DNA of 64,000 nucleotides, taken from contig JAAYDI010000032.1 of assembly GCA_012729315.1 (NCBI GenBank), positions 1 to 64,000 of the forward strand. Direction: 5' to 3'. The position numbers were made by a program, and so were the translations under genes. Shown here piece by piece: positions 1-64,000 of the stretch. This DNA comes from Planctomycetaceae bacterium. GTDB taxonomy: Bacteria > Planctomycetota > Planctomycetia > Pirellulales > Pirellulaceae. The notes beneath the pieces are model-generated. The model saw nothing but the letters and a program-made list of their open reading frames with translations, was not told where the DNA came from and searched no databases. The first letter of the stretch is position 1. The number at the start of each line of letters is the position of its first letter.

Positions 1-2
1 CG

Positions 3-1511
3 TCGCTGGCCGTGTTTCTGCCGTCATTCGGACATTGTCAAGAGGGCACTGCTGAGAGCGGTTCTTCGGGGCTGCGCTACGGCTGGAAGGTCGGCACGAC
101 GTACACCTACAAGGTGAAGATCGAGGCTGATCGCGGGGAGTACGTGGACGAGTTGAGCGGAAACCCATCTTACACCGTCGTCTCCGTTGAAAGCGACCGC
201 ACCGATCTCTCGTTCCGCGGCGGTCTGCATGAAGTACAGAAGGGCAAGGAGGGGCAGTCGGCCGTGCGCCGGCGGCCCAGCGGTCCTATGGGACCGAGAG
301 GCCCCCGTGGTCCCCGAGGCATGATGGGCCCGCGTGGCCCCAGGGGCATGGGCCCGGCTTCGCCGATGACGGGCGTCGGGCCGTTCAGTCCAGCGCGGCC
401 AAGCGGCTTAACCCTCGACCCCCTCGGGAACATCACCCGGGAAGAAGGGTCGTCGCAGTTGCCGTACCTGCTCGGGAATCTGTCGCACCTGATGATCGAG
501 CCGCTCCCCAAGACCGCGGACCAGACCTGGACCGTGGCCAACGACTCGGGGATCGTCATCAAGGACATGTTTCCACAATTCGGGCCTTTTGCCGGCAACG
601 AAGAGCGGCTCCCCGCCCAGGAGAAAATGACCTATGCGATTGAGACGAACGACGACAAACTGACCGTGATTCAGAAAAAGTACGAGTTGAAGACGGCAGA
701 GACTGAGCAGGGCAAACCCCGTTTCGAGATGGAGGGCCAAGGGAAGCTCACCTTCAACAAGGCGCTCGGGGTATTCGAGAAACTGGACTACTCGATGAAG
801 ATGGTCGCGCGGAGCGGCAACTTGAGCGCGGAAATCCCGATTAAGGTGACCTATCACCTGATGGACGAAGCGGAGCAGGCCCAGCTCGAACAAGCAGCCC
901 GGGAGGCTCAGGCTGAGCGCAAGGCGCCGTTGACGGAAGAGGATCTTGAAGCGGCGCTGGCCGACCTGCAGTCGGGGGACACCCCGCGGATGATCCGTGC
1001 CGCCCAGCAGTTTGCGCAGAAATCGCCCGAGCAGCCGGACGCGCAGGTGGCCCAGGCGCTGGAGAATCTGCTCGCCGGCCGGGAAGCGGTCTTGCGGTCC
1101 TTCGCGGCCAAGGCACTGGAGTCTTGGTCCACGCCTGAGAGCGTGCCGGCGCTTGTGGAGGCACTGGGCGACGACTCCGCGATGGTCCGCGTCTCGGCGA
1201 TCAAGGCCCTCGGCCAGCACAAGGCAAAGGAAGCGATCGCGCCGATTGCCGAGCGGCTTGGCGAGATGTCGGACCGCGGTGCAGCGGCGGAATTCCTCAA
1301 GACGATGGGGCCGGACGCGGAACCGGCGGTGCTCAAGCAGCTTGAGAGCGCGGAGTGGCGTGTGCGGCGGGAAGCGGTGGCGATCCTCAAGGAGATTGGG
1401 TCCGAGGCCAGCATCCCGGCATTGGAGAAGGCCCAAGACGACCCGAACGGGTTTGTGAAGCGGTCGGCCAAGGACGCGCTCTCGGCGGTGAAATCCCGTA
1501 CCACGCTGTGA
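3..1511 (+). CDS. HEAT-repeat protein with collagen-like tract (5' partial)
   Basis: The reading frame is open to the window edge, so the true start lies upstream. The first visible residues (SLAVFLPSFGHCQEG) look like the end of a signal peptide, suggesting export. The N-terminal half resembles a planctomycete surface/periplasmic domain of unknown function. It is interrupted at about residues 88-116 by a collagen-like Pro-Arg-Gly tract (PRGPRGPRG and similar) followed by a Pro/Gly-rich linker. The last ~150 residues are HEAT/PBS-lyase-type repeats (for example VPALVEALGDDSAMVRVSAI), which normally serve as a protein-binding scaffold. The stop at 1509-1511 lies 8 bases before the next start codon. 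Function is not known; the HEAT assignment is secure. Confidence 0.8.
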   Translation, partial: SLAVFLPSFGHCQEGTAESGSSGLRYGWKVGTTYTYKVKIEADRGEYVDELSGNPSYTVVSVESDRTDLSFRGGLHEVQKGKEGQSAVRRRPSGPMGPRGPRGPRGMMGPRGPRGMGPASPMTGVGPFSPARPSGLTLDPLGNITREEGSSQLPYLLGNLSHLMIEPLPKTADQTWTVANDSGIVIKDMFPQFGPFAGNEERLPAQEKMTYAIETNDDKLTVIQKKYELKTAETEQGKPRFEMEGQGKLTFNKALGVFEKLDYSMKMVARSGNLSAEIPIKVTYHLMDEAEQAQLEQAAREAQAERKAPLTEEDLEAALADLQSGDTPRMIRAAQQFAQKSPEQPDAQVAQALENLLAGREAVLRSFAAKALESWSTPESVPALVEALGDDSAMVRVSAIKALGQHKAKEAIAPIAERLGEMSDRGAAAEFLKTMGPDAEPAVLKQLESAEWRVRREAVAILKEIGSEASIPALEKAQDDPNGFVKRSAKDALSAVKSRTTL

Positions 1512-1519
1512 GTCGTACC

Positions 1520-1570
1520 ATGATTCGAGAGATGTGGGAGAGCGCTCAGACCTTGTACCGGTTGGGCAAG
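1520..1570 (+). pseudogene. 5' fragment of TPR-glycosyltransferase gene, cut by the IS element
   Basis: ATG at 1520 opens a frame encoding MIREMWESAQTLYRLGK, a typical first TPR helix. The inserted element begins directly after the AAG codon at 1568-1570. Joining this fragment to the sequence from 3481 (CTG CCG GAG) gives LYRLGK-LPEAERACRQIV, a normal TPR reading in the same frame. This is therefore the original N-terminus of the gene now lying at 3421-6006. Confidence 0.85.
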
Positions 1571-1589
1571 CAGATTGTCGATTTAATTG
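1571..1589 (+). repeat. IS left terminal inverted repeat
   Basis: CAGATTGTCGATTTAATTG. It matches the reverse complement of 3458-3476 at 18 of 19 bases (T versus C at position 5). The four bases before it (CAAG, 1567-1570) are the target-site duplication. Confidence 0.93.
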
Positions 1590-1716
1590 GGGGGGGTTCG
1601 GCTAGCTTGCATGGGGTAAGCGTGACCACGGCATTGTTAGTATGATATGCGAGGCGTCCACCTGGGCGCCAGCGTGGCGATCACTCCGCCAAGCCCGCTT
1701 TGCTGTAGGGATACCG

Positions 1717-3264
1717 ATGAAATTCGCCGAAGCTGCCATCGACCGAGATCAGATCAATCTCATTCCCACGACGCTGAGTGATTTGATTCCTGAACACCAC
1801 CCGATCCGACTGCTGGACGAATTGCTCGGCCGGCTTGATTGGTCCGGTTTCCAGGAGGATTACCGTGTCGAGAAACGCGGTCGACCGCCCCTTCCGCCTA
1901 GAATTTTGGCCACCGTTTGGGTCTATGCCCATTTTCGACGCGTCCGAAGCAGCAGGCAGCTGGAGTATCAGCTCAGCACGAACATCGAGTTTATGTGGCT
2001 GGCCCATGGTCACCGAATCGATCACTCGACGCTGGCCGGCTTTCGAAAGCATCAGGAGAAAGCACTCAAAGAAATCCACCGCGACCTGATTCAATTGGTC
2101 AAGGACCTGGGTGTCATCAAGATTGCCGAGCTGTATGTAGATGGAACTCGCATCGGAGCCGATTCCAGTCGCTCGCGCACGATGACCGCGGAGAAAGCAA
2201 CCAAGCTGCTGGGGTTCATTCAAAGTGAAATCGACAACTACATGCAACAGGTGGCGGCAGCCGATCAGATCGATGAACTGTGTGACGATGGAACCAGTGG
2301 AGAACAGCTTCCCGAGCACCTAGATACGCTGCACAAGCGAAAAGAAGAACTGGAAGCCATCCTCCAGAAGTGCCACGAGATGGATGAGATCCGAAGAAAA
2401 CAAGGCATCGACCCCAAGAAGAATCCGTTTCAGTTGCCGCTGAACGACCAAGACAGCCGGATTCTTCCCAGCAAAGAAGGAGGTTATCGGCCCAACTATA
2501 CGCCGATCATTGGGGTCGAGGGCGATCTTGGTTTGATCGTTTCGGCGACCATCATCAATAGTGTCAACGAGCAGGACTACTTGGTTGGGATGGTGGACGA
2601 AGTAGAACAAAACTTTGGCGTGACGGTCGATATCGTGGGTGCCGATGCGGCATACAGCACCGGCACGAACATCTCGGAGTTGGAAGCCGAACGTGGCAAA
2701 GACTTTCTTTCTCCGCACCGCAACGGGGACCCTGTTGAGGAGAACCCGGCGATCCGTGACGAGCCCAGCCAGCCCGTGGCGGATGCCGATCTGGACCACT
2801 TACCAACCGATCGTGGAGTCTTCTCCTCGGAAGCTTTCGTGTATGAGGAAGAGAACGACCGTTATTACTGTCCACAAGGCCGTACGTTGGACCTCGCGTA
2901 CACGGAGACTCGGACGCAGGGTGGCGGCCAGCAAGTAAAGCGAACCATCTATCAGAGTCCAGATTGCGGCGGTTGTCCGCTGGTCACCCGCTGTCGTGGC
3001 GACAAGAACCACAAGAACGGCCGTCGTGTCACTCGTGACGAACACGAGAAGCTAAGGGCCGCCCATCGCGAGAAGATGAGCAGTGAAGACGCGAAGCAGC
3101 GATATGGAAAACGTTTCTCAATTGGTGAGCGACCGTTTGCTCAGATCAAGCGAGGATTTCGAGGTGCGTCGATTTCAGACGCGAGGTCAGAAGTCGGTTT
3201 CCAGCGAATTCACGCTGACGACCCTTGCTCACAACCTGCTCCGCATCATGAATTACTTCGGTAG
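1717..3264 (+). CDS. IS1182-family transposase, C-terminal frameshift
   Basis: Start ATG 1717 (MKFAEAAIDRDQ), preceded by TAGGG. Family features are the DUF772-type N-terminus (LIPEHHPIRLLDELL, QLEYQLSTNIEFMWLAHG), the catalytic YVDGTRIGADSSR segment, the GADAAYSTG segment, and a cysteine-bearing CGGCPLVTRC stretch near the C-terminus. After about 3160 this frame turns into non-family sequence and stops at 3264. The expected C-terminus (VRRFQTRGQKSV then LTTLAHNLLRIMNYFG) continues in the next forward frame to a stop at 3304. One extra base near 3160-3166 explains this. The change probably inactivates the enzyme; programmed frameshifting is less likely because no slippery sequence is evident. 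Confidence 0.88.
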   Translation: MKFAEAAIDRDQINLIPTTLSDLIPEHHPIRLLDELLGRLDWSGFQEDYRVEKRGRPPLPPRILATVWVYAHFRRVRSSRQLEYQLSTNIEFMWLAHGHRIDHSTLAGFRKHQEKALKEIHRDLIQLVKDLGVIKIAELYVDGTRIGADSSRSRTMTAEKATKLLGFIQSEIDNYMQQVAAADQIDELCDDGTSGEQLPEHLDTLHKRKEELEAILQKCHEMDEIRRKQGIDPKKNPFQLPLNDQDSRILPSKEGGYRPNYTPIIGVEGDLGLIVSATIINSVNEQDYLVGMVDEVEQNFGVTVDIVGADAAYSTGTNISELEAERGKDFLSPHRNGDPVEENPAIRDEPSQPVADADLDHLPTDRGVFSSEAFVYEEENDRYYCPQGRTLDLAYTETRTQGGGQQVKRTIYQSPDCGGCPLVTRCRGDKNHKNGRRVTRDEHEKLRAAHREKMSSEDAKQRYGKRFSIGERPFAQIKRGFRGASISDARSEVGFQRIHADDPCSQPAPHHELLR

Positions 3265-3420
3265 GGTAGACAACCTGCGCGCGTGCGTCGCCGCAAACGA
3301 ATAAGAGCTGACAACAGGGGCGATACGCGCAAGCTGCGAATATTTCACTCGAGCCGTCGATTAGCGACTAACGGCCAGCTCAGCTGATCGCTCAGCCCCA
3401 GGACCACAAAATCGCATTGA

Positions 3421-6006
3421 TTGGCTCTTAACCCGATTCGTGACCCTGCCTTGCCATCAATTAAATCGACAGTCTGCAAGCTGCCGGAGGCCGAGCGCGC
3501 CTGCCGGCAGATAGTGGATACGGCCCCGGACCACGCTCCGGCCTGGTTTCACCTGGGACTCTTGGCCAGCCGGCGGCGCCATCTTGAGGACGCGGCCTCG
3601 GCCCTGCGCCGTGCGATCCGCGCCCAACCGGGCTTTGCCGAAGCCCACAACAACCTGGGCATTGTCCTGGCCAAGCAAGGCAAACTGCCCGATGCCGCCG
3701 CCTGCTTCCAGGAGGCGGTCCGCATTAGCCCGGACTATGCCGAGGCCCACAGCAATCTCGGCAACGCGTTGCGCAGCCAGGGGCGAGTCGAGGAGGCAAT
3801 CGCGTCTCTGGAGAGGGCAATCGGCATCCGGGAGAACTACCCTGGGGCGCACCACAACCTCGGGGTCGCGCTAGTTCAGGTGGGTAGGATTGCGGAGGGC
3901 GAGGTCCACTTGCGCCGGGCAGTCCAGTTGAAGGAGGACTTCGCCCAAGCCCACAACAGCCTGGGAATGTCTCTGCTCAAACAACGCAAGTTCGAGGAGG
4001 CAATTACGAGCTTCCGTGAGGCGCTACGTCTGGAGCCTGGACTGGCCAACGCCCACAACAACCTTGGCAACGCGATCGCGGAGATGGGGCGGCCGGAGGA
4101 GGCGATCCCCTGCTATCGTGAGGCAATTCGCCTTTCACCCGCCTATGCCGAGGCTTACAACAACCTGGGGAACGCCCTTCGCCACGGCGAGCAATTAGAC
4201 GAAGCCGCCAAGTGCTTTGAGGAGGCGCTTAGGCACCGACCCAAGTTCGCCGAGGCGCACAACAACCTGGGGGTGACGTATGCCCGCCGGGGCAAGCACG
4301 AATTGGCCGTGCGTCACTGTGAACGAGCTACCCGCTTGCGCCCCCAGTACGCCGCGGCGCACAGCAACCTGGGCATCTCCTACGCCAATCTGGGCGAATA
4401 CGAGAAGGCCGTGGTCTGCTACCGGCGGGCGCTGGATATCAAGCCGGACTACGCCGAGGCTTATAGCAATCTGGGGATTGTGCTGACCCAGCAAGGGCTG
4501 TATGGCGACGCGATCGCCGCTTTCGAACGGGGATTGGAGTTAAAGCCCGATTACCCTGAAGCGCACAGCAACCTGGGCATTACCCTGTCCAAGGCCCAAA
4601 GGATCGACGAGGCGCTGGAGCACTACGAGCGGGCGATTGCGGCGTGGCCCGACTACCCCGACGCGCACATGAATCGCGCCTTGACCTACCTGCTCACAGG
4701 TGATTTTCAACGGGGGTGGCCGGAATATGAGTGGCGGTGGAAGTGTAAAGACTTCGATGCGCGGCGCTTTCCCCAGCCGCGATGGCGGGGGGAGCCGCTG
4801 GACGGGCGGCGAATCCTCCTCTGCACCGAGCAGGGGTTCGGCGACACCTTCGAGTTCATCCGCTATGCGCAGATCGTGAAGGAGCGGGGTGGGTACGTCA
4901 TCGTGCGTTGCCCGAAGCCGCTGCCGCCTATCGTGCGCGGCTGCAGAGGTGTGGATGAAGTGTGCGTCGAGGGCGGGCCGCTGCCGCCGTTCGATCTCTA
5001 CATCGAACTCCTGAGCCTGCCGCTCGTTTTCGGCACAACAGAGCGCGACATCCCTTCCGAGGTGCCGTACATCGCCGCGGACCCGACGCTCGTGGAGAAC
5101 TGGCGGCGTGAGCTGGATTACATCGGCGCGTTCAAGGTGGGGATCGCCTGGCAGGGCAGCCCCAAGTACCGCGGCGACCGCCAACGCTCGATTCACGTGG
5201 GGCAATTCGCTCCCCTTGCGGCCGTTCCCGGAGTGCAGTTGATCGGCCTTCAGAAGGGCGGCGGCACTGAGCAGATCCGCGATGCTGGATTCCCCATGAC
5301 CGTGCTCGGAGGGCAGATCGACGAGGCGAATGGGGCATTCATGGACACGGCAGCGATCATCAAGAACCTTGACCTCGTGGTCTCCATTGACAGCGCAATT
5401 AGTCATCTTGCAGGCGGCCTGGCCGTGCCCGTATGGCTGGCGGTTCCCCATGCCCCCGACTGGCGATGGATGCTCGGACGAGCAGACTCCCCCTGGTATC
5501 CCAGCGCGCGTCTCTTCCGGCAGACGGAAGCCGGCGACTGGCAGGGTGTCTTTCGCCGCATGGCCGATGCGCTGACCAATCTCGTCTCCGAGCAGGCGCG
5601 ACGCTCGCCGGGCACGTTGCTTGTGGAAACCTCGGCGGGTGACCTGATCGACAGGATCACCATCCTCAGAATCAAGGCCGAGCGGATCAGCAATCCAGAC
5701 AAGCTCAACAACATCCGGGCGGAATTGGCGGCGCTGACCCGGGTGTCCGCGACCAGGTTCCCCGCGTTCGATCATGCGAATGGTCTTGTGGCGGACCTCC
5801 AGCGGATCAATCAGGCGATTTGGGACACCGAAGACGAAGTCCGCCGGTGCGAGGCGCAGGGCGAGTTCGGCGATCGTTTCATCGAACTGGCGCGATCCAT
5901 CTATCGCACGAACGACCGCCGCGCTGCCGTCAAACAGGCCATCAACCAGCACCTGGGATCGCGGCTGGTTGAAGAGAAGCAGTACGTGGAATACAAGTTG
6001 TCCTGA
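3421..6006 (+). CDS. TPR protein with GT9-like and DUF6165 domains (5'-truncated by IS)
   Basis: About twelve 34-residue TPR units (AHNNLG, AYNNLG, PDYAEAHSNLG) fill residues ~20-440. A GT9/ADP-heptose-transferase-like glycosyltransferase domain follows (~470-700; GFGDTFEFIRYA, VGIAWQGSPKY, DLVVSIDSAISHLAG). A DUF6165 domain ends the protein (~733-855; TSAGDLIDRITILRIKAERI). The true start is ATG 1520; the IS lies between codons 17 and 18. Codons 3421-3477 derive from the IS right end, so the TTG at 3421 is not a natural start. The restored protein would be about 858 residues. The truncated form might still be translated from an internal or IS-derived start. Likely role, by family: transfer of a sugar to a surface glycan or protein. 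Confidence 0.85.
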   Translation: MALNPIRDPALPSIKSTVCKLPEAERACRQIVDTAPDHAPAWFHLGLLASRRRHLEDAASALRRAIRAQPGFAEAHNNLGIVLAKQGKLPDAAACFQEAVRISPDYAEAHSNLGNALRSQGRVEEAIASLERAIGIRENYPGAHHNLGVALVQVGRIAEGEVHLRRAVQLKEDFAQAHNSLGMSLLKQRKFEEAITSFREALRLEPGLANAHNNLGNAIAEMGRPEEAIPCYREAIRLSPAYAEAYNNLGNALRHGEQLDEAAKCFEEALRHRPKFAEAHNNLGVTYARRGKHELAVRHCERATRLRPQYAAAHSNLGISYANLGEYEKAVVCYRRALDIKPDYAEAYSNLGIVLTQQGLYGDAIAAFERGLELKPDYPEAHSNLGITLSKAQRIDEALEHYERAIAAWPDYPDAHMNRALTYLLTGDFQRGWPEYEWRWKCKDFDARRFPQPRWRGEPLDGRRILLCTEQGFGDTFEFIRYAQIVKERGGYVIVRCPKPLPPIVRGCRGVDEVCVEGGPLPPFDLYIELLSLPLVFGTTERDIPSEVPYIAADPTLVENWRRELDYIGAFKVGIAWQGSPKYRGDRQRSIHVGQFAPLAAVPGVQLIGLQKGGGTEQIRDAGFPMTVLGGQIDEANGAFMDTAAIIKNLDLVVSIDSAISHLAGGLAVPVWLAVPHAPDWRWMLGRADSPWYPSARLFRQTEAGDWQGVFRRMADALTNLVSEQARRSPGTLLVETSAGDLIDRITILRIKAERISNPDKLNNIRAELAALTRVSATRFPAFDHANGLVADLQRINQAIWDTEDEVRRCEAQGEFGDRFIELARSIYRTNDRRAAVKQAINQHLGSRLVEEKQYVEYKLS
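3458..3476 (-). repeat. IS right terminal inverted repeat
   Basis: On the minus strand it reads CAGACTGTCGATTTAATTG, pairing with 1571-1589. It is followed at 3477-3480 by the second CAAG target copy. Confidence 0.93.
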
Positions 6007-6035
6007 GTCCACGGATCTCGCCCGGGAAGAAGATC

Positions 6036-8627
6036 ATGACGAGTGTCGGCGAAACTCTCAATCTCGCTCTGAGTCACCATCGTGACGGCAGACTTCAGGA
6101 AGCTGAAGCGATTTACCAGGAGATACTTGCCACTCGTCCCGACCATCCGGACGCGTTTCACCTTCTCGGGCTCGTTCTGTACCAGAGCGGCAGGGCGCAA
6201 GACGCCCTCGGACCCCTTCGCAAGGCAGTCCAAATCCGACCTGCCAGCGACGTCTACTTGAACAGTCTTGGGGCCGCGCTGATGGAATCGCGTCAGTGCG
6301 ACGAGGCCATCGGCTATTTCCGCCGGGCACTAAAGCTCAAGCCCGACTATGCCGATGCCTTGTCGAACCTGGGGAATGCCCTATTCGAGAAGGGCCGATA
6401 CGACGAGGCGATCACCAGCTGCCGGGAGGCGCTACGGTTCAGCCCAGGCCACTGCGGCGCCCTCTACAATCTGGCCAACGCCCTTGCAGCACAAGGCAAA
6501 CTGGATGCCGCGACAGCCCACTACGAGCAGGCGATCCGGTTGCGTCCGGCGTTCCCCAAGGCGTTCAACAACCTGGCAGGTGTCTTGCTCCTTCAGAACC
6601 GCTGGCAAGAGGCCGTCGAGTGCTACCGCCGCGCCGTAGCGCTCGATCCCGCTTTTTCCGAGGCCCACAAGAACCTCGGAAGCGTGTACAAGGACCACGG
6701 TCAGGCCGACCAGGCGATCGCCTGCTTCCGCGCAGCCATCGCGGCCAAGCCGGAGTACCCTGACGCGCTCAACCGGTTGGGAGTCACCTTGTTCGAGAAG
6801 GGCCAAATCGATGAGGCGACTGCTTGCTACCGCCGCGCCATCGCCATCCAGCCCGATTTCGTTGAAGCGCACAACAACCTCGGTGCCCTGCTCGCCGAGA
6901 CCGGCCACAACGAAGAGGCGGTGCCCTGCTACGAGCGGGCGCTGGCCCTGAAACCCCTCTGCGCCGAAACGCATTACAACCTCGGCAACGCCCTGAAAGC
7001 CCAGGGCAGACTCGCGGAAGCGGCCGCCAGCTTCCGCCGTGCGCTGGACATCCAACCCGAGCACTCGCGGTCGCTCAACAACTTGGGCAACACGCTGAAG
7101 CTCATGGGCAGATTCGTCAAGGCCGTCGAGTGTTACCGGAAAGCCGTGGAGGTCACCCCCGACGATGCGCTTCTGCTGGACAACGTTGGGGCAGCCTGCA
7201 AACAGATGGGCTTGGTGGAAGAGGCAGCGGCGGCCTATCGGCGCTCCTTGCCGTTGCGGCCGGCCAGTCCTCTTTACGATCTTCGCATCGACATTCTCTG
7301 CCCGCCGGTCTTCCCGAGCGCTGAGGCACTGGACGAGTTCCACGAGAGGCTTCAAGCCGCGATCGACCGCTACTATGAAATGGAAATCCACGCCGACCCC
7401 ACGGAGATCGCGAGGATCGGCTGCGAGCCGCCGTTCGACGTGGCTTACCACGGGCGGGATGAGCGGCGGCTCCGCGAAAGGTTCGCGGGCATCTTCCGGC
7501 ATTGTTTCCCAGACGGTCGCCCCCCGGTCGCGGATGGTTTCCCCCGGATTGCGATTGTCGTCACTCGTGACCATGAAGGGATTTTCCTGCGCGGGATGCG
7601 CGGCGTGGTGGAGCACCTTGATCCAAAGCGTTTCGACTTGTCGATCGTCTGCGCTGAGTCGGGCGAGAGCCGGCTCCGCGCCGAGATCGGCAATCCGAAC
7701 GTCAAGTACCTGCCTGTGCCGGACGATTTCAAGACGACGGTTCGGATGATCCGCGAGGCACGCTTTGATCTGTTGTACTTTTGGGAGGTCGGCAGCGACC
7801 CGTTCAACTACTTCCTACCCTTCATGTGTCTGGCTCCCGTGCAGTGCCTGGGCTGGGGCACGAACTACACCAGCGGCGTCCCGGCAATCGACTACTACAT
7901 CTCCAGCGAACTGACTGAGACACCCAGTGCCGACTCGCACTACACGGAGAAGTTGGTTCGCCTGGCGACACTGCCCACGTACCAGTACCGGGCCGAGCTG
8001 ACTCAATCGTTCAAAGGCCGCGAGGCGTTCGGTCTTGCCCAGCACCAACACGTGTATCTCTGCGCCCAGAATCTCCGCAAATTCCATCCCGATTTCGACG
8101 GCGTGTTGGGCCGCATCCTCCGCCACGACCCTGCCGGTGTCGTCGTCGTTACCAAGCCTGAGTACGAGCACATGGAAGCGAGCCTGCAGGACCGCTTCCA
8201 AGCCAGGATCCCCGACGTGTCGGATCGCATCATCTTCCTCCCTCGAATGCCTTATGCCGACTATCTCGCCCTGACCGCTGCGGCAGATGTTGTGCTCGAC
8301 CCCTTCCATTACGGCGGGGGAGTGACGACGTATGATGCCCTATCGCTGGCTAAGCCTATCGTTACGCTGCCTTCCCAGTATCAGCGTGGCCGCTACACGC
8401 TGGGATGCTACAAGAAGACTGGAGTGACGGATTGTGTCGCCTCGTCGCCGGACGACTACGTCCAGCTTGCCCACCAGTTAGGAACGGACAGGGACCGACG
8501 GGAGGCCGTGATGGAGAAGATCAGGGCTAGGAAGGACGTGCTCTTTGAGGACATCGAGGCGGTCCGCGAGTTTGAACGCTTCTTCGAGCATGCCCTGGAC
8601 GCGGCGCGGAGGTCGAGATTGGAATGA
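6036..8627 (+). CDS. TPR protein with GT41 (OGT/SPINDLY-like) glycosyltransferase domain
   Basis: 863 residues. Residues ~5-425 are TPR units. From ~505 a GT41-type catalytic region begins (RIAIVVTRDHEG; APVQCLGWGTNYTSGVPAIDYYISS; LDPFHYGGGVTTYDALS; PIVTLPSQYQRGRY). The HYGGG and LPSQYQRGR segments correspond to the UDP-sugar-binding lobe of bacterial O-GlcNAc-transferase-like enzymes, which glycosylate proteins. ATG 6036 follows a purine-rich GGGAAGAAG. It lies 29 bases after the preceding TPR-GT gene and probably shares its transcript, so the IS insertion upstream may affect it. The acceptor is unknown. Confidence 0.88.
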   Translation: MTSVGETLNLALSHHRDGRLQEAEAIYQEILATRPDHPDAFHLLGLVLYQSGRAQDALGPLRKAVQIRPASDVYLNSLGAALMESRQCDEAIGYFRRALKLKPDYADALSNLGNALFEKGRYDEAITSCREALRFSPGHCGALYNLANALAAQGKLDAATAHYEQAIRLRPAFPKAFNNLAGVLLLQNRWQEAVECYRRAVALDPAFSEAHKNLGSVYKDHGQADQAIACFRAAIAAKPEYPDALNRLGVTLFEKGQIDEATACYRRAIAIQPDFVEAHNNLGALLAETGHNEEAVPCYERALALKPLCAETHYNLGNALKAQGRLAEAAASFRRALDIQPEHSRSLNNLGNTLKLMGRFVKAVECYRKAVEVTPDDALLLDNVGAACKQMGLVEEAAAAYRRSLPLRPASPLYDLRIDILCPPVFPSAEALDEFHERLQAAIDRYYEMEIHADPTEIARIGCEPPFDVAYHGRDERRLRERFAGIFRHCFPDGRPPVADGFPRIAIVVTRDHEGIFLRGMRGVVEHLDPKRFDLSIVCAESGESRLRAEIGNPNVKYLPVPDDFKTTVRMIREARFDLLYFWEVGSDPFNYFLPFMCLAPVQCLGWGTNYTSGVPAIDYYISSELTETPSADSHYTEKLVRLATLPTYQYRAELTQSFKGREAFGLAQHQHVYLCAQNLRKFHPDFDGVLGRILRHDPAGVVVVTKPEYEHMEASLQDRFQARIPDVSDRIIFLPRMPYADYLALTAAADVVLDPFHYGGGVTTYDALSLAKPIVTLPSQYQRGRYTLGCYKKTGVTDCVASSPDDYVQLAHQLGTDRDRREAVMEKIRARKDVLFEDIEAVREFERFFEHALDAARRSRLE

Positions 8628-8721
8628 ATCCGTAACATCCGCCAATGAAAGCATGTCCACCTGCCACGAGAATCCGTCGGAAACTCACGCAATTCGTCGG
8701 ACGCTGGATTGCATGTGCGAT

Positions 8722-9585
8722 CTAGGCAGTCCAATCGCGAAGAGACGTCGCGATGGCATCACGCACGTCAGTTAAGCGAAGACCGGCAGCAATTGCCTTG
8801 GAGTTATCGAGAACACAGGATGAACGTGGTGCCCTCGCAGCGACTCTCATGAATTCATCTTCGTCTTCAAAGAACTGAAAGGTACGCATCGGCGCAATCG
8901 TGCTTTGGAGCATGGCAGCCACTTCAGACGTTTGGACGCTGCCGCTGTTCGTCACGTGGTAGATTCCGAAGGGTAACCGCAGCTTCCAGCAGTCCAGGCA
9001 TGCCATGATGAATTCGTCGAGATGCGACAAACTGTTGCGTACATCAAGCAATCTCTCGTAGGACAACAGTTTCGTGAGGAGGTTCTTCGGATGACTGACG
9101 TGGTTGAATGGCATGCGGCCGCGCCAGACGTAGCATTCACGATTTCCAGCAAGGACTTCCTCGCCTAATGCTTTTGTTCCCGAGTAGAAACTGCAATGGT
9201 TAGAACGAAACGTGAAATTCGGCAGATCTGTTTCCTGGAATCCTCGGCCGCGATTTGTCCCGGCGTAGATGCAGCCGCTGGACACATGCCCCCACGGAAT
9301 CCCAGATCGCTCACAGGCCTGACCAATTCGGCCGGGCAACACACTGTTTGCGTACAGACATTCGTGCTTCTCATCCTCACACGCGTCCACGTTTGGCTGA
9401 CCAGCAAACCCGGCGGCGTTGATGAGAAAATCGGCAGGCACGTCTAATATCAATTGCGATAATCGATCCGGATCGTAGTAATCGAGGTAGCGTCGTGAAA
9501 CGGCGACGTGCTCTTCATTACGGACACACAAGTGACGAACGAATGCTTGCCCGATGAATCCTGTGGCACCAACTACAATGATCAT
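8722..9585 (-). CDS. NAD(P)-dependent sugar epimerase / RmlD-like reductase
   Basis: 287 residues, extended short-chain dehydrogenase fold. The N-terminal Rossmann motif GATGFIG (residues 6-12) binds NAD(P). LINAAGFAGQPNVDACE and the YSGTK catalytic Tyr/Lys motif resemble dTDP-4-dehydrorhamnose reductase and related nucleotide-sugar epimerases. A late HVTNSGSVQTSEV segment is typical of RmlD-like proteins. It converges on the two glycosyltransferase genes, in keeping with a surface-glycan locus. The exact nucleotide-sugar substrate cannot be told from sequence. No strong ribosome-binding site was seen. Confidence 0.82.
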   Translation of the reverse strand: MIIVVGATGFIGQAFVRHLCVRNEEHVAVSRRYLDYYDPDRLSQLILDVPADFLINAAGFAGQPNVDACEDEKHECLYANSVLPGRIGQACERSGIPWGHVSSGCIYAGTNRGRGFQETDLPNFTFRSNHCSFYSGTKALGEEVLAGNRECYVWRGRMPFNHVSHPKNLLTKLLSYERLLDVRNSLSHLDEFIMACLDCWKLRLPFGIYHVTNSGSVQTSEVAAMLQSTIAPMRTFQFFEDEDEFMRVAARAPRSSCVLDNSKAIAAGLRLTDVRDAIATSLRDWTA

Positions 9586-9827
9586 CTGCTATGAAACCCT
9601 CGGTGAACAAGTGCAGCCAGTGTCGCGGCGCTTTTCGGTTCTCGGCTGTTTCCTCCAGCCAGCATTTGCAGGTCAGCGAAATACGTCAATTGTATCAATA
9701 GTGGGCTCAAGAGAGATGCCCCCGCGACGTGATTTAGATGACACGCCAGCAATCGGCATGTATTGCACGATCGAAGGCCATCCAATTGAGTTGCAGTCGG
9801 GCGGTCCACTGGATCCACACCAACCTC

Positions 9828-10235
9828 TTACTTTCGCCGTGTAATGTTGCACACCGTTGGGCGGGAGGGTCGTGCGTGGCTGCGGTGAAACAGACGCCCT
9901 ACCTCTAGGTGACCAAACCTCGCTTGCCATGCGGCAAGCTCGTAGCCGAGGTTCCTGGCGGCGACCGAAAGCGCTTTCGAAACTTTGGAGCACGTCTTGC
10001 GGAGAACGCTGGGGTTAGTCTGCGACAGCTGATACACAACCGGATCGTCTGGGTGGCACGCTTCAGACGCTTTGACGATCTCATTGAGAAACGTGTGACC
10101 CGATTTTGGACCGATCCCAATTCCCTTGAGATCGGGTGGCACGGGCCCGCTTTGAGTCCACTCTTTGCTAAGCCACTCGAGCACGGACAGAAACTCCTGT
10201 TTGCGAACGGGAACGGGAATACTTCGAGCTGGCAT
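9828..10235 (-). CDS. hypothetical protein, 135 aa
   Basis: Start ATG 10235, preceded on its strand by AAAGGAG with seven-base spacing, a strong ribosome-binding site in an otherwise gene-poor stretch. The product is soluble and mixed-charge (MPARSIPVPVRKQEFLSVL; FLNEIVKASEACHPDD; KTCSKVSKALSVAARNLGYEL) with no recognised domain. The last ~25 residues are basic and low-complexity. It may be the last chromosomal gene or the first gene of the mobile element on its right. Confidence 0.5.
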   Translation of the reverse strand: MPARSIPVPVRKQEFLSVLEWLSKEWTQSGPVPPDLKGIGIGPKSGHTFLNEIVKASEACHPDDPVVYQLSQTNPSVLRKTCSKVSKALSVAARNLGYELAAWQARFGHLEVGRLFHRSHARPSRPTVCNITRRK

Positions 10236-11174
10236 GTGTACGCTCCTTTGGCGTGTGGCACAACTTCACGTGCGGTCAGTGGGCTGCAGATGCTATAAAG
10301 TAACGATTGACCGGTGCCCTGCCTCCAGCGTACCCTCCCGCCCTAGCCCCGTCGAGTGATATGGGAATCACAGCGGGTGCGTGGTCTGGCGCCGTTTACG
10401 CCCGCGGACGCGGGGCACTTCGCAGATCGCATTGAGGCGTTCCCCACATAACACTCGAAAGCCCAAAGCGTGTGACGTCGCAGTCACCTGCTGACGACTG
10501 GCGTCTTGGGCGTGTTCGTCGACATCGCGAAAACCGAACTGTCCACTTTCGCGTCTGGTCCCGCTCGGACGCGTCGCCTGGACGGGTAGTATGCGTGATG
10601 ACCGCACACGCATAGCGGCAATGCCGTTATTCTGTCGATCACTCATCGCTGCATTACCGGCAGTGTTACTCGTGTCTTGCGATGTTGTTACCGATCTGTG
10701 TGAAGGGCCTTACCGAGCACGTGTCGAGTCTCGGCATCGTGGGCCCGCGCGATGCCGCGCGCGAACCGGGACGCAAGGCGTTGTGGCAAGGCAATAGGTC
10801 GTCGCGCGGAGCGACGAGTCGACCGATGCGTGTGACATACTCCGGCACGCCGCGATGGGAGTGTTACCGGAACGCGGTTGGAGAGATGTCAGAGGCCGTG
10901 AGCCCGTCGGCACCAAATAGAACAGCGTTATGCGCAGGGATGTTACCGATGGCTCACACGCGATCCGGATTAGCGCAAAAAGTGCAAGAACAACAACAAT
11001 GCAAGCGAGCATTGACCGACCGTCGCGGAGTGCGATGCTTCCTCTGGAATTTGGCATGGACTCCCGAGTGTGTCAGGCGATTGTCCGTTGCGTGACGCTG
11101 GGCGCGAGTGGTATCGCGATGGGTTGGAACGTTGAAGAGTGTGAGTTCGTTTGGCCAACAGGCCTTCGTGGATG

Positions 11175-11483
11175 ATGGCGACCGATGGTCTTCGACGTCC
11201 GTTCGCGGGTGGCGTACGTGTGGTCGCGATCACTTCGAAGTGGTTCATCGTGTTGCGTGGAAACGGGGCAGCGGATATGTGGCCCAGTCCGATGAAGTTG
11301 AGCCGCAGGCTGAGTGCGGAGGCCGAATTCCGCGCGAGCAACTCGATTCGGAGATGCGCTATGCAGAGCGGTCCGAAGGTTCTCGAGTTTGTGGTGCCCA
11401 ATGGAACCTACTGCGTGGACGCGGCTGACTTGGAAGCCGCCAGAAGCGGGGTCCCAACGGGGGAGTACCACAACCCCAAGTAG
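11175..11483 (+). CDS. possible small hypothetical protein
   Basis: From ATG 11175 (or 11172) a 102-residue frame ends in VVPNGTYCVDAADLEAARSG then VPTGEYHNPK. The C-terminal half has protein-like composition and the downstream hairpin could end its transcript. No good ribosome-binding site precedes it and the N-terminal half is arginine-rich in a way seen in spurious frames. It is the nearest upstream small frame to the E2/E1 genes, so it was considered as a ubiquitin-like modifier. It has no C-terminal diglycine and no clear beta-grasp pattern. Confidence 0.3.
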   Translation: MATDGLRRPFAGGVRVVAITSKWFIVLRGNGAADMWPSPMKLSRRLSAEAEFRASNSIRRCAMQSGPKVLEFVVPNGTYCVDAADLEAARSGVPTGEYHNPK

Positions 11484-11554
11484 TGGGGCTGGGCGGGTAT
11501 TACGCCCTGTGATCGTGCAGTTGCCAAAGGCCCGCGAGGGCCAGGCAGCGCGGT

Positions 11555-11587
11555 GGTGGGCGGACGCCTCTGAGGCGTCCGCCCACC
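11555..11587. terminator. perfect 15-bp hairpin, terminator-like
   Basis: GGTGGGCGGACGCCT and its exact reverse complement are separated by a 3-base loop (CTG). The stem is G+C-rich and perfectly symmetric. The following bases (TTGTCCC) lack a T run, so it may be a palindromic repeat element or a processing/bidirectional signal rather than a classical intrinsic terminator. It lies 61 bases before the first E2-like gene. Confidence 0.5.
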
Positions 11588-11648
11588 TTGTCCCACGAAC
11601 TACCGGCGCGGCAACGCGGTGTCAATCGTGCTCATCAGGAGTCAGGTT

Positions 11649-12026
11649 ATGACATACGCCGAGGAGGTGATGATCAAAGCGAATCGAAATGGGTTGATCG
11701 GCGTGGAGGATGACGGCACGGTCGTGATGATTGAAGACGTTTCGGATCCGGATGGAAGGATGTATCGCCTGGAGTACCGCTGTACGGCGGACGCCAAACA
11801 CGCGATCGCGTTCTGCCGGCATAACCCGTGGGGCGGCGTGCAAGGCAACGAGGACTATGACGTCGGGCATGTTTCGGAGTCGGGGTTCATTTGCCTGGGG
11901 CCGGAGCATCGCGGCCAAAGAGTGATCGACTCGCCCTATCCGTTGATGTTCGCGATTCGGCGGGCTCGGTTTTGGGTGACGGCCTTTTCGGTGCTCAAGG
12001 AAACGGGTCGGTTTCCTCTGCCCTGA
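11649..12026 (+). CDS. E2-like (UBC-fold) ubiquitin-conjugating protein 1
   Basis: 125 residues. Start ATG 11649 with AGGAG seven bases upstream. The C-terminal half carries an E2-type signature: His74, then GFICLG with Cys82 in the place of the E2 catalytic cysteine, then DSPYPLMFAIRRARFW, comparable to the SP..T..T helix region after the E2 active site. By family knowledge an E2 accepts a ubiquitin-like protein from an E1 as a thioester. It is a clear paralogue of the next gene (shared DVSD/DFSD, RLEY, AIAFCR.NPWG, ICLG, RRARFW.). It heads a tight operon with the JAB-E1 gene. The E2 call is inferred from motif plus context; a structure search would settle it. Confidence 0.68.
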   Translation: MTYAEEVMIKANRNGLIGVEDDGTVVMIEDVSDPDGRMYRLEYRCTADAKHAIAFCRHNPWGGVQGNEDYDVGHVSESGFICLGPEHRGQRVIDSPYPLMFAIRRARFWVTAFSVLKETGRFPLP

Positions 12027-12036
12027 GGTGCTGACG

Positions 12037-12495
12037 ATGCGATCGATTTGGACGTGGCTCGGTCATTGGCTTTCAGGTCGCGGCGGCGAAGGCACGTCGG
12101 GCGCTGTGGTTTTCCGTGACGCGGCGGGCACAGCGCGGAGACACGAAACGCGGGCATCGCAGATCATGCGGCGCTTGAATCGCCACGCGCTGATCCTGGA
12201 GCAAGGGCGGGTGGTGTACATGGTCGAGGATTTTTCTGACAGCGACGGCAGGCTATTTCGCCTGGAGTATCAAGCGACGCCAGACGGGAGGCGGGCCATC
12301 GCGTTCTGCCGGTTCAATCCCTGGGGCGCCGGGGGTGACATGCACCTGTACGGGGACGGGCAAATTTGCCTTGGACGCCATGGAATCGGGCTGCAGGATT
12401 CGCCGTTCGATCTGGACACCGCCGTGCGGCGGGCACGTTTCTGGTGCGTGGCAGTGAGCGTGTATCACGAAACGGGAAGTTTCCCCAATGTCTAA
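12037..12495 (+). CDS. E2-like (UBC-fold) ubiquitin-conjugating protein 2
   Basis: 152 residues. Start ATG 12037, with GAGGTG six bases upstream; that site overlaps the stop codon of E2-like 1, suggesting coupled translation. It repeats the paralogue pattern with His103 and Cys111 (GDGQICLG), followed by DSPFDLDTAVRRARFW. It has an extra ~30-residue N-terminus (IWTWLGHWLSG then a Gly-rich stretch) that the first copy lacks and that could be a short membrane-associated or partner-binding helix. The next gene's ribosome-binding site lies just after its stop. Two divergent E2-like copies in tandem may serve different targets or form a heterodimer; this is inference. Confidence 0.7.
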   Translation: MRSIWTWLGHWLSGRGGEGTSGAVVFRDAAGTARRHETRASQIMRRLNRHALILEQGRVVYMVEDFSDSDGRLFRLEYQATPDGRRAIAFCRFNPWGAGGDMHLYGDGQICLGRHGIGLQDSPFDLDTAVRRARFWCVAVSVYHETGSFPNV

Positions 12496-12511
12496 CGGAG
12501 GTTTACTGGCG

Positions 12512-14221
12512 ATGTGTGAACGAATTAGGCGGAGGACGTGGAGAGATTGCCGTGACGAGCCGGCGAGTGCGTTACATGCGCCGGGCTGGCGAGCAGAGGA
12601 GCATCCGGAGTTTCCGCGTGCGCCCTTCGACATGTGTTTCACCCCCGAGGCGTTGCTGGAAACGCTGGGGACGGTCGGGGCGTTACCCCCGGAGAGCGGA
12701 GCGAAGGGCTTCGGTCCCATGGATCGACTCGGCTTCGATCGAATCGAATTCGACGTCCGAGGCTCGGCGGATGGTGGGGTGGGAGTGTACCGTCCCAACG
12801 TGGACTGGGGGAACGAACGCTGTCGCTACCATTTGAGCGTTCCGAAGGCAGTGAAAAGGGTGTGGACGGGGGACATCCATAGCCATCCCGGCTCGGAGGG
12901 AGTTCCGTCCGGGGGCGTGGGGCCGGCAATGGGTGATTTGGCATACGTGGAAGAGGTGTTCGCGATGAACGAGGCGATGCTCTATTTCCTGATCCCGATT
13001 CTGACGGCCACCGGCACGGATGAGGTGGTGATCCATCCTTGGGTGTGCCATCGCGAGTCGGGACTGATGATTGCCACCGTGCGGGTGGTGGAAAGGGAGC
13101 AGTTTCCGGTGCGCGAATTCAATCCCGTGTGGTTGGCGTCGCAGCGAAAGACCGTCATCGCGCTGGGCGACGTCGTGGAGAACGGCAGTCAGCGGGAAGA
13201 GGCTGCGGCCTCGCACGACTGGGAACACAAGGGAGTTCGCGCGGGCCTCGAGACGCGGGAGATGGAAGACGAGACGGTGGACCAGATGCATCGTCGGCGG
13301 TACAGGCTCCGATTGGATGGCATTGTATCGCCGGAGTTCTCCGGCAAATCGGCGTCGGTGGTGGGTGTCGGCGCGGGGAGCTGTGCCGTCGAAAAGCTCG
13401 CTCGGTTTTCGCTCCGACAAATCAGGCTGTGCGACTTCGATCGCGTCGAGATCGAAAACCTCTCGCGAACATGCTTTACGTATCCGGATGCATGTGCGCG
13501 AAGGTTGAAGGTTGATGCGATGCGGGACCGGCTCAGTTGGGTAAACCCCTTCGTGGATGTCGTAACCTACCCGACAAATATCACCAGCTTATCCGATGAC
13601 GCGGTGGCATCGATGTTCGAGGGCGTGGATTTGGTGGTCGCCGGGACCGACAGCTTCGCGGCGCAGGCGTTGATCAACAAACTGACGTACGATCTGTCGA
13701 TTCCGACCGTCTTTGTCGGGATTCATGCGGATGCCGCCGGAGGGCGCATCGTATGGACGGTTCCGGGGATGACTCCCTGTTATCGCTGCGTGGCACACGA
13801 TCGGTTCGAGGCGGCGAAACGCTTGGGTAAAAAGGCGCTTGATTTGCCGGCGGCGCGGGGCTCGCTCGTCGATTGTCAGTTCGTGGATCTGGTGGCGCTG
13901 AAAGTCTGCCTCGCCATTCTCGAGCGAGGTAGGGACTCGATCATGGGTCGGTTTTTCGACCACATGGGCCTGCGCAATGAGATCGTGGTCCGCTGCGACC
14001 CGACGTACGAGTGGGGGAACCGATTGTGGGATGCGATTCTTGGCGATCTGCCCACGACCCCCAAGGATTTCGCGAGGGAGATTCGCGATGCGGGATTGTT
14101 TGCGATGGATACGCTCTGGATGCGAGGCACGCGATTCCCGGATTGCCCGGTGTGTGGGCGCCGGAAGACGGGTCAGGTCGGAAGCGAAGGAAAGGGACAA
14201 GTCGACAGAAGAGGACACTAG
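12512..14221 (+). CDS. JAB/MPN protease fused to E1 (ThiF/MoeB-like) activating enzyme
   Basis: 569 residues from ATG 12512, chosen because GGAGGT (12497-12502) lies nine bases upstream; an earlier ATG at 12488 lacks one. Residues ~40-200 form a JAB metalloprotease: Glu61 (ESGAKGFGP), His123-x-His125-Pro, Ser133 and Asp142. Residues ~255-550 form an E1 adenylating domain: GVGAGS (285-290), CDFDRVEIENLSR (307-319), Lys333, AGTD (377-380), and a zinc-ribbon pair Cys423/Cys426 with Cys545/Cys548. The JAB half would trim or remove a ubiquitin-like tag; the E1 half would activate it with ATP and pass it to the E2-like proteins upstream. The transferring cysteine is not certain. Ser133 to Asp142 spacing is longer than the usual S-x2-D. 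Confidence 0.88.
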   Translation: MCERIRRRTWRDCRDEPASALHAPGWRAEEHPEFPRAPFDMCFTPEALLETLGTVGALPPESGAKGFGPMDRLGFDRIEFDVRGSADGGVGVYRPNVDWGNERCRYHLSVPKAVKRVWTGDIHSHPGSEGVPSGGVGPAMGDLAYVEEVFAMNEAMLYFLIPILTATGTDEVVIHPWVCHRESGLMIATVRVVEREQFPVREFNPVWLASQRKTVIALGDVVENGSQREEAAASHDWEHKGVRAGLETREMEDETVDQMHRRRYRLRLDGIVSPEFSGKSASVVGVGAGSCAVEKLARFSLRQIRLCDFDRVEIENLSRTCFTYPDACARRLKVDAMRDRLSWVNPFVDVVTYPTNITSLSDDAVASMFEGVDLVVAGTDSFAAQALINKLTYDLSIPTVFVGIHADAAGGRIVWTVPGMTPCYRCVAHDRFEAAKRLGKKALDLPAARGSLVDCQFVDLVALKVCLAILERGRDSIMGRFFDHMGLRNEIVVRCDPTYEWGNRLWDAILGDLPTTPKDFAREIRDAGLFAMDTLWMRGTRFPDCPVCGRRKTGQVGSEGKGQVDRRGH

Positions 14222-14367
14222 CGAGCAGGCGGTAACTCGCGCCTCCGATCCGCGGTCGCGGAAGCGCATCCGATTCTTGTCTCGCGTGCAGGTGCTGTTG
14301 CAGTGGAGGGTGGTTCGTTCGTGGTCGCCCGTGACGGCGATGAGTTGGTCCTTTGTAGGTCGGAACG

Positions 14368-15525
14368 ATGCGGCTGAATGATGTGGGAATGTTGGAGAAG
14401 AATCAGCTGGCGGCCCGCTACCGGGAGCGGGGCGTCGTATTTGTTCCAGAGGTACAACTGCCCAATTGTTTCGAGCCGGCACGTGCGGACTTCGTGTTCG
14501 TAGAATCGGGCATTCAGTGCGAGGTGTTCGTGGGGGCCGATGTCGTCTACCGCGGAGCAGACGCGACGTGGCAAGCGTGCCTGGCACACGGTCACGCACT
14601 GCGACACACTCGCCTGCTCGGCGCCGTGCAAGGCGACCTCTTCTCGGGCTGGAACTTCGCCGTGAAGATGTTGGAGCGAGCGGGCGGGGAGTTTATCGAC
14701 GAGGAGGAAACGGCCGGAGTGGATGGCGCGTCGGTTGATGGGGAGCGGGGAGAGGCCGCGACATCCGTCCCGCCGTCGCGAGGTTGGCTGATTGATCTTA
14801 CGGCGAGGGCCCCGGAGGAGGTGAGCCCTCTTGTGGGTCGAGAAAGCGAGTTGAAGCAGTTGAAGACGTGCCTTTTGCGCAAGAACAAGGGGAGCGTGGT
14901 GGTGCTGGGGATGCCGGGCGTGGGCAAGACGTCGTTCGTTTTAGAACTCGCGCGGCAAATCGCCCAAGACCAGAATGTGCCGCCCGGGATTCGCGGCACA
15001 GCGGTATACGATGTTCCGCTGGGACGTCTCCGGGACTCGGCGCGAGGAATGGCCGACATCGAGCGTGTGGGGCGCGAGATGTTGACGAAGCCGGGGCGAC
15101 CATTGTTCTTCCTCGATGAAATCCATCAACTGGTGGACCCTGTGTTCCAGCCTCTTCGCGAACTATTGAAACCGCCCTTGGCGAACGGGTCGTTGCGTGT
15201 GATCGGTGCGACAACGCCGATTGAGTGGCACCAGGTGAGGGACCAAGCGTTCAAGCGGCGATTTGTCGAGTTGGTATTGCGCGAACCGTCGCCGTCGGAC
15301 GCTGTTGAGATGGTGAAGGCCTGGGTAGCGGCTTTGGCGAGCCATCATGAACTTGACATCAGCGAGGCTGTCGTGCGCGAAGCGGTGATGCTGGCGGCGC
15401 GCTACCTGCCGTCACGGCAATTTCCCGATAAGGCGATCGATCTGCTTGACCAGGCGGCCTCTCTGCAACGAATGAGTGAAGCGGGGCATGACGCAGCGGT
15501 GGGAGACTCGGATGCCGGCACTTAA
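14368..15525 (+). CDS. Hsp100/ClpB-like D1 AAA+ subunit (split unfoldase, first half)
   Basis: 385 residues. Residues 1-135 are an unrecognised N-domain plus acidic linker, not a Clp N-domain. Residues ~150-370 align with ClpA/ClpB nucleotide-binding domain 1: VGRESEL, Walker A GMPGVGKT (181-188), Walker B LFFLDE (246-251), GATT sensor 1 (280-283), arginines 297-298, and FPDKAIDLLDQAA in the small subdomain. The protein ends where ClpB's coiled-coil M-domain would begin. The position of the D1 pore loop (KYRG in ClpB) reads SARG, without the substrate-gripping tyrosine. The gene starts 146 bases after the JAB-E1 gene and overlaps the D2 gene by 14 bases. Confidence 0.86.
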   Translation: MRLNDVGMLEKNQLAARYRERGVVFVPEVQLPNCFEPARADFVFVESGIQCEVFVGADVVYRGADATWQACLAHGHALRHTRLLGAVQGDLFSGWNFAVKMLERAGGEFIDEEETAGVDGASVDGERGEAATSVPPSRGWLIDLTARAPEEVSPLVGRESELKQLKTCLLRKNKGSVVVLGMPGVGKTSFVLELARQIAQDQNVPPGIRGTAVYDVPLGRLRDSARGMADIERVGREMLTKPGRPLFFLDEIHQLVDPVFQPLRELLKPPLANGSLRVIGATTPIEWHQVRDQAFKRRFVELVLREPSPSDAVEMVKAWVAALASHHELDISEAVVREAVMLAARYLPSRQFPDKAIDLLDQAASLQRMSEAGHDAAVGDSDAGT

Positions 15526-16654
15526 TCGACAGTTTCTCTATGAGGCGGTGGCGACGCAGGCCGGGATTCCACAGGCGCTGCTTGACACCGGGCAAGTCGC
15601 AGCGGCGGTGGAGCAATTTGTCACGCGGGCATCTGAATATCTCGTCGGCCAGGGCGACGTGCTGGAGCGACTTGGATGCGTTGTCCAGTCGCGGATGGAC
15701 GAGCGCCGCACGGGCTGGAACCAGGCGGTGGAGACAAGTCACGCCAACTGGGACACCAGGCCCTGGGCAAGCGTTCTGGCCCTGGGACCCAGTGGGACGG
15801 GGAAGACGGAAACGGCCAGATTGTTGGCCGATGGCATATTCGACGGACGGTTGATCTCGCTTCATTGCAGTGAGGTGGGGCCGGAATCGCCGCACGCCGT
15901 CGCGATGTGGACCGGGGCGCCACCCGGATATGTGGGGCATGGCACGGGCGGGGTATTGACCAACGGGCTTCGGCAGCACCGAACGGCAGTCATTCTGTTC
16001 GACGAAATCGAGAAGGCCGCTCGGGGGGTCGTCGACCACGTGCTGCTTCCGTTGCTCGGCGAGGGAACGGTGACGGACCGGAACACGGGTGAGACGCTTT
16101 GGGCGACGGATTGCGTTGTGTTCTGCACCAGCAATCTGGGAAGTGAGGCGCACGCGGGATCGACAAGTGCCGGTCCCAGTGACGGAAACGGGAGTGGTGA
16201 GGAGGAAGGGGAAGCCCGAAAGATATTATCGCGGTTTCTCCGCTCAGAGGTCGTGTCGCGCTTCCACGTCGTGTTGACTTACCGTCCGCTCGATCGCGAT
16301 GGACGGTGGCAACTGTGGTCGTTCCTGGAAGACGACCTTGTCGCGAAGGTGGGCGACAACGCGCGCGTGACGCTTGATCGTGTTGCGAGGAACGTCGTGG
16401 AACGGCGATTGGAGTGCGTGGGCGGAAACGCGCGCGGCGTGCAAGATCTGTTTCGTGATCAGGTCCTGCCGCTGCTGGCTGGGCGAGAAGTGGGAGAACA
16501 CCTGCACATTACGGCTGACGCGTCCGGTCGGTTGCAGCGCGCGGGTGACCTCCACGCGGAGCGTCAGGGAGGAAGCCCGCATGACGATACCGCGTGGGTC
16601 ATCGATTCCGGTACGTGCAGAGGAAGAAGTCGCAAAGCGGGAAGGGGTGCGTGA
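15512..16654 (+). CDS. Hsp100/ClpB-like D2 AAA+ subunit (split unfoldase, second half)
   Basis: 380 residues. Start ATG 15512, with GTGGGAG about six bases upstream, inside the end of the D1 gene, so the two are translationally coupled. The N-terminus (VATQAGIP, then LVGQ) matches the start of ClpB domain 2 just after the M-domain. It has Walker A GPSGTGKT (92-99), pore loop GAPPGYVG with aromatic Tyr140, Walker B ILFDE (161-165), TSNLGS sensor 1, SRF arginine finger (Arg250) and GNARG sensor 2 (Arg308). The loop after sensor 1, where ClpA carries its ClpP-binding IGL, is a flexible Gly/Ser/Glu stretch, so a ClpB-like role without ClpP is favoured. Confidence 0.88.
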   Translation: MPALNRQFLYEAVATQAGIPQALLDTGQVAAAVEQFVTRASEYLVGQGDVLERLGCVVQSRMDERRTGWNQAVETSHANWDTRPWASVLALGPSGTGKTETARLLADGIFDGRLISLHCSEVGPESPHAVAMWTGAPPGYVGHGTGGVLTNGLRQHRTAVILFDEIEKAARGVVDHVLLPLLGEGTVTDRNTGETLWATDCVVFCTSNLGSEAHAGSTSAGPSDGNGSGEEEGEARKILSRFLRSEVVSRFHVVLTYRPLDRDGRWQLWSFLEDDLVAKVGDNARVTLDRVARNVVERRLECVGGNARGVQDLFRDQVLPLLAGREVGEHLHITADASGRLQRAGDLHAERQGGSPHDDTAWVIDSGTCRGRSRKAGRGA

Positions 16655-16712
16655 GGTGTTTCGGCACGAACATGAAGCCGAACGGGAACGCTGGCCAGGA
16701 GAACATCGCTGA
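16581..16712 (+). CDS. small charged protein, 43 aa
   Basis: ATG 16581 has GGGAGGA about seven bases upstream. The frame encodes a highly charged peptide (AEEEVAKREGVREVFRHEHE and similar) predicted helical. It overlaps the 3' end of the D2 gene by 74 bases and stops 15 bases before the ribbon-helix-helix gene. No family is recognised. The strong ribosome-binding site and position in the operon support it; the overlap and small size argue for caution. Confidence 0.4.
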   Translation: MTIPRGSSIPVRAEEEVAKREGVREVFRHEHEAERERWPGEHR

Positions 16713-16727
16713 CCGGGAGGTGCGCGT

Positions 16728-17054
16728 ATGGGACACACGAGTAAGACAATCACGTTTCGTCTGTCAGGCTCGCAGTATGACCAACTGGCGCGGGAAGCTG
16801 AGCTACGGGGAGTGTCAACGGGTGAGCTGGCGCGCCGGCTCGCACTCGAGACGTTGAATTCAGGACCGGATGACGGAGTGACCCGGCGGTTGATGGAGCT
16901 GCAACAGCAGCTGCGGCGTTTGCATCTTGCCGTTGCGCGAGCGTGTATGGTCTTGCTTATCGATGCCGGGCATTGTGAGGAAGCGGATGCGAAGCAATGG
17001 GTTAAGGATGAGCTGCTCAAGGATGTGGACGGTCGGGACAATCGGACGGGATGA
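16728..17054 (+). CDS. ribbon-helix-helix relaxosome accessory-like protein
   Basis: 108 residues. ATG 16728 follows GGGAGGTG with ideal spacing. Residues ~5-42 (KTITFRLSGSQYDQLAREA, then STGELARRLALE) fit an Arc/MobC-type ribbon-helix-helix: a basic beta strand then two helices. The rest is helical and Leu/Arg-rich, likely a dimer or tetramer interface. It precedes the MobF relaxase gene, the usual place for a TrwA-like protein that binds oriT and represses the transfer operon. The 227 bases between the two genes carry no convincing gene and are the natural place to look for oriT. Confidence 0.7.
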   Translation: MGHTSKTITFRLSGSQYDQLAREAELRGVSTGELARRLALETLNSGPDDGVTRRLMELQQQLRRLHLAVARACMVLLIDAGHCEEADAKQWVKDELLKDVDGRDNRTG

Positions 17055-17281
17055 GAATGCCAGTACCGAGGGTTGGCGATGGACGCCTGCCACGTGGGCG
17101 TGGATCGTTGAGGGGATATTCGATGTGGTGAAGACGCGGGCCCGGAATTGGATTTCCACGAGATGAGGAAGCATGAGACCTTGGCGAATAACAACGCGGG
17201 CTTTCTGGCAAATGGTTGTGAGCATACGCCGATGAGCGACGGTGACGGGACAACGAGTTGACGGGTGGGAGTCTCGAAACG

Positions 17282-19729
17282 ATGTTATCGATCGCCGCGA
17301 TCACGCGTGGACAAGAGGATTACTACCTCAACCTGGCGGCAGAGGATTACTACGTGGGCAGTAACGAAGGCGCCGGGATATGGATGGGTGCGGGAGCCGA
17401 AGCGTTGGGTTTACAGGGGTTGGTGACGGCGGAGGCATTACGGAATGTGCTTAGTGGTTTCTCGCCCGATGGCTCGACGAAGCTGGTACAGAATGCTGGC
17501 GCTGAGAAACGCGTGCCCGGCTACGATCTGACATTCTCATTACCCAAATCGGCCTCGGTGTTGTGGGCAGTCGGTGACTCGCGCGTACGGGAGATGATTG
17601 AGCACGCCCATAGGGCGGGCGTCGAGGCGGCCGTGCGCTTCCTGGAACGAACGAGCACGTTTACGCGAGTCGGCAAGGGGGGGCGCGCTCGCGTTCATGG
17701 CAAGCTGGTGGCGGCGGCTGTCGAGCACTTTGTGAGCAGATCACTCGATCCAGCGTGGCATTGCCATCTGTTGACCTTGAACATGGTGCTCCGGCCGGAC
17801 GGTGGTGCGGGGGCCATCGTGGGGCGGGAACTGTTCGCCGCCAAGATGGCGGCTGGAGCGCTCTACCGCGCGGAGGTGGCAGCGCAGTTAGAGCGGCGTC
17901 TTGGTCTGCGGATCTTGCGCGAGGGAAGGTGTTTCGAAGTGGCTGGTGTTCCAAAAGAGTTGCGCCGGGAATTCTCGAAGCGGCGGCAGATGATCGAAGC
18001 CGCGCTGCGTGAGCGAGGCGTACACGATGCGAAGGCAGCGGCTCTTGTGGCGATCGAGACCCGACAGCGCAAAGAAGAGGTAGCTCGCGATGAATTGCTG
18101 GAGAAGTGGCAGCGCACGGCTCAGGAGCACGGGTTCGGTCAGCAACAGGTGGAAGATTTGCTGAAACAACAGGAACCGCGAAAGGATCTGTCAGCGCGAG
18201 CCGAAACGGCGTTGCAGGAAGCCGTGAGCACGATTACGGATCAGCACAGTCACTTCACGGAACGTCAGTTGATTCGACACACAGCGGAAGCAAGCCAGGA
18301 TCGGTGCGTTGGGGCAGAGGTCGTTGAACATGTCGTTCGCCAGGCCATCACTCGGTCGGAACAAATTGTCAGTCTGGGCGTCGTTCATGGCGAGGAGCAG
18401 TATACAACACGGGAGATGCTGGAGCTGGAAGAAAAACTGCTCGCGATTGTCGAATCGTCCCAGAACGACACGCGGCACATCGCGCGGTCGCGGACCGTGG
18501 CAGCCGTGCAGGCGCAGCATCCGACGCTCAGCGACGAGCAGCGCAAGGCAATCGAACACGTCGCGCAAACGCCCGGAGCGGTGAAGGTCCTGTCCGGGCT
18601 GGCGGGAACGGGGAAGACCTTCGCGCTGGCCGCGTGCCGAGAGGTGTTCGAACGCGAAAACAAGAACGTCATCGGCGCGTGTTTGTCCGGAAAGGCAGCA
18701 GTGGAACTGGAACGTTCCGCCGGAATCCCGAGTGCGACGATTCACTCCCGCATACGCGATTTGGAAGCAGGACGAATGACGTGTAACTCCGACACCGTAT
18801 TGGTGGTCGACGAGGCCGGAATGGCGGGCACTCGGCAAACGGAGCGTCTGGCCCGCGAGGTCGTCGGAAAAGGCGGGCTGCTGATTTTGGCCGGGGATGC
18901 TCGCCAGTTACAGTCGATCGAGGTCGGGGGTCATTTCCAAGGCATCGGTAAACGGATTGGACAGGCGGACCTGCATGAGATCACGCGGCAGCGCGAGGAA
19001 TGGGCGCGGGAGGCAGTCAAGGAGATCGTGCAAGGCGAGGCGGCCAAGGTGTTGGGACGCTACGCCGCGCGGGACATGCTGACCGTGGCGGAGGATAGAC
19101 GAGAAGCGCGACAGCGGCTGGTTGAGGATTGGCGGCGGCTCGGCGGTGTGGAATCGCCGGCCGAACATCTGGCGCTGACCAGTTCGCGATTGGAGGCGGC
19201 CATACTGAACGAGAAGATGCAGGAGGAAAGAATGTTGCAGGGTAAGCTCTCGTCGCGGTCAGTCGCCGTGGGTGGATTGAACTTTCACGAGGGTGATCGG
19301 GTGCTCTTCACACGCAACAACCCCTTTTATGACGTGCGGAACGGCCAGATCGGTACCGTGCTCGAGGCGGACGAAGCACGTGAGAAGATAGTCGTCGAGC
19401 TGGATGGCGGAAAACGTGTGAGCGTGTACGTCGCGGAGTATCAGCATCTGCGCATGGGGTATACGGTGACCACCCATAGTGCCCAAGGTATGACAGCGCA
19501 AAACGTCTGGGTGCTGGTGGAACCGCTGCAGGATCGGGAAATGACATACGTGCAACTGTCGCGGGCCCGGGGCAATACTCGCATCTACATGGATCAAGAT
19601 GTCGCTGGACCGGAGCTGACGGAAATCGCGCGGCAGATGAGCCGTTCCCATCAGAAACTGTTGGCGCACGACGTCGCCGCGCAAGCGGACGCGGTCCGAC
19701 CGCAAGTCCGCGGGGAACTTGAGAGGTAG
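17282..19729 (+). CDS. MobF-family (TrwC/TraA-like) conjugative relaxase-helicase
   Basis: 815 residues from ATG 17282 (MLSIAAITRGQEDYYLNL, the family's usual N-terminus). Relaxase: two tyrosine pairs (14-15 and 23-24) that would nick oriT and hold the DNA 5' end, YDLTFSLPKSASVLW, and the metal-binding HUH triad His149, His160, His162. Helicase: Walker A GLAGTGKT (439-446), VDEAGM with Asp510-Glu511, and late motifs TTHSAQGMTAQ and YVQLSRARG. By family, the protein nicks and unwinds one strand and pilots it into a recipient. The full relaxase-helicase layout appears intact. It stops six bases before the coupling-protein gene. Confidence 0.93.
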   Translation: MLSIAAITRGQEDYYLNLAAEDYYVGSNEGAGIWMGAGAEALGLQGLVTAEALRNVLSGFSPDGSTKLVQNAGAEKRVPGYDLTFSLPKSASVLWAVGDSRVREMIEHAHRAGVEAAVRFLERTSTFTRVGKGGRARVHGKLVAAAVEHFVSRSLDPAWHCHLLTLNMVLRPDGGAGAIVGRELFAAKMAAGALYRAEVAAQLERRLGLRILREGRCFEVAGVPKELRREFSKRRQMIEAALRERGVHDAKAAALVAIETRQRKEEVARDELLEKWQRTAQEHGFGQQQVEDLLKQQEPRKDLSARAETALQEAVSTITDQHSHFTERQLIRHTAEASQDRCVGAEVVEHVVRQAITRSEQIVSLGVVHGEEQYTTREMLELEEKLLAIVESSQNDTRHIARSRTVAAVQAQHPTLSDEQRKAIEHVAQTPGAVKVLSGLAGTGKTFALAACREVFERENKNVIGACLSGKAAVELERSAGIPSATIHSRIRDLEAGRMTCNSDTVLVVDEAGMAGTRQTERLAREVVGKGGLLILAGDARQLQSIEVGGHFQGIGKRIGQADLHEITRQREEWAREAVKEIVQGEAAKVLGRYAARDMLTVAEDRREARQRLVEDWRRLGGVESPAEHLALTSSRLEAAILNEKMQEERMLQGKLSSRSVAVGGLNFHEGDRVLFTRNNPFYDVRNGQIGTVLEADEAREKIVVELDGGKRVSVYVAEYQHLRMGYTVTTHSAQGMTAQNVWVLVEPLQDREMTYVQLSRARGNTRIYMDQDVAGPELTEIARQMSRSHQKLLAHDVAAQADAVRPQVRGELER

Positions 19730-19735
19730 ATACGC

Positions 19736-21784
19736 ATGCCAAGCACCGGACTCTTGCGTTTGTGCCTGTTCGCGAGCGCCTGCTCGATCGGCATGCTCGT
19801 TGCGTGCTTGCTGACAGTCGTCGGGTGGTCGGGTGGGTTCTCGGTCGTGACCGGCACGGTGTGTGCATTCGTCGCGTGGCGCCGTCAACGGGCGCACTTT
19901 CAGGTGTTGGTGGCCACGATCGATCGGGGTAGGGGGAACTTGGGTGAACGACAAGTGATGATGGCCCGCCGCGCCGCGATTGTGACGTGGTCCAGTGTGG
20001 GCGGCGCTGTCGGCGGTTACGTTGTCGGCTGCGTCCTGTTCTTTAACAGTTCGCCGATCGCGCTGATCCTACGTAGCAGTCGATCGCTCGAGCCGATGGT
20101 TGCACCTGATGTCCACTCACACGGGGGTTCGCGATATGGCCCGTGGTATGAGTACTATCCGCCTGAGAAGCCGGGTGTGCTGGGGATGCTGCGCTATGTG
20201 TCGGCGGTGGGCAGTGGGTTGGTGGTAGGTTGGCTTGTCCGCTCAAAGTACGTCCCCCCAAGAGGGCGACGAGGTATCATGCGAGGTCGGGTGTTGCTCG
20301 GTTACAGCGACGCCATTTACATCAGCCAACGTTGTCTGCCGGCAAGAGACCCCGGGCTGTCGTGGGGCGGGGTACGACTTCCGACGATCGCCGCCGCTTC
20401 GCACTTCTGTGCCGTCGGGACAACCGGCAGCGGAAAGACGTTGACCCTGCGGATGTTGATGCAGGACGCACTCACATCGATCGGCCGTGGGGCGAATTGC
20501 CGAGCACTGGTGTACGACGCCAAACAGGACATGTTGCCGTATTTACGAGGGATGGGCCTGCGCTGCGAGGTATACATCCTGAACGCGTTCGACCTGCGCG
20601 GCGCGGCGTGGGACATGGGGGCGGACTGCGACTCGCCAGCGGTAGCAATGCAGATCGCCTCCATTCTGATTCCCGAGGAGGACAACGCCAATCGCTTCTT
20701 TCCGGACGCCAGTCGGCATTTGCTGTCGGGTGCATTGACATCCCTCATCAAGAGCTGCCCCGGCAGGTGGGATTTTCGGGACGTCGTGTTGGCCATGCAG
20801 AGCGCCAACGCGATCCGTGCCCTGGTCGAACGCGTCCCCGAAACACAACACCTTGTGCAGTATTTCGCGGAACAGCGCACGTTCTCCAATATCTTGAGCA
20901 CGTTATCGACGAAAATGGCTCCTTTCGAGCCCGTCGCGGCCGCATGGAGCCGGGCTCGACGGAAAGTCAGTCTGGCTGAATGGGTCCGAGGCGAATCGGT
21001 TCTGTTGTTGGGGAACTATGAGCGGGCGCGATACGCGTTGGACGCCGTCAACCGAGTTATCTTCCGGCGTGCCAGCGAGTTGTTACTTGAGGAGAATGAA
21101 TCGAATCGCGCGAAACGAACTTGGCTGTTCCTGGACGAAACGAAGGAATGTGGCGCCTTGGATGGCCTGTCATCGCTGTTAACCAAAGGCCGCTCTCGCG
21201 GCGTGTCGGTGGTGATCGGGTTCCAGGATATCGAGGGTTTGCGGGAAGTGTACGGGGAGCGAATCGCGAATGAAATGGTCGCTCAATGCGGGAACAAGGC
21301 GATCCTGCGACTGGAAAGCCCGGAAACAGCCCGGTGGGCCAGTGCGGTGGCCGGGGAGTGCGAGCGCTACGAATACCAGACAAGCTACGCAACAAGCCCT
21401 CAAGGCAGAACGAGGACGGTGAGCGAACAGCTCGTCAAGCGAGAAGCAGTACTGCCGTCGGAATTCATGGACCTGTTGCCGACAAATCGGGCGCACGGGC
21501 TCACGGGATACTTCATGAGCCCCTATATCGGCGTTTATCGCGCGACCATTCCCGGCGAAGAGCTTGATCGACGGCTCAAACCGCGCGACGTGGCGGTGGG
21601 TGACTTCGTGCCACGCCCCCGGGAGCATGAATACCTTCACCCGTGGACGCCTGAGGATTGCCGACGGTTGGGTTTAGACCCCGACGTGGCCGTGATTGGC
21701 GGTGGTGCCGGACCCAGCCCGGAGAGCCCGCCGAAGCGTGTTCCGAAAATCGTGGGTGCGGATCGCAGAAGGAGACTTCCATGA
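19736..21784 (+). CDS. type IV coupling protein (VirD4/TraD-like)
   Basis: 682 residues. Two N-terminal membrane regions (LFASACSIGMLVACLLTVVG with the following segment; then GGAVGGYVVGCVLFF) precede a cytosolic RecA-like ATPase: Walker A GTTGSGKT (228-235), YDAKQDM, and WLFLDE Walker B with TKGRSRGVSVVIGFQDI, characteristic of TraD/TrwB. It would link the relaxase-bound strand to a secretion channel. No VirB-type channel genes are present here. Its stop overlaps the next gene's start (ATGA). Confidence 0.9.
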   Translation: MPSTGLLRLCLFASACSIGMLVACLLTVVGWSGGFSVVTGTVCAFVAWRRQRAHFQVLVATIDRGRGNLGERQVMMARRAAIVTWSSVGGAVGGYVVGCVLFFNSSPIALILRSSRSLEPMVAPDVHSHGGSRYGPWYEYYPPEKPGVLGMLRYVSAVGSGLVVGWLVRSKYVPPRGRRGIMRGRVLLGYSDAIYISQRCLPARDPGLSWGGVRLPTIAAASHFCAVGTTGSGKTLTLRMLMQDALTSIGRGANCRALVYDAKQDMLPYLRGMGLRCEVYILNAFDLRGAAWDMGADCDSPAVAMQIASILIPEEDNANRFFPDASRHLLSGALTSLIKSCPGRWDFRDVVLAMQSANAIRALVERVPETQHLVQYFAEQRTFSNILSTLSTKMAPFEPVAAAWSRARRKVSLAEWVRGESVLLLGNYERARYALDAVNRVIFRRASELLLEENESNRAKRTWLFLDETKECGALDGLSSLLTKGRSRGVSVVIGFQDIEGLREVYGERIANEMVAQCGNKAILRLESPETARWASAVAGECERYEYQTSYATSPQGRTRTVSEQLVKREAVLPSEFMDLLPTNRAHGLTGYFMSPYIGVYRATIPGEELDRRLKPRDVAVGDFVPRPREHEYLHPWTPEDCRRLGLDPDVAVIGGGAGPSPESPPKRVPKIVGADRRRRLP

Positions 21785-22530
21785 GCAGTACGACGACCGA
21801 TGCGACCGGCGAACACGCCGAGGCCGCGAAGCAGATGGTGGCGGCCGCGCGGACGCTACACAGTCTGTTCTATCCGCCCGGGATACGGTTGGATCTGACA
21901 CGCAAGATGCACGATGGCGTCGTGGTGCGGCACTTGCTCTTGCACAGCGAGCGCCTGCTCGACTGGTTGATTCGGCCCGTGCTGTTGGCGCCGTTGGTGA
22001 TCGTGGGACTGCGCGCGGATCCCACCGACTTCGGCGCGAGTATGCCGGCGGTGGCCGTGCTGGCGTGGATCTATACGATGGTCTGCTCGGGTGCGTTGCA
22101 GCTCGGTCGCGAATTCCTCATGCACGTCCAAGTCGCGCCCCATCTCGGCGGAGTGCCGTTGGCCAACCAGGCGGAACAGCGGGCATCGTACGCCCGTGTT
22201 CGGCGGTGGTTGGAGATGAACCGCCTGGCTGGCGAGCGCGCCATACGATGGGTGTGGGATCGTCGCAGCCGGCGGGTTTTCGATCACCTCTATGAGGTGG
22301 TGACTCGACGAGCCAACGGGTGGCCACATTCCGAGCTCGAAAGCACGGAAATCAGGGACGAAGACCGCGAAGCGTTTGAACAGGTGTTGACGCTGTTGGA
22401 AGAGGTGCCGCAGTGTGCCGGCGCGATAGCGTTTGTTCGCAAATACTGGCTGTTGGTAACACTGCAGGATGCCTTGTTGGCCTGCTCGGTATTTTGTTTG
22501 TCGTTGTGTTGGAACGCGTTTGTGTGGTAA
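21781..22530 (+). CDS. membrane protein of unknown function in transfer operon
   Basis: 249 residues from ATG 21781, which overlaps the coupling-protein stop by four bases; AAGGAG lies seven bases upstream. Three hydrophobic segments are visible: LLDWLIRPVLLAPLVIVG, AVAVLAWIYTMVCSGALQ and the extreme C-terminus (LLVTLQDALLACSVFCLSLC). A charged domain of ~100 residues lies between the second and third. No family is recognised. Its position suggests a partner of the coupling protein or an entry/surface-exclusion function, but that is conjecture. Confidence 0.7.
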   Translation: MSSTTTDATGEHAEAAKQMVAAARTLHSLFYPPGIRLDLTRKMHDGVVVRHLLLHSERLLDWLIRPVLLAPLVIVGLRADPTDFGASMPAVAVLAWIYTMVCSGALQLGREFLMHVQVAPHLGGVPLANQAEQRASYARVRRWLEMNRLAGERAIRWVWDRRSRRVFDHLYEVVTRRANGWPHSELESTEIRDEDREAFEQVLTLLEEVPQCAGAIAFVRKYWLLVTLQDALLACSVFCLSLCWNAFVW

Positions 22531-22594
22531 TGGTCGGGTGGCTTGGGTAGGGAGAGGTAACGGAGGCGAGGTGTCGATTCAAGGGGGACAATGC

Positions 22595-25012
22595 ATGGCA
22601 GAGAGGAATCATCGAGAAAGGGCTGTGGGAGGATCGAACGGGGGTGAGTTTAGCAGCAACGCGCTGAGGGTGCTGAGTGAACGGTATTTCGCGCGCGATG
22701 CCGACGGCCAAATCACCGAGAATGTCGACGAGCTGTTCCATCGCGTGGCGCGGAACGTCGCCGGCGTGGAGGAACAGTGGAGTGTGTCGCGAGAAGAGAT
22801 CGATGATCTGGAGCGGGCGTTCCACGATCAAATGATCGGGAGGCGGTTTCTGCCCAACTCGCCTACGCTGATGAATGCGGGTCGATCTCTTGGCATGCTT
22901 TCGGCATGCTTTGTGTTGCCGTTGGAAGACTCCATTCCGGACATCATGGATACCGCTCGCCAGATCGCGTTTGTCCAGCGGGCTGGTGGCGGGACGGGCG
23001 TTGATCTGTCGCGATTGCGACCGAACGGGTCCATTGTCAGGTCCTCGGGAGGGACCACGGCCGGTCCGCTGGCGTTCCTGCAGATGTTCTCCGGAGTGAC
23101 GGACGCGATCCAGCAGGGGGCTTTTCGACGAGGGGCGAACATGGGGGTCCTGCGGGTGGATCATCCGGACATCCTGGCGTTCATCGATCTCAAGTCGGAC
23201 CTGACCAAGATCAACAACTACAACTTGTCGGTCGCCGTCACCGACACATTTATGGCGGCGGTCCGGGACACGCCGCATACGGCACACGCCGTGGTGAACC
23301 CGCACACGGGAAGAACCGGATGGCTGCGACGTGATCGCGGGGTGACCGAGTACGAGCCGGAATCGCAACCGGACATCGCGGTCCATTGGACCATCGGGGA
23401 AGTGTGGAGCCGCATCGTGCGGCGGGGCTGGGAAGCGGGCGATCCGGGGCTGCTGTTCATTGACGAAGTGAACCGGCATAACCCCGTACCGAAATTGGGC
23501 CCGATTCGGGCCACGAATCCTTGCGGCGAACAACCGCTGCTGTCGTACGAGGCGTGCAACTTGGGATCGATCAATCTCTCGGCGTTTGTTCACGCCGACA
23601 CGGCCAACCGGGGCCGGGAGCTGCTGGATTGGGACCGGCTTGAGGAGACCGTCGCGTTGTCGGTGCGGTTCTTGGATGACGTGGTGGAGGCGAACCGGTA
23701 CCCGACGCCCGAGATCCACGAGGCCACCCACCGGACGCGGAAGATTGGTCTGGGGGTCATGGGCTTCGCGGACCTGTTGTACGAGGTGGGAATCGCCTAT
23801 GACTCGGAACGGGCACTCGAGGCCGCCGAACGCATCGGGGGATTCATCCAGCGGGCGGGATGGTCCGCCAGTGAACGATTGGCGGCCGTCCGGGGCGTGT
23901 TTCCGGTGTGGGAGGGTAGCGTCTGGAACGGGGATCGCGACGGACGGCCGATGCGGAACGCGCAGGTGACGTGCATTGCGCCGACCGGCACGATTTCGAT
24001 CCTGGCCAGGTGTTCCTCGGGGATTGAACCGGTCTTCTCGCTGGTGTTTGATCGCCACGTGCTGGGCGGGCAGAAGCTGATCGAGGTCAATCCGGTCTTC
24101 GAGCGTGTTCTGCGTGAGCATTTCGGGGACGAGGAGAAGGTTCACAGGATCCTGGAGCACGCGGGACAGCATGGATCGATTCAGGACCTCGAGGAAGTGC
24201 CCCGGGAGATCAAGGCGGTGTTTCGGACCGCGCGGGATGTGTCGCCGGAGTGGCACGTGCGGATGCAGGCTGCCTGGCAGCGCCACACGGATGCGGCGGT
24301 CAGCAAGACGATCAACCTGCCGACCTCGGCCACGATCGCGGAAGTGGAGGCGGCATACCTGTTGGCACACGAGCTCAACTGCAAGGGAATCACGGTCTAC
24401 CGGGACGGCTCCCGACCGCTGCAGCCGATGGCGCTCGCTACCGGTGCGAGCGAAGAAGAGCCGAAGACGTCGCCGCTGCGTCCGGTGAGGCTGCCCGAAG
24501 TGATCCCCTCGGTGCGGCTGCGACAGGTGACGCCGTTCGGCAACATGCACGTGCATATCAGTGTGGAGCCGGGCACGGGGCGCGAACGCGAGGTGTTCGC
24601 GCAGCTCGGCAAGGGAGGCGATCTGGCCAACGCCGATCTGGAGGCGGTCTCCCGACTCGTGTCCTTATTGCTCCGCTCGAACGGAGACTTGCGGATGGTG
24701 ATCGATCAGCTGGAAGGAATTGGCTCCAGCCTGTCGATCGCCGCGCAAGGTGGCCGTGTTCGCTCCCTGGGCGACGGGCTGGCGCGGGTGCTCAGTAGAT
24801 ATCTGCGGGTGAAGGAGACCCACGGGCTGGAGGCGTTGCTGTCGGGGCGCGTGACATGCCTGGATACGACGGAGCCATCGGAGACGCGGCCGCCGGAAGT
24901 GGCCCAGGAGCGTCTGTTCAAGATCAAATGTCCCGAGTGCGATGGAGCCGGGACGCTGGCGTTCGAGGAGGGGTGCTTGAAGTGCCACGCCTGTGGCTTC
25001 TCGCAATGTTGA
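22595..25012 (+). CDS. nrdJ: adenosylcobalamin-dependent (class II) ribonucleotide reductase
   Basis: 805 residues. ATG 22595 follows AAGGGGG. Diagnostic segments include LPNSPTLMNAGRSLGMLSAC, QRAGGGTGVDLSRLRPNG, the substrate-site NPCGEQPLLSYEACNLGSIN, APTGTISILARCSSGIEPVF and YRDGSRPLQP. The last 30 residues contain CPECDG and CHACGFSQC, the zinc-finger-like cysteine tail that regenerates the active site in NrdJ. The enzyme reduces ribonucleotides to deoxyribonucleotides using a B12 radical and needs no oxygen. It lies inside the transfer operon directly upstream of a primase, so the element probably carries it to supply dNTPs for its own DNA synthesis. Identification is secure. Confidence 0.95.
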   Translation: MAERNHRERAVGGSNGGEFSSNALRVLSERYFARDADGQITENVDELFHRVARNVAGVEEQWSVSREEIDDLERAFHDQMIGRRFLPNSPTLMNAGRSLGMLSACFVLPLEDSIPDIMDTARQIAFVQRAGGGTGVDLSRLRPNGSIVRSSGGTTAGPLAFLQMFSGVTDAIQQGAFRRGANMGVLRVDHPDILAFIDLKSDLTKINNYNLSVAVTDTFMAAVRDTPHTAHAVVNPHTGRTGWLRRDRGVTEYEPESQPDIAVHWTIGEVWSRIVRRGWEAGDPGLLFIDEVNRHNPVPKLGPIRATNPCGEQPLLSYEACNLGSINLSAFVHADTANRGRELLDWDRLEETVALSVRFLDDVVEANRYPTPEIHEATHRTRKIGLGVMGFADLLYEVGIAYDSERALEAAERIGGFIQRAGWSASERLAAVRGVFPVWEGSVWNGDRDGRPMRNAQVTCIAPTGTISILARCSSGIEPVFSLVFDRHVLGGQKLIEVNPVFERVLREHFGDEEKVHRILEHAGQHGSIQDLEEVPREIKAVFRTARDVSPEWHVRMQAAWQRHTDAAVSKTINLPTSATIAEVEAAYLLAHELNCKGITVYRDGSRPLQPMALATGASEEEPKTSPLRPVRLPEVIPSVRLRQVTPFGNMHVHISVEPGTGREREVFAQLGKGGDLANADLEAVSRLVSLLLRSNGDLRMVIDQLEGIGSSLSIAAQGGRVRSLGDGLARVLSRYLRVKETHGLEALLSGRVTCLDTTEPSETRPPEVAQERLFKIKCPECDGAGTLAFEEGCLKCHACGFSQC

Positions 25013-25077
25013 TCGTTGGGCCGGCCGGTGGCTGAATCGGCGGCCGGTTGCCTGGCCCAACGGTCGGGAGGGGGTTC

Positions 25078-26052
25078 GTGACAGTAACGCTGGACGCGGA
25101 GAGGGAAAGGTTGGATCGGTTCTTGTCGGCCCTGTTTCTGCCGGAGGAGCTGATCGAGCTCCGCTTCATCGAGACGTGGATAGCGCGAGGGAAGAAGCGA
25201 AGCTGTGTCGCGCGCGCCGCCGAGTGGGCGCGGCGTGCGGATGTGGTGGCGTCCTATGCCGATCTGCGCGAATTCGCGAGCGGTTCGCGGGCGAATATCT
25301 TCTTCGGAGTCTGCCCTCGGTCGCGGCGCGGGGACAGCTCGGATATCAGCATCGGGACCATTCGCTGCGCCTGGTGCGACATGGATGACGTCAGCGTGGA
25401 CGAGGCTTGGGCGCGATGGTCGCGGGCGGGCGTCGCGCACCCCTCCGCGGTGGTCATCAGCGGGTCGGGGGTGCACGGGTACTGGTTGCTCGAGCGGGAT
25501 TTGGTTGCGGCGGACGAGCGAGCCCGGTTCGTGGGGATGCTGCCGTACTTTTACGCGGATTTTGGTGGTGATCACGTGCAGAACATCTCCCGCATGATGC
25601 GTGTGCCGGGGACGTTGAATTACAAGGACGCGCGGAACGGCCGACCGCCGAAGCCGTGCACGCTCTGTGTCTGCGAGGCGAACGCGCGGTATCCCCTGGA
25701 AGCGTTTTCCCGGTGGTTCGAGCAGGCGGCGAAAGCGCGGTCGGACGAAGAAGGTCGTAACGTCCGCACGATCGCGACTCGTCTGTCCGGCGACGAGGCT
25801 CGGGCCCGCGAGGCGGAAGTGGCGGACATCGCCCGCCGGCTCGATTTGCCGACGGGTGACCGGAGTCGTCGCGACTTCGCCGTCATCTGTGAGCTTCTGC
25901 GGCTGGGGCTCACCAAGGAGGAAATCTGGAATACCGTCTCCGGCCGCAGTAAGTTCGCGACGGCCGGGCGTCGCTACTTCGATCGGACCATGACCAGTGC
26001 GGAGAGGATCGTACTTCGAGACGGGATGGAGGAACAAGAATCATCGGCGTGA
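25078..26052 (+). CDS. RepB-type/AEP-like DNA primase
   Basis: 324 residues from GTG 25078, with GGAGG six bases upstream. It has the archaeo-eukaryotic-primase pattern of plasmid and phage primases: CDMDD (Asp101-x-Asp103) as metal-binding pair, SGSGVHGYWLL (His133) as the S-x-H-type motif, and a RMMRVPGTLNYKD segment common in RepB primase domains. The C-terminal ~100 residues (RRLDLPTGDRSRRDFAVICE) resemble the PriCT helical domain. It would prime the complementary strand after transfer or drive element replication. It follows nrdJ by 65 bases. Confidence 0.82.
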   Translation: MTVTLDAERERLDRFLSALFLPEELIELRFIETWIARGKKRSCVARAAEWARRADVVASYADLREFASGSRANIFFGVCPRSRRGDSSDISIGTIRCAWCDMDDVSVDEAWARWSRAGVAHPSAVVISGSGVHGYWLLERDLVAADERARFVGMLPYFYADFGGDHVQNISRMMRVPGTLNYKDARNGRPPKPCTLCVCEANARYPLEAFSRWFEQAAKARSDEEGRNVRTIATRLSGDEARAREAEVADIARRLDLPTGDRSRRDFAVICELLRLGLTKEEIWNTVSGRSKFATAGRRYFDRTMTSAERIVLRDGMEEQESSA

Positions 26053-26155
26053 GTGGGAACGGCACCGGTACAGTCCATCAGCCATCCGCTGAGCGGGGAC
26101 GACCGCCGTTCCTGGCAGGTTCATTACACGTAACCCGTGACTGACTGAAGACGTC

Positions 26156-26425
26156 ATGCAGGCTGACCATCACCGCGAACGGCCCAGCGGTGCGAAGGAG
26201 CAGCTCTTGAGGGTCAAGGAGGTGGCCGAACGTCTGGGATGTTCGCACAACAACGTTTACGCACTGATCAATCGCGGTTTTCTGCCCGTGGTTCGTATCG
26301 GACGTTCGAAAGGATATCGCGTCGATTCGCGGGACCTCGACGAGTTCCTTCAGCGACGGAAAGTCCAATACGAGTCAGCAGAACCTGATCGTGCGCGCCC
26401 GCAGCTCAGGCACCTGAAGTTGTGA
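26156..26425 (+). CDS. excisionase-like helix-turn-helix protein
   Basis: 89 residues. The core LLRVKEVAERLGCSHNNVYA then VVRIGRSKGYRVDSRDLDEF is the HTH_17/MerR-like winged helix of excisionase-family proteins. Such small proteins often steer a tyrosine integrase towards excision or regulate the element. It is the last plus-strand gene of the block and faces the integrase gene, matching an xis-int arrangement. An alternative is a transcription regulator. Confidence 0.8.
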   Translation: MQADHHRERPSGAKEQLLRVKEVAERLGCSHNNVYALINRGFLPVVRIGRSKGYRVDSRDLDEFLQRRKVQYESAEPDRARPQLRHLKL

Positions 26426-26470
26426 TGGTTCTGCACATCCGCGTCCAGCATATCGACCGACATCCCCAGT

Positions 26471-26526
26471 CACCCTTGCAAGTCTGTGGACTTGCTTTCG
26501 TCCTCGGACGGTGGCGGCCGTCCGAG
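26471..26526 (+). repeat. diverged direct repeat flanking the integrase module, copy 1
   Basis: CACCCTTGCAAG at its start and CGGTGGCGGCCGTCCGAG at its end (26509-26526) are identical, at the same 38-base offset, to sequences at 28288-28343. The middle ~25 bases differ. The copy overlaps a terminator-like hairpin. Confidence 0.75.
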
Positions 26527-26527
26527 G
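26502..26527. terminator. bidirectional terminator-like hairpin
   Basis: CCTCGGACGG and its exact complement enclose a TGGCGG loop: a 10-bp perfect stem followed by a pyrimidine-rich stretch (ACTTTCTCTCT). It sits between the converging excisionase-like gene and the minus-strand gene at 26545-26829, where a two-way terminator is expected. Confidence 0.65.
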
Positions 26528-26544
26528 ACTTTCTCTCTGGGCCA

Positions 26545-26829
26545 TTACGCGCTCGGATGTCTGTTCTTGGCGCGAGCAAGGGCCCGGACGCGGAGTAAGG
26601 CAATGACGTCCATCGCCTCGATATAGGTGGCGTACTCACGGTGTTCGTCATCAGTAAGAGCGCCTTCGTTGGCCTTTTCGCCAAGTTCGTCAAGCCGAGC
26701 TTGAAACGCGGGGTCGGGCGGAAGTGTCGCGAAATGTTCGACCAACTCGGGCGTGAACCTGTCCGTCAACTGTCTCAGGTACTTCTCGAGGCTCACGCTG
26801 TCAAGTTGCACACTCATGGATGTGTCCAT
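26545..26829 (-). CDS. small conserved-type hypothetical protein, 94 aa
   Basis: The protein reads MSVQLDSVSLEKYLRQLTDR, then FTPELVEHFATLPPDP and LTDDEHREYATYIEAMDVIA. It is acidic, helical and soluble, with the look of a conserved small family rather than a chance frame. ATG 26829 or the internal ATG at 26814 could be the start; neither has a strong ribosome-binding site. It lies downstream of the integrase on the same strand. Function is not known. Confidence 0.6.
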   Translation of the reverse strand: MDTSMSVQLDSVSLEKYLRQLTDRFTPELVEHFATLPPDPAFQARLDELGEKANEGALTDDEHREYATYIEAMDVIALLRVRALARAKNRHPSA

Positions 26830-27086
26830 CTGTCAGTATTCATTTAAATTACGGACGTCCAAGCTGGCAATTCCTTCGAGCAGTTACCCGACAGACTGCT
26901 CGATGCGCGATCGGTGCAGCAAGCACGCGATTCATCCATCGGGCGGCGCCGCCGTGCTCGCGTTCCGGTCGTTTTCACGGACTGAGAATAACATGGCGGC
27001 GGGATAAGCGCGAAGCAACTCTGCGCCGCAAATGGCGTTGCTCCAGCAGCACGGCGGCGACGGCTCTAGCCGTACGACCCGTGCTA

Positions 27087-28256
27087 TTAGCCGACTGCCC
27101 GCTGCGCCTGCTCGAGCAGGTAGACGGGGCTGTGCGACAGGTGCTGGTAGACCTTGGCCAGCGTGGAGGGATCGCGATGCCCCATCAGCACGGCGACCGT
27201 GAGCGAGTCCAGCCCGCGTTCCAGGGCGTGGGTTGCCCATGAGTGCCGCAGCGCGTAGAGGGAGTACTTCTGGGCCAGGCTGCATGCGAGACGGGTCGCG
27301 AGCTTCCGGCGTGCCTCGCCGAATAGCTCGGACTTCGACTTGGCGACCGGCACTCCGGCGGCGAGGCGCGTTGGAGCGAGACGGCGTGCCAATTCTCGAA
27401 CGGCCGACTCCTTCACCTCGATGCCACGTTTCTGCATCTCCTGGCGCCCCATCTTGATCTGCAAGCGAATGAACGCGCAATTGACCGCGTCCGTGGTCCA
27501 GGCTTGGCCGTTGGAGTTGCGAAACAATTTGCCTTGTGCGAACCGCGCCATGCGGCGACGGGTGATGTCGAGCGCCGAGCCGGTAAGATAGACAATTCGC
27601 GGAATGCCGCCCTTGGACTCGGTCTGGGGAAAGACCCATCGACTGTGGGTGAGGTCCACGTGTCGTGCCTCGACCCCCAGTGACTCTTGAGGCCGACACC
27701 CGGTTTCCCAGGTCACGAGCAAGAGATCGCGGAAGTCTTGGTCCGGAATAAGGGTCAGCATTGTCTCGAACTCCGCCGGGGAGATGACCTGTTCGCGTTT
27801 GCCGCCCGCGGGTTGTTCGAGGTGGGCAATCGGGTTGTGATCGACGTACCCCTGCTGGAATGCCCACTGCAGGGTTCGCTTGATGGCCCGGCAGTGGTTG
27901 CGTCGAGACCCGCTGGACAAACCGTCCAGGCTATTGAGCCACTCCTGGACGTGGAACGGGCGGAGCTGACTGGCATTTAGATGGGGGTGGATCTCGGCGA
28001 ACCGCTGCAGGCGATAGCGATACCATTCGTACGTATGGGGGGAACGGTGCTTTTGGCTCCACTCGAGAAAGGCGTCAATGATGGCGACCAGGGAGTCCCC
28101 TCGAACAACGCGTTTTTCCTTCGGCTGGGTCATGAGCCGGTGAAACTGGTCGAACGCAGCGGCTTTATCGGGGCCGAGGTTGTGGCGGACGCCGTGGAGA
28201 GTAACGCACCAGCAGCGGCGGGCCTGCCAGTACCAGGGTTTGGGATGTCGGGGCAT
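27087..28256 (-). CDS. tyrosine-recombinase integrase
   Basis: 389 residues from ATG 28256, with GGAGG seven bases upstream. An N-terminal SAM-like core-binding domain (~50-140; SPHTYEWYRYRLQRFAEIHP) precedes the catalytic domain. Catalytic residues: Arg188 (TGCRPQE), Arg337 (LYALRHSWATH, where the usual first His of H-x-x-R is Tyr334), His360 (MGHRD) and nucleophile Tyr370 (AKVYQHL). It lies about 170 bases from the 3' end of tRNA-Arg, the standard position for an element integrated into a tRNA gene, and would catalyse integration and excision. Confidence 0.93.
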   Translation of the reverse strand: MPRHPKPWYWQARRCWCVTLHGVRHNLGPDKAAAFDQFHRLMTQPKEKRVVRGDSLVAIIDAFLEWSQKHRSPHTYEWYRYRLQRFAEIHPHLNASQLRPFHVQEWLNSLDGLSSGSRRNHCRAIKRTLQWAFQQGYVDHNPIAHLEQPAGGKREQVISPAEFETMLTLIPDQDFRDLLLVTWETGCRPQESLGVEARHVDLTHSRWVFPQTESKGGIPRIVYLTGSALDITRRRMARFAQGKLFRNSNGQAWTTDAVNCAFIRLQIKMGRQEMQKRGIEVKESAVRELARRLAPTRLAAGVPVAKSKSELFGEARRKLATRLACSLAQKYSLYALRHSWATHALERGLDSLTVAVLMGHRDPSTLAKVYQHLSHSPVYLLEQAQRAVG

Positions 28257-28287
28257 GAAAAAACCTCCAAGCCTGAACCAAGGAAAC

Positions 28288-28343
28288 CACCCTTGCAAGC
28301 CTGAAGGTCATTGCGGCGTCCCGGGCGGTGGCGGCCGTCCGAG
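28288..28343 (+). repeat. diverged direct repeat flanking the integrase module, copy 2
   Basis: Contains CACCCTTGCAAG (28288-28299) and CGGTGGCGGCCGTCCGAG (28326-28343), matching copy 1 at 26471-26526 with identical spacing. It lies just upstream of the integrase start and can also form a 7-bp hairpin with one G-T pair. Confidence 0.75.
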
Positions 28344-28360
28344 AGCGTTTCACATTATTA

Positions 28361-28391
28361 TTCTGTACCCGATTCTGTACCCGATTCTGTA
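28361..28391 (+). repeat. 12-bp tandem repeats between integrase and tRNA
   Basis: TTCTGTACCCGA repeated at 28361 and 28373, with a third partial TTCTGTA at 28385. Short direct repeats between an integrase gene and its tRNA target are candidate integrase arm-binding or Xis-binding sites. There are too few, and too short, for a CRISPR array. Confidence 0.6.
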
Positions 28392-28422
28392 TCAAGCGGA
28401 AAGCGAATCGTCGTAAGTCCAG

Positions 28423-28496
28423 TATCCCCGACAGGATTCGAACCTGTAACCTTCGGCTCCGGAGGCCGACGCTCTATCCAATTGGGCTACGGGGAC
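28423..28496 (-). tRNA. tRNA-Arg (anticodon CCG)
   Basis: The minus-strand sequence folds as a tRNA: acceptor GTCCCCG with CGGGGAT (one G-T pair), D-arm GCCCAATTGGATAGAGC, anticodon arm TCGGC-CTCCGGA-GCCGA with anticodon CCG, and T-arm with GGTTCGAATCC. The discriminator base is A and no CCA is encoded. It reads arginine codon CGG. Its 3' end points at the integrase gene, so it is the probable attachment site. Confidence 0.93.
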
Positions 28497-28954
28497 GTGA
28501 TTTCCAAGTATCTGCAATAAAAGCCTTTACGGCAAGGCGCTGGCAGAAGAACTCGGCGGAAACTGCGACCAGTTCGTCCAGTCAACGCGCGCCACAAGTG
28601 CTCGTCTCACACAGATTCTAGCTAGTTCCACGGCCGATGCCTAGCTGTCCCGCCCATCTCAAAGAAGCGGGAAAACGGGGCCACGCGGTCCGACCTGGCG
28701 GGGTGGCGCTGACGATTCGAGGCCGTATTGGTCCCGGGATGGCCGGCCGCCCGGGCTGCGAAGCGCGGGTGAACGACAGCCTTACGGCGCAGGACGCCTG
28801 CGGTCAGACGGTCGGACCGATACCTGGGACCGATACCGACGAACACACGGTGAACCAACCGGGTCGCCCCGGCAGTGTCCTCAATGTTCCTGGGCGTATG
28901 ACGCTTCTTCCTGCCAGGAACGTTCGTCGAAGTCCATCGCTGGCAAGGCCGCAT
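28497..28954. other. intergenic stretch with primase-gene relic
   Basis: No intact gene is seen between the tRNA and the TOTE-type gene. The only recognisable content is the relic at 28906-28947. The rest holds short, arginine/proline-rich chance frames. Confidence 0.6.
28906..28947 (-). pseudogene. relic of TOTE-type primase domain
   Basis: These 42 bases match 31404-31445, inside the primase domain of the neighbouring gene, at 37 of 42 positions and in the same orientation. Translated on the minus strand they give AMDFDERSWQE against AMDFDKCSWQE in the intact gene, including the catalytic D-x-D. Flanking sequence no longer matches, so this is a decayed second copy or duplicated fragment. 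Confidence 0.65.
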
Positions 28955-31768
28955 TCAACAGTGGCCCGCCGACGCGCGGCGATGTGCCAATACCCGCAGG
29001 ATTGTATCAAGCACCGTGTCCAGTTTCGCACCCACGTCCTCCGCCAGAAATCGCAGCACGAAGTAGCCTCGCTCCTGCAGCAAAACGTCTTTCCGGCGAT
29101 CGCGCCGGTATGCGTCCAGGTTCTCCAGATGCTGGCCGCCGTCCACTTCCACCACGAGTCGCGCCTCCGCGCACAACAGGTCCACCTCCATGTTTCCCCA
29201 TCCATCAAACGGGATTGGCAAAGTGGCATTCAACGAGAAACGGCCAGCCGTTTCCGGCAGCGTCTCGAGTCGCCGATAGAAGAACGCCTCGGTGGCGCTG
29301 CGGGCGCGGGCCGCACCTGTGGCTCCCGGATCCGGTTGCCGCGCAACATGCGCGAACAGCCTGGCCAACGGAGCGTCGACGCCGTCGCGCACCAAACGGC
29401 GCACGCTGGCCGCATACTCGTTCTTCCAGGCGGGATCCACCGGTAACAAGACCTCGGCCGGCCAGCCGGGAACCGCACTCCCCGGTATTAAGACTGTATA
29501 TCCCACAGCTTCATACCCCGCACATCGCCGATCGAACATGCGGGCAAGCATCGGCACATTCAGATCCGCATAGTCGTACACGCGGACTTCTGTCTTGCCT
29601 TCGTGAAGTCGGTGCAGTCGCCCGACGTACTGCGCAACGGTTCCACGCCACGAGACAGGCAGCGCCAGAAACAGCGTGTCCAACCGGGAATCGTCGAATC
29701 CTTCGCCGATGTAGCGCCCTGTGGCCAGGAGTACACGTGCCTCGCCTTCCGAGATGCTCGCGAGTTGATTTGCCGCGGCGCGCGATTCCTTGGCCCCTCT
29801 GCCGCCGCACAGCACGACTACATTCCTTACATGGGGCGTGAGCCGATCCGCGAGGGCCCGCAAATGCTCCTTGCGTTCCGTCAGAAGCAGCGGTGAACGA
29901 CCATCTCGGAGTGCCTCCAGAACGTCGTCGCAGATCAGCCGATTGCGGTCTTCATCCGCTATCAGTTCCTGGTAGAGCGCGTGAAACTGCAATCGCCGAT
30001 CCGGGTCCGCTTCAGTCAGCGGACGAAAGGACGTGGGACGAACATGGACGGCATGGGCGAATGGTCGCTCCTTTGCGGCCGTCTTTGCATCCGCTCGATA
30101 TCGCACTGGGCCGCAATGCATGAAGATGATCGGGTGGTGTCCATCCTTGCGCGTGACTGTGGCCGACAGTCCCATCACGTATTTGGCCTTCGCGCGCCGC
30201 GCCACCAGCTCAAAGCTCCGCGCCGCCAGGTGATGGCACTCGTCAACGATGACGTGGCCGTAATCCCCCACCAGATCCTGAACGATTCCCTTCCGTGCAA
30301 GACTCTGGATGACTGCCACGTCCAGATTGCTCGTCACACGCCGTTTGCCTCCGCCGATTTGTCCGATCTCCTGCCTCGGCATTCCGAGAAACGACGACAA
30401 CCGCTCAATCCACTGGTCGACCAGCTGCCGGCGGTGCACGAGCACCAGTGTATTGACCGCGCGCTCGGCTATGAGCCACGCCGCCACGACCGTTTTGCCG
30501 AAGGCCGTCGTGGCCGACAACACACCTGTGTCATGCGCAAGCATACACCGGGCGGCGGCCAGTTGCTCGGGGCGCAGATGGCCCTGAAATGTCGCCTGCA
30601 GCGGTGTACCGGCAAACCGCTGGTCACGCACATCCACCTCGACGTGTAATTCGCCGAGCAACGCTTGGATTTCTTCCCAGCACCCGCGTGGCAGGGCAAT
30701 ATGCCGGTCCAGTTCCTCGGCGCAGGCAATGATCCGTGGCTTGCCGTAGGTTGAGATCCGCATCGCCTGAGCTTTGTAGAACTCGGGGTTTTGGAACGCG
30801 GCGAGTCGCAGCAGCTGGTTACGCAACGTTGCGGGCAGTTCGTCTTTCGCGACGTAAATCTGATCACCGAGTGTCAGCGTAACACACTTGGGCAATGGGT
30901 CGGCAATCGACACCCTAGCTGTGCGCGACGGCGACGCCTTCCAGGGCTCATCACCGGCATCGTCATCACGGACCTGTCGAACACCGACAATACGGCCACG
31001 TTGGCTGGCGTCGCGAACGATCCGCTCGACGGTCGTCGCCGCAACGCGCTGGACATGACTCAGGAATTCCCACTGGTCGATGTAGGGTTCCCACTGCATG
31101 TCAACGAAGACGCTGTGGCCACGTCTTCTCGGTTCATTTTGGAGCGGGAGCGCGATGAGGTTTCCGAATCCGCCCCGCGGCAGAGTATCCTGATTGGGAA
31201 ACAGGCGATCGTACGACTCGAGTCCGATCTCCGGCCGGTGCTCCATCGTTTCCGTCAGAATATGGGCACCCAATCGCCGTGCCAATGAGGCGGAAACAGG
31301 ACCATCAAAGAAGATCCACACGTGTCCACCAGCGCCCGACCGAGAACGTTCCAAGGCGGCTGGCACACCGATTCTTCTGCAGGTGTTGAGCACGGCATGC
31401 GCATCTTCCTGCCAGGAGCATTTGTCGAAGTCCATCGCCAGCAAGAAGCACGTTTCATCCAAGAGCAACGGGTATACACCCATCACGAAATCCGCTCCAC
31501 TCGCATCTCGTCCCACGAGATGCCAGCGGACCACGGCGTCGGTGATCGGCAGATACTGCTGGTACTGGCATGCCGAGCACTTCCCGCGTGGTTTTGGGCA
31601 GATTCCGCGCAGCCAGTCATTCCCACATGCGGGCGCATACCCGGATCTGCCCGACACGCGGCTCTCAAAACGCCTTGCATAGACATCCTCCCGGCCGCGA
31701 AACAGCAGGCGAAAGAGAGCGATCTTCGCTTCTGGCGGCGACCGGTCATTGACGGCGAGGTGGTCCAA
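28955..31768 (-). CDS. TOTE-type primase-helicase-DUF559 nuclease protein
   Basis: About 937 residues. Three domains: an archaeo-eukaryotic primase of the TOTE conflict-system type (GYAPACGNDW, CSACQYQQYLP, AMDFDK with the D-x-D pair, SGAGGHVWIFF); a superfamily 2 helicase (SATTAFGKT Walker A, VIVDECHHL, MGLSATVTRKDG, ATGRYIGEGFD); and a C-terminal DUF559/Vsr-like nuclease (VVEVDGGQH, RDRRKDVLLQERGYFVLRF). TOTE proteins are proposed defence or genome-conflict enzymes. The frame is open to 31870; TTG 31768, with AGGAAG upstream, is preferred because LDHLAVNDRSPPEAKIALF follows at once, but the start is uncertain. Confidence 0.85.
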   Translation of the reverse strand: MDHLAVNDRSPPEAKIALFRLLFRGREDVYARRFESRVSGRSGYAPACGNDWLRGICPKPRGKCSACQYQQYLPITDAVVRWHLVGRDASGADFVMGVYPLLLDETCFLLAMDFDKCSWQEDAHAVLNTCRRIGVPAALERSRSGAGGHVWIFFDGPVSASLARRLGAHILTETMEHRPEIGLESYDRLFPNQDTLPRGGFGNLIALPLQNEPRRRGHSVFVDMQWEPYIDQWEFLSHVQRVAATTVERIVRDASQRGRIVGVRQVRDDDAGDEPWKASPSRTARVSIADPLPKCVTLTLGDQIYVAKDELPATLRNQLLRLAAFQNPEFYKAQAMRISTYGKPRIIACAEELDRHIALPRGCWEEIQALLGELHVEVDVRDQRFAGTPLQATFQGHLRPEQLAAARCMLAHDTGVLSATTAFGKTVVAAWLIAERAVNTLVLVHRRQLVDQWIERLSSFLGMPRQEIGQIGGGKRRVTSNLDVAVIQSLARKGIVQDLVGDYGHVIVDECHHLAARSFELVARRAKAKYVMGLSATVTRKDGHHPIIFMHCGPVRYRADAKTAAKERPFAHAVHVRPTSFRPLTEADPDRRLQFHALYQELIADEDRNRLICDDVLEALRDGRSPLLLTERKEHLRALADRLTPHVRNVVVLCGGRGAKESRAAANQLASISEGEARVLLATGRYIGEGFDDSRLDTLFLALPVSWRGTVAQYVGRLHRLHEGKTEVRVYDYADLNVPMLARMFDRRCAGYEAVGYTVLIPGSAVPGWPAEVLLPVDPAWKNEYAASVRRLVRDGVDAPLARLFAHVARQPDPGATGAARARSATEAFFYRRLETLPETAGRFSLNATLPIPFDGWGNMEVDLLCAEARLVVEVDGGQHLENLDAYRRDRRKDVLLQERGYFVLRFLAEDVGAKLDTVLDTILRVLAHRRASAGHC

Positions 31769-32288
31769 CGGCGTCTTCCTGTGTGCAGCGCGGGATATTC
31801 GTTTAAGTATAATGTACTCCAGCGTTGCGTACGATTTCAGTAGATGCTGTCCGAGCCCGCCGCGAGCCACACATTGCCGGCCGGTCCCGCGAAAGCCCGG
31901 CCGCAGATATTTTCGGTCTCGGAGGCCGCCGGTTCAGCGCGGCGTCTTTGGCTCGACCGACATGTTCTCGGGCACGTGTACCCACGGGTGGCGCCGCGAG
32001 CCGCGGCTTACCCCGGGCTGTGATAGGGGCGCCGCGCTACGGCTCGAGACGACAGTTCGCGTGGCGCGCATAGGTCACGAAACGTGACTTCCATCGACAC
32101 ACGAACAAAACGCGATTGCTGCCACGATACCAGTTGCCTTTGCGCGCATGTGGCGTAAAAAATGCAATTGGAGGGTGTACTTTCCAGGCGAAGGCTGCCG
32201 TTGACCGGATCGACGTAATGGAGCGTCTGCACCGGATCCCGGAAATCCGGGATGCACATGATCGAACGCCCGGGGACCTTGTTGACGA
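31769..32288. other. stretch with detached C-terminus of a decayed gene
   Basis: From 32298 down to about 32175 on the minus strand the sequence encodes WVMIVNKVPGRSIMCIPDF then TLHYVDPVNGSLRLE, the typical C-terminal end of the barrel protein at 32289-33086, in a different frame and without the intervening domain. The remainder (about 31870-32170) shows no gene; 31980-32050 is a G+C-rich, palindrome-rich stretch (CCGCGAGCCGCGGC) that could be a dispersed repeat. Confidence 0.6.
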
Positions 32289-33086
32289 TCATGACCCACC
32301 GCGGAAGTTGCCCAGGTCCGGCGCCTGCAGGCAGTCGAGAGACTCGCTCATGAACTTATAGTAGGCGATCCCTCGCGCCCCGTAGACGAGGGACCCGAAC
32401 ACCTGCATCCGGATGTCCTCGTCGGTCGGTATCCGGTAATGCCAGTGTGCGGCCGTCAAGATGATGTTGTGGAAAGGAAGGTCGTGTTTCCGAGCTGCGT
32501 CACGTACTTGAGCAAGGTTCGCCCAGAAGACGGGCCATTGTGAACCGCTCTCGAAGAGTACGTACCGGTCGTAGGAGAGGATCGGGGGGCGGCAGACCTG
32601 AATGAACTGTTCGAGGTACGAGTCGTAATCGGGCCCCTCCCCCGGGAGCAGATTAATGTAAGGCCACTTGCCCGGGGCCAGCCGGCGCAGTTCTGCCGCG
32701 ACACGCCCCAGCGCTGGATACATGTCAGCACTCGGTTCGTCTTTGAGGTGATATCCCCAGATGGCCGGATGATGGTTGAGGCGTTTGAGCAGCTCCGGAA
32801 GTGCGGCGACCGCCCGGTCGGCGTCAAACGCGGCGTCCCAGCGCTCACCCGCCAACGCGGGAACGTACAGGATGGCTTTCATCCCGTGTTTCTGGCAGGC
32901 GTCCAGCATCTTCTCCGGCACGAAGGCGACGCTGTTGATGCCACACTCAGCCATTTTGGCCAGCGTCTCCTCATCGTCCACGTAGTCCCACGCCATCAGC
33001 GGGAAAAAGGGGGTATCGTCAGCCGTCACTACCGAAGCGGCTACGGCCGTCACCACCAGGAGCAACGACATCGTTCGACGCAACAT
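32289..33086 (-). pseudogene. secreted TIM-barrel (glycosidase-like) protein, truncated
   Basis: ATG 33086 has AGGAGG six bases upstream and opens a signal peptide (LRRTMSLLLVVTAVAASVVTA). The mature part resembles planctomycete beta-galactosidase-like barrels (FFPLMAWDYVDDEETLAKM, HPAIWGYHLKDEPSADMYP, VFGSLVYGARGIAYYKF). After residue ~261 (DLGNFR) it stops abruptly at 32289, while the expected C-terminal segment (WVMIVNK) follows immediately in another frame. An internal deletion with frameshift at about 32300 explains both. It is 10 bases downstream of the WbsX-type gene and would share its transcript. Confidence 0.72.
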
Positions 33087-33096
33087 GCGCATCCTC

Positions 33097-35754
33097 CTAG
33101 TCGCTCGCAGTGCCTTGCCTTCCGGGGAGTGCGGACGCGTTGGCGCGGATATCGTCTCCCGACAACACGCGCCGGTAAATCCGCACGTCGTCGAGCAGAC
33201 CCTGGAAGAAAGAGCGATGATCCAGTTCGTAATTGCCGAGCACGAAGCGGCCATCGGTCGGCACGAGCGCACCCGGGCGGGACATGGTGCCGCACTCTCG
33301 GCCGTCCATGTAGAGTCGCATCGTGGTGCCGTCGAAAGTCGCGGCCAGGTGCACCCAGCGTCCGGTTGGCAGGGGCTCCTCACCGCTGAGGTGATGGCTC
33401 CAGGCAGTCTGCGGGACTTGGAAACAGGGTTTGCCGCACAGCACTCCCAGCCGAAAACCGCTGGTGGTATTGTGAGAGAACACGCTGTTGACCAGCCACC
33501 GGTTGTCCTGCGCGGCGACGTCGGTCCAGACCCGGCACTCGAGGGTGAACTTCTGGAGTTCGCCCAGCAGCGGGCTGTTGGAGAGCAGCATGCTGCCGCC
33601 ATCGCAGACCAGAGCACTACCATCCCAGCCCGCCGCGCGCCGCGCCTTTTCCAGCCAGCCGCCATGCCGGTGACCGGAGTAGTCGAGCACCATGGGGTCG
33701 TCCTCAGGCTCATCAAACGTCCACCATGCTACCAGTCCGTCCGGCGCGTCCACCCTGACGACCCGTTTCGACAGGAGCTGTGCTCTCTGTTCGAGCGTCT
33801 CGAAATGAGTGCGGATCGCCGTGTCGTAAGGACCTCGATGAATGTCCTCCGGCAGCAGATCCAGATGTTCTTCCGGCGCGGTGGAGAAGACCTTGCGCAC
33901 GGCATCGAGGTAGCCGAAGCCATACTCTCGATAGGGCGCGATATAGTGGCCTTCGCCCCACTCGTTCCAGTTGTCGAGCAGGAGCATCCGGCTGCCGAGT
34001 TGCTCCTGGGGCAAGGTACTCACGAACTCCCGGGCCTGCCGCAACAGAGTTTCGAATTGCGGTGGAGGGATCTTCCAGATGGTCCCCTCGTCGCGCCACC
34101 CGCTCCAGGCCTGGGACACCGTGACGACCTGCGGCAAGATATTGAGTTCCTGCGTCTTCCGGATGTACTCCATCTGCGTCTGGATGGCCCGCTCCGGCGT
34201 CGGGTTGTCGTGCACGTACCAGCAATAGGCGAACGTGTAATCGAGCCCCAGGTTCTTCATGAGCTCGAGATGTGCCGGGTCGGTGCCACGGTATTCGCCC
34301 AGCAGATAGAGTCCGTCAAAACCCGACTCGCGGCACACTTGCCGCATCCGCGAGAACGCGTTGGCCACGTTCGCCACGCCACCCAGATCGTCGACAAGGT
34401 ACTCCGGCCGATAGATGAACAGCACCGGCTTGTTATCCACTATCAGGTAGCTGGGGTGCTGGAAATAGTTCTCCATCCAATACGGCAGCAGGTTCGTGAA
34501 CAGGTCTTGCTCGTCAGCCACGCCCGCTTTGCCACGCGCCTGGTTTTCCCACATGAGGGTGAACTTCATCTTGTTTACGAAGCGTGATTTGAACAGGGCG
34601 TCATGGATCGCGCTGCCAAACCGCGTCTTCACCGCGCCACCCTGCTCGGTACGATACCAGCAGTACACGAAGAACGAGATGCCATGTTCGACGGCCCACT
34701 TGGTCTCCCAGTCAGCGACTTCCGGATTCTCTTGTGCGTAGAATCCGAGCGCGGGTGTGCGTTCCGGATGCTTGAGGACGTTGTGCCACATCTCCGGCTT
34801 GTCGGCTTCCCACAGCGGACAATGATGCGCGCCGATGAGCATGGACGTAGGAGCCGGCACCGGCTCAGGAATGTAGGAAGGCGACGATTGTTCCACGGGC
34901 GGCAGGAAGAGCATGCGCAGCGCCTGATGGGCGACGGAGCTTCCGTCGCTGGCCTTGAGTTCGAGGACCATGTCCGCGGTCATGGGCGCGGCGGCCTCCA
35001 GACTCCAAGTCAGCCGCGACCATCCGTCCGAGGATGAGATGCGAAGTGGCTTGGCCACGTTCGACTGCACGACGCGGACTCCGGCCGGCAGTGAGAGCGT
35101 GGCGCCGACTTCCACGTCTGCAGCGCCCAGGTTTTCCAGGTCCGCGGAAACCAGCGCCACACGCCGCGCGCGGGCCAGCGGTTGGTCTGGCTGAAATCGG
35201 CGGATCGTCACCTGCGGCGTGGGAGTCTGGGACGCTGGCGCGAAACATGCGACGGACACGTTATCCAATGCGGGTGTTGTGGCCTGGAGCGCCCGGAAAC
35301 GAATGAAGATCGTGGTGCCGGCAGGCACCTGGCCCGCGACAAGACGCTGCGCGCGGCCGGCGGTGAGCTGGACGCGGCCGAGCGTTTCGCCGTCAGCATC
35401 CGATATTTCCGCGCTCAACTCGGCACCTTTGCCCCACTCGTCCGTGACGTCCATGGTGAGCACCACATCGGCCGCCTGAGTGAGCGTGCCGACATTCTGT
35501 GTGAGAACACCCAGCTGGGACACATTGCAGGCTGGCTGCTTGCCATCGGCACCCGCGTGGACCGCGTAACGCGGAGTCTTCGCTGATGACTGCCACCCCG
35601 CGGGAATGCCCTCGTACCATCCATGATCACCGAACGGCTTGAGTTCGCGCAGGTCGCTGAAGTCGCCGTTGATGACGCGCAGCGGCTCCTGCGCTTCCAG
35701 CGAACGTCCGCACAGAACGCATAACGATAACGAAAGGACAACGAGACTCTTCAT
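33097..35754 (-). CDS. secreted GH99-like (WbsX) protein with LamG domain
   Basis: 885 residues. Signal peptide MKSLVVLSLSLCVLCGRSLEA; AAAGGTGG ribosome-binding site. A beta-sandwich region (to ~280) is followed by a WbsX/GH99-like TIM barrel (~300-650; LIGAHHCPLWEADKPEMWH, GISFFVYCWYRTE, LLLDNWNEWGEGHYIAP). A C-terminal concanavalin-like LamG domain follows (~680-870; GLVAWWTFDEP, WVHLAATFDG, GLLDDVRIYRRVL). By family it probably cleaves or binds a mannose-type or sulfated polysaccharide outside the cytoplasm. The substrate is not predictable. Confidence 0.85.
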   Translation of the reverse strand: MKSLVVLSLSLCVLCGRSLEAQEPLRVINGDFSDLRELKPFGDHGWYEGIPAGWQSSAKTPRYAVHAGADGKQPACNVSQLGVLTQNVGTLTQAADVVLTMDVTDEWGKGAELSAEISDADGETLGRVQLTAGRAQRLVAGQVPAGTTIFIRFRALQATTPALDNVSVACFAPASQTPTPQVTIRRFQPDQPLARARRVALVSADLENLGAADVEVGATLSLPAGVRVVQSNVAKPLRISSSDGWSRLTWSLEAAAPMTADMVLELKASDGSSVAHQALRMLFLPPVEQSSPSYIPEPVPAPTSMLIGAHHCPLWEADKPEMWHNVLKHPERTPALGFYAQENPEVADWETKWAVEHGISFFVYCWYRTEQGGAVKTRFGSAIHDALFKSRFVNKMKFTLMWENQARGKAGVADEQDLFTNLLPYWMENYFQHPSYLIVDNKPVLFIYRPEYLVDDLGGVANVANAFSRMRQVCRESGFDGLYLLGEYRGTDPAHLELMKNLGLDYTFAYCWYVHDNPTPERAIQTQMEYIRKTQELNILPQVVTVSQAWSGWRDEGTIWKIPPPQFETLLRQAREFVSTLPQEQLGSRMLLLDNWNEWGEGHYIAPYREYGFGYLDAVRKVFSTAPEEHLDLLPEDIHRGPYDTAIRTHFETLEQRAQLLSKRVVRVDAPDGLVAWWTFDEPEDDPMVLDYSGHRHGGWLEKARRAAGWDGSALVCDGGSMLLSNSPLLGELQKFTLECRVWTDVAAQDNRWLVNSVFSHNTTSGFRLGVLCGKPCFQVPQTAWSHHLSGEEPLPTGRWVHLAATFDGTTMRLYMDGRECGTMSRPGALVPTDGRFVLGNYELDHRSFFQGLLDDVRIYRRVLSGDDIRANASALPGRQGTASD

Positions 35755-36087
35755 GTTGAACCACCTTTCATCGGTAGAGTGGCTTCCCGTGCGACTTCAC
35801 TACGACCAACAGGCCGGCGATCGTTGTACGGAACCTTCAGGTCTGCGACAGACAGCCGGCGGCAACCGCCGTGCCGTCCGCGCTGGCGATCATGGAGCAG
35901 TTCACGTCACGAGCCTATTGTAGCGGAACCGGCGGGCCGGTGTTTGCTCCCGCAGTTCCTGCGAATCTCGTGGCTTGTGGCTGCTGGCCCGGCTGACGTT
36001 CAGCCGGCCGTGCAGTAGTATGCAGGAATCTGACCGGGAAGCTGCCGGACTGGGCGGCAGCACTTGAATAGAGGGTACAAACGCGCA
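35755..36087. other. divergent intergenic region
   Basis: 333 bases between the divergent WbsX-type and URO-D genes, with no gene. It contains a plausible plus-strand promoter (35993-36021). No riboswitch or operator was recognised. Confidence 0.6.
35993..36021 (+). promoter_or_regulatory. putative sigma-70-type promoter for the URO-D/CobW operon
   Basis: CTGACG (-35-like, 35993-35998), a 17-base spacer and TAGTAT (-10-like, 36016-36021), about 67 bases before ATG 36088. Each box matches consensus at four of six positions. Confidence 0.35.
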
Positions 36088-37716
36088 ATGAATGGCAAAG
36101 AGCGGCTGCAACGGACGCTCCGTTGTGAAGTGACAGATCGGGTTCCGTGGGTTCCTTTCGTCGGCTGCCACGGCGGCGCACTGCTCGGGATGACGGCCAC
36201 GGATTATCTGCGTTGTGAAGCGAGTCTGGTACGCGGAGTGGAAGCCGCCATCGACCGCTATCATCCGGACGGCATCCCCGTCGCTTTTGACCTGCAGTTA
36301 GAGGCCGAGGTATTGGGGTGCGAGTTATCCTGGGCGGACCAGACGCCCCCCGCGGTGCGCAGCCATCCGCTGAGCAACGGCGGCCGGCTGGAAGACCTGC
36401 GCGTGCCGACCCCGGCCTGTGGCCGCATCAAGACGGTGCTGGCGGCGGCGCGCCGTCTGACCCAGGCGCACGAGGACATCGCCTTCTATGGCCTGGTGAC
36501 GGGACCGTTCACGCTCGCGCTGCACCTGCTGGGCACCGACATTTTCATGCAGATGTTCGACGCGCCTGACTACGTGGGGCGGGTCATGGCGTTCTGCCGC
36601 GACGTGGGGATCGCGATGAGTGGCTACTATCTGGACGCCGGCTGCTCGATCGTCGCCATGGTCGACCCGATGACCAGCCAGATTAGCGCCGACCAGTTCC
36701 GCGAGTTCGTCACCCCTTACGCGACGCCGATCTTCGCCGCGATCCGGCAACGTGGCGGGTTGAGTTCATTTTTTGTCTGCGGTCACGCCCAGCGGAATGT
36801 CGAAGCGATGTGCGACTGCCGGCCTGACAACGTCTCGGTCGATGAGAATATTCCGCTGAACTATGTGCGCGACGTGTGCCTGCCTCAGGGGATCAGCTTT
36901 GGCGGCAATCTTCAGCTGACCAGCGTCCTGCTGCTGGGCAAGCCGATCGATGCTCAGCGTAACGCGATCGACTGCCTGCAGACTGGTGGCGAGCGGGGGT
37001 ATGTGCTGGCCCCCGGCTGCGACCTGCCCTACGACACGCCCCCGGAGAATCTGGAGGCGGTCGCGCAGATCGTCCTGGACCCGTACCAGCGCGACGTCGT
37101 CAAGGCGATCGCCGTCGCGCCGTCCGAGGCCGATCGACTCGACATGCGCGAGTACGGCCAGGCCGACAAGGTGATCGTCGACATCATCACGCTGGACTCC
37201 GAAGCGTGTGCTCCCTGCCAGTACATGGTCAATGCCGTGCAGAAGGTGGCTCCGGAATTCGAGGGGATCGTGGTGTGGCGGGAGCATAAGATCAGGCATC
37301 CCGAGTCGCTGGTGTTCATGACCTCGCTGATGGTGCGCAACGTACCGACGATCTGCATCGACGGTAAGATCCGTTTCGTTTCGCGGATTCCGCCGCGCGA
37401 TCAACTGGTGGCGGCCATCCAGGAGCGGATCAACGAGAAATTCCGGATGAAGATTGCCCGCCGCAAGGCGTCGCTTTACGTGCTGGGCGATGGCGGAGCG
37501 GAGTGCCAGGAGGTGCTGGAACGCTGCGAACGTGCCATTGCTGAACTCGGCGCAGACGCGCACGTGAGCCTCGTCACCGATGCCGCCACCGTCGCTTCGT
37601 ACGGCGTTGCCCCCGTGCAGACACCGGCTGTGGTCATGGCCCGCTACGTGCTCAAGTCCACGCGGCGGCCCCCCGAGGTGCCCATCATCAAGGAATGGCT
37701 CAAGGAAGTGGTTTGA
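36088..37716 (+). CDS. URO-D-family methyltransferase-like protein fused to two thioredoxin-like domains
   Basis: 542 residues from ATG 36088. Residues 1-345 are a uroporphyrinogen-decarboxylase-like barrel of the MtaA/CmuA type ([67 protein letters not shown]). This superfamily includes corrinoid methyltransferases. Residues ~355-440 form a thioredoxin-like domain with CAPC (Cys374, Cys377) and [11 protein letters not shown]. Residues ~460-542 form a second, Thioredoxin_3-like domain ([20 protein letters not shown]) whose C-x2-C is lost. A CobW-type GTPase gene follows within four bases, suggesting a cobalamin or metal-dependent methyl-transfer function. The true substrate is unknown. Confidence 0.82.
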
Positions 37717-37720
37717 GACC

Positions 37721-38629
37721 ATGGCAATCCCTGTGACACTGCTGACCGGGTTTCTCGGGGCGGGCAAGACGACACTGCTCAACCACCTGCTGTCATTGCC
37801 GGAGTGGGGCGCTCGCCGCCCGGCACTGGTGATCAATGAGTTTGGTGCATTGGGGATCGACGGCCGGCTGGTGCGCGCGGGGGCGTGGCCGCAGTACGAA
37901 ATCAACTCCGGCAGCGTGTTCTGTGTGTGCACTCAGGCCCAGGTCCTCACCGCCCTGTCGCAGATTGCCGGCCTGCGGCAGGCCGATTCTGTCCTGATCG
38001 AGGCGACCGGCGTAGCCGAGACCGGTGATCTGGAATCCTGTTTCGAGCAACCGGGGTTGGCGGGGCAGTTCGAAATACGCGCCAATGTCTGCCTGGTGGA
38101 TGCCGCCAGTTTCACCAAGGTGGCGGCATATCTGCAGGCGGTCCGCAGTCAGGTGCTCGCCGCAGACGGCCTGGTGGTCAACAAGACGGATCTGGTGACG
38201 GAGCGGGAACTGGCGCGACTCCGCACGGTTCTGGCGGAGATGAATCCGCGAGCTCCCCAGTGTGTTGTGGTGCAAGGTGCTGTGCCCGGGGCGTTTCTCG
38301 ACAGCCTGTCGCACTGCCGGGTCGACCAGCGGATCACCGCGGCGCCCGACGCCATCGTCGCCGCGACGATCCGCAGTGACGTGCCGTTGGATCGCGAACA
38401 GTTTACGCAGGCGATCAAGCGACTGGGGCCGCGACTGCTGCGTCTGAAGGGGAATATCGACTTCGGGGATGGGCCACGTTTCGTGGAACTCCAGGGCGAC
38501 GACATCGTCGAAAGACCGCCCTGTCCCGGCCTCGGCTCCACCACGACGTTTGCGGTGATCGGCTGGACGACCAGCCGCGAGGAACTGATCGGAGCCTTCT
38601 CCGGCGATTCTCCGCCGGCGGCCGCCTGA
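37721..38629 (+). CDS. CobW/COG0523-type G3E GTPase
   Basis: 302 residues from ATG 37721. P-loop GFLGAGKTT (10-18), VINEFG (38-42), EATGVAETG (switch/Walker B region) and VVNKTDLV (guanine specificity) define the G3E family, which loads metals or cofactors into enzymes. The usual C-x-C-C metal motif reads CVCT (68-71), retaining two of three cysteines. It follows the URO-D/thioredoxin gene by four bases, so the pair is probably co-translated and the GTPase may serve that enzyme. Confidence 0.85.
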
Positions 38630-38784
38630 ACGCAGCGGGCAACGCCTGCCGCATGGCCCGCCCTGCAGATTCAGGCTAGAATTGCGGCGAGCGGGAACCA
38701 AGTGGGAACCAGCCAGGTGAGGCTGCGCGCAGCGGAGACGCGCGCCGTGTCTTGGTGAGCATTGGCAGGGGCGAAAGGAACAAC

Positions 38785-39639
38785 ATGAATATCACCCGAC
38801 GAGCATTTCTGACGCACACGACAGCGGCGCTGGCAGGAACCACATTGTTGACTCAGGTCCAGCCCGTTTCGGCAGTCACCGCCAAAACGCAGATCCAGGT
38901 GGGGACCTGTGTGAATGATCTGGCCCAGGCCCGCCAAGCCGGACTGGATGGTGTGGAAGTTGGCGTGGGGGACGCTGCCGACCGGCTGGCCATTGCCGAC
39001 CCCCAGGTACGCGCGCGTTACAAGGAGTTGATGGAGCAGACGGGGCTGCCCATCTGCTCGCTCATGATGGGGCTGTTCAACGGATACCCGCTGGCCAGCG
39101 ACCCGCGGGCGGCAGCGTGGATCGAGCAGAGCATCGACGCGGCCCAGGACCTCGGCGCACGGGTCATCCTGTTGGCCTTTTTCGGTCACGGCGATCTGCT
39201 GGACGCGCACGAACAGGTCAAGCACGCCGACGTCGACGCCGCCGTGGAACGGATCAAGGCGGCAGCGCCGCGCGCGCAGGATGCAGGCGTGATTCTGGGC
39301 ATCGAAAACTACCTCAACGGCGAACAGAACGAACGCATTCTGGACCGGATCAACCACGAGTCTGTGCAGATCTACTACGACGTCTACAACACCGGCACGA
39401 CGAAACGCCACGATGTGCCGGCCGACATCCGGCGGTTGCAGGGGCGCATCGCGCAGTTCCACTTCAAGAATGGCGACAAGTACCTCGATGACGAGAAGGC
39501 CAAGTTCGAGCCCATTGCGGCGACCATCCGGGAAATCAACTATCGGGGCTGGATCGTGCTGGAGACCTCCAGCCCATCGCAGGACGCGGTCGCCGACGCC
39601 AAGAGGAACGGCGACTACGTCCGCAAGCTGTTCGCCTGA
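38785..39639 (+). CDS. Tat-exported sugar phosphate isomerase/epimerase-like TIM barrel
   Basis: 284 residues from ATG 38785, AAGGAA upstream. A Tat-type leader (NITRRAFLTHTTAALAGTT) precedes an AP-endonuclease-2-like xylose-isomerase barrel: GLDGVEVGVGD, LGIENYLNG, YYDVYNTG, FHFKNGD, GWIVLETSSPS, supplying the Glu, Asp and His metal ligands of the family. It probably interconverts keto and aldo sugars or inosose-type compounds in the periplasm. The specific substrate is not known. Confidence 0.82.
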   Translation: MNITRRAFLTHTTAALAGTTLLTQVQPVSAVTAKTQIQVGTCVNDLAQARQAGLDGVEVGVGDAADRLAIADPQVRARYKELMEQTGLPICSLMMGLFNGYPLASDPRAAAWIEQSIDAAQDLGARVILLAFFGHGDLLDAHEQVKHADVDAAVERIKAAAPRAQDAGVILGIENYLNGEQNERILDRINHESVQIYYDVYNTGTTKRHDVPADIRRLQGRIAQFHFKNGDKYLDDEKAKFEPIAATIREINYRGWIVLETSSPSQDAVADAKRNGDYVRKLFA

Positions 39640-39827
39640 TGGGAGAACAAAAGAAGATAATGGCCACCATCTCTCCTCGCTCCCATGCCGTGCCGTCCCT
39701 CTGAGGGGCAAACTGCGAGAAGCGTCATGGATCAGCGCGGCCGCATGTGGTACAAGAGACGGGAGTCTGCTGACGGCCTCGCCCGTCGGGCGGGTGTTAT
39801 CACGCGTGCTTCCGGCCGGAGTTGACC

Positions 39828-40970
39828 ATGAACCCAGATCCGCTGCGACGCCGTATCGTGTGCTGCCGTGTCGTCTTCGTTGCGCTCGTTGCCACGGGCC
39901 TGAGCCGGGCAGTCTGCGCTGAACCACGGACCCGATTGCTCGTTCAGTTGCCCGCCTACTGTCCCACTCCGGACGGCATGGACATCGACGCCGAGGGCAA
40001 TCTTGTGGTGGCCTGCCCGAACTTCGGCGATCCGTCCCAGAGTGCCTGCCTGATCAAGATCGATCGCCAGCTTCGCGTGCGGAAGTGGTACACATTCGAG
40101 CGGCTGGCGAGCACGGGGCGGGCGTGTCCGATGGGCATCGCGTTCGGTCCGGACGGTGACCTGTATGTGTGTGACAATCAGAACTGGCCGACCGGTAACG
40201 GCGATCACGGCGAGATCAATGACGGTCGGATCCTGCGGTTGCATGTGACCGGCGGGGCCATCGTCGGAACGACGGTGGTGGCGCAGGGAATCAGCCATCC
40301 GAACGGCATCCGCGTGCGCGACGGGAAGCTCTACGTGACGGTCTCGCTGTTGCCGAAGGTCGAGCGGGAGGACGGGCTGTTGACCAGTGCCGTGTATGTC
40401 TTTCCGGCCGACGGCCGGGAGATCACGGTCACCAACACGCTGGAAGACCCGCAGCTTCTGGTAGCGCTAGTGACACAGAACAGGCACTGCCAGTACGGTG
40501 CGGACGGGCTGGTATTCGACCGTCACGGCAACCTGTTTGTAGGGAATTTCGGCGACGGCGCGTTGCACAAGATCACGTTCGACGCGTCGGGCAAGGTGTC
40601 ATCGGCCGCTGTCTTCGCGCGCACCGACCATGACTATGCGAGCGATCCGGAATCGCCCGGGTTTCTGGCCCAGGCGACGCGCGCGAAGATGCGCACGACC
40701 GATGGCATCACGATCGACGACCAGGATCACATCTACGTGGCGGACTTCTCGAACAACGCCGTCGCCAAAGTCACGCCGGACGGCCGGATCTCGGTACTGG
40801 CTCAGAACGGTGATACGGACGGCGCCGACGGACTGCTGGATCAGCCGGGCGAGCCGATTCTGTGGGACGGCAAGCTGGTTGTCACGTGCTTCGACATGGT
40901 CACGGGCCCGGACAAGGTGAATACGGCGCATGATTGGCCGTTCACGATCGTGGTGCTGGACCCGCAATGA
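39828..40970 (+). CDS. secreted SMP-30/gluconolactonase-like beta-propeller
   Basis: 380 residues from ATG 39828 (a TTG at 39822 is less likely). The N-terminus RRRIVCCRVVFVALVATGLS is an export signal. Repeated blades (TPDGMDIDAEGNLVVACP, PMGIAFGPDGDLYVCDNQN, HPNGIRVRDGKLYVTV, TTDGITIDDQDHIYVADFSNN) are typical of SMP-30/NHL propellers, which hydrolyse sugar lactones. It lies between isomerase-like and dehydrogenase genes on the same strand, fitting oxidation of a sugar through a lactone. Confidence 0.78.
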   Translation: MNPDPLRRRIVCCRVVFVALVATGLSRAVCAEPRTRLLVQLPAYCPTPDGMDIDAEGNLVVACPNFGDPSQSACLIKIDRQLRVRKWYTFERLASTGRACPMGIAFGPDGDLYVCDNQNWPTGNGDHGEINDGRILRLHVTGGAIVGTTVVAQGISHPNGIRVRDGKLYVTVSLLPKVEREDGLLTSAVYVFPADGREITVTNTLEDPQLLVALVTQNRHCQYGADGLVFDRHGNLFVGNFGDGALHKITFDASGKVSSAAVFARTDHDYASDPESPGFLAQATRAKMRTTDGITIDDQDHIYVADFSNNAVAKVTPDGRISVLAQNGDTDGADGLLDQPGEPILWDGKLVVTCFDMVTGPDKVNTAHDWPFTIVVLDPQ

Positions 40971-40998
40971 GCGTCTGCGACGCGTGGGGAGGTGGCCG

Positions 40999-42033
40999 AT
41001 GCGCGCAGTGGTGGTTGTCGAACCGCATCAGGTGCAGCTGATGGACTTGCCCACGCCGCAGGTGGGACCGTATCAGGCGCTGGTGCGGACCGAGGTGGCG
41101 TGCCTGTGCAACGCCACCGATGGCAAGCTGGTTGCGGGACACTTTCCCGGTGTGGACCGCTACCCTCTGGTGCTCGGCCACGAATCGGCCGGCATCGTGG
41201 AAGCAGTTGGCGCTCAGGTCCGCAACTTCCACGTGGGGGACCGCGTGATTGGCGGCCTGGTGTTTGATTTTGGCGATCCCCGCTACGTGTCGGGCTGGGG
41301 AGGATTCTGTGAGTACACGCTGGCCAACGACCACGACGCGATGGTCTCCGACGGCGTGGCCGACGCCGAACACGGCTGGTTCGAGTGTTACGAGATCCAG
41401 CGCCGGGTGGATCCGGGCATCACGCCGGAAGCCGCCGTGCTGCTCTGTACGTGGCGCGAAGTGTACGGAGGCCTGGGGGACTTCCAGCTGCAGTTGGGCA
41501 ATGATCTGCTGATCTTCGGCGCCGGACCGGTCGGACTGAGTTTCGTCAAGTTCGGCCGCCTGCTGGGCATGGGGTTCATCGGCGTGGTCGATCCTGTGCC
41601 GCACAAACGGCAGCGGGCCGCCGCCATGGGTGCCGATGCAACGTATGCGCCGGATGATGACCTGCAGGCCATCGTCAGCCAGCGCGGCAAGCCGTTTGAC
41701 GCGGTGATCGACGCCGTCGGCGCGCCGGCTATTCTCAACGCGGCCCTGCCGCTGATCCGCATGGGCGGAACGATCGGCGCTTACGGCGTCATGGCAGACG
41801 AGACGATCACGATCGACAAGTCCAAAGGTCCCTACAATTTCAACTTGTTCGTGCATCAGTGGCCGACGCGCCAGCGCGAGCACGCGGCGCAACGCCCACT
41901 CAGCCAGTGGATCCGGCAAGGACAGCTGAAGGCCGAGGAGTTCATCACGCACGAGTTTCCGGTGACGCGGATTGTCGAGGCACTCGACGCGGTACAAAGC
42001 GGTGAAGTGATCAAGGCCCTGCTGCGTTACTGA
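40999..42033 (+). CDS. zinc-type medium-chain alcohol/polyol dehydrogenase
   Basis: 344 residues. ATG 40999 has GGGGAGGTGG upstream. MDR-family features: LGHESAGIVEAVG, a GD(R)VIGG segment, and the Rossmann motif GAGPVGLSFVKF. The first zinc-site cysteine is in CLCNATDGK, with His in GHES. The four-cysteine structural zinc lobe is not evident, suggesting a sorbitol-dehydrogenase-like subgroup. It probably oxidises a sugar or polyol with NAD. It is followed after 10 bases by a sugar kinase gene. Confidence 0.85.
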   Translation: MRAVVVVEPHQVQLMDLPTPQVGPYQALVRTEVACLCNATDGKLVAGHFPGVDRYPLVLGHESAGIVEAVGAQVRNFHVGDRVIGGLVFDFGDPRYVSGWGGFCEYTLANDHDAMVSDGVADAEHGWFECYEIQRRVDPGITPEAAVLLCTWREVYGGLGDFQLQLGNDLLIFGAGPVGLSFVKFGRLLGMGFIGVVDPVPHKRQRAAAMGADATYAPDDDLQAIVSQRGKPFDAVIDAVGAPAILNAALPLIRMGGTIGAYGVMADETITIDKSKGPYNFNLFVHQWPTRQREHAAQRPLSQWIRQGQLKAEEFITHEFPVTRIVEALDAVQSGEVIKALLRY

Positions 42034-42043
42034 GGCACTATCC

Positions 42044-43567
42044 ATGTCCGACCGACTGCTGGCCATCGACATCGGCACACAGAGCGCCCGCGCCGCGGTA
42101 GTGACGGCAGATGGCGAGATCCTGGGCATCGCACAGATTGCTCACGAGGTCGACCGGCCGCATCCGTCGTGGGCGCAACAGCGGGCGGAGCAGTGGTGGG
42201 AAGAGGTCTGCGAGGCGATTCGGCGCGTCTTGCACGAGACCGCGGTGCCGGCGGAGACCATTGCGGCGATCGGCACATGTGGTCAGATGCACGGACCGGT
42301 GGGGATCGACGAGGCGGGAAACGTCACGACCCCCTGGGTCCAGTTATGGTGCGACAAGCGCTGCCAGGAGCAGGTCAGCGCGGTGCAGTCGGAACGTGAC
42401 GAGGCGGAACTGGCGGCGCGTGCCGGCAGCCCGCTCAATCCGGCCTGGACCGGACTGAAAGTGCGTTGGCACAAGGACCACGAGCCGGAAGCGTACCGCC
42501 GCGCCCGGTGGTTCCTGGTGCCCAAGGACTTCATCAACTACCGCCTGACCGGCACCGCCGCAGGGGATCCGAGTGAAGCGTCTGGCTCGTTCCTCTGGGA
42601 TTGCCGGCAGGAGGCGTATTCGCCGCAGTTGGCGGACGCCCTCGATGTGGACCTGGCGAAGTTCGCGCCGGTGCATCGCTCTCATGATGTGATCGGAGCG
42701 GTGACCCATGTGGCTGCTGAGCGGACGGGGTTGCGCGCAGACACGCCCGTGGTGGCCGGGGGGGGCGATTTTCCGGTGTCGATGTTGGGGTTCGGCATCG
42801 TGGGCACCGGCATTACGGCTGACGTGACCGGCACCAGTACGCTGCTGGCCACCCATACGCCCAAGCCGCTGATTGATCCGACCATCCAGAACCTGCGCCA
42901 CGTGGTCGACGGCTGGATCCCCTTCACCATCCTGGACTGCGGCGGGGTGAGCATGAAGTGGTGCCGCGACCTGATCCGCGGCGCGGCGGGGCGCGATGTG
43001 GACTACGACGAGCTGATTGCCGCAGCGGAAACCGTGCCTCCGGGCAGCGACGGGTTGCTGTTCTTCCCCTACATGTCGGGCGAGCGGCGGCGCGAGAACA
43101 CCGCCGCGCGCGGCGGCTACTTCGGTTTAACCCTGAGTCACCGCGCGCCGCATTTCACACGCGCGGTGATGGAAGGGGTCGCATTGGCAATGGGGAAAGA
43201 TGTGCGCACGTTTCGCCAGCGCGGGCTGCGGGTTGACCGCATCTGCTCGGTGGGCGGCGGGACGCGGAACGCGTTGTGGAATCAGATCAAAGCCGACGTC
43301 CTGCAGTGCCCGCTGGAACTGTCGGAGGAACCGGAAGCGGGGCTGAAGGGCGCTGCACTGCTGGCCGCTGCCGGCGTCGGACTGATCGATGATCTGGCAA
43401 CCACGGCGCGGCAGCGTCGGGCCGCCGCAACTGCAGTGCGGCCGCAGCGCGCGGCGGCCGCCGCATACCAGGCGGTGCAGGAGGAATTCATCCGGATCTA
43501 CAACCACATGCTCGGGTTCTGGCCACCCGTCACCGACCGTCAAACGACATGTGTGACGAACGACTGA
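42044..43567 (+). CDS. FGGY-family carbohydrate kinase, xylulokinase-like
   Basis: 507 residues. The first ATP-binding segment LLAIDIGTQSARAAVV, a WAQQRAEQWWEEV segment typical of xylulokinases, KDFINYRLTG, and the C-terminal ICSVGGGTRNALWNQIKADV signature define the FGGY family. It phosphorylates a ketose or polyol with ATP. It sits last in the run isomerase, lactonase-like, dehydrogenase, kinase, so the pathway product is probably activated here. Its 3' end overlaps the convergent multi-haem gene by 38 bases. Confidence 0.87.
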   Translation: MSDRLLAIDIGTQSARAAVVTADGEILGIAQIAHEVDRPHPSWAQQRAEQWWEEVCEAIRRVLHETAVPAETIAAIGTCGQMHGPVGIDEAGNVTTPWVQLWCDKRCQEQVSAVQSERDEAELAARAGSPLNPAWTGLKVRWHKDHEPEAYRRARWFLVPKDFINYRLTGTAAGDPSEASGSFLWDCRQEAYSPQLADALDVDLAKFAPVHRSHDVIGAVTHVAAERTGLRADTPVVAGGGDFPVSMLGFGIVGTGITADVTGTSTLLATHTPKPLIDPTIQNLRHVVDGWIPFTILDCGGVSMKWCRDLIRGAAGRDVDYDELIAAAETVPPGSDGLLFFPYMSGERRRENTAARGGYFGLTLSHRAPHFTRAVMEGVALAMGKDVRTFRQRGLRVDRICSVGGGTRNALWNQIKADVLQCPLELSEEPEAGLKGAALLAAAGVGLIDDLATTARQRRAAATAVRPQRAAAAAYQAVQEEFIRIYNHMLGFWPPVTDRQTTCVTND

Positions 43568-46500
43568 CGAAGCCGGGCATGTCCGCCTCGGGCAGTTCCC
43601 CGATCTGCTGCTGGCCCGTCCGGATGGCCTGCAACATGGTCTGGTAGTCGGCCTCCTGGGTATCGCGGAACAGCTCCACGGTCTTACCGGCGCTGATGGC
43701 GGCCTGCATGATCCGGTAGTCGTCCTGGATCGAGGACCAGCGTTCCAGCAGTCCGCTGCGGCGTTCGGTCCATCGCGGGGTGAGCAATCGGCCGAAATCC
43801 TTCTCCGTCAGGCCGCGCCCACCGGCGGACTGAGCCAGGTGCGCGGTCAGCGCCGGACTGTGCTCGGGCTGAGTCAGATCGAGCCAGCTCCATTTGCCGC
43901 CCCACGCGTACCGCTCGTGGAGCTGAATGGGCCCGTGGCACGTTTCGCAGCGCCGCTGGTACACCGGCAGGAAGCCTTGCGTGTACCAATCGGCGATCTT
44001 CTGCGGTTCGTGATTGTCGCCCCAGCGGTCGCGATCGCCGCGCGAGCCCGGCCGCGCGCTGTAGTAAGTTGTGTAATAAGGCGCCATCGCGTCGATCCAC
44101 TCGTACACACGCCGCTTCTCCGCCGCGGATACCTCAGACTCGCAGTGCTCGGCGTCAAAGTAGTCTGGCAGCCGGCTGACGAGCGAACCGGTGGTCAACG
44201 GCTGGTGGGCCGTGTAGATTCCGGGGAACATGTTGTTGAACTGCACGAGCGGCCAGTCGCTGGCCAGTCCCAGGTACAGGTCGGTCGAGACCTGGGCCGA
44301 CTGGCTGCGGACGACGAGATGGTCGTAGGACATGTTGAAGTAGCGGGTCAGGTTGCCGGTCAGGAGCAGGCCTCCGTCGGGCGCCGTACCGCTGTGGCAG
44401 CGCACGCAGTGCTGGTCCAGAACCGGCTGGACCACGCGCACATAGTCGATCACGCCGGCGTTACCCCATTCGGGCAACTCCAGCCGGCTGGGTCGGCGGC
44501 GCAGCGCGAGCGGGTGTGCGCCGTTCGGTTGTGTTGTGTCCCGGCTCTCATGGCAGCCGACGCATCCCTGCGTTTCGCCCGGCATGAGCTGGGTACCGGA
44601 AGTCATGCGGCGCAGCTCGCGCCCCTCGGCATCGCACACCTGCAGATAGATCTCCTTGCCCGCAGGGGCCTCGAAATAGGCCGACCCATCGGCTTCGACC
44701 GGCGCGTAACCCCAGCAGCGTTTTGCGTAATAGGTCGTCCCACCACTCATCAGCGGACCCTGGTCGTAGGCGCGATGCCAGGTCGTATCGACGGTCTTGG
44801 GGATCTGCTCCATGATACGGATGGCCGCGACGCGGCCGCGGGCGACAGCCGGTTCGAGCCCGATGTACACATCTGTCACGGCGAAGCAGCCCAACGCCAC
44901 ACGCTCCGCTTCCGGCTGGCCGGGAGGTGCGGCCGGCACATCAACATACCGGATGTCGGCTGGCTGCGGCACCGGAATATGCGCCGGCACAGGGCGGGGG
45001 CGCACCGGCAGTGGGTAAAAACAGCTGGTCGTGGGGTCGTCATACACCAGCGCGCGGTTGTCCATCTCGTCCAGCAGGCAGATCCGGAACCGCTGCACCC
45101 CGCCGCCCCCGTACGAGACCAGGAACTGGCTCTCGCTGACCGGGCAGGGATCGCGATAGGCCCAGAATGGATTCAGGTCTTCGATGATGGGAAACTCTTC
45201 CGTGACCCAGCGGAACCCCGCATCCCGCGGCGCCTCGACGCCGAAATAGCGCGCGGCGATCCCGATCGCTCCGTACGGCGATCCGTGGTGCGGTGCCAAG
45301 GTGCAGACCACCGCGTCGCGTCCCGGGATCTCCCGCGCCTGCCAGAACGTTGCCGGATCGTTGATCGTATTGCCGAAGTAGACTTTCAACAGGCGCCCGT
45401 CCGGGTAGATCGTCCACAGCGACTGCCGGAAGGACAGGTCCGCATCGACGTATTCCCAGCGTGTGAACAGCAGGCGCCCATCCTGGAGAATGCTCAGGCC
45501 GAAATCCGACAGCGTGTTGGCACTCAGGTCGCGCGGCTCACTGCCGTCCCGATTCATGACGTAGACGTGGATCGACGGTCCGGACTGGCAGACCGTGTGC
45601 GAGCCGGGTGTCCGGCTCGACAGATACGCCAGTCGGCCGTCGGGCAGCGGGACGGGGCACACATTGTAGAAATCGCCGTCGGTGATCTGCCGGAGATTCT
45701 GGCCGTCGATTCCGATCTCGTAGATCTGCCAGTACTGCTGCCGGTCGCGACGCATCGAGAAGAACACCGTCTGGGCGTCGTAGGACAGCTGCAGATCGAA
45801 GATGATCGAATTCGGGTCGGAGAACAGCACCAGTGGCGGGTGATCGGGGTGCGCGGGGTCCCAGAGCCGGATGCTGCATCCCCATTGTCCGCCCAGTGGG
45901 TTGCTTTGCCACACGTAGTTCGGCACCGCGCCGCTTTCCAGCGGCGCTCCGGTAAAGAAGATGATCGGTGGCAGTTGCCGCACCTGAGCCATCAGGCAGG
46001 CGTCGATGTCGTCAGCCACCTGGCGCAGGTGGTCCAGCAGCGTGGTCAGCGCAGCGGGCTGCTGCGGGTCATAGCGGAACTCCGCGGCTGTGTCCAGCGC
46101 GGCTGCAGCGCGTTTCTTGAGCGCCGACAGCTGATCGAAGTACGCCCGAGTGTCGGGCTGCGGGCGCCAGACCGCGCGCTCCCGCTCCACCATGGGGGAC
46201 AATGGCGGGCGATCGCGCAAAGCGCGCAGCCGCTGCGCGATCGCGTCCACCTCGCGGGAGGCGAAGTACAGCTGTGCCAGCGCCGCCAGACCCGCGTCGT
46301 CATGGGCCTGATTGGCAAGCGCCACCGCCTGGGCCTGCCAGGCTTTGCCGCCGCGCACCGCCAGCGCGTACCGCCAGGCTTGTGGCAGCTGCGGCGGATG
46401 CTCCGTCACACCGGCCGCGAATCCCATCACGGCCACTGCGGTGCTACCATTGGGATGACTGGGCTGGCCCAGGTTCGTCACACGCAGCTGGTGCACGCCC

Positions 46501-47567
46501 GGGGACAGTCCGCGCGCGACCACCACGTGGGCCTGCCGGCTGGTGTCGATCACCGTGTTTCCGGCGGCGTCGGCCACCAGTGGCTCGATCGGCTCCACCG
46601 GCCGCCCGTCGAGCGTCACGGCCGCCAGACCGTAGAGCTGTTCTGCGTCTGTTGACAGGATGGCCGACCGTTCGAGCGTCCCTTCCTTGTGCAGCACGGC
46701 GATGCTGTCCCCAACGAAATCCACCGTCACCTCGTCACCCGCCTGCTCGCTCCGCAGCGCAAAGCCGCTCGGCGGTCCGGTGATCGTGTGTTCCCACCGA
46801 CCGCCAAACGTGACCTGGGGATCGTCGTACCGGTAGAATCGCGTCGCCGGCTCTTCGCTGAAGATGCCGTCTTCGCGCGCCCACTGGATCTGATGCGCTG
46901 CCGTGGGGAAGTCTCGCATCAGTTGGTCCCACAGCGGTTCCAGGATGGCGGCGGATGTGGCGTGCGGTTGGAACGAGAAGTAGAAAGCCACGTCCCGTAC
47001 GCCGTTGGTGATTTTGATGGTCAGTTGGTTCTCGCCCGCCTGCAGGTCGAGATCAACCGTCTCCTGGTCCGGCGCACACGGGTGGGCCACCTCGTGGGCA
47101 AACACCTGCTGGCCGTTGAGCCACACGGTGATGGCATCGTCGCTGCCCAGATAGACTCTGACGCGGCGGGCGGTCGGCGCAGTGATCGTCCGAGTCAGGT
47201 AATAGGCGGCGAACTCCGCCGTGCCGATGTAGTGCACCACTCCGTCCCGCCATTGCGGCTCGGCGGTCCAGCGCTGCGCGCCGTCGTCAAACGACGCGGC
47301 CAGATCGACTGGCGTGACTTCCGGCGCAAACGGCGTGGCGAAGACCTGCGACATGTCCTGGCTGCCGGGGATCGTAAAAGGGCCAATCCACGACCAGGTC
47401 GAGAGTTGCAGGTCACGCGTCGCGCTGCCCTGCCGAACCGCCTCAAGCGACGCCTGCAGCGTGTCCTGCCAGGTGCTCCGCTGCGAATAGCCTTCTGGCA
47501 GCTCGGCTCGGACTGCGCACGGCACGGCAGCCCACAGCATCAGCACGAAGGCAGCTCGAACGGTCAT
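43530..47567 (-). CDS. HzsA-related multi-haem c-type cytochrome with PD40-like propeller
   Basis: 1,345 residues from ATG 47567, chosen because a good signal peptide follows (VRAAFVLMLWAAVPCAVRA); an earlier ATG at 47654 is possible. N-terminal jelly-roll and helical parts lead to a TolB/PD40-like propeller (DPNSIIFDLQLSYDAQTVFF, CPVPLPDGRLAYLSSRTPGS). Three haem-binding C-x2-C-H sites lie near the C-terminus: CVGCH (Cys1002), CVRCH (Cys1054) and CETCH (Cys1207). The layout matches planctomycete proteins related to the hydrazine synthase alpha subunit, most of which are not from anammox bacteria. It probably works in the periplasm as an electron-transfer or oxidative enzyme. Confidence 0.8.
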   Translation of the reverse strand: MTVRAAFVLMLWAAVPCAVRAELPEGYSQRSTWQDTLQASLEAVRQGSATRDLQLSTWSWIGPFTIPGSQDMSQVFATPFAPEVTPVDLAASFDDGAQRWTAEPQWRDGVVHYIGTAEFAAYYLTRTITAPTARRVRVYLGSDDAITVWLNGQQVFAHEVAHPCAPDQETVDLDLQAGENQLTIKITNGVRDVAFYFSFQPHATSAAILEPLWDQLMRDFPTAAHQIQWAREDGIFSEEPATRFYRYDDPQVTFGGRWEHTITGPPSGFALRSEQAGDEVTVDFVGDSIAVLHKEGTLERSAILSTDAEQLYGLAAVTLDGRPVEPIEPLVADAAGNTVIDTSRQAHVVVARGLSPGVHQLRVTNLGQPSHPNGSTAVAVMGFAAGVTEHPPQLPQAWRYALAVRGGKAWQAQAVALANQAHDDAGLAALAQLYFASREVDAIAQRLRALRDRPPLSPMVERERAVWRPQPDTRAYFDQLSALKKRAAAALDTAAEFRYDPQQPAALTTLLDHLRQVADDIDACLMAQVRQLPPIIFFTGAPLESGAVPNYVWQSNPLGGQWGCSIRLWDPAHPDHPPLVLFSDPNSIIFDLQLSYDAQTVFFSMRRDRQQYWQIYEIGIDGQNLRQITDGDFYNVCPVPLPDGRLAYLSSRTPGSHTVCQSGPSIHVYVMNRDGSEPRDLSANTLSDFGLSILQDGRLLFTRWEYVDADLSFRQSLWTIYPDGRLLKVYFGNTINDPATFWQAREIPGRDAVVCTLAPHHGSPYGAIGIAARYFGVEAPRDAGFRWVTEEFPIIEDLNPFWAYRDPCPVSESQFLVSYGGGGVQRFRICLLDEMDNRALVYDDPTTSCFYPLPVRPRPVPAHIPVPQPADIRYVDVPAAPPGQPEAERVALGCFAVTDVYIGLEPAVARGRVAAIRIMEQIPKTVDTTWHRAYDQGPLMSGGTTYYAKRCWGYAPVEADGSAYFEAPAGKEIYLQVCDAEGRELRRMTSGTQLMPGETQGCVGCHESRDTTQPNGAHPLALRRRPSRLELPEWGNAGVIDYVRVVQPVLDQHCVRCHSGTAPDGGLLLTGNLTRYFNMSYDHLVVRSQSAQVSTDLYLGLASDWPLVQFNNMFPGIYTAHQPLTTGSLVSRLPDYFDAEHCESEVSAAEKRRVYEWIDAMAPYYTTYYSARPGSRGDRDRWGDNHEPQKIADWYTQGFLPVYQRRCETCHGPIQLHERYAWGGKWSWLDLTQPEHSPALTAHLAQSAGGRGLTEKDFGRLLTPRWTERRSGLLERWSSIQDDYRIMQAAISAGKTVELFRDTQEADYQTMLQAIRTGQQQIGELPEADMPGFVSRSSHMSFDGR

Positions 47568-47708
47568 GGACCACGCGACCAGGGGTGACGAGAACCTCAC
47601 ATGAGTGAACAGGGACAGCAGTACGGCAGTTGCGGTGCGGGTCGTGTGTGTCATAGCCGTGTCATTCTGAAACTCGGTTCTCCCTGCAGTTCGGCTTTGC
47701 GCGCCGCG

Positions 47709-49133
47709 CTAGATTCGCACGAAGTACTTCTTGCTGTACATCCACAGGCCGATCAGCCAGAACAGAATCACAGCGCTGATTGGCGCGACCATCCGGCCGA
47801 ACATGTCGTCGGCCAGCCACTTGCTGTCGATCAAGGCGGCCCACAGGACGGAGAAATGGGTGTTCATCGTCTTCTCGGCCCAGGGGCGCAGCAACATGCC
47901 CATCAGGTAGAAGGCCAGCGAATTCATCCCCACGACGACCAGGGGCCAGGCGAGCCAGCGGAGCCGGCACAGGTCGAACAGCAGGTAGAAGGCGGCCAGA
48001 CCCCAGATCACATAGGCGCCGCTGTAGAGCACCCACGACGGCGTCCAGATCCGCTTCACGATCGGGCAGGCGTACTGGCCGGCCAGGATGCCCAGCCCCA
48101 GGCAGACGCCGCCGCCGATGACCAGCAGGAAGAACTTCTGCCACCACCTCCGGTCGCTCAGCAACAGCTGGCCGCAGAACACGCCCAGCAGGGTCGTGCC
48201 GATCGCGGGGATGAAATTAAACGTCTGATAACCGCCTTCGTTGAACTTGAACTGTTCATCCCCGGGGCGCGGGAACTGGTTGAGGAACACGACGTCGGCG
48301 TGGTGCGCCACGTTCGCATTCTTGGACCAGGAGGCGAACCTGCCCGTCAGGATCTCGTCCCCGCTGGCGTGTACCGCCGCATAGTCGTAATCCGCCGGCG
48401 GCGTGTAGCTGTAGAACCATCCCCAGTAGCCGGCCAGGATCAGCACCAGCAGCAGCGCCTGGATCCAGAAACGGCGGGCCACCGTCATGATCAGGTACAC
48501 GAACACATACCCCAGACCGATCTGCGACAGCACGTTGACGAAATTCCAGTTCGTTTCCCGCGTGTCGGTGGAGCACAGGAAGACCCCCAACAGGATCAGC
48601 ACCAGTGCCCGGAACACCGCGTGGATAGTCCGCGACACCGCCCCCTCGCCCGACGTCGCGCGGCGGGCATACGAGAACGGCATGGCCACGCCGACGATGA
48701 ACATGAACGCCGGCTGCAGCAGATCCCAGAACGACACGCCGATCCAGTCGAAGTCGCTCTGCCAGACCGTGTGCTGGAAGTTGAACCCGATCCGCTGCCC
48801 GAAATCGTAGTCGATGTAGTTCCAGACCGGCGCCTCGGGGGGCAGTTGGCTGACCTGCAGGATCCCAAACCCTGCGCCGGCCAGGATCAGCATGATGAAA
48901 CCGCGGTAGGCATCCAGCGAGTACAGGCGTTCCCGCTTCACCTCCTCCGCCCCGGCCGGTGGCACCGGTGCGTTGGGTGGCGTGCGGCGGGGTCGTTGGA
49001 CGAGTTGCGGTCGGGCCGCATGCGGCGGCGCGGATCTCGGCACCTCAGTCGGTCGCGTGGCCTGGTCGCGCACCGAAGTGGGTTGCGGTCGGGAAGGGGC
49101 AGGCTGCGGATCGGGTTGGTTTCTGGTACTCAC
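47709..49133 (-). CDS. multi-pass membrane acyltransferase-like (DUF5009/HGSNAT-type)
   Basis: 474 residues from GTG 49133. A Pro/Arg-rich cytoplasmic N-terminus (~70 residues) is followed by SLDAYRGFIMLILAGAGFG and about ten hydrophobic helices (QPAFMFIVGVAMPFSYARRA, FRALVLILLGVFL, WPLVVVGMNSLAFYLMGML). This is the pattern of the heparan-alpha-glucosaminide N-acetyltransferase / DUF5009 family, which transfers acetyl groups to sugars across the membrane. Its role here may be modification of a surface or imported glycan. Confidence 0.82.
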   Translation of the reverse strand: MSTRNQPDPQPAPSRPQPTSVRDQATRPTEVPRSAPPHAARPQLVQRPRRTPPNAPVPPAGAEEVKRERLYSLDAYRGFIMLILAGAGFGILQVSQLPPEAPVWNYIDYDFGQRIGFNFQHTVWQSDFDWIGVSFWDLLQPAFMFIVGVAMPFSYARRATSGEGAVSRTIHAVFRALVLILLGVFLCSTDTRETNWNFVNVLSQIGLGYVFVYLIMTVARRFWIQALLLVLILAGYWGWFYSYTPPADYDYAAVHASGDEILTGRFASWSKNANVAHHADVVFLNQFPRPGDEQFKFNEGGYQTFNFIPAIGTTLLGVFCGQLLLSDRRWWQKFFLLVIGGGVCLGLGILAGQYACPIVKRIWTPSWVLYSGAYVIWGLAAFYLLFDLCRLRWLAWPLVVVGMNSLAFYLMGMLLRPWAEKTMNTHFSVLWAALIDSKWLADDMFGRMVAPISAVILFWLIGLWMYSKKYFVRI

Positions 49134-49373
49134 GGATGGGCTCCACTGTTGTCAGGTGGGTGCTGGCGGGACCGCGCTGTGCGGCCCGCCCCAGCACACG
49201 TCGCTTATCACAATCCACCCGCCAGCCGGCCGCAAGCGGCCCGCTCCGGGCAGGTTATCCGCGCTCGTTCTGCTCGGCAGAACCCGATGCTCTTCTCAGG
49301 AACCTGATAGGAGCCCCTCCCGAACTCGCGTATTATCCTACCAGGGATTTCTGCGCTGGGAAATCTGGAAGTT

Positions 49374-50672
49374 CTACTTTTGAGCACCTTTTGGCAGGAT
49401 GCTCTGGCCGGACATCAGGGCGACAGCCTGCGTGCGGATCTGCTGCCGAGCCTCCGCCGTGCTCCCGCTGTGATATCCCTGCACCGTGCCGTCCCGGCCG
49501 ATCAGAACGGTCACCGGAATGACCCCGATCTGATATGACTGGAGCGACTGAGCCTCCGGGTCGAGCAGCACGGTCCCGCGGTATCCCTTGGCCGCCACGG
49601 CCTGGCTCACCGCTTGCGGATCCTCGCCCAGGTTGATGGCGTAGACGACGGCGCCACCCTGTTCCGCCTCGGCGACAAACTCGTTGAGCGCCGGCATCAC
49701 GTCCATGCTGGGGGCACACCAGCTGGCCCAGAAGATCAGCACAATCACCTGCTGTCCCAACTGGTCCGCCAGCTTGACGCGCGTACCCTGCAGCGTGGCC
49801 AGTTCCAGCGGCGGAGCCGGCTTGCCCAGCAACTGCTCGATGTCCCCTTCCTGCAGTGCGGCCAGCAGATCATTCACGAGTCGCGCTCCGGGCGGAATGT
49901 CGAGCGTGAAGGTCCCCTCCGGGTGTGTGACCCCCACCTGCCACTGAAACACGCCGGACGTGGTCAGCTGAAACGTCCGCTGATCGTCAATCGGAATGCT
50001 GGTGGTGGTGACCAGTTTCGTCAGCACGGGCTGGTCGCCGGTGGTGAACCAGAGATCGAACACCCGTTTGTCGACCAGTGTCAGCCGGAAGTGCCGGGTG
50101 CTGGCGTTGTTGAGCTGCTCCGCTCCCAGGTCCTCGACACCCGTGATCTGTGCGATCAACTGAGCGCGGAACTGCGGGCGGATCAGGAAATCGACCCCGG
50201 AACCATTGAGCGTCTGGAGGGTCATGGCGTCGTGCTGCAGTTCGTCGAGCGTGCTGCCTGCATCGTGCCGGCTGTAGAGATTCGCCGACCGCAGCAGCCG
50301 GGTCATGGTCCGGCCGTCACTGACGCACACGAACTGGCCGGCACCGTGTTCGCGGGACCCCGCCTCGATCCGCAGCTTGCCGCCCGCCTGCACGGCGACA
50401 TGAAACAGGTTCGTGCCCTGCACATCCTTGCCGGTCCCCGTGGCGTTCCACTGGCTGACCACGTCCGCGACGAAGGCGCCCGAGTCGGTCAGGCGTTTCT
50501 CGAACCCGCGGACAATCTCGTCGAAGGTCTTCTCCGCCGCGTTCAGCTTCACGGCCGGCGCGACGACCGTCGACCTGGCCCTCTGAGCCGGACCGCTCTG
50601 GGTCTGCGCAGACCCGGCCTGGCTGACCAGCGCCACCAGTACCATTGTCCCCCACCGCATGTATCGATACAT
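49374..50672 (-). CDS. secreted TlpA-like thioredoxin-fold protein with DUF2092-type domain
   Basis: 432 residues. ATG 50672 follows AGGAGGTGG. A signal peptide (MVLVALVSQAGSAQ) precedes a LolA/DUF2092-like region (~60-285; LHDAMTLQ-type segments, HFRLTLVDKRVFDLWF). A TlpA-type thioredoxin domain follows (~295-425; GKPAPPLELATLQG, VIVLIFWASWCAPSMDVMP, IGVIPVTVLIGRDG). The redox motif reads CAPS, so the resolving cysteine of C-x2-C is absent. It could bind or reduce by a monothiol mechanism, or be structural. Confidence 0.82.
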   Translation of the reverse strand: MYRYMRWGTMVLVALVSQAGSAQTQSGPAQRARSTVVAPAVKLNAAEKTFDEIVRGFEKRLTDSGAFVADVVSQWNATGTGKDVQGTNLFHVAVQAGGKLRIEAGSREHGAGQFVCVSDGRTMTRLLRSANLYSRHDAGSTLDELQHDAMTLQTLNGSGVDFLIRPQFRAQLIAQITGVEDLGAEQLNNASTRHFRLTLVDKRVFDLWFTTGDQPVLTKLVTTTSIPIDDQRTFQLTTSGVFQWQVGVTHPEGTFTLDIPPGARLVNDLLAALQEGDIEQLLGKPAPPLELATLQGTRVKLADQLGQQVIVLIFWASWCAPSMDVMPALNEFVAEAEQGGAVVYAINLGEDPQAVSQAVAAKGYRGTVLLDPEAQSLQSYQIGVIPVTVLIGRDGTVQGYHSGSTAEARQQIRTQAVALMSGQSILPKGAQK

Positions 50673-50770
50673 CGATCCACCTCCTCTTCGATTGTCCTTC
50701 GTCCAAAACGGGTGTGTGAGTGAGTGTGTACGCGTCGACTCCGAGTCGCCCCCGCCGGTGGCCAGGGCGT

Positions 50771-52372
50771 TCAGCGCGGCCGGTAGCCGGCCAGATACAC
50801 CCGGTTCACGCGCTGCACTCCCAGGTTCACTTCGTTCAGATCCGGTGCGTTGGCCAAGGGTGACGCGCCGACAATCACCTTCCGACTGGCGTTGAGCGTT
50901 TCCAGCAGCTGGTTGACTTCGTTCAACCGCGCGCGTAGCTGCCGCGGACTGGCGCCACCGGTCACCTCCTGCCGCAGCTGGATCAGTGCCAGGCGCAGGC
51001 TGCGTGCCTGTTTCTGCAGCACCGGCACCTGGGGATAGTGAGTCAGGAAGGGATTGTAGCCCACCACGAAGGCATTCACCTGCGCCACCGCCTGGTCGAT
51101 CGCAGGGACCATGTCGCGAGGGGTCCGCGTCGGGGTCGGCCGGTGTACCTGATAGGGCAGCTGGCTGTAGGTCGGCGCGTTGAACAGCACCGGCTGACCA
51201 GGGTCAATGGCCGGTCCCGCTGCGACTCCCAACAGTTCCCCGACCTGCCTCACGTCCCAGTTGACCACGTCCCATCGCTGCACGACACCGCCGGCCGGAA
51301 TATGCACCCGCATCGTCTGCGAGATGCCGTCGGCCAGTGCGCGCAGGCGCAAGACGTACGCGCGCACTTCCGCCATTGGCGTACCGACCCGTACCGTGTG
51401 GTGAAACGCGTCGACCTCCGCATAGAAGAACTCGACGTCGCGCAGCAGCTGCTTGTGGTGCTCATCCGAATTGAACATGCTCCGCAGCACGTAGAGCAAC
51501 TGCTGCGTGTCGCTCGACAGGGCCGTGTTCAGGCGGAGGATCTCATTGTACAGCCCGGCATCGATGCCCGGCGGCGCGCCCGGCCCGGCGGACGGGGGCG
51601 GGGGGGTCGCGACCTGCGGCGAAGCTCCCTCGAACGACTCGAAGGCGCTCGTGAAACGGTTCAGGTACGCTGTGGAATTGGGCGCGGAAAAGTACACGCC
51701 CTGCAAACTGTCTTCCAGCGCAGACAGAGTCTGATGCAGGTCCCGGTAAGCCTGGTCATACGCCGCCGGTGAACTGACCACGGCCTGCTCCAACGCGCGG
51801 CTGGCGTTGACCAGGTTCCGGCTCACGATCGCCAGCTGCCGGCCCTGCGGCGTGCCACCCAGCTCACTTTCGAGCGACTCGCGCAGCAAGCGCGCGGTCG
51901 CCGACAGCTGGCCCTCGCGCGCCTGCGTCTCGGACGCCGGCGCGGAGGACGTCGGCAACGGTACCCGCTGCGCCGTCTCCTGCTGGGCCGCCTGCAAGAA
52001 CTCCGGCACCAGCTTCTCCCGCGCGCCCCGGTGCGCCGTAAGACGGTCCATCCAGGCTGTCACCTCCTGCTGAGACGGAGCACGGTTGAGAACCTCTCCG
52101 AAAAGACTGGTGATGAACGTCTGCGGGTTACGACCCTGACGCACGAAGTAGTCCTCGGACGACAGGAACGTCACCTGAGCGTCCGTCAGCGTGGTCCCCT
52201 TCTGAAAGGCCCAGACCCACTGAGTGAGCTCATTCGACGATGGCTCGCGCTGCAGATACCGCTGGTACAGACTGCGAACGAACTCCGCCGAGTTGTACAC
52301 TTGCGCGCGACTGGGCGCCGCCGAACCCATCAACAGCAGTCCGGCCAGCACAGAAATCCGTCCCCAAGGCAT
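50771..52372 (-). CDS. secreted DUF4214-domain protein
   Basis: 533 residues from ATG 52372, GGAGG nine bases upstream. Signal peptide GRISVLAGLLLMGSAAPSRA. The N-terminus (VYNSAEFVRSLYQRYLQREP, YFVRQGRNPQTFITSLFGEV) is a DUF4214-type unit, often found in S-layer or extracellular matrix proteins. The rest is mostly helical with a Pro/Gly linker near the middle and no recognised domain. The role is probably structural or adhesive. Confidence 0.72.
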   Translation of the reverse strand: MPWGRISVLAGLLLMGSAAPSRAQVYNSAEFVRSLYQRYLQREPSSNELTQWVWAFQKGTTLTDAQVTFLSSEDYFVRQGRNPQTFITSLFGEVLNRAPSQQEVTAWMDRLTAHRGAREKLVPEFLQAAQQETAQRVPLPTSSAPASETQAREGQLSATARLLRESLESELGGTPQGRQLAIVSRNLVNASRALEQAVVSSPAAYDQAYRDLHQTLSALEDSLQGVYFSAPNSTAYLNRFTSAFESFEGASPQVATPPPPSAGPGAPPGIDAGLYNEILRLNTALSSDTQQLLYVLRSMFNSDEHHKQLLRDVEFFYAEVDAFHHTVRVGTPMAEVRAYVLRLRALADGISQTMRVHIPAGGVVQRWDVVNWDVRQVGELLGVAAGPAIDPGQPVLFNAPTYSQLPYQVHRPTPTRTPRDMVPAIDQAVAQVNAFVVGYNPFLTHYPQVPVLQKQARSLRLALIQLRQEVTGGASPRQLRARLNEVNQLLETLNASRKVIVGASPLANAPDLNEVNLGVQRVNRVYLAGYRPR

Positions 52373-52585
52373 TGTTGCGATCCCTCCACAAACCCGTGCC
52401 CCGCTCCCTATCGCCAGCCGCCGCCGTGGCCTCACAGCGCGACCCCCCACCACAACCGCGTTCAATCTCCTCCAGCGTACGCTAAGGCAAGCGTAAACAA
52501 CAGGACCCACGCCTCCGCCCGCTGCCACTGGGCCAGCGTCGCCTGCAGTCTCTCGCAGGGGGCATACGACCGGGGTACTGTCTGC

Positions 52586-55180
52586 TCATGGTGTCTGCTG
52601 GTCCACATCGGCCATCAGCACGACGGTTTGATTCAGTTCCGGCGCCGTCGCGGGAAAACGGAGCGTTTTTCGTCCCGTCGCCACTTCAAGGTAATACTCG
52701 AAATCTGCCGGGATGTCCTGCGCGGCAAGCACGGCCTGGTACACACCCCGCGCGACATGCGTCAGGGGCAGCGCCTGGAAACGAGCGTCTCCCAGCGGCC
52801 GCCAGTGGCACACCACGACCGGCCTGTCGACTCCCGCGATCACCGCATGCAGTTGCAGCGACTCACCGGCATCGAGCGATGTCCGGACGACCGGCACGAT
52901 CAGCCGCGGCTCGCCCGGATAGGTGCGTGGCAGCGTCGCCCTGCCGGACAACGGCTCACCGGTCGCTTCCGTGATCGCCTTCTCAGACGGATCCAGTAGC
53001 AGCGGGAAGACATGCTGTTGCCAGTTGGCGACGGTGCCCAGCTCGCCGGGGTTGCTGATCGTATCCAGTAGGAACTGCTGGACGGAGGTCAACTCGCGGA
53101 TCAGCCGTCCGCGCAGGGGCAGCGCCTTGCGTTGGGCAAGCTGCTTGCGCGCCGCTGCGTCGGGTGCCTGCTGCATGGCCTCAAGCGCCTCGTTCAGTTC
53201 GGCCCAGGTGCAGTTCAGCTTGCCCAGCGCGCGCAGGTACTTGAAATTCGCCAGCCAGTAGTCGTAGCGTTCCAGATGCCCAACGCCCCGGATCAACGGG
53301 CGCAGCGCGTTGAGTTCGTCCACGAACGCGTACTGCTCGGACACGGCGTCCCACGGCCGGGGATCGGGCACAATGCCCCCCGGCCCGTTGACCCAGTCGC
53401 TCGGCCGCGGCAGACGGCAGTCCAAGCGGGCAAACACAGGGCCGATCCGCAGCCCGGCGCGCGGCCCGAACTCGGCGCACGCCCAGTCCAAATAGAAATC
53501 ATCGCACGGAGCCGTCCGCCAGTGGGGATAGTCGAACCGCCGGCTCTCAAACGATCCGGTCAGCGGCGGCGGATCCGCGTCGACCAGCGGCGTCTTCCAG
53601 CCGTCCTGGGACCAGGCCGCTTTCGCCAGCGCCGACACGTTGGGGCCGAGAATCCGCGTGCGCCAGTGAATGCCCAGCAACCCGTCACAGCCGTACCGCA
53701 GCGCGTCGGCGGCGTCCTTGCGGAGGCGGCCGACCCACAGCTGGGGAACGATCAAGGCGGGATCGTCCTCCAGCCAGGGAATCGCCCACTCCGGGCGGCC
53801 CGTCATGGCGGCAAACCCGGGCTCGACCGGATCGTGCCCCACATTGCGGTTGATGCAGCTCAGCGGCCACGACTTGGGCAGCACGCCGTCGAACAGCGCA
53901 GGATGCTGGGGCGGCCCCAGGACCCAGCCGCACGTCGCCAGCTGGAACGGAGCGCCCACCGCTGCAGCCGCCTTCTGCATCGCCTGAAAATCGGCCAGCG
54001 TCGCGTCGATCTGCTCCTGCTTTACGTCCTCCCAGGTCCAGCTCTCCGGAGTCCACACCCAGTAGTAATCGATCGGGTACGCGGCCATGATCCGGCGGAA
54101 GATCCCCTCGTACACCAGCTGCACCGCAGCCGGATCACTCGGTATCTTGCCGGCAGCTTCCAGACGCTGGCGGACCAGTTTCGGTATCACTAATGGAGTC
54201 TCCGTGCCGACGCACGTCTGGACGCCCAGCTCGCGGGCAAACCCCAACACGTCCCGCAACACAGCGCCACATTCGTTGAACACCGTGTTGGCACGCACCG
54301 GATCCATGTCGATCCACGGAGCGGTATCGCGCATGTACCCCGGCCCGTAGTCGTCCCGATCGAACAGCTGATCCGCGCCAAACGCATAGGCGCTGGTCCG
54401 TCCGGGCTGGTAGCCCCAGGCCCCCGTCACGTTGCTCGCCGTGAAATGCCGCGCCGGATAGCTGGCCAGTACTCGTCCCCCCGGGCCGATGTCGCCGGGT
54501 GGGCCGATCCAGACTGTCGGCTCGGGCCCCACCGCACCTTCCGGATACGTGTGCAAGCCGAAGAAGTTCATTCGCATCTTCGGCAGCTGTGCCAAGACCG
54601 CCTTGTAGGCGTGCGGGTCCCACCAGTCCGGACCTTCTGGAAAGTCATGGAACGGCTGGATGCCACGCGTCTGGAACAGCGGTCTGCCCATCTGATCCAG
54701 ATCCGCCAGCTCCCAGCTCATCTGATGATCGGGGACCACGTCACCGTGCAGATAGAAACGGACCCCCAGCTGCTCTGCGAACTGGTAGGCGGCATACAGC
54801 GTCCCGACGTCATCACCCCCCACGATCAGATGCACCCGCCGGTCCCCCTCCACTACCGACTTCAGCAAGTACTGCTCGGCTGCGAGCTGGTCGATGGTAG
54901 TGCGCAGTGCCTCGTCGCGAACCCACTGGGTGACGATCTCCCGGTCCTTGTTGCCGACGACGATCTGTTCCGAGGTCGCGTCATCGGTCGACGCGGTACG
55001 CACCTCGAGCAGCATGCCGGTACGGACGTAGACATACCGGCGGATCTCCTGCGCCGCCAGACGTTCCAGCCGCGTTGCGTCCGCAGGCCGGATAATCTCC
55101 ACAGCAGCTTCCTGCGGGATGCCGGCCGGCAGCGCGCAGCAACTCCAGATCGCAGCTGTCAGGCTCAACAAGCGAATCAT
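52586..55180 (-). CDS. secreted protein with alpha-glucuronidase-type N-terminal domain
   Basis: 864 residues from ATG 55180, with GGAG upstream. Signal peptide IRLLSLTAAIWSCCALPAG. Residues ~25-130 (IIRPADATRLERLAAQEIRR, VVGNKDREIV) match the alpha-glucuronidase N-terminal fold. A central barrel follows (~135-560; MRMNFFGLHTYPEG, YYWVWTPESWTW, DGLLGIHWRTRILGPN). The C-terminus is helical, then beta-sandwich-like. The family acts on glucuronate-bearing polysaccharides; the exact glycosidase class is not certain. Confidence 0.75.
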   Translation of the reverse strand: MIRLLSLTAAIWSCCALPAGIPQEAAVEIIRPADATRLERLAAQEIRRYVYVRTGMLLEVRTASTDDATSEQIVVGNKDREIVTQWVRDEALRTTIDQLAAEQYLLKSVVEGDRRVHLIVGGDDVGTLYAAYQFAEQLGVRFYLHGDVVPDHQMSWELADLDQMGRPLFQTRGIQPFHDFPEGPDWWDPHAYKAVLAQLPKMRMNFFGLHTYPEGAVGPEPTVWIGPPGDIGPGGRVLASYPARHFTASNVTGAWGYQPGRTSAYAFGADQLFDRDDYGPGYMRDTAPWIDMDPVRANTVFNECGAVLRDVLGFARELGVQTCVGTETPLVIPKLVRQRLEAAGKIPSDPAAVQLVYEGIFRRIMAAYPIDYYWVWTPESWTWEDVKQEQIDATLADFQAMQKAAAAVGAPFQLATCGWVLGPPQHPALFDGVLPKSWPLSCINRNVGHDPVEPGFAAMTGRPEWAIPWLEDDPALIVPQLWVGRLRKDAADALRYGCDGLLGIHWRTRILGPNVSALAKAAWSQDGWKTPLVDADPPPLTGSFESRRFDYPHWRTAPCDDFYLDWACAEFGPRAGLRIGPVFARLDCRLPRPSDWVNGPGGIVPDPRPWDAVSEQYAFVDELNALRPLIRGVGHLERYDYWLANFKYLRALGKLNCTWAELNEALEAMQQAPDAAARKQLAQRKALPLRGRLIRELTSVQQFLLDTISNPGELGTVANWQQHVFPLLLDPSEKAITEATGEPLSGRATLPRTYPGEPRLIVPVVRTSLDAGESLQLHAVIAGVDRPVVVCHWRPLGDARFQALPLTHVARGVYQAVLAAQDIPADFEYYLEVATGRKTLRFPATAPELNQTVVLMADVDQQTP

Positions 55181-55388
55181 GACGCATCTCCTCAGCACGC
55201 GGCAATCGGCGCGCGGCAATCGGCTCGAGTCCCTGCTGATTCTCCGGCAGTTGGTCTGACAAGGCAACGGGACAGCGGAATGCGCGGGAGAAATCAGGAC
55301 AGTCGCGGCGGACCGGCGCCGCTGCGCGCACACGGCGTGGGCCCCACCTGTTCCGCGCATCCCGCCTGACGCCTGTACGCACCGCCGT

Positions 55389-57407
55389 TCACGGGACCTC
55401 CGATCCCACCAGCAACCGGGTCTGGCGCGGGGCCAGTTCCAGCGGGAGGCGTCCCTCAGCATCCGCGTCCAGCGTCTGCACTGCGCCGCTGGCCGGATCG
55501 AGTGCGCACCATGTGTGTCCCGCCCGCACCGCCATCCGTCCGGTGTAGGGCTGCCGCCCCACGTTGGCGACCAGCGTAATCGGGCGTCCATCGCGCAGGA
55601 AGTGTCCCACGGTGATCTGGGGCGATGCCGGTTCGATATGGCAATCGGGCTGCAGCAGCGCGACCGGCTGGCCGCCGCTGGTCAGCTCGCGCGTCCGCTC
55701 ACCCTGCCACACGGACCGCGTGTTGCGCTGCTGTACCAGCGCCACTTGACGGGCTGCGTCGTCCGGCAACTCGACCCCCTCCGGAAACACAATCGCTCGA
55801 TAGGCCTGGCCTCCCACGACGATCATTCCGTCCGGCGTGATCGTGGCCCCAGCCAGGTAGTGATGATCGATCAACGTGAAGGGGATCTGGTGGCGCTGGA
55901 GCATCTGGCCCAACTGCATGAACGACGTGGTGATCGCCTGGAGCCGCGCGGACTGGCTGGCCGTGGTCAGCTGCTGCGCCGTGGGGAGGTACTCCGGCCA
56001 GAGATCGTACATCGGGTAATACAGCAGCACGTCGGGCACGCGCTGGGCGGGTTTGAGGATCGCGTTGAGTCGGCCGACGAAATCGCAGTACGCATGGTAC
56101 TCATCTACCGACCGGTCGCGCTGCGAGTAGTACAGCGTAAACTCGGTCACGCCCCAAGCCGCCTGCCAGGCAGCGGTGGCCTGCATGTCGGCCAGACTGG
56201 CCGGCCCGGCACCGCCCATCCGCTGCGAGAAATCGCTCACTTCCGTCATCACGCGCCGCTGGCCGGTCAGGGCGGCCGCCGAACCGGGCAGGCTCGCCGT
56301 CAGCCAGCCGCTGTGGATCACCGCCTCCGGATCGGAACTCAGCATGTCCAGACCGGGGATCTGCATGCGCGTCAGCGCTGACAGGGCGTTGCCCTCGAGA
56401 GCCAGCTGCAGCAGAAGCGACTCCTCCGACAGCGTGTGCCCGGAACTGGCCACGCCCCGTTGCTGGCACCAGGCGCCGAGTGCACCGAAGTAGCGCTCCG
56501 CCACCAGGTCAGCGATGAGCGACCAGAACTGTCGCCGCACGCGCCGGTCCGTCTCCGTCTGCCCGACGAACAGGCTGAGACGCTGCGGTTCGAGTTCTTC
56601 ACCGAACCGGGCCCGGTACGCGTCGGGCAGGTCCCGGCACCAGGGCACTGCCGGCAACGGCTTGACGTTCGGATCGGGCGGATCGACTATCGGCACGTTC
56701 TGGCGCGCGTCTTCGGGGATCTGGCCGAGCGAGACGGCCATCAGCGACGGTTCATCGGTAAACATGGCCACAATCGGGTCGCCGAAGAACGGCTCCAGAT
56801 GCTGCCAGTAGGCATCGTGCGTCGTGCGGATGAAGCAAGCCACAGCCTCGACATCCAGAAGGTTGGCATAGCGCCGCGAGGCGTGGTAGTTGTTGTTCGC
56901 ATGCGTGAACTCGTACGAAGCGCGCACCACGAAGGGCTCATCGAGCGAGGCGTCGTAGGCGAGTTCCAGCGCTTCATGCGCCGGGTTCTCCTTGAGCACG
57001 AGCCCACCCGCCCCGCCGCTGGGGTACCCCAGTTCATCGTAGATCCACACCACCAGACCCCGCTCGCGGCACTGGCCAATGACGGCCGCCAGCGATTTCC
57101 AGTCGTCCGCTGATTGCAGGTAATTGGCCGACGGAACGTTGCACACGATGCCACCCAGGCCACACGCCTGCCACCCGTCGAGACGCTTCGTGATGGCGGC
57201 GGCACGCTGGTTGTCGGAAAACTTCGGGTCCAGCGTGATGCCGTGTACGATCTGCAGCGGCCGGTCGCTCAGCGGCGGCTGCTGCCAGCTGCTCTCCCAT
57301 GACGCGGGCATGGCCCCCCCTGCATTCGAATCCTGGCCTGCGGCGGCCGCCACGCCAAGGACGCCTGACAACATCATGATCATGGGCAACAGAATCTGGC
57401 AGCGCAT
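55389..57407 (-). CDS. secreted glycosyl hydrolase, GH106-like
   Basis: 672 residues from ATG 57407, AGGAG eight bases upstream. Signal peptide RCQILLPMIMMLSGVLGVAAA. GLGGIVCNVPSANYLQSADD, VWIYDELGYPSGGAGGLVL, FTDEPSLMAVSLG and SSGHTLSEESLLLQL resemble the barrel of alpha-L-rhamnosidase-type and related hydrolases, with acidic residues in FTDEP as candidate catalysts. A C-terminal beta domain ends the protein. It is shorter than typical GH106 enzymes (~1,000 residues), so the family call is tentative. Confidence 0.7.
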   Translation of the reverse strand: MRCQILLPMIMMLSGVLGVAAAAGQDSNAGGAMPASWESSWQQPPLSDRPLQIVHGITLDPKFSDNQRAAAITKRLDGWQACGLGGIVCNVPSANYLQSADDWKSLAAVIGQCRERGLVVWIYDELGYPSGGAGGLVLKENPAHEALELAYDASLDEPFVVRASYEFTHANNNYHASRRYANLLDVEAVACFIRTTHDAYWQHLEPFFGDPIVAMFTDEPSLMAVSLGQIPEDARQNVPIVDPPDPNVKPLPAVPWCRDLPDAYRARFGEELEPQRLSLFVGQTETDRRVRRQFWSLIADLVAERYFGALGAWCQQRGVASSGHTLSEESLLLQLALEGNALSALTRMQIPGLDMLSSDPEAVIHSGWLTASLPGSAAALTGQRRVMTEVSDFSQRMGGAGPASLADMQATAAWQAAWGVTEFTLYYSQRDRSVDEYHAYCDFVGRLNAILKPAQRVPDVLLYYPMYDLWPEYLPTAQQLTTASQSARLQAITTSFMQLGQMLQRHQIPFTLIDHHYLAGATITPDGMIVVGGQAYRAIVFPEGVELPDDAARQVALVQQRNTRSVWQGERTRELTSGGQPVALLQPDCHIEPASPQITVGHFLRDGRPITLVANVGRQPYTGRMAVRAGHTWCALDPASGAVQTLDADAEGRLPLELAPRQTRLLVGSEVP

Positions 57408-57519
57408 CGCAGCATCTCCTTGTGTTTGCACGTCACGTTTCGGGTCAGCGCACCCAGGTGGATCATTTCACCATAACAGTCCGGGCGGCCCAACCCAAGT
57501 AGACGGAGGTCGCACAGTC

Positions 57520-58842
57520 CTACGGGGCCAGCGACACACAGACAAGTTCCCGGTCGTTGCGGGCAAATACACAGCGCTGGGCAAACGCCGGATGGCTCCA
57601 CACAACCTGCCGGCCGTAGTTCGTCAAGGTCGGGTCGAGGATCCTGGCACGGCTCAGTTCGTGGTAGCCGGCGGGCGTCAGTTGCGCGATGATCAGCTCA
57701 CCCTGCTCGTTGAAGATGAAGAAGCGATCGGCCTGCTTCACGAGGAATGCCGTGGCGTTATCCGATCGGCTGCCGGTAGTGGTGGTGGCGGCGTACGTCG
57801 TCCAGAGCTGTTCGCCAGTGTCCAGACGGACGCAGCGCAGTTCCCCCTCGCGATCCACTCCATACATATGCCCGTCCGCGAGAAACGGTGTGTTGCTCGT
57901 GGGGGCGATGCCCACACCCTTTCTGCCGGACCACACCACTTCCGCTGCCGGGCGGTCGGTGGCCAGCCTGAGCAACAGCGATTTCATCACGATCCCGCCA
58001 ACGAACAGATATGTCCCGTCGGTGCGTGGCGTGGCGATCGCCATACCCCAGTCCGGATCAAGTGGCTCGCTCCAGTACAACTTGCCAGTCTCGGGATCCA
58101 GGCTGTTGACGGCGTCGGCGTGCCAGATGATCAGCTGCCGCACAGACCCGGCCTGGATGATGGCCGGAGCGCTGTAGCCCGTCTCCCGGGCCGAGAGCGA
58201 GCGCCAGATTTCCTGGCCGGTGAGCTTGTCAAACGCCACGGCGATGCTCCCTTCACCGCCGACCAGGCAGATCAGTTTCTGGCCGTCAACGAGCGGATGG
58301 CCGGCGAAGCCCCAGGTGGGAGTCTCAAACTCGTAGTCCCGGGGCAGATCGCGCGACCACACGACGGTCCCGTCGGCAACGCGCAAGCATTTCAGATCAC
58401 CTTCAGCGCCGAGCGTGTAGACGCGGTCCGCGTCCACTGCCGGCGTCACGCGCGGGCCGGTGGCATACGAGATGTGATACGCGCGATCGTATTCGTGCTT
58501 CCACAGCAGCTGGCCGTCACGGGCGGAGAAGCACAGCACGCGTTCGGTTCCCGTCAGCGCGTCGCGACGGCTCGCCGAGGGCACCGGCGATTCGGCCGTC
58601 AAGTAGTCCATCACGAAGACGCGTCCGTCGGCCACCGCCGGGCCGGCGAACCCGCCCCCCACGCTCTGCCGCCACAACACTTTGGGGCCAGATGCCGGGA
58701 ATGTCTCAAGCAGCCCGTCCTCCCGCCACACGCTGTCCCGGTTGGGGCCCAGCCACTGCGGCCAGTCGGCGGCCGACGCGGGCACGGCCTCCGCCGCCAG
58801 GCAGGCCAGTCCCACACAGATCATCGCGATACAGTATCTCAT
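57520..58842 (-). CDS. secreted PQQ-like beta-propeller (BamB/dehydrogenase-type)
   Basis: 440 residues. Signal peptide [41 protein letters not shown] is the hallmark N-terminus of planctomycete PQQ-repeat proteins. Repeated blades ([69 protein letters not shown]) build an eight-bladed-type propeller. PQQ binding is unproven; many such proteins are scaffolds. The start overlaps the stop of the upstream gene by four bases, so the two are co-translated. Confidence 0.85.
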
Positions 58843-60362
58843 GGATTGCCTCCGGACTGTGCTCCATTCGACAGCGCTCCGAACGACAGCGCGTACAGGT
58901 CCGCGTCGTGCATCACGAAACAGAGCCGGACCGGTTGGCCAGCCAGCGCGGACAGGTCACTGCCATCTTTCCAGGACACGACGCGGTCGATTTCGTTGCC
59001 AATCTGCTCGATGGCGTCGTCACGTGTGAACCCCGCGATCGGACTGCCGTCCGGCTGCTGCAATTCGACCCGAATGCCCCCGGCGGCCGAGGTGGCGAAG
59101 TTGATCGACAGCGTGTCTCCCTGGAACACCACCGGCTTGGTCACCAACTCCCCTCCATCGTAGTCCGCCCGGGCGGAAGCGAATCCGTCGAGCCGCAGAG
59201 AGTAGCGGCGCAGGTGCGCGGTCGGCTGGGCATAGTCCTGATTGACATACACCGACATCTCGGTGGGACCGGTCTGCACCACGTTCAGTGCGGGATAGTT
59301 CGTCCGCGACACCCAGTTGCTCCCCCCGATCCCCGGTCGAATGAAGCCGGTCAGGAACTCGCGGTCGTAGAACGCCCCGCCGCGCGAGGTCATGAAGATC
59401 GCATCCGACGTGTCGTTATAGTACTTCGGATTGACGCCGATGGCGTGAGCCTGGGCATCGGTCAGCACGCGGCGGCCGGGCATGAAACGGGCCGCGATCG
59501 CGACGTAGAGGTGCGGCGCTCGGAAGTACGGATGCGTCTGGTTTGTATAGAGATGCTCCAGCGGCGCCGTTCCGCCCTGATGGCGATACTCCATGAGCAC
59601 GGGTGTGGACCAGGTCACGAAATCGTCGCTCGACGTGCGGCAGATCCGCCGCACGTCGTCCTGAAACACGCGGAAGAAGCAGACGTATTGCGATTCGGCC
59701 GGGGACCAGAAGGCCAGGTTCTGCGAATCGAACATGTAGGGGAACGGCACCCCCTCCTTCGTCAGTACCGGCTGGTCCACCAGCGGACTCCAGTGGATAC
59801 CGTCGGGGGACACGTATGCCCTCAGACCGCTCTCCATGGTGCCCCCCAGCGCCTTGAAACGCTCCGCGGCCGGCACGCCGGGGCGGGTGTCCAGCAGGGG
59901 GCAGAAGTTGTGGGTGAACGGCGCGGCCTCGGACAACACCACGTTGTTCTCGCGGGTGCCCGCCACCTCGAACAACCCGAGCCGGGGCTTCGTCCAGTGA
60001 ACCCCATCGGTCGACTCGGCGTAGCAGCACGACTCCGCGTCGCTCCCGTCGCGTCCGGCACTGGACAGCCCGCGATAGTATACCCGATACGTTGCGCCGT
60101 CGTGGATGACTGTGGAGTACCCGCAGAACGGGCCTTCCCAAGGCTCGTCGAACCGCAGCACGACCCCTTCATCCCGCGGCTCGTGCAGCACAAGCTGCAC
60201 GTCCTGCAACCTGTCGATCAGGAAGTAGTCTACGAACAACTCGCGCCGTGATCCAATGTCGATCGCGGCGGTCGCTGCCGCATCCGCCCGCACCAGCATG
60301 CACCCACCGAACCACGCGCCGATCAACACGGCGGCGACAGTCAATCGTGTCTGTACTCGCAT
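58839..60362 (-). CDS. secreted GH32/GH43-like five-bladed propeller protein
   Basis: 507 residues. Signal peptide [20 protein letters not shown]. The protein begins [19 protein letters not shown] and continues with [31 protein letters not shown] and [13 protein letters not shown], a propeller architecture seen in beta-fructosidase-like and arabinanase-like proteins of planctomycetes. The C-terminal ~120 residues form a beta-sandwich ([19 protein letters not shown]). Its substrate is not known. It is translationally coupled to the PQQ propeller gene. Confidence 0.78.
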
Positions 60363-60498
60363 GACTATAATCCTTATCCTTTGTACCTGTGGTACTGCCC
60401 CCTGTGATGAACCTGTGAAGAACCTGAAATTCCGCTGCGGGACAGACCTCCGGCCGGTCGCTGGGAAAGTGCCCGGCCGGACGCCGATCCTGCGCCGC

Positions 60499-61821
60499 CT
60501 ACATCAGCTGCGTGATGCCGGGCATCGGCAGCGGGTAGTTTCCCGTGGCATCCGCGACGGTCGGAGGAGGCGTCTCGAAGTTCACCTCGTCCGGTGACGG
60601 CCCGAACTGCAGGTCGGCCTGACTGGCTTCGGCATAGTTGACCGGCTGCCCCGTGTAGCAGGCGATCTGCCCCAACACGCCGATCATCGTGGCGCTGATC
60701 ATGTGAAACGCGCTGTTGATCGGCTTGTCGTTCTGGATGGCTTCCACCAGCGCCGCCTGCTCCGCCGCATAGGGGTTGTTGCGGGTCCCTTCAAAGCGCC
60801 AGTTGGTTTCACCGGTGATGACGTAGTTCTGCAGATCGCACTGCCCTTTACTTCCCATGATGATGTCGCCCGTGTTGCCATAGGTGTTGGCCTGGGTCCG
60901 ACACAGAGCGTACAGGCGCGTGCCGTTCTGGTATTCATAGACGACCGTGTGGTGATCGAACATGTCACCATACACTTCGCCGAACGAGGCCGATCGGCCC
61001 CCCAGGCCAAACGCCCACTCGGGCAGCTGCTCGTGCATGATCCAGCACATCCGGTCGATGTTGTGGACGAGCGATTGGGGCACGTCGTCGCCGGAGAGCC
61101 ACAGGAAGTGGTACCAGTTGCGATACTGGAATTCGATTTCGCTCACATTCGGCTGACGCGGTTCCAGCCGATACGGGCCGCGCAGGAACATCGACTGCAT
61201 GGCCACCACATTGCCGATCGCCCCGTCGTGAATCCGCTTGACCGTCTCCTGATAGCCGGTATCAAATCGGCTCTGCAGCCCCGACAGGATGCTGAGCCCC
61301 TTGGTCTTCGCCAGCTCGCACGCGGCGGCCATGCGCCGGACGCCCACGGGATCGATGGCGTGCGGCTTCTCGACGAACACGTGCTTGCCCGCCCGGATCG
61401 CCGCTTCGGCGTACATGGGGTGGAACTTCGAGGCACAGGCGATCATGACGGCATCGGCCGATTCGATCACCTTCTGGTAGCCGTCGAAACCGACGAAGCA
61501 GTGATCGTCGTCGACGGCGACCTGGTTGGGCGCCGCCGCCTGGAGCGCCTCGCGGGCCCCCTTCACGCGGTCTTCAAACAGGTCACAGATCGCCACCAGC
61601 TTGACGTCGGGCGATGCCTGCATGCTCTCGGCCGCCGCACCCGCACACCGTCCCCCGGCGCCGATCATGCCGATCTTAATCGTCCCCTCGCCCGCCGCAT
61701 GGACGCTGCGGTGCAGCGCCAATGTGCCCAACGTGGCACCCGAGGCCGCCAGTACGGAGTCGCGGAGGAAACGGCGTCGCGTGGTGCCTCGCCGGCTGTT
61801 GACTGTGCGTTGCTTGGACAT
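60499..61821 (-). CDS. Tat-exported Gfo/Idh/MocA-family oxidoreductase
   Basis: 440 residues from ATG 61821, AAGGAG nine bases upstream. A Tat leader (RRRFLRDSVLAASGATLGTL) precedes a Rossmann fold (IKIGMIGAGGRCAGAA) and the family signature HVFVEKPHAIDPVG, whose Lys is a catalytic residue. FLWLSGDDVPQSLVHNIDRM is typical of the planctomycete periplasmic branch. It would oxidise or rearrange a sugar with tightly bound NAD(P). It is the promoter-proximal gene of the minus-strand run and diverges from the macroglobulin-like gene. Confidence 0.9.
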   Translation of the reverse strand: MSKQRTVNSRRGTTRRRFLRDSVLAASGATLGTLALHRSVHAAGEGTIKIGMIGAGGRCAGAAAESMQASPDVKLVAICDLFEDRVKGAREALQAAAPNQVAVDDDHCFVGFDGYQKVIESADAVMIACASKFHPMYAEAAIRAGKHVFVEKPHAIDPVGVRRMAAACELAKTKGLSILSGLQSRFDTGYQETVKRIHDGAIGNVVAMQSMFLRGPYRLEPRQPNVSEIEFQYRNWYHFLWLSGDDVPQSLVHNIDRMCWIMHEQLPEWAFGLGGRSASFGEVYGDMFDHHTVVYEYQNGTRLYALCRTQANTYGNTGDIIMGSKGQCDLQNYVITGETNWRFEGTRNNPYAAEQAALVEAIQNDKPINSAFHMISATMIGVLGQIACYTGQPVNYAEASQADLQFGPSPDEVNFETPPPTVADATGNYPLPMPGITQLM

Positions 61822-62331
61822 GGGCTGACTCCTTCTCGGATGCTCGATGGTGGATGTGGCGCTGGTGGGCCACGTCAGGTGAGAGTGGACCGGTGTCCAG
61901 ATTCGAACTGTATACCAGCATACCGCTGGCAATTGAACGCGGTCAATCATGACAGCCAGCGTCCGGCCTGCCAGCGTCCGGCCTGTTCCGTGCCACACGG
62001 CCCACTCCGTGGTAGAATTGCGGCGGCAGACCTCGATCATGTCAGCGTTCGCCGTCCCTGACACGGCGGAGGCGGGAACTTTTGCCGACGGCCCGGCGTC
62101 ATAGGTCTGGCAGCGAGCCGCCCAGCAGTCACCGGCGCGGCGAAGTGCGGAGGAGGCGAGGTGCGGAGGAACCGGCGGCCTGCTCATGTGCTTCCGCACC
62201 GCGCTGATGGTAGCTGCCGGCCACGCCGGCTGCGGTCCGGTACGCGGTTCAGCCCCGTCGTCCAAGGGCGGCCGCCCGGGGATCGGCGACATTCGAGAGG
62301 TGACAAGGATCTGATTCGGAGGTTTCCTTTG
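61822..62331. other. divergent intergenic region, 510 bp
   Basis: Between the divergent oxidoreductase and macroglobulin-like genes. No gene is supported. A TAGAAT (62013-62018) could be a plus-strand -10 box but no good -35 is seen. It must hold at least one promoter in each direction. Confidence 0.55.
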
Positions 62332-64000
62332 ATGAGAACGATAGTCCTGCTCGTGTTCGGCAGCGTGGCGGCCGTCAGCATACTGGGTCCAGCCCCGGAG
62401 CAACCACAGACACCGGAGTGGAAAAAAGTGAACGACGCGATCGGCAAACAGCTGCCCCAAACCGCTATCCAGGAACTCGAGCCGCTCATCAAGTCTGCCC
62501 TGGAGGCCAGGAACTATGCCGAGGCGGCCAAGGCGATCGCTCTGAAAATCTCCCTGGAAGGAACCATTCAGGGTTCGAAGCCGGAGGAGCGCATCACGCG
62601 TCTGGAGGCCGTGTTGCCGGACCTGCCGGACGGCATACAGCCTCTGATGGAGGCTGTCCTCGGCCACTGGTACTGGGACTTCTTCCAGCAGAATCGCTGG
62701 CGGTTCATGCAGCGCACGGCTACGAGCCAACCACCGGGCGAGGACATCAATTCGTGGGATCTGACACGGATCCTGGCCGAGATCGACGAGCACTTCACGG
62801 CCGCCCTGCACAGCGAAGCGGCGCTGCAGCAGGTGCCCATCGAGCAGTTCGATGCACTGCTGGTCAAGGGTACAATGCCCGACGCGGCACGTCCCACACT
62901 GTATGACTTCCTGGTCCATGAAGCGCTGACCTTCTACACGGCGGGTGAGCAGGCGGGGGCGATGGTCCAGGACGCCTTTGTGCTCCAGGCCGACAGCCCG
63001 ATCTTCGCTCCGACCGCCGAGTTCCTGGCATGGCAGATCGAGTCTCCCGACACCGACTCGCCCCTGGTCAAAGCGATACACCTGTTTCAGAAGCTGGCGG
63101 CGTTTCATCAGGCCGATGCGGATCCCACGGCGCTGGCCGAAGCCGAGTTCGACCGGTTGGTGTTCGGCTATAACCAGAGTGTCGGGGAAGAGAAGAATGC
63201 GCGGTACAAGGCCGCGCTGCAGCAGTTCGTACAGCGTTGGGACAGCCAGCCCATCTCGGCCCGGGCGCGCGAAGCCTGGGGACAGGTGCTGCACAGCGAA
63301 CGGCAGCTGGTGGAGGCTCGCCAGGTGGCGCTGCCCGGGTGGGAACGCTTCCCGGACACGCCTGGCGGCAACCTCTGCTACAACCTGATCCGCGCCATCG
63401 AGGGGCGGGAATTCCAGGTCTCCACCGAACGCGTCTGGAACAATCCGTGGCCGACGATCCAGGTGCATTATCGCAACCTCACAACAGCGCACTTCCGCGC
63501 CGTGCGCTATGACTGGGAAAAACTGCTGACGCGGGAGAACTACGTGCCCGGCGCCATGCCCCCCCAGCTGCGCGAGGAACTTGTCGCCCGCCAGCCGGAT
63601 CTCGCCTGGTCGCAGGACCTGCCCGCCACCGAGGACTACCTGCCCGTCAACCAGTCATTTCCGGTGCCGGACAAGCTGCCCCCCGGTTTCTACCTGTTGC
63701 TGGCCAGCCCGCACGAAGATTTTCGGGCGGAAGACAACGTCGTCCTGGCCTGCGAGTTCTGGGTCAGCCCGCTGGCCATCGTGGTCCGCACGGGCGGACG
63801 CGCGGCCCCGGCCGAAGGCTTCGTCCTGGATGCCGATACCGGCGAACCATTGGCGGGAGCACAGGTGCGTGTGTGGACACTCAAGCGCCAGACGCGGCGC
63901 TACCGCTGGACAGAAGGGCAGGGCACCCGCACTGACCAGAATGGACTGTTCCGGATCCCGGACACCGCGAACGAACCGTATACGGTGCTGGTGCAGCACG
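62332..64000 (+). CDS. alpha-2-macroglobulin-like secreted protein (3' partial)
   Basis: ATG 62332, with GGAGG ten bases upstream, opens a frame that runs to the window end without a stop (556 codons seen). A signal peptide (RTIVLLVFGSVAAVSILG) is followed by a ~300-residue helical region and then beta-rich domains. YNLIRAIEGREFQVSTERVW, then PTIQVHYRNLTTAHFRAVRY, and later GFVLDADTGEPLAGAQVRVW resemble the MG1/MG2 domains and carboxypeptidase-like insert of bacterial macroglobulins. Such proteins trap proteases in the cell envelope. The diagnostic thioester region, if present, lies beyond the window. Confidence 0.7.
   Translation, partial: MRTIVLLVFGSVAAVSILGPAPEQPQTPEWKKVNDAIGKQLPQTAIQELEPLIKSALEARNYAEAAKAIALKISLEGTIQGSKPEERITRLEAVLPDLPDGIQPLMEAVLGHWYWDFFQQNRWRFMQRTATSQPPGEDINSWDLTRILAEIDEHFTAALHSEAALQQVPIEQFDALLVKGTMPDAARPTLYDFLVHEALTFYTAGEQAGAMVQDAFVLQADSPIFAPTAEFLAWQIESPDTDSPLVKAIHLFQKLAAFHQADADPTALAEAEFDRLVFGYNQSVGEEKNARYKAALQQFVQRWDSQPISARAREAWGQVLHSERQLVEARQVALPGWERFPDTPGGNLCYNLIRAIEGREFQVSTERVWNNPWPTIQVHYRNLTTAHFRAVRYDWEKLLTRENYVPGAMPPQLREELVARQPDLAWSQDLPATEDYLPVNQSFPVPDKLPPGFYLLLASPHEDFRAEDNVVLACEFWVSPLAIVVRTGGRAAPAEGFVLDADTGEPLAGAQVRVWTLKRQTRRYRWTEGQGTRTDQNGLFRIPDTANEPYTVLVQH

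Follow-up and report, generated by a model that had tools for sequence, protein, structure and literature searches.

A conserved E1, E2 and JAB gene set with a short repeated peptide and an Hsp100-type AAA+ protein: a possible peptide-tagging and unfolding module in a Planctomycetaceae bacterium

As far as we know, E1–E2 cascades are thought to be bound to the beta-grasp fold. ThiF-family E1 enzymes otherwise activate beta-grasp proteins, and the gene content of the Bil/Bub (BilABCD) systems includes a beta-grasp protein of the BilA type. In the Pup–Mpa system, a small tag is attached by PafA and read by an AAA+ ring. Iyer et al. 2006 (PMC1779556) describe E1–JAB operons of types 6d and 6e that encode their own ubiquitin-like protein (Ubl), which in type 6e has one to three beta-grasp domains of 70-75 aa each. 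The FtsH-ternary conflict systems (Kaur et al. 2020, PMC7159879) combine Ubl-type ligases, JAB, an AAA+ chaperone (FtsH) and a small processed peptide, and fusions to ClpN domains are rare among them; related TERNS3 sets appear in PMC8195603. But what would such a cascade attach where a peptide gene and an unfoldase are found instead of a BilA-type protein?

The DNA analysed here (the window) is a stretch of 64,000 nt from a Planctomycetaceae bacterium (GCA_012729315.1, JAAYDI010000032.1, positions 1 to 64,000, forward strand). An earlier note on its sequence described five tightly packed co-directional genes at 11649-16654, and each of them lies where it had been placed: E2a, E2b, JAB-E1, AAA1 and AAA2 (Table 1), with overlaps between E2b and JAB-E1 and between AAA1 and AAA2. 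The observation was nevertheless incomplete, because that interval begins past a conserved 40-codon peptide gene lying upstream.

Table 1. Features of the locus and its surroundings (window coordinates)
Feature	Coordinates	Strand	Remarks
Small peptide ('tag') gene	11361..11483	+	40 aa; sequence, L017 repeat match, motif recurrence
Perfect 16-bp inverted repeat, spacer between peptide gene and E2a	11555..11587		hairpin, without T run
E2a, UBC-type protein	11649..12026	+	H74..G79-x2-C82
E2b, E2a paralogue with N-terminal extension	12028..12495	+	same H..G..C
JAB-E1, a JAMM protease joined to a ThiF-type E1	12488..14221	+	CYRC and CPVC zinc-ribbon cysteines
AAA1, ~130-aa N-terminal domain and Hsp100 NBD1	14368..15525	+	Walker A/B, Arg finger present
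AAA2, Hsp100 NBD2	15476..16654	+	Walker A/B, GYVG pore loop
NikA-like ribbon-helix-helix relaxosome protein	16728..17054	+	Pfam NikA-like 1.5e-6; 73 nt after AAA2
MobF/TrwC relaxase-helicase	17258..19729	+	TrwC 2.9e-77
TraD/TrwB-type coupling protein	19736..21784	+	TrwB_AAD_bind 3.8e-54
Tyrosine integrase	27087..28298	-	beside tRNA-Arg
tRNA-Arg	28422-28496	-	adjoins tyrosine integrase

The E1 with a zinc ribbon that had been proposed is borne out by a Pfam ThiF match (E 2.2e-29), by the GVGAGS motif and by the two cysteine pairs; against Citrobacter BubCD it scores 8e-10. By eye, window and L017 (a locus from a distant bacterium) share no non-zinc Cys at the loop usual for the E1 catalytic cysteine. 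The fused JAB stands as well. This domain has no Pfam match and a weak PADLOC match (E 0.0025), but it retains the JAMM residues (E..HxH..S..D), S and D being separated by an insertion in both the window and L017, and the homologue L034, which aligns with the window JAB-E1 over 551 columns (24%, E 4.8e-24), matches Pfam Prok-JAB at 1e-9. The two small proteins, 53% identical to each other, belong to no credible Pfam family; both keep the His...ICLG centre reported earlier (H..G.ICLG), as both L017 copies keep H..G..C. Across 13 aligned E2-like proteins the His is found in 13 and the Cys in 12, with Ser in L051b. The structure check that the earlier note had suggested is compatible with a UBC fold, short of proof: the AlphaFold2 model of E2a (pLDDT 77.7) is a helix, four strands and a helix in UBC-like topology. 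Its best structural match is 8hsb_B, a CBASS CdnG-associated E2 (Z 7.2, below 8; rmsd 3.9; 111 aligned), the 50 VIA matches listed are all, by title, UBC, UEV, RWD or FANCL-type proteins, and the best Foldseek E is only 0.2.

Is the AAA+ pair a split ClpB? Two Hsp100 halves are present, AAA1 resembling NBD1 of ClpV/ClpA (TIGR03345, 4e-47) and AAA2 resembling NBD2 of ClpV (3.5e-36), but the ClpB-like label did not hold: ClpV is the best NCBIfam model, and there is no ClpB-type middle domain between AAA1 and AAA2. Clp_N has no match in either. As in ClpV, ClpA and ClpB, NBD1 and NBD2 carry Walker motifs and NBD2 a GYVG pore loop; unlike in these, the window pair is made of two genes with an N-domain of its own, and the NBD1 pore loop reads SARG in place of KYRG, so that its tyrosine is lost. 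The ClpP-docking loop (IGL/IGF) is absent from AAA2 and from L017; E. coli ClpA has IGL. The AAA+ proteins of L017, L047, L049 and L055 consist of an N-terminal domain and one NBD2-type ring, and the one beside a second peptide gene in genome G1071 has the same build; among the AAA+ proteins read, the split two-ring form appears so far peculiar to the window. Comparison by hhalign reveals no homology between the N-domains of the window type and those of the others (probability 0.43%), and the predicted structure of the AAA1 N-domain (pLDDT 46) gives no usable match.

The product of the small peptide gene, MQSGPKVLEFVVPNGTYCVDAADLEAARSGVPTGEYHNPK, begins at an ATG (the start is inferred) with GGAG 7 nt 5' of it, in a frame that stays open upstream as far as a TTG at 11151, and contains P-x-G-x-[FY]-[HC] twice. 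With the L017 repeat as query it is found at 11394-11471 (E 4.3e-6, 69% over 26 aa), the next best match in the same genome reaching only 0.19, and in both window and L017 the gene stands before the E2 genes. By eye, a peptide gene lies near an E2 in all eight fused JAB-E1 loci, and the strict pattern P-x-G-x-[FYW]-H is met in seven of them, mostly repeated; the motif can be written P-x-G-[T/E/G]-[F/Y/W]-[H/R]. Once the pattern had been written, P.G.[FYW]H was found <=700 nt upstream of E2 in three of four fused loci, the background rate being 0.02 per 700 nt on a single strand, these four including the near-copies L047 and L048, and the pattern permitting W as the aromatic residue and leaving the position before it free; a narrower motif noted before the scan (T/E and F/Y only) would match one of the four. 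The repeat unit has 19 aa in L017 and 11 aa in L034. In L017 three copies encode an identical peptide with 5, 7 and 7 DNA changes per pair, and two identical copies differ by 8 changes in L034, 7 in L049 and 7 in L035. Because the repeat DNA diverges while the peptide is unchanged, the sequences indicate that the peptide is translated and under selection.

The peptides are otherwise diverse. Those of the window type and of the class relatives have only about six residues in common, the L034 peptide as query does not find the window peptide and reaches that of G450 only at E 0.15-0.2, and the C-termini are variable and without GG. In L034 the peptide gene is 0.9 kb from the E2, with JAB-E1 on the opposite strand, and the second peptide gene of G1071 is 0.17-0.24 kb from the AAA+ gene and 19 kb from the E1. 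Neither the L051 nor the L052 locus has such a motif. Proteins of 216 and 221 aa in L051/L052 contain LPAGFH and VPTGFR, which resemble it. The spacer behind the peptide gene, which holds a hairpin in the window, beats its shuffles in five of the five loci folded (z -4.5 in the window, -2.9 in L017, -3.3 in L047, -4.4 in L049 and -2.2 in L050). No Ubl family was matched among the five + strand ORFs scanned beside the E2 genes at 10.68-11.65 kb, though a remote Ubl may escape such a scan.

Is the neighbourhood conserved in relatives, as the earlier note had asked? It is. L017 has E2-E2-JAB-E1-AAA in the same order as the window, and with six more loci from the class of the window there are eight fused JAB-E1 loci in all, L047 and L048 being near-copies within one genome. 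An Hsp100-type AAA+ gene adjoins JAB-E1 in five of the eight and no AAA+ gene in the other three. L051 and L052 have JAB and E1 as separate genes, and L046 has an E2-like gene with no JAB-E1 within its 15-kb stretch. In the E1 tree, window and L017 pair (93/93), the remaining six fused proteins form one group (100/99) and L051/L052 attach to the latter (96/94); when a single origin was tested with shuffled labels, 47 of the 500 shuffles were as low, with the seven ThiF rows less than half filled. The two E2 groups do not match significantly when their profiles are compared directly, and their only link is via L051/L052. JAB-E1 matched 58 of 60 relatives, every match falling within or near the E1 part, although one of these matches (G022, 237026-237406) lies inside the fused JAB-E1 of family member L050, and a scan of genome contigs gave one locus out of 51 stretches. 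E2 searches of 294 genomes of the phylum, 396 of the order and 290 relatives of L017 returned the query's own genome only; Prok-E2_B had no match in the own genome, and its control likewise matched nowhere. In the plasmid collection, tblastn with E2b, the JAB region, the AAA1 N-domain, L017 E2a and the L034 E2-like protein gave no match, nor did E2a in the phage collection, and five scans of viral contigs gave no relative. JAB-E1 matched 20 plasmid records, each confined to the E1 part, and L034 JAB-E1 129, with the E1 part only among the 30 matches listed; AAA1 and AAA2 matched ~2,200 and ~2,100 plasmid records, with Clp/TssH names among the matches listed. In the window, the module heads the mobilisation genes of what is probably an integrated element; the tRNA end is not repeated directly over more than 12 nt anywhere in the window.

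E1, E2 and JAB occur together here as in Bil/Bub and type II CBASS; unlike in Bil/Bub, no BilA-type protein is seen alongside, and, unlike in type II CBASS, there is no CD-NTase among nine proteins scanned (11.6-22.5 kb). The likeness to Pup–Mpa would lie in a small, probably unstructured tag and an AAA+ ring as reader, the difference in PafA attaching Pup in place of E1–E2 and in the lack of JAB in that system. Type 6e operons (PMC1779556) share a JAB on the E1 N-terminus, a small E2/RWD-like protein and a repeated-unit protein as likely modifier; their units are beta-grasp domains, whereas here they are repeats of 11-19 aa, their E2-like domain lacks the cysteine, whereas H and C are kept here, and the Hsp100 AAA+ is added here. 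FtsH-ternary systems differ by a Ubl-E2 fusion, RING E3, MoxR-vWA, FtsH, radical SAM and zincin (PMC7159879), none of which is among the window proteins scanned at 11.6-22.5 kb. As these systems have both, the link between Ubl ligase and AAA+ chaperone is not in itself new. In a literature search by title and start of abstract, with most subscription papers and preprints outside it, no paper listed described the present combination.

How could these parts work together? We tentatively propose a peptide-tagging and unfolding module in which the peptide is the modifier, a reading to which we give slightly less than an even chance. Somewhat less probable is its full form: an E1–E2–JAB cascade with a linear modifier of ~10-35 residues, made from a tandem-repeat precursor and ending in P-x-Gly after cleavage, and a dedicated Hsp100-type unfoldase as decoder. 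The small gene would encode a short peptide, often in the form of a precursor with head-to-tail repeats. JAB would cut this, the likeliest site lying just behind the conserved Gly of PxG, and so separate the repeats and expose a C-terminal glycine. The fused E1 would adenylate this glycine, and the E2 proteins (H...C) would hold the peptide as a thioester and pass it to target proteins, from which JAB could also remove it. The dedicated AAA+ protein, split and with an extra NBD1 in the window, would recognise the peptide tag and pull the target apart, and since it has no ClpP-docking loop, the outcome would probably be remodelling rather than degradation. The RNA hairpin 3' of the peptide gene may ensure that more peptide than enzyme is made. 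Targets may be transfer or host-defence proteins, because the window copy heads mobilisation genes.

Is a protein tagged at all? In an alternative that we regard as unlikely, the set would be RiPP-like: the E1-like enzyme would adenylate or modify a precursor peptide with repeated cores, JAB would excise the cores, the AAA+ protein would serve export or self-protection, and no protein would be tagged. Short cores in several copies and a hairpin that follows the precursor gene are features of RiPP operons, and the repeats and hairpin seen here fit them; MccB, an E1-like enzyme that acts on a peptide in microcin C, is among the PDB matches of the E1 (E 0.0022-0.0044), although MoeB and UBA5 (4e-14) lead them. 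To our knowledge, RiPP pathways have neither an E2 with catalytic H..C nor an unfoldase, and one or two such E2 proteins and an unfoldase are foreign to them. Peptide-processing systems do occur beside other Ubl-ligase systems (Kaur et al. 2020, PMC7159879).

Equally doubtful is that a beta-grasp modifier (ThiS/MoaD-like) is encoded elsewhere, while the E2 or AAA+ protein binds the peptide as its substrate, as a degron or as a regulator. This would agree with the usual substrates of ThiF-family E1s, with two further E1 matches in the host genome and with the peptide gene that adjoins an AAA+ gene at a distance from the E1, a place that would suit a substrate or adaptor. Speaking against it, none of the operon proteins scanned matched a Ubl family in Pfam, whereas types 6d and 6e encode their own (Iyer et al. 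2006, PMC1779556), and tandem copies and a hairpin suit an abundant modifier more than a regulator. The form given in the earlier note, in which a complete tag-and-unfold system relies on an unseen tag of the ubiquitin-like kind and is defined by its split Clp, seems improbable: its gene content is confirmed and the AAA+ link recurs, but the split pair is seen in the window only, and the modifier may instead be the short upstream peptide. That a mobile element assembled unrelated genes by chance is scarcely credible even with mobilisation genes and an integrase adjoining the window copy, because L017 keeps the order without those mobilisation genes alongside and the set recurs in class relatives.

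The peptide-tagging reading, if true, would have consequences beyond this locus. The peptide would be unlike any known ubiquitin-type tag and would represent a third protein-tagging chemistry beside ubiquitin-like proteins and Pup. If an E1–E2 cascade runs on a ten-residue peptide, the minimal need for ubiquitin-like tagging would be much smaller. Such a module would provide a compact, genetically encoded bacterial tool for tagging that brings an eraser and an unfoldase of its own, and it would unite conjugation and ATP-driven unfolding in a single bacterial gene set.

The five window genes (E2a, E2b, JAB-E1, AAA1 and AAA2) are closely spaced on the + strand, and a small gene upstream of the E2 pair encodes a peptide with the motif P-x-G-x-aromatic-His, the proposed tag of the module. 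The JAB-E1 fusion matches Pfam ThiF (E 2.2e-29) and, in PADLOC, E1-E2 models (to 1e-15) and JAB (0.0025). E2a, of 125 aa, shares 53% identity with the 155-aa E2b across their aligned part, and neither matched a credible Pfam family. Are they then true E2 folds? An AlphaFold2 model of E2a from a four-row alignment (pLDDT 77.7) has a helix-four strands-helix topology. Its top Foldseek match, the Vps23 UEV domain, is weak on its own (E 0.2); structural comparison ranked the bacterial CBASS E2 8hsb_B first (Z 7.2, rmsd 3.9, 111 aligned), and all 50 listed rows are UBC, UEV, RWD or FANCL-type, judged from titles. Because Z < 8 may reflect a common arrangement, the predicted UBC-like fold of E2a has support short of proof. 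All four copies, two from the window and two from L017, a locus with the same gene order, share an unchanged H..G..C centre.

L017, in a metagenome-assembled bacterium, was the one locus that the E2 pair recovered from genome_contigs (84,980 species genomes per the database description). Its order is E2, E2, JAB, E1, AAA+; the first E2 aligns at 58% to E2a, the second at 46% to E2a and 42% to E2b, and JAB and E1 at 52% and 47% to the window protein. The L017 JAB-E1 frame is interrupted, probably by assembly errors. Upstream of the E2, a 144-codon gene carries three exact 19-aa repeats VDAEALRRARQGTPTGEYH. Run on the window's genome and L017's own, this repeat found the window peptide site at E 4.3e-6 (next site in the window genome, 0.19), where the frame appears to begin at an ATG with GGAG seven bases upstream.

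Coordinates of features in the window and in related loci
Locus	Feature	Position	Strand	Description
Window	two TPR-repeat proteins	3421-8627		long, in tandem; glycosyltransferase-like by eye
Window	peptide gene	11361-11483	+	40-codon frame with VVPNGTYCVDAADLEAARSGVPTGEYHNPK
Window	E2a	11649-12026	+	
Window	E2b	12028-12495	+	
Window	JAB-E1	12488-14221	+	
Window	AAA1	14368-15525	+	
Window	AAA2	15476-16654	+	
Window	probable mobilizable integrated element	11361-28496		also encodes ribonucleotide reductase with TSCPD domain and a weak RepB-primase match; integrase of tyrosine type
Window	971-aa protein	28958-31870	-	TOTE-type primase, ResIII helicase and DUF559 domains; directly beyond the tRNA
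L017	M48 peptidase gene	5324-7750		recalls zincin of peptide-processing systems
L034	JAB-E1 protein	6743-8479		N-terminus QLPQGRFYNPE, similar to peptide motif
L034	M48 and M90 peptidase genes	9262-12507		recall zincin of peptide-processing systems
L035	long protein preceding peptide gene	9512-13489		WD40 repeats
L056 (same genome as L035)	long protein preceding peptide gene	1762-5850		similar to L035 protein by eye; locus also holds a remnant of an E2-like gene
L051	E2, JAB, E1 set	5742-12014		related, genes unfused
L052	E2, JAB, E1 set	1856-7205		related, genes unfused

How far does the module extend? Over 392 phylum genomes, a two-JAB profile found two JAB-E1 fusions beyond the window's genome, L034 (551 columns against the window protein, 24%, E 4.8e-24; Pfam Prok-JAB 1e-9) and L035 (418 columns, 23%, 8.9e-20; Prok-JAB 1.6e-7). 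Both have a small E2-like gene close to JAB-E1 and a small gene nearby with repeats of VVPPGTFHGED or DEIPPGTFH. A profile of these E2-like proteins hit 9 sites in 7/397 class genomes; four of the seven new regions then retrieved hold a fused JAB-E1 (L047, L048, L049, L050), L047 and L048 being near-copies from one genome. L046 has an E2-like gene and no JAB-E1 inside its 15 kb. L051 and L052, with JAB and E1 as separate genes, have no P.G.[FYW]H match; their sets also include a protein of 216/221 aa and an ATPase that looks HerA/coupling-protein-like by eye, and the second E2-like protein of L051 has Ser where Cys is expected. Compared directly, profiles of the window and class E2 groups do not match (probability 0.7%); the two groups connect by way of L051/L052, matched by the window group at 96% (E 3.6e-9) and the class group at 98.8% (6e-17).

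The expectation set before scanning was an hPxG[TE][FY]H peptide near loci with JAB-E1, and the scan used the wider P.G.[FYW]H. The wider pattern lies <=700 nt upstream of E2 in three of the four new fused loci (L047, L048, L050) and the narrower one in L050 only; in L049 a variant, P-x-G-G-F-R, occurs four times. Background was 9 other matches in 298 strand-kb, or 0.02 per 700 nt, a count that takes in four true L034 copies >700 nt away and one L034 match within its E2-like gene. By eye the peptide gene is present in 8/8 fused loci, and by pattern in 7/8. The L035 genome has two further peptide genes without adjoining AAA+, E1 or E2 partners, one beside an E2 remnant. Is the peptide made? Between the three 57-nt copies of L017 there are 5, 7 and 7 nt differences and zero amino-acid changes, where ~26% of random single changes in this unit would be silent; a pair of copies with 8 nt differences in L034, and pairs with 7 nt differences in L049 and in L035, likewise encode the same peptide within each pair. 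Two pairs in L034 and two in L049 differ in peptide, with 2-3 and 7-8 changes, respectively, in altered codons. Since repeat copies hold the peptide constant while the DNA drifts, these comparisons indicate that the peptide is translated and under selection. The spacer downstream of the window peptide gene folds at z -4.5 against shuffles and contains a perfect 16-bp inverted repeat; values elsewhere are -2.9 (L017), -3.3 (L047), -4.4 (L049) and -2.2 (L050), so that folding covered 5/8 fused loci; the spacer of L035 is only ~28 nt long.

AAA1 and AAA2 match NBD1 (4e-47) and NBD2 (3.5e-36) of ClpV/ClpA-type Hsp100s, together spanning a two-ring Hsp100 without middle domain, severed between the rings; the frames share 50 nt, and the break is either a true split or a frameshift. 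Against E. coli ClpA/ClpB, NBD1 retains both Walker motifs (A and B) and its arginine finger, with SARG in place of KYRG in the pore loop. In NBD2 Walker A/B and GYVG are present, and the IGL for ClpP docking is missing. An NBD2-type AAA+ lies downstream of JAB-E1 in 5/8 fused loci (window, L017, L047, L048, L049). That of L017 is a single 491-aa protein in which NBD1 is missing and an AAA1 N-terminal domain (34%) runs straight into an NBD2-type ring (31%). The L034 genome has a second peptide gene (three copies) 172-244 nt, depending on start, from a divergent AAA+ with the same architecture, with E1 ~19 kb off and the closest E2-like gene at 7.6 kb. The AAA+ N-domains of window/L017 and of L047/L049/L055 (in L055, as in L047 and L049, the N-domain sits on a single NBD2-type ring) are alike in size and position, with no significant match by hhalign (probability 0.43%).

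E1s of the ThiF family activate a C-terminal glycine. The glycine of P-x-G, followed one residue on by an aromatic and then usually His or Arg, is the only one common to the peptides, and their C-termini vary (..FH, ..FR, ..FHAG, ..FHVL, ..YHNPK; longer tails in L017, L047 and L048); for these reasons a cut after PxG is proposed. JAB would make this cut, releasing single units from repeats and thereby generating the E1 substrate, the E2s would transfer the peptide, and the AAA+ would read it as a tag. Every step beyond gene expression (cleavage, activation, transfer, tag reading) is a proposal. Two less likely readings are a RiPP-like pathway instead of tagging, and a Ubl encoded elsewhere in the genome. 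Ubl ligases and an AAA+ chaperone have been described together before: in passages of Kaur et al. 2020 (PMC7159879), a set that differs from the window module combines Ubl ligases and JAB with FtsH, processed peptides and, in rare cases, ClpN-domain fusions. In the corresponding passages of Iyer et al. 2006 (PMC1779556), Clp refers to ClpS and the word AAA is absent; those of PMC8195603 describe E1, Ubl and E2 components, with Ubl and E2 joined to adaptor domains. None of these passages from the three papers combines JAB, E1 and E2 with a short repeat peptide.

Genes for a NikA-like protein, a MobF relaxase and a coupling protein follow the module, an integrase adjoins tRNA-Arg farther downstream, and GC skew is distinctly positive from ~10 to 27 kb; together with the peptide gene this region is probably a mobilizable integrated element, whose left end was not found in the window. 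Nothing in the 20-kb L017 locus credibly matches the window RHH protein, relaxase or coupling protein. Targets of the planctomycete probes PLA46 and PLA886 are exact in the 16S of G022 and G450, genomes from the family and order to which the window belongs (the window's genome itself yielded no 16S). The 16S of L017's genome has neither target, which suggests, rather than proves, that the module has moved between distant lineages.
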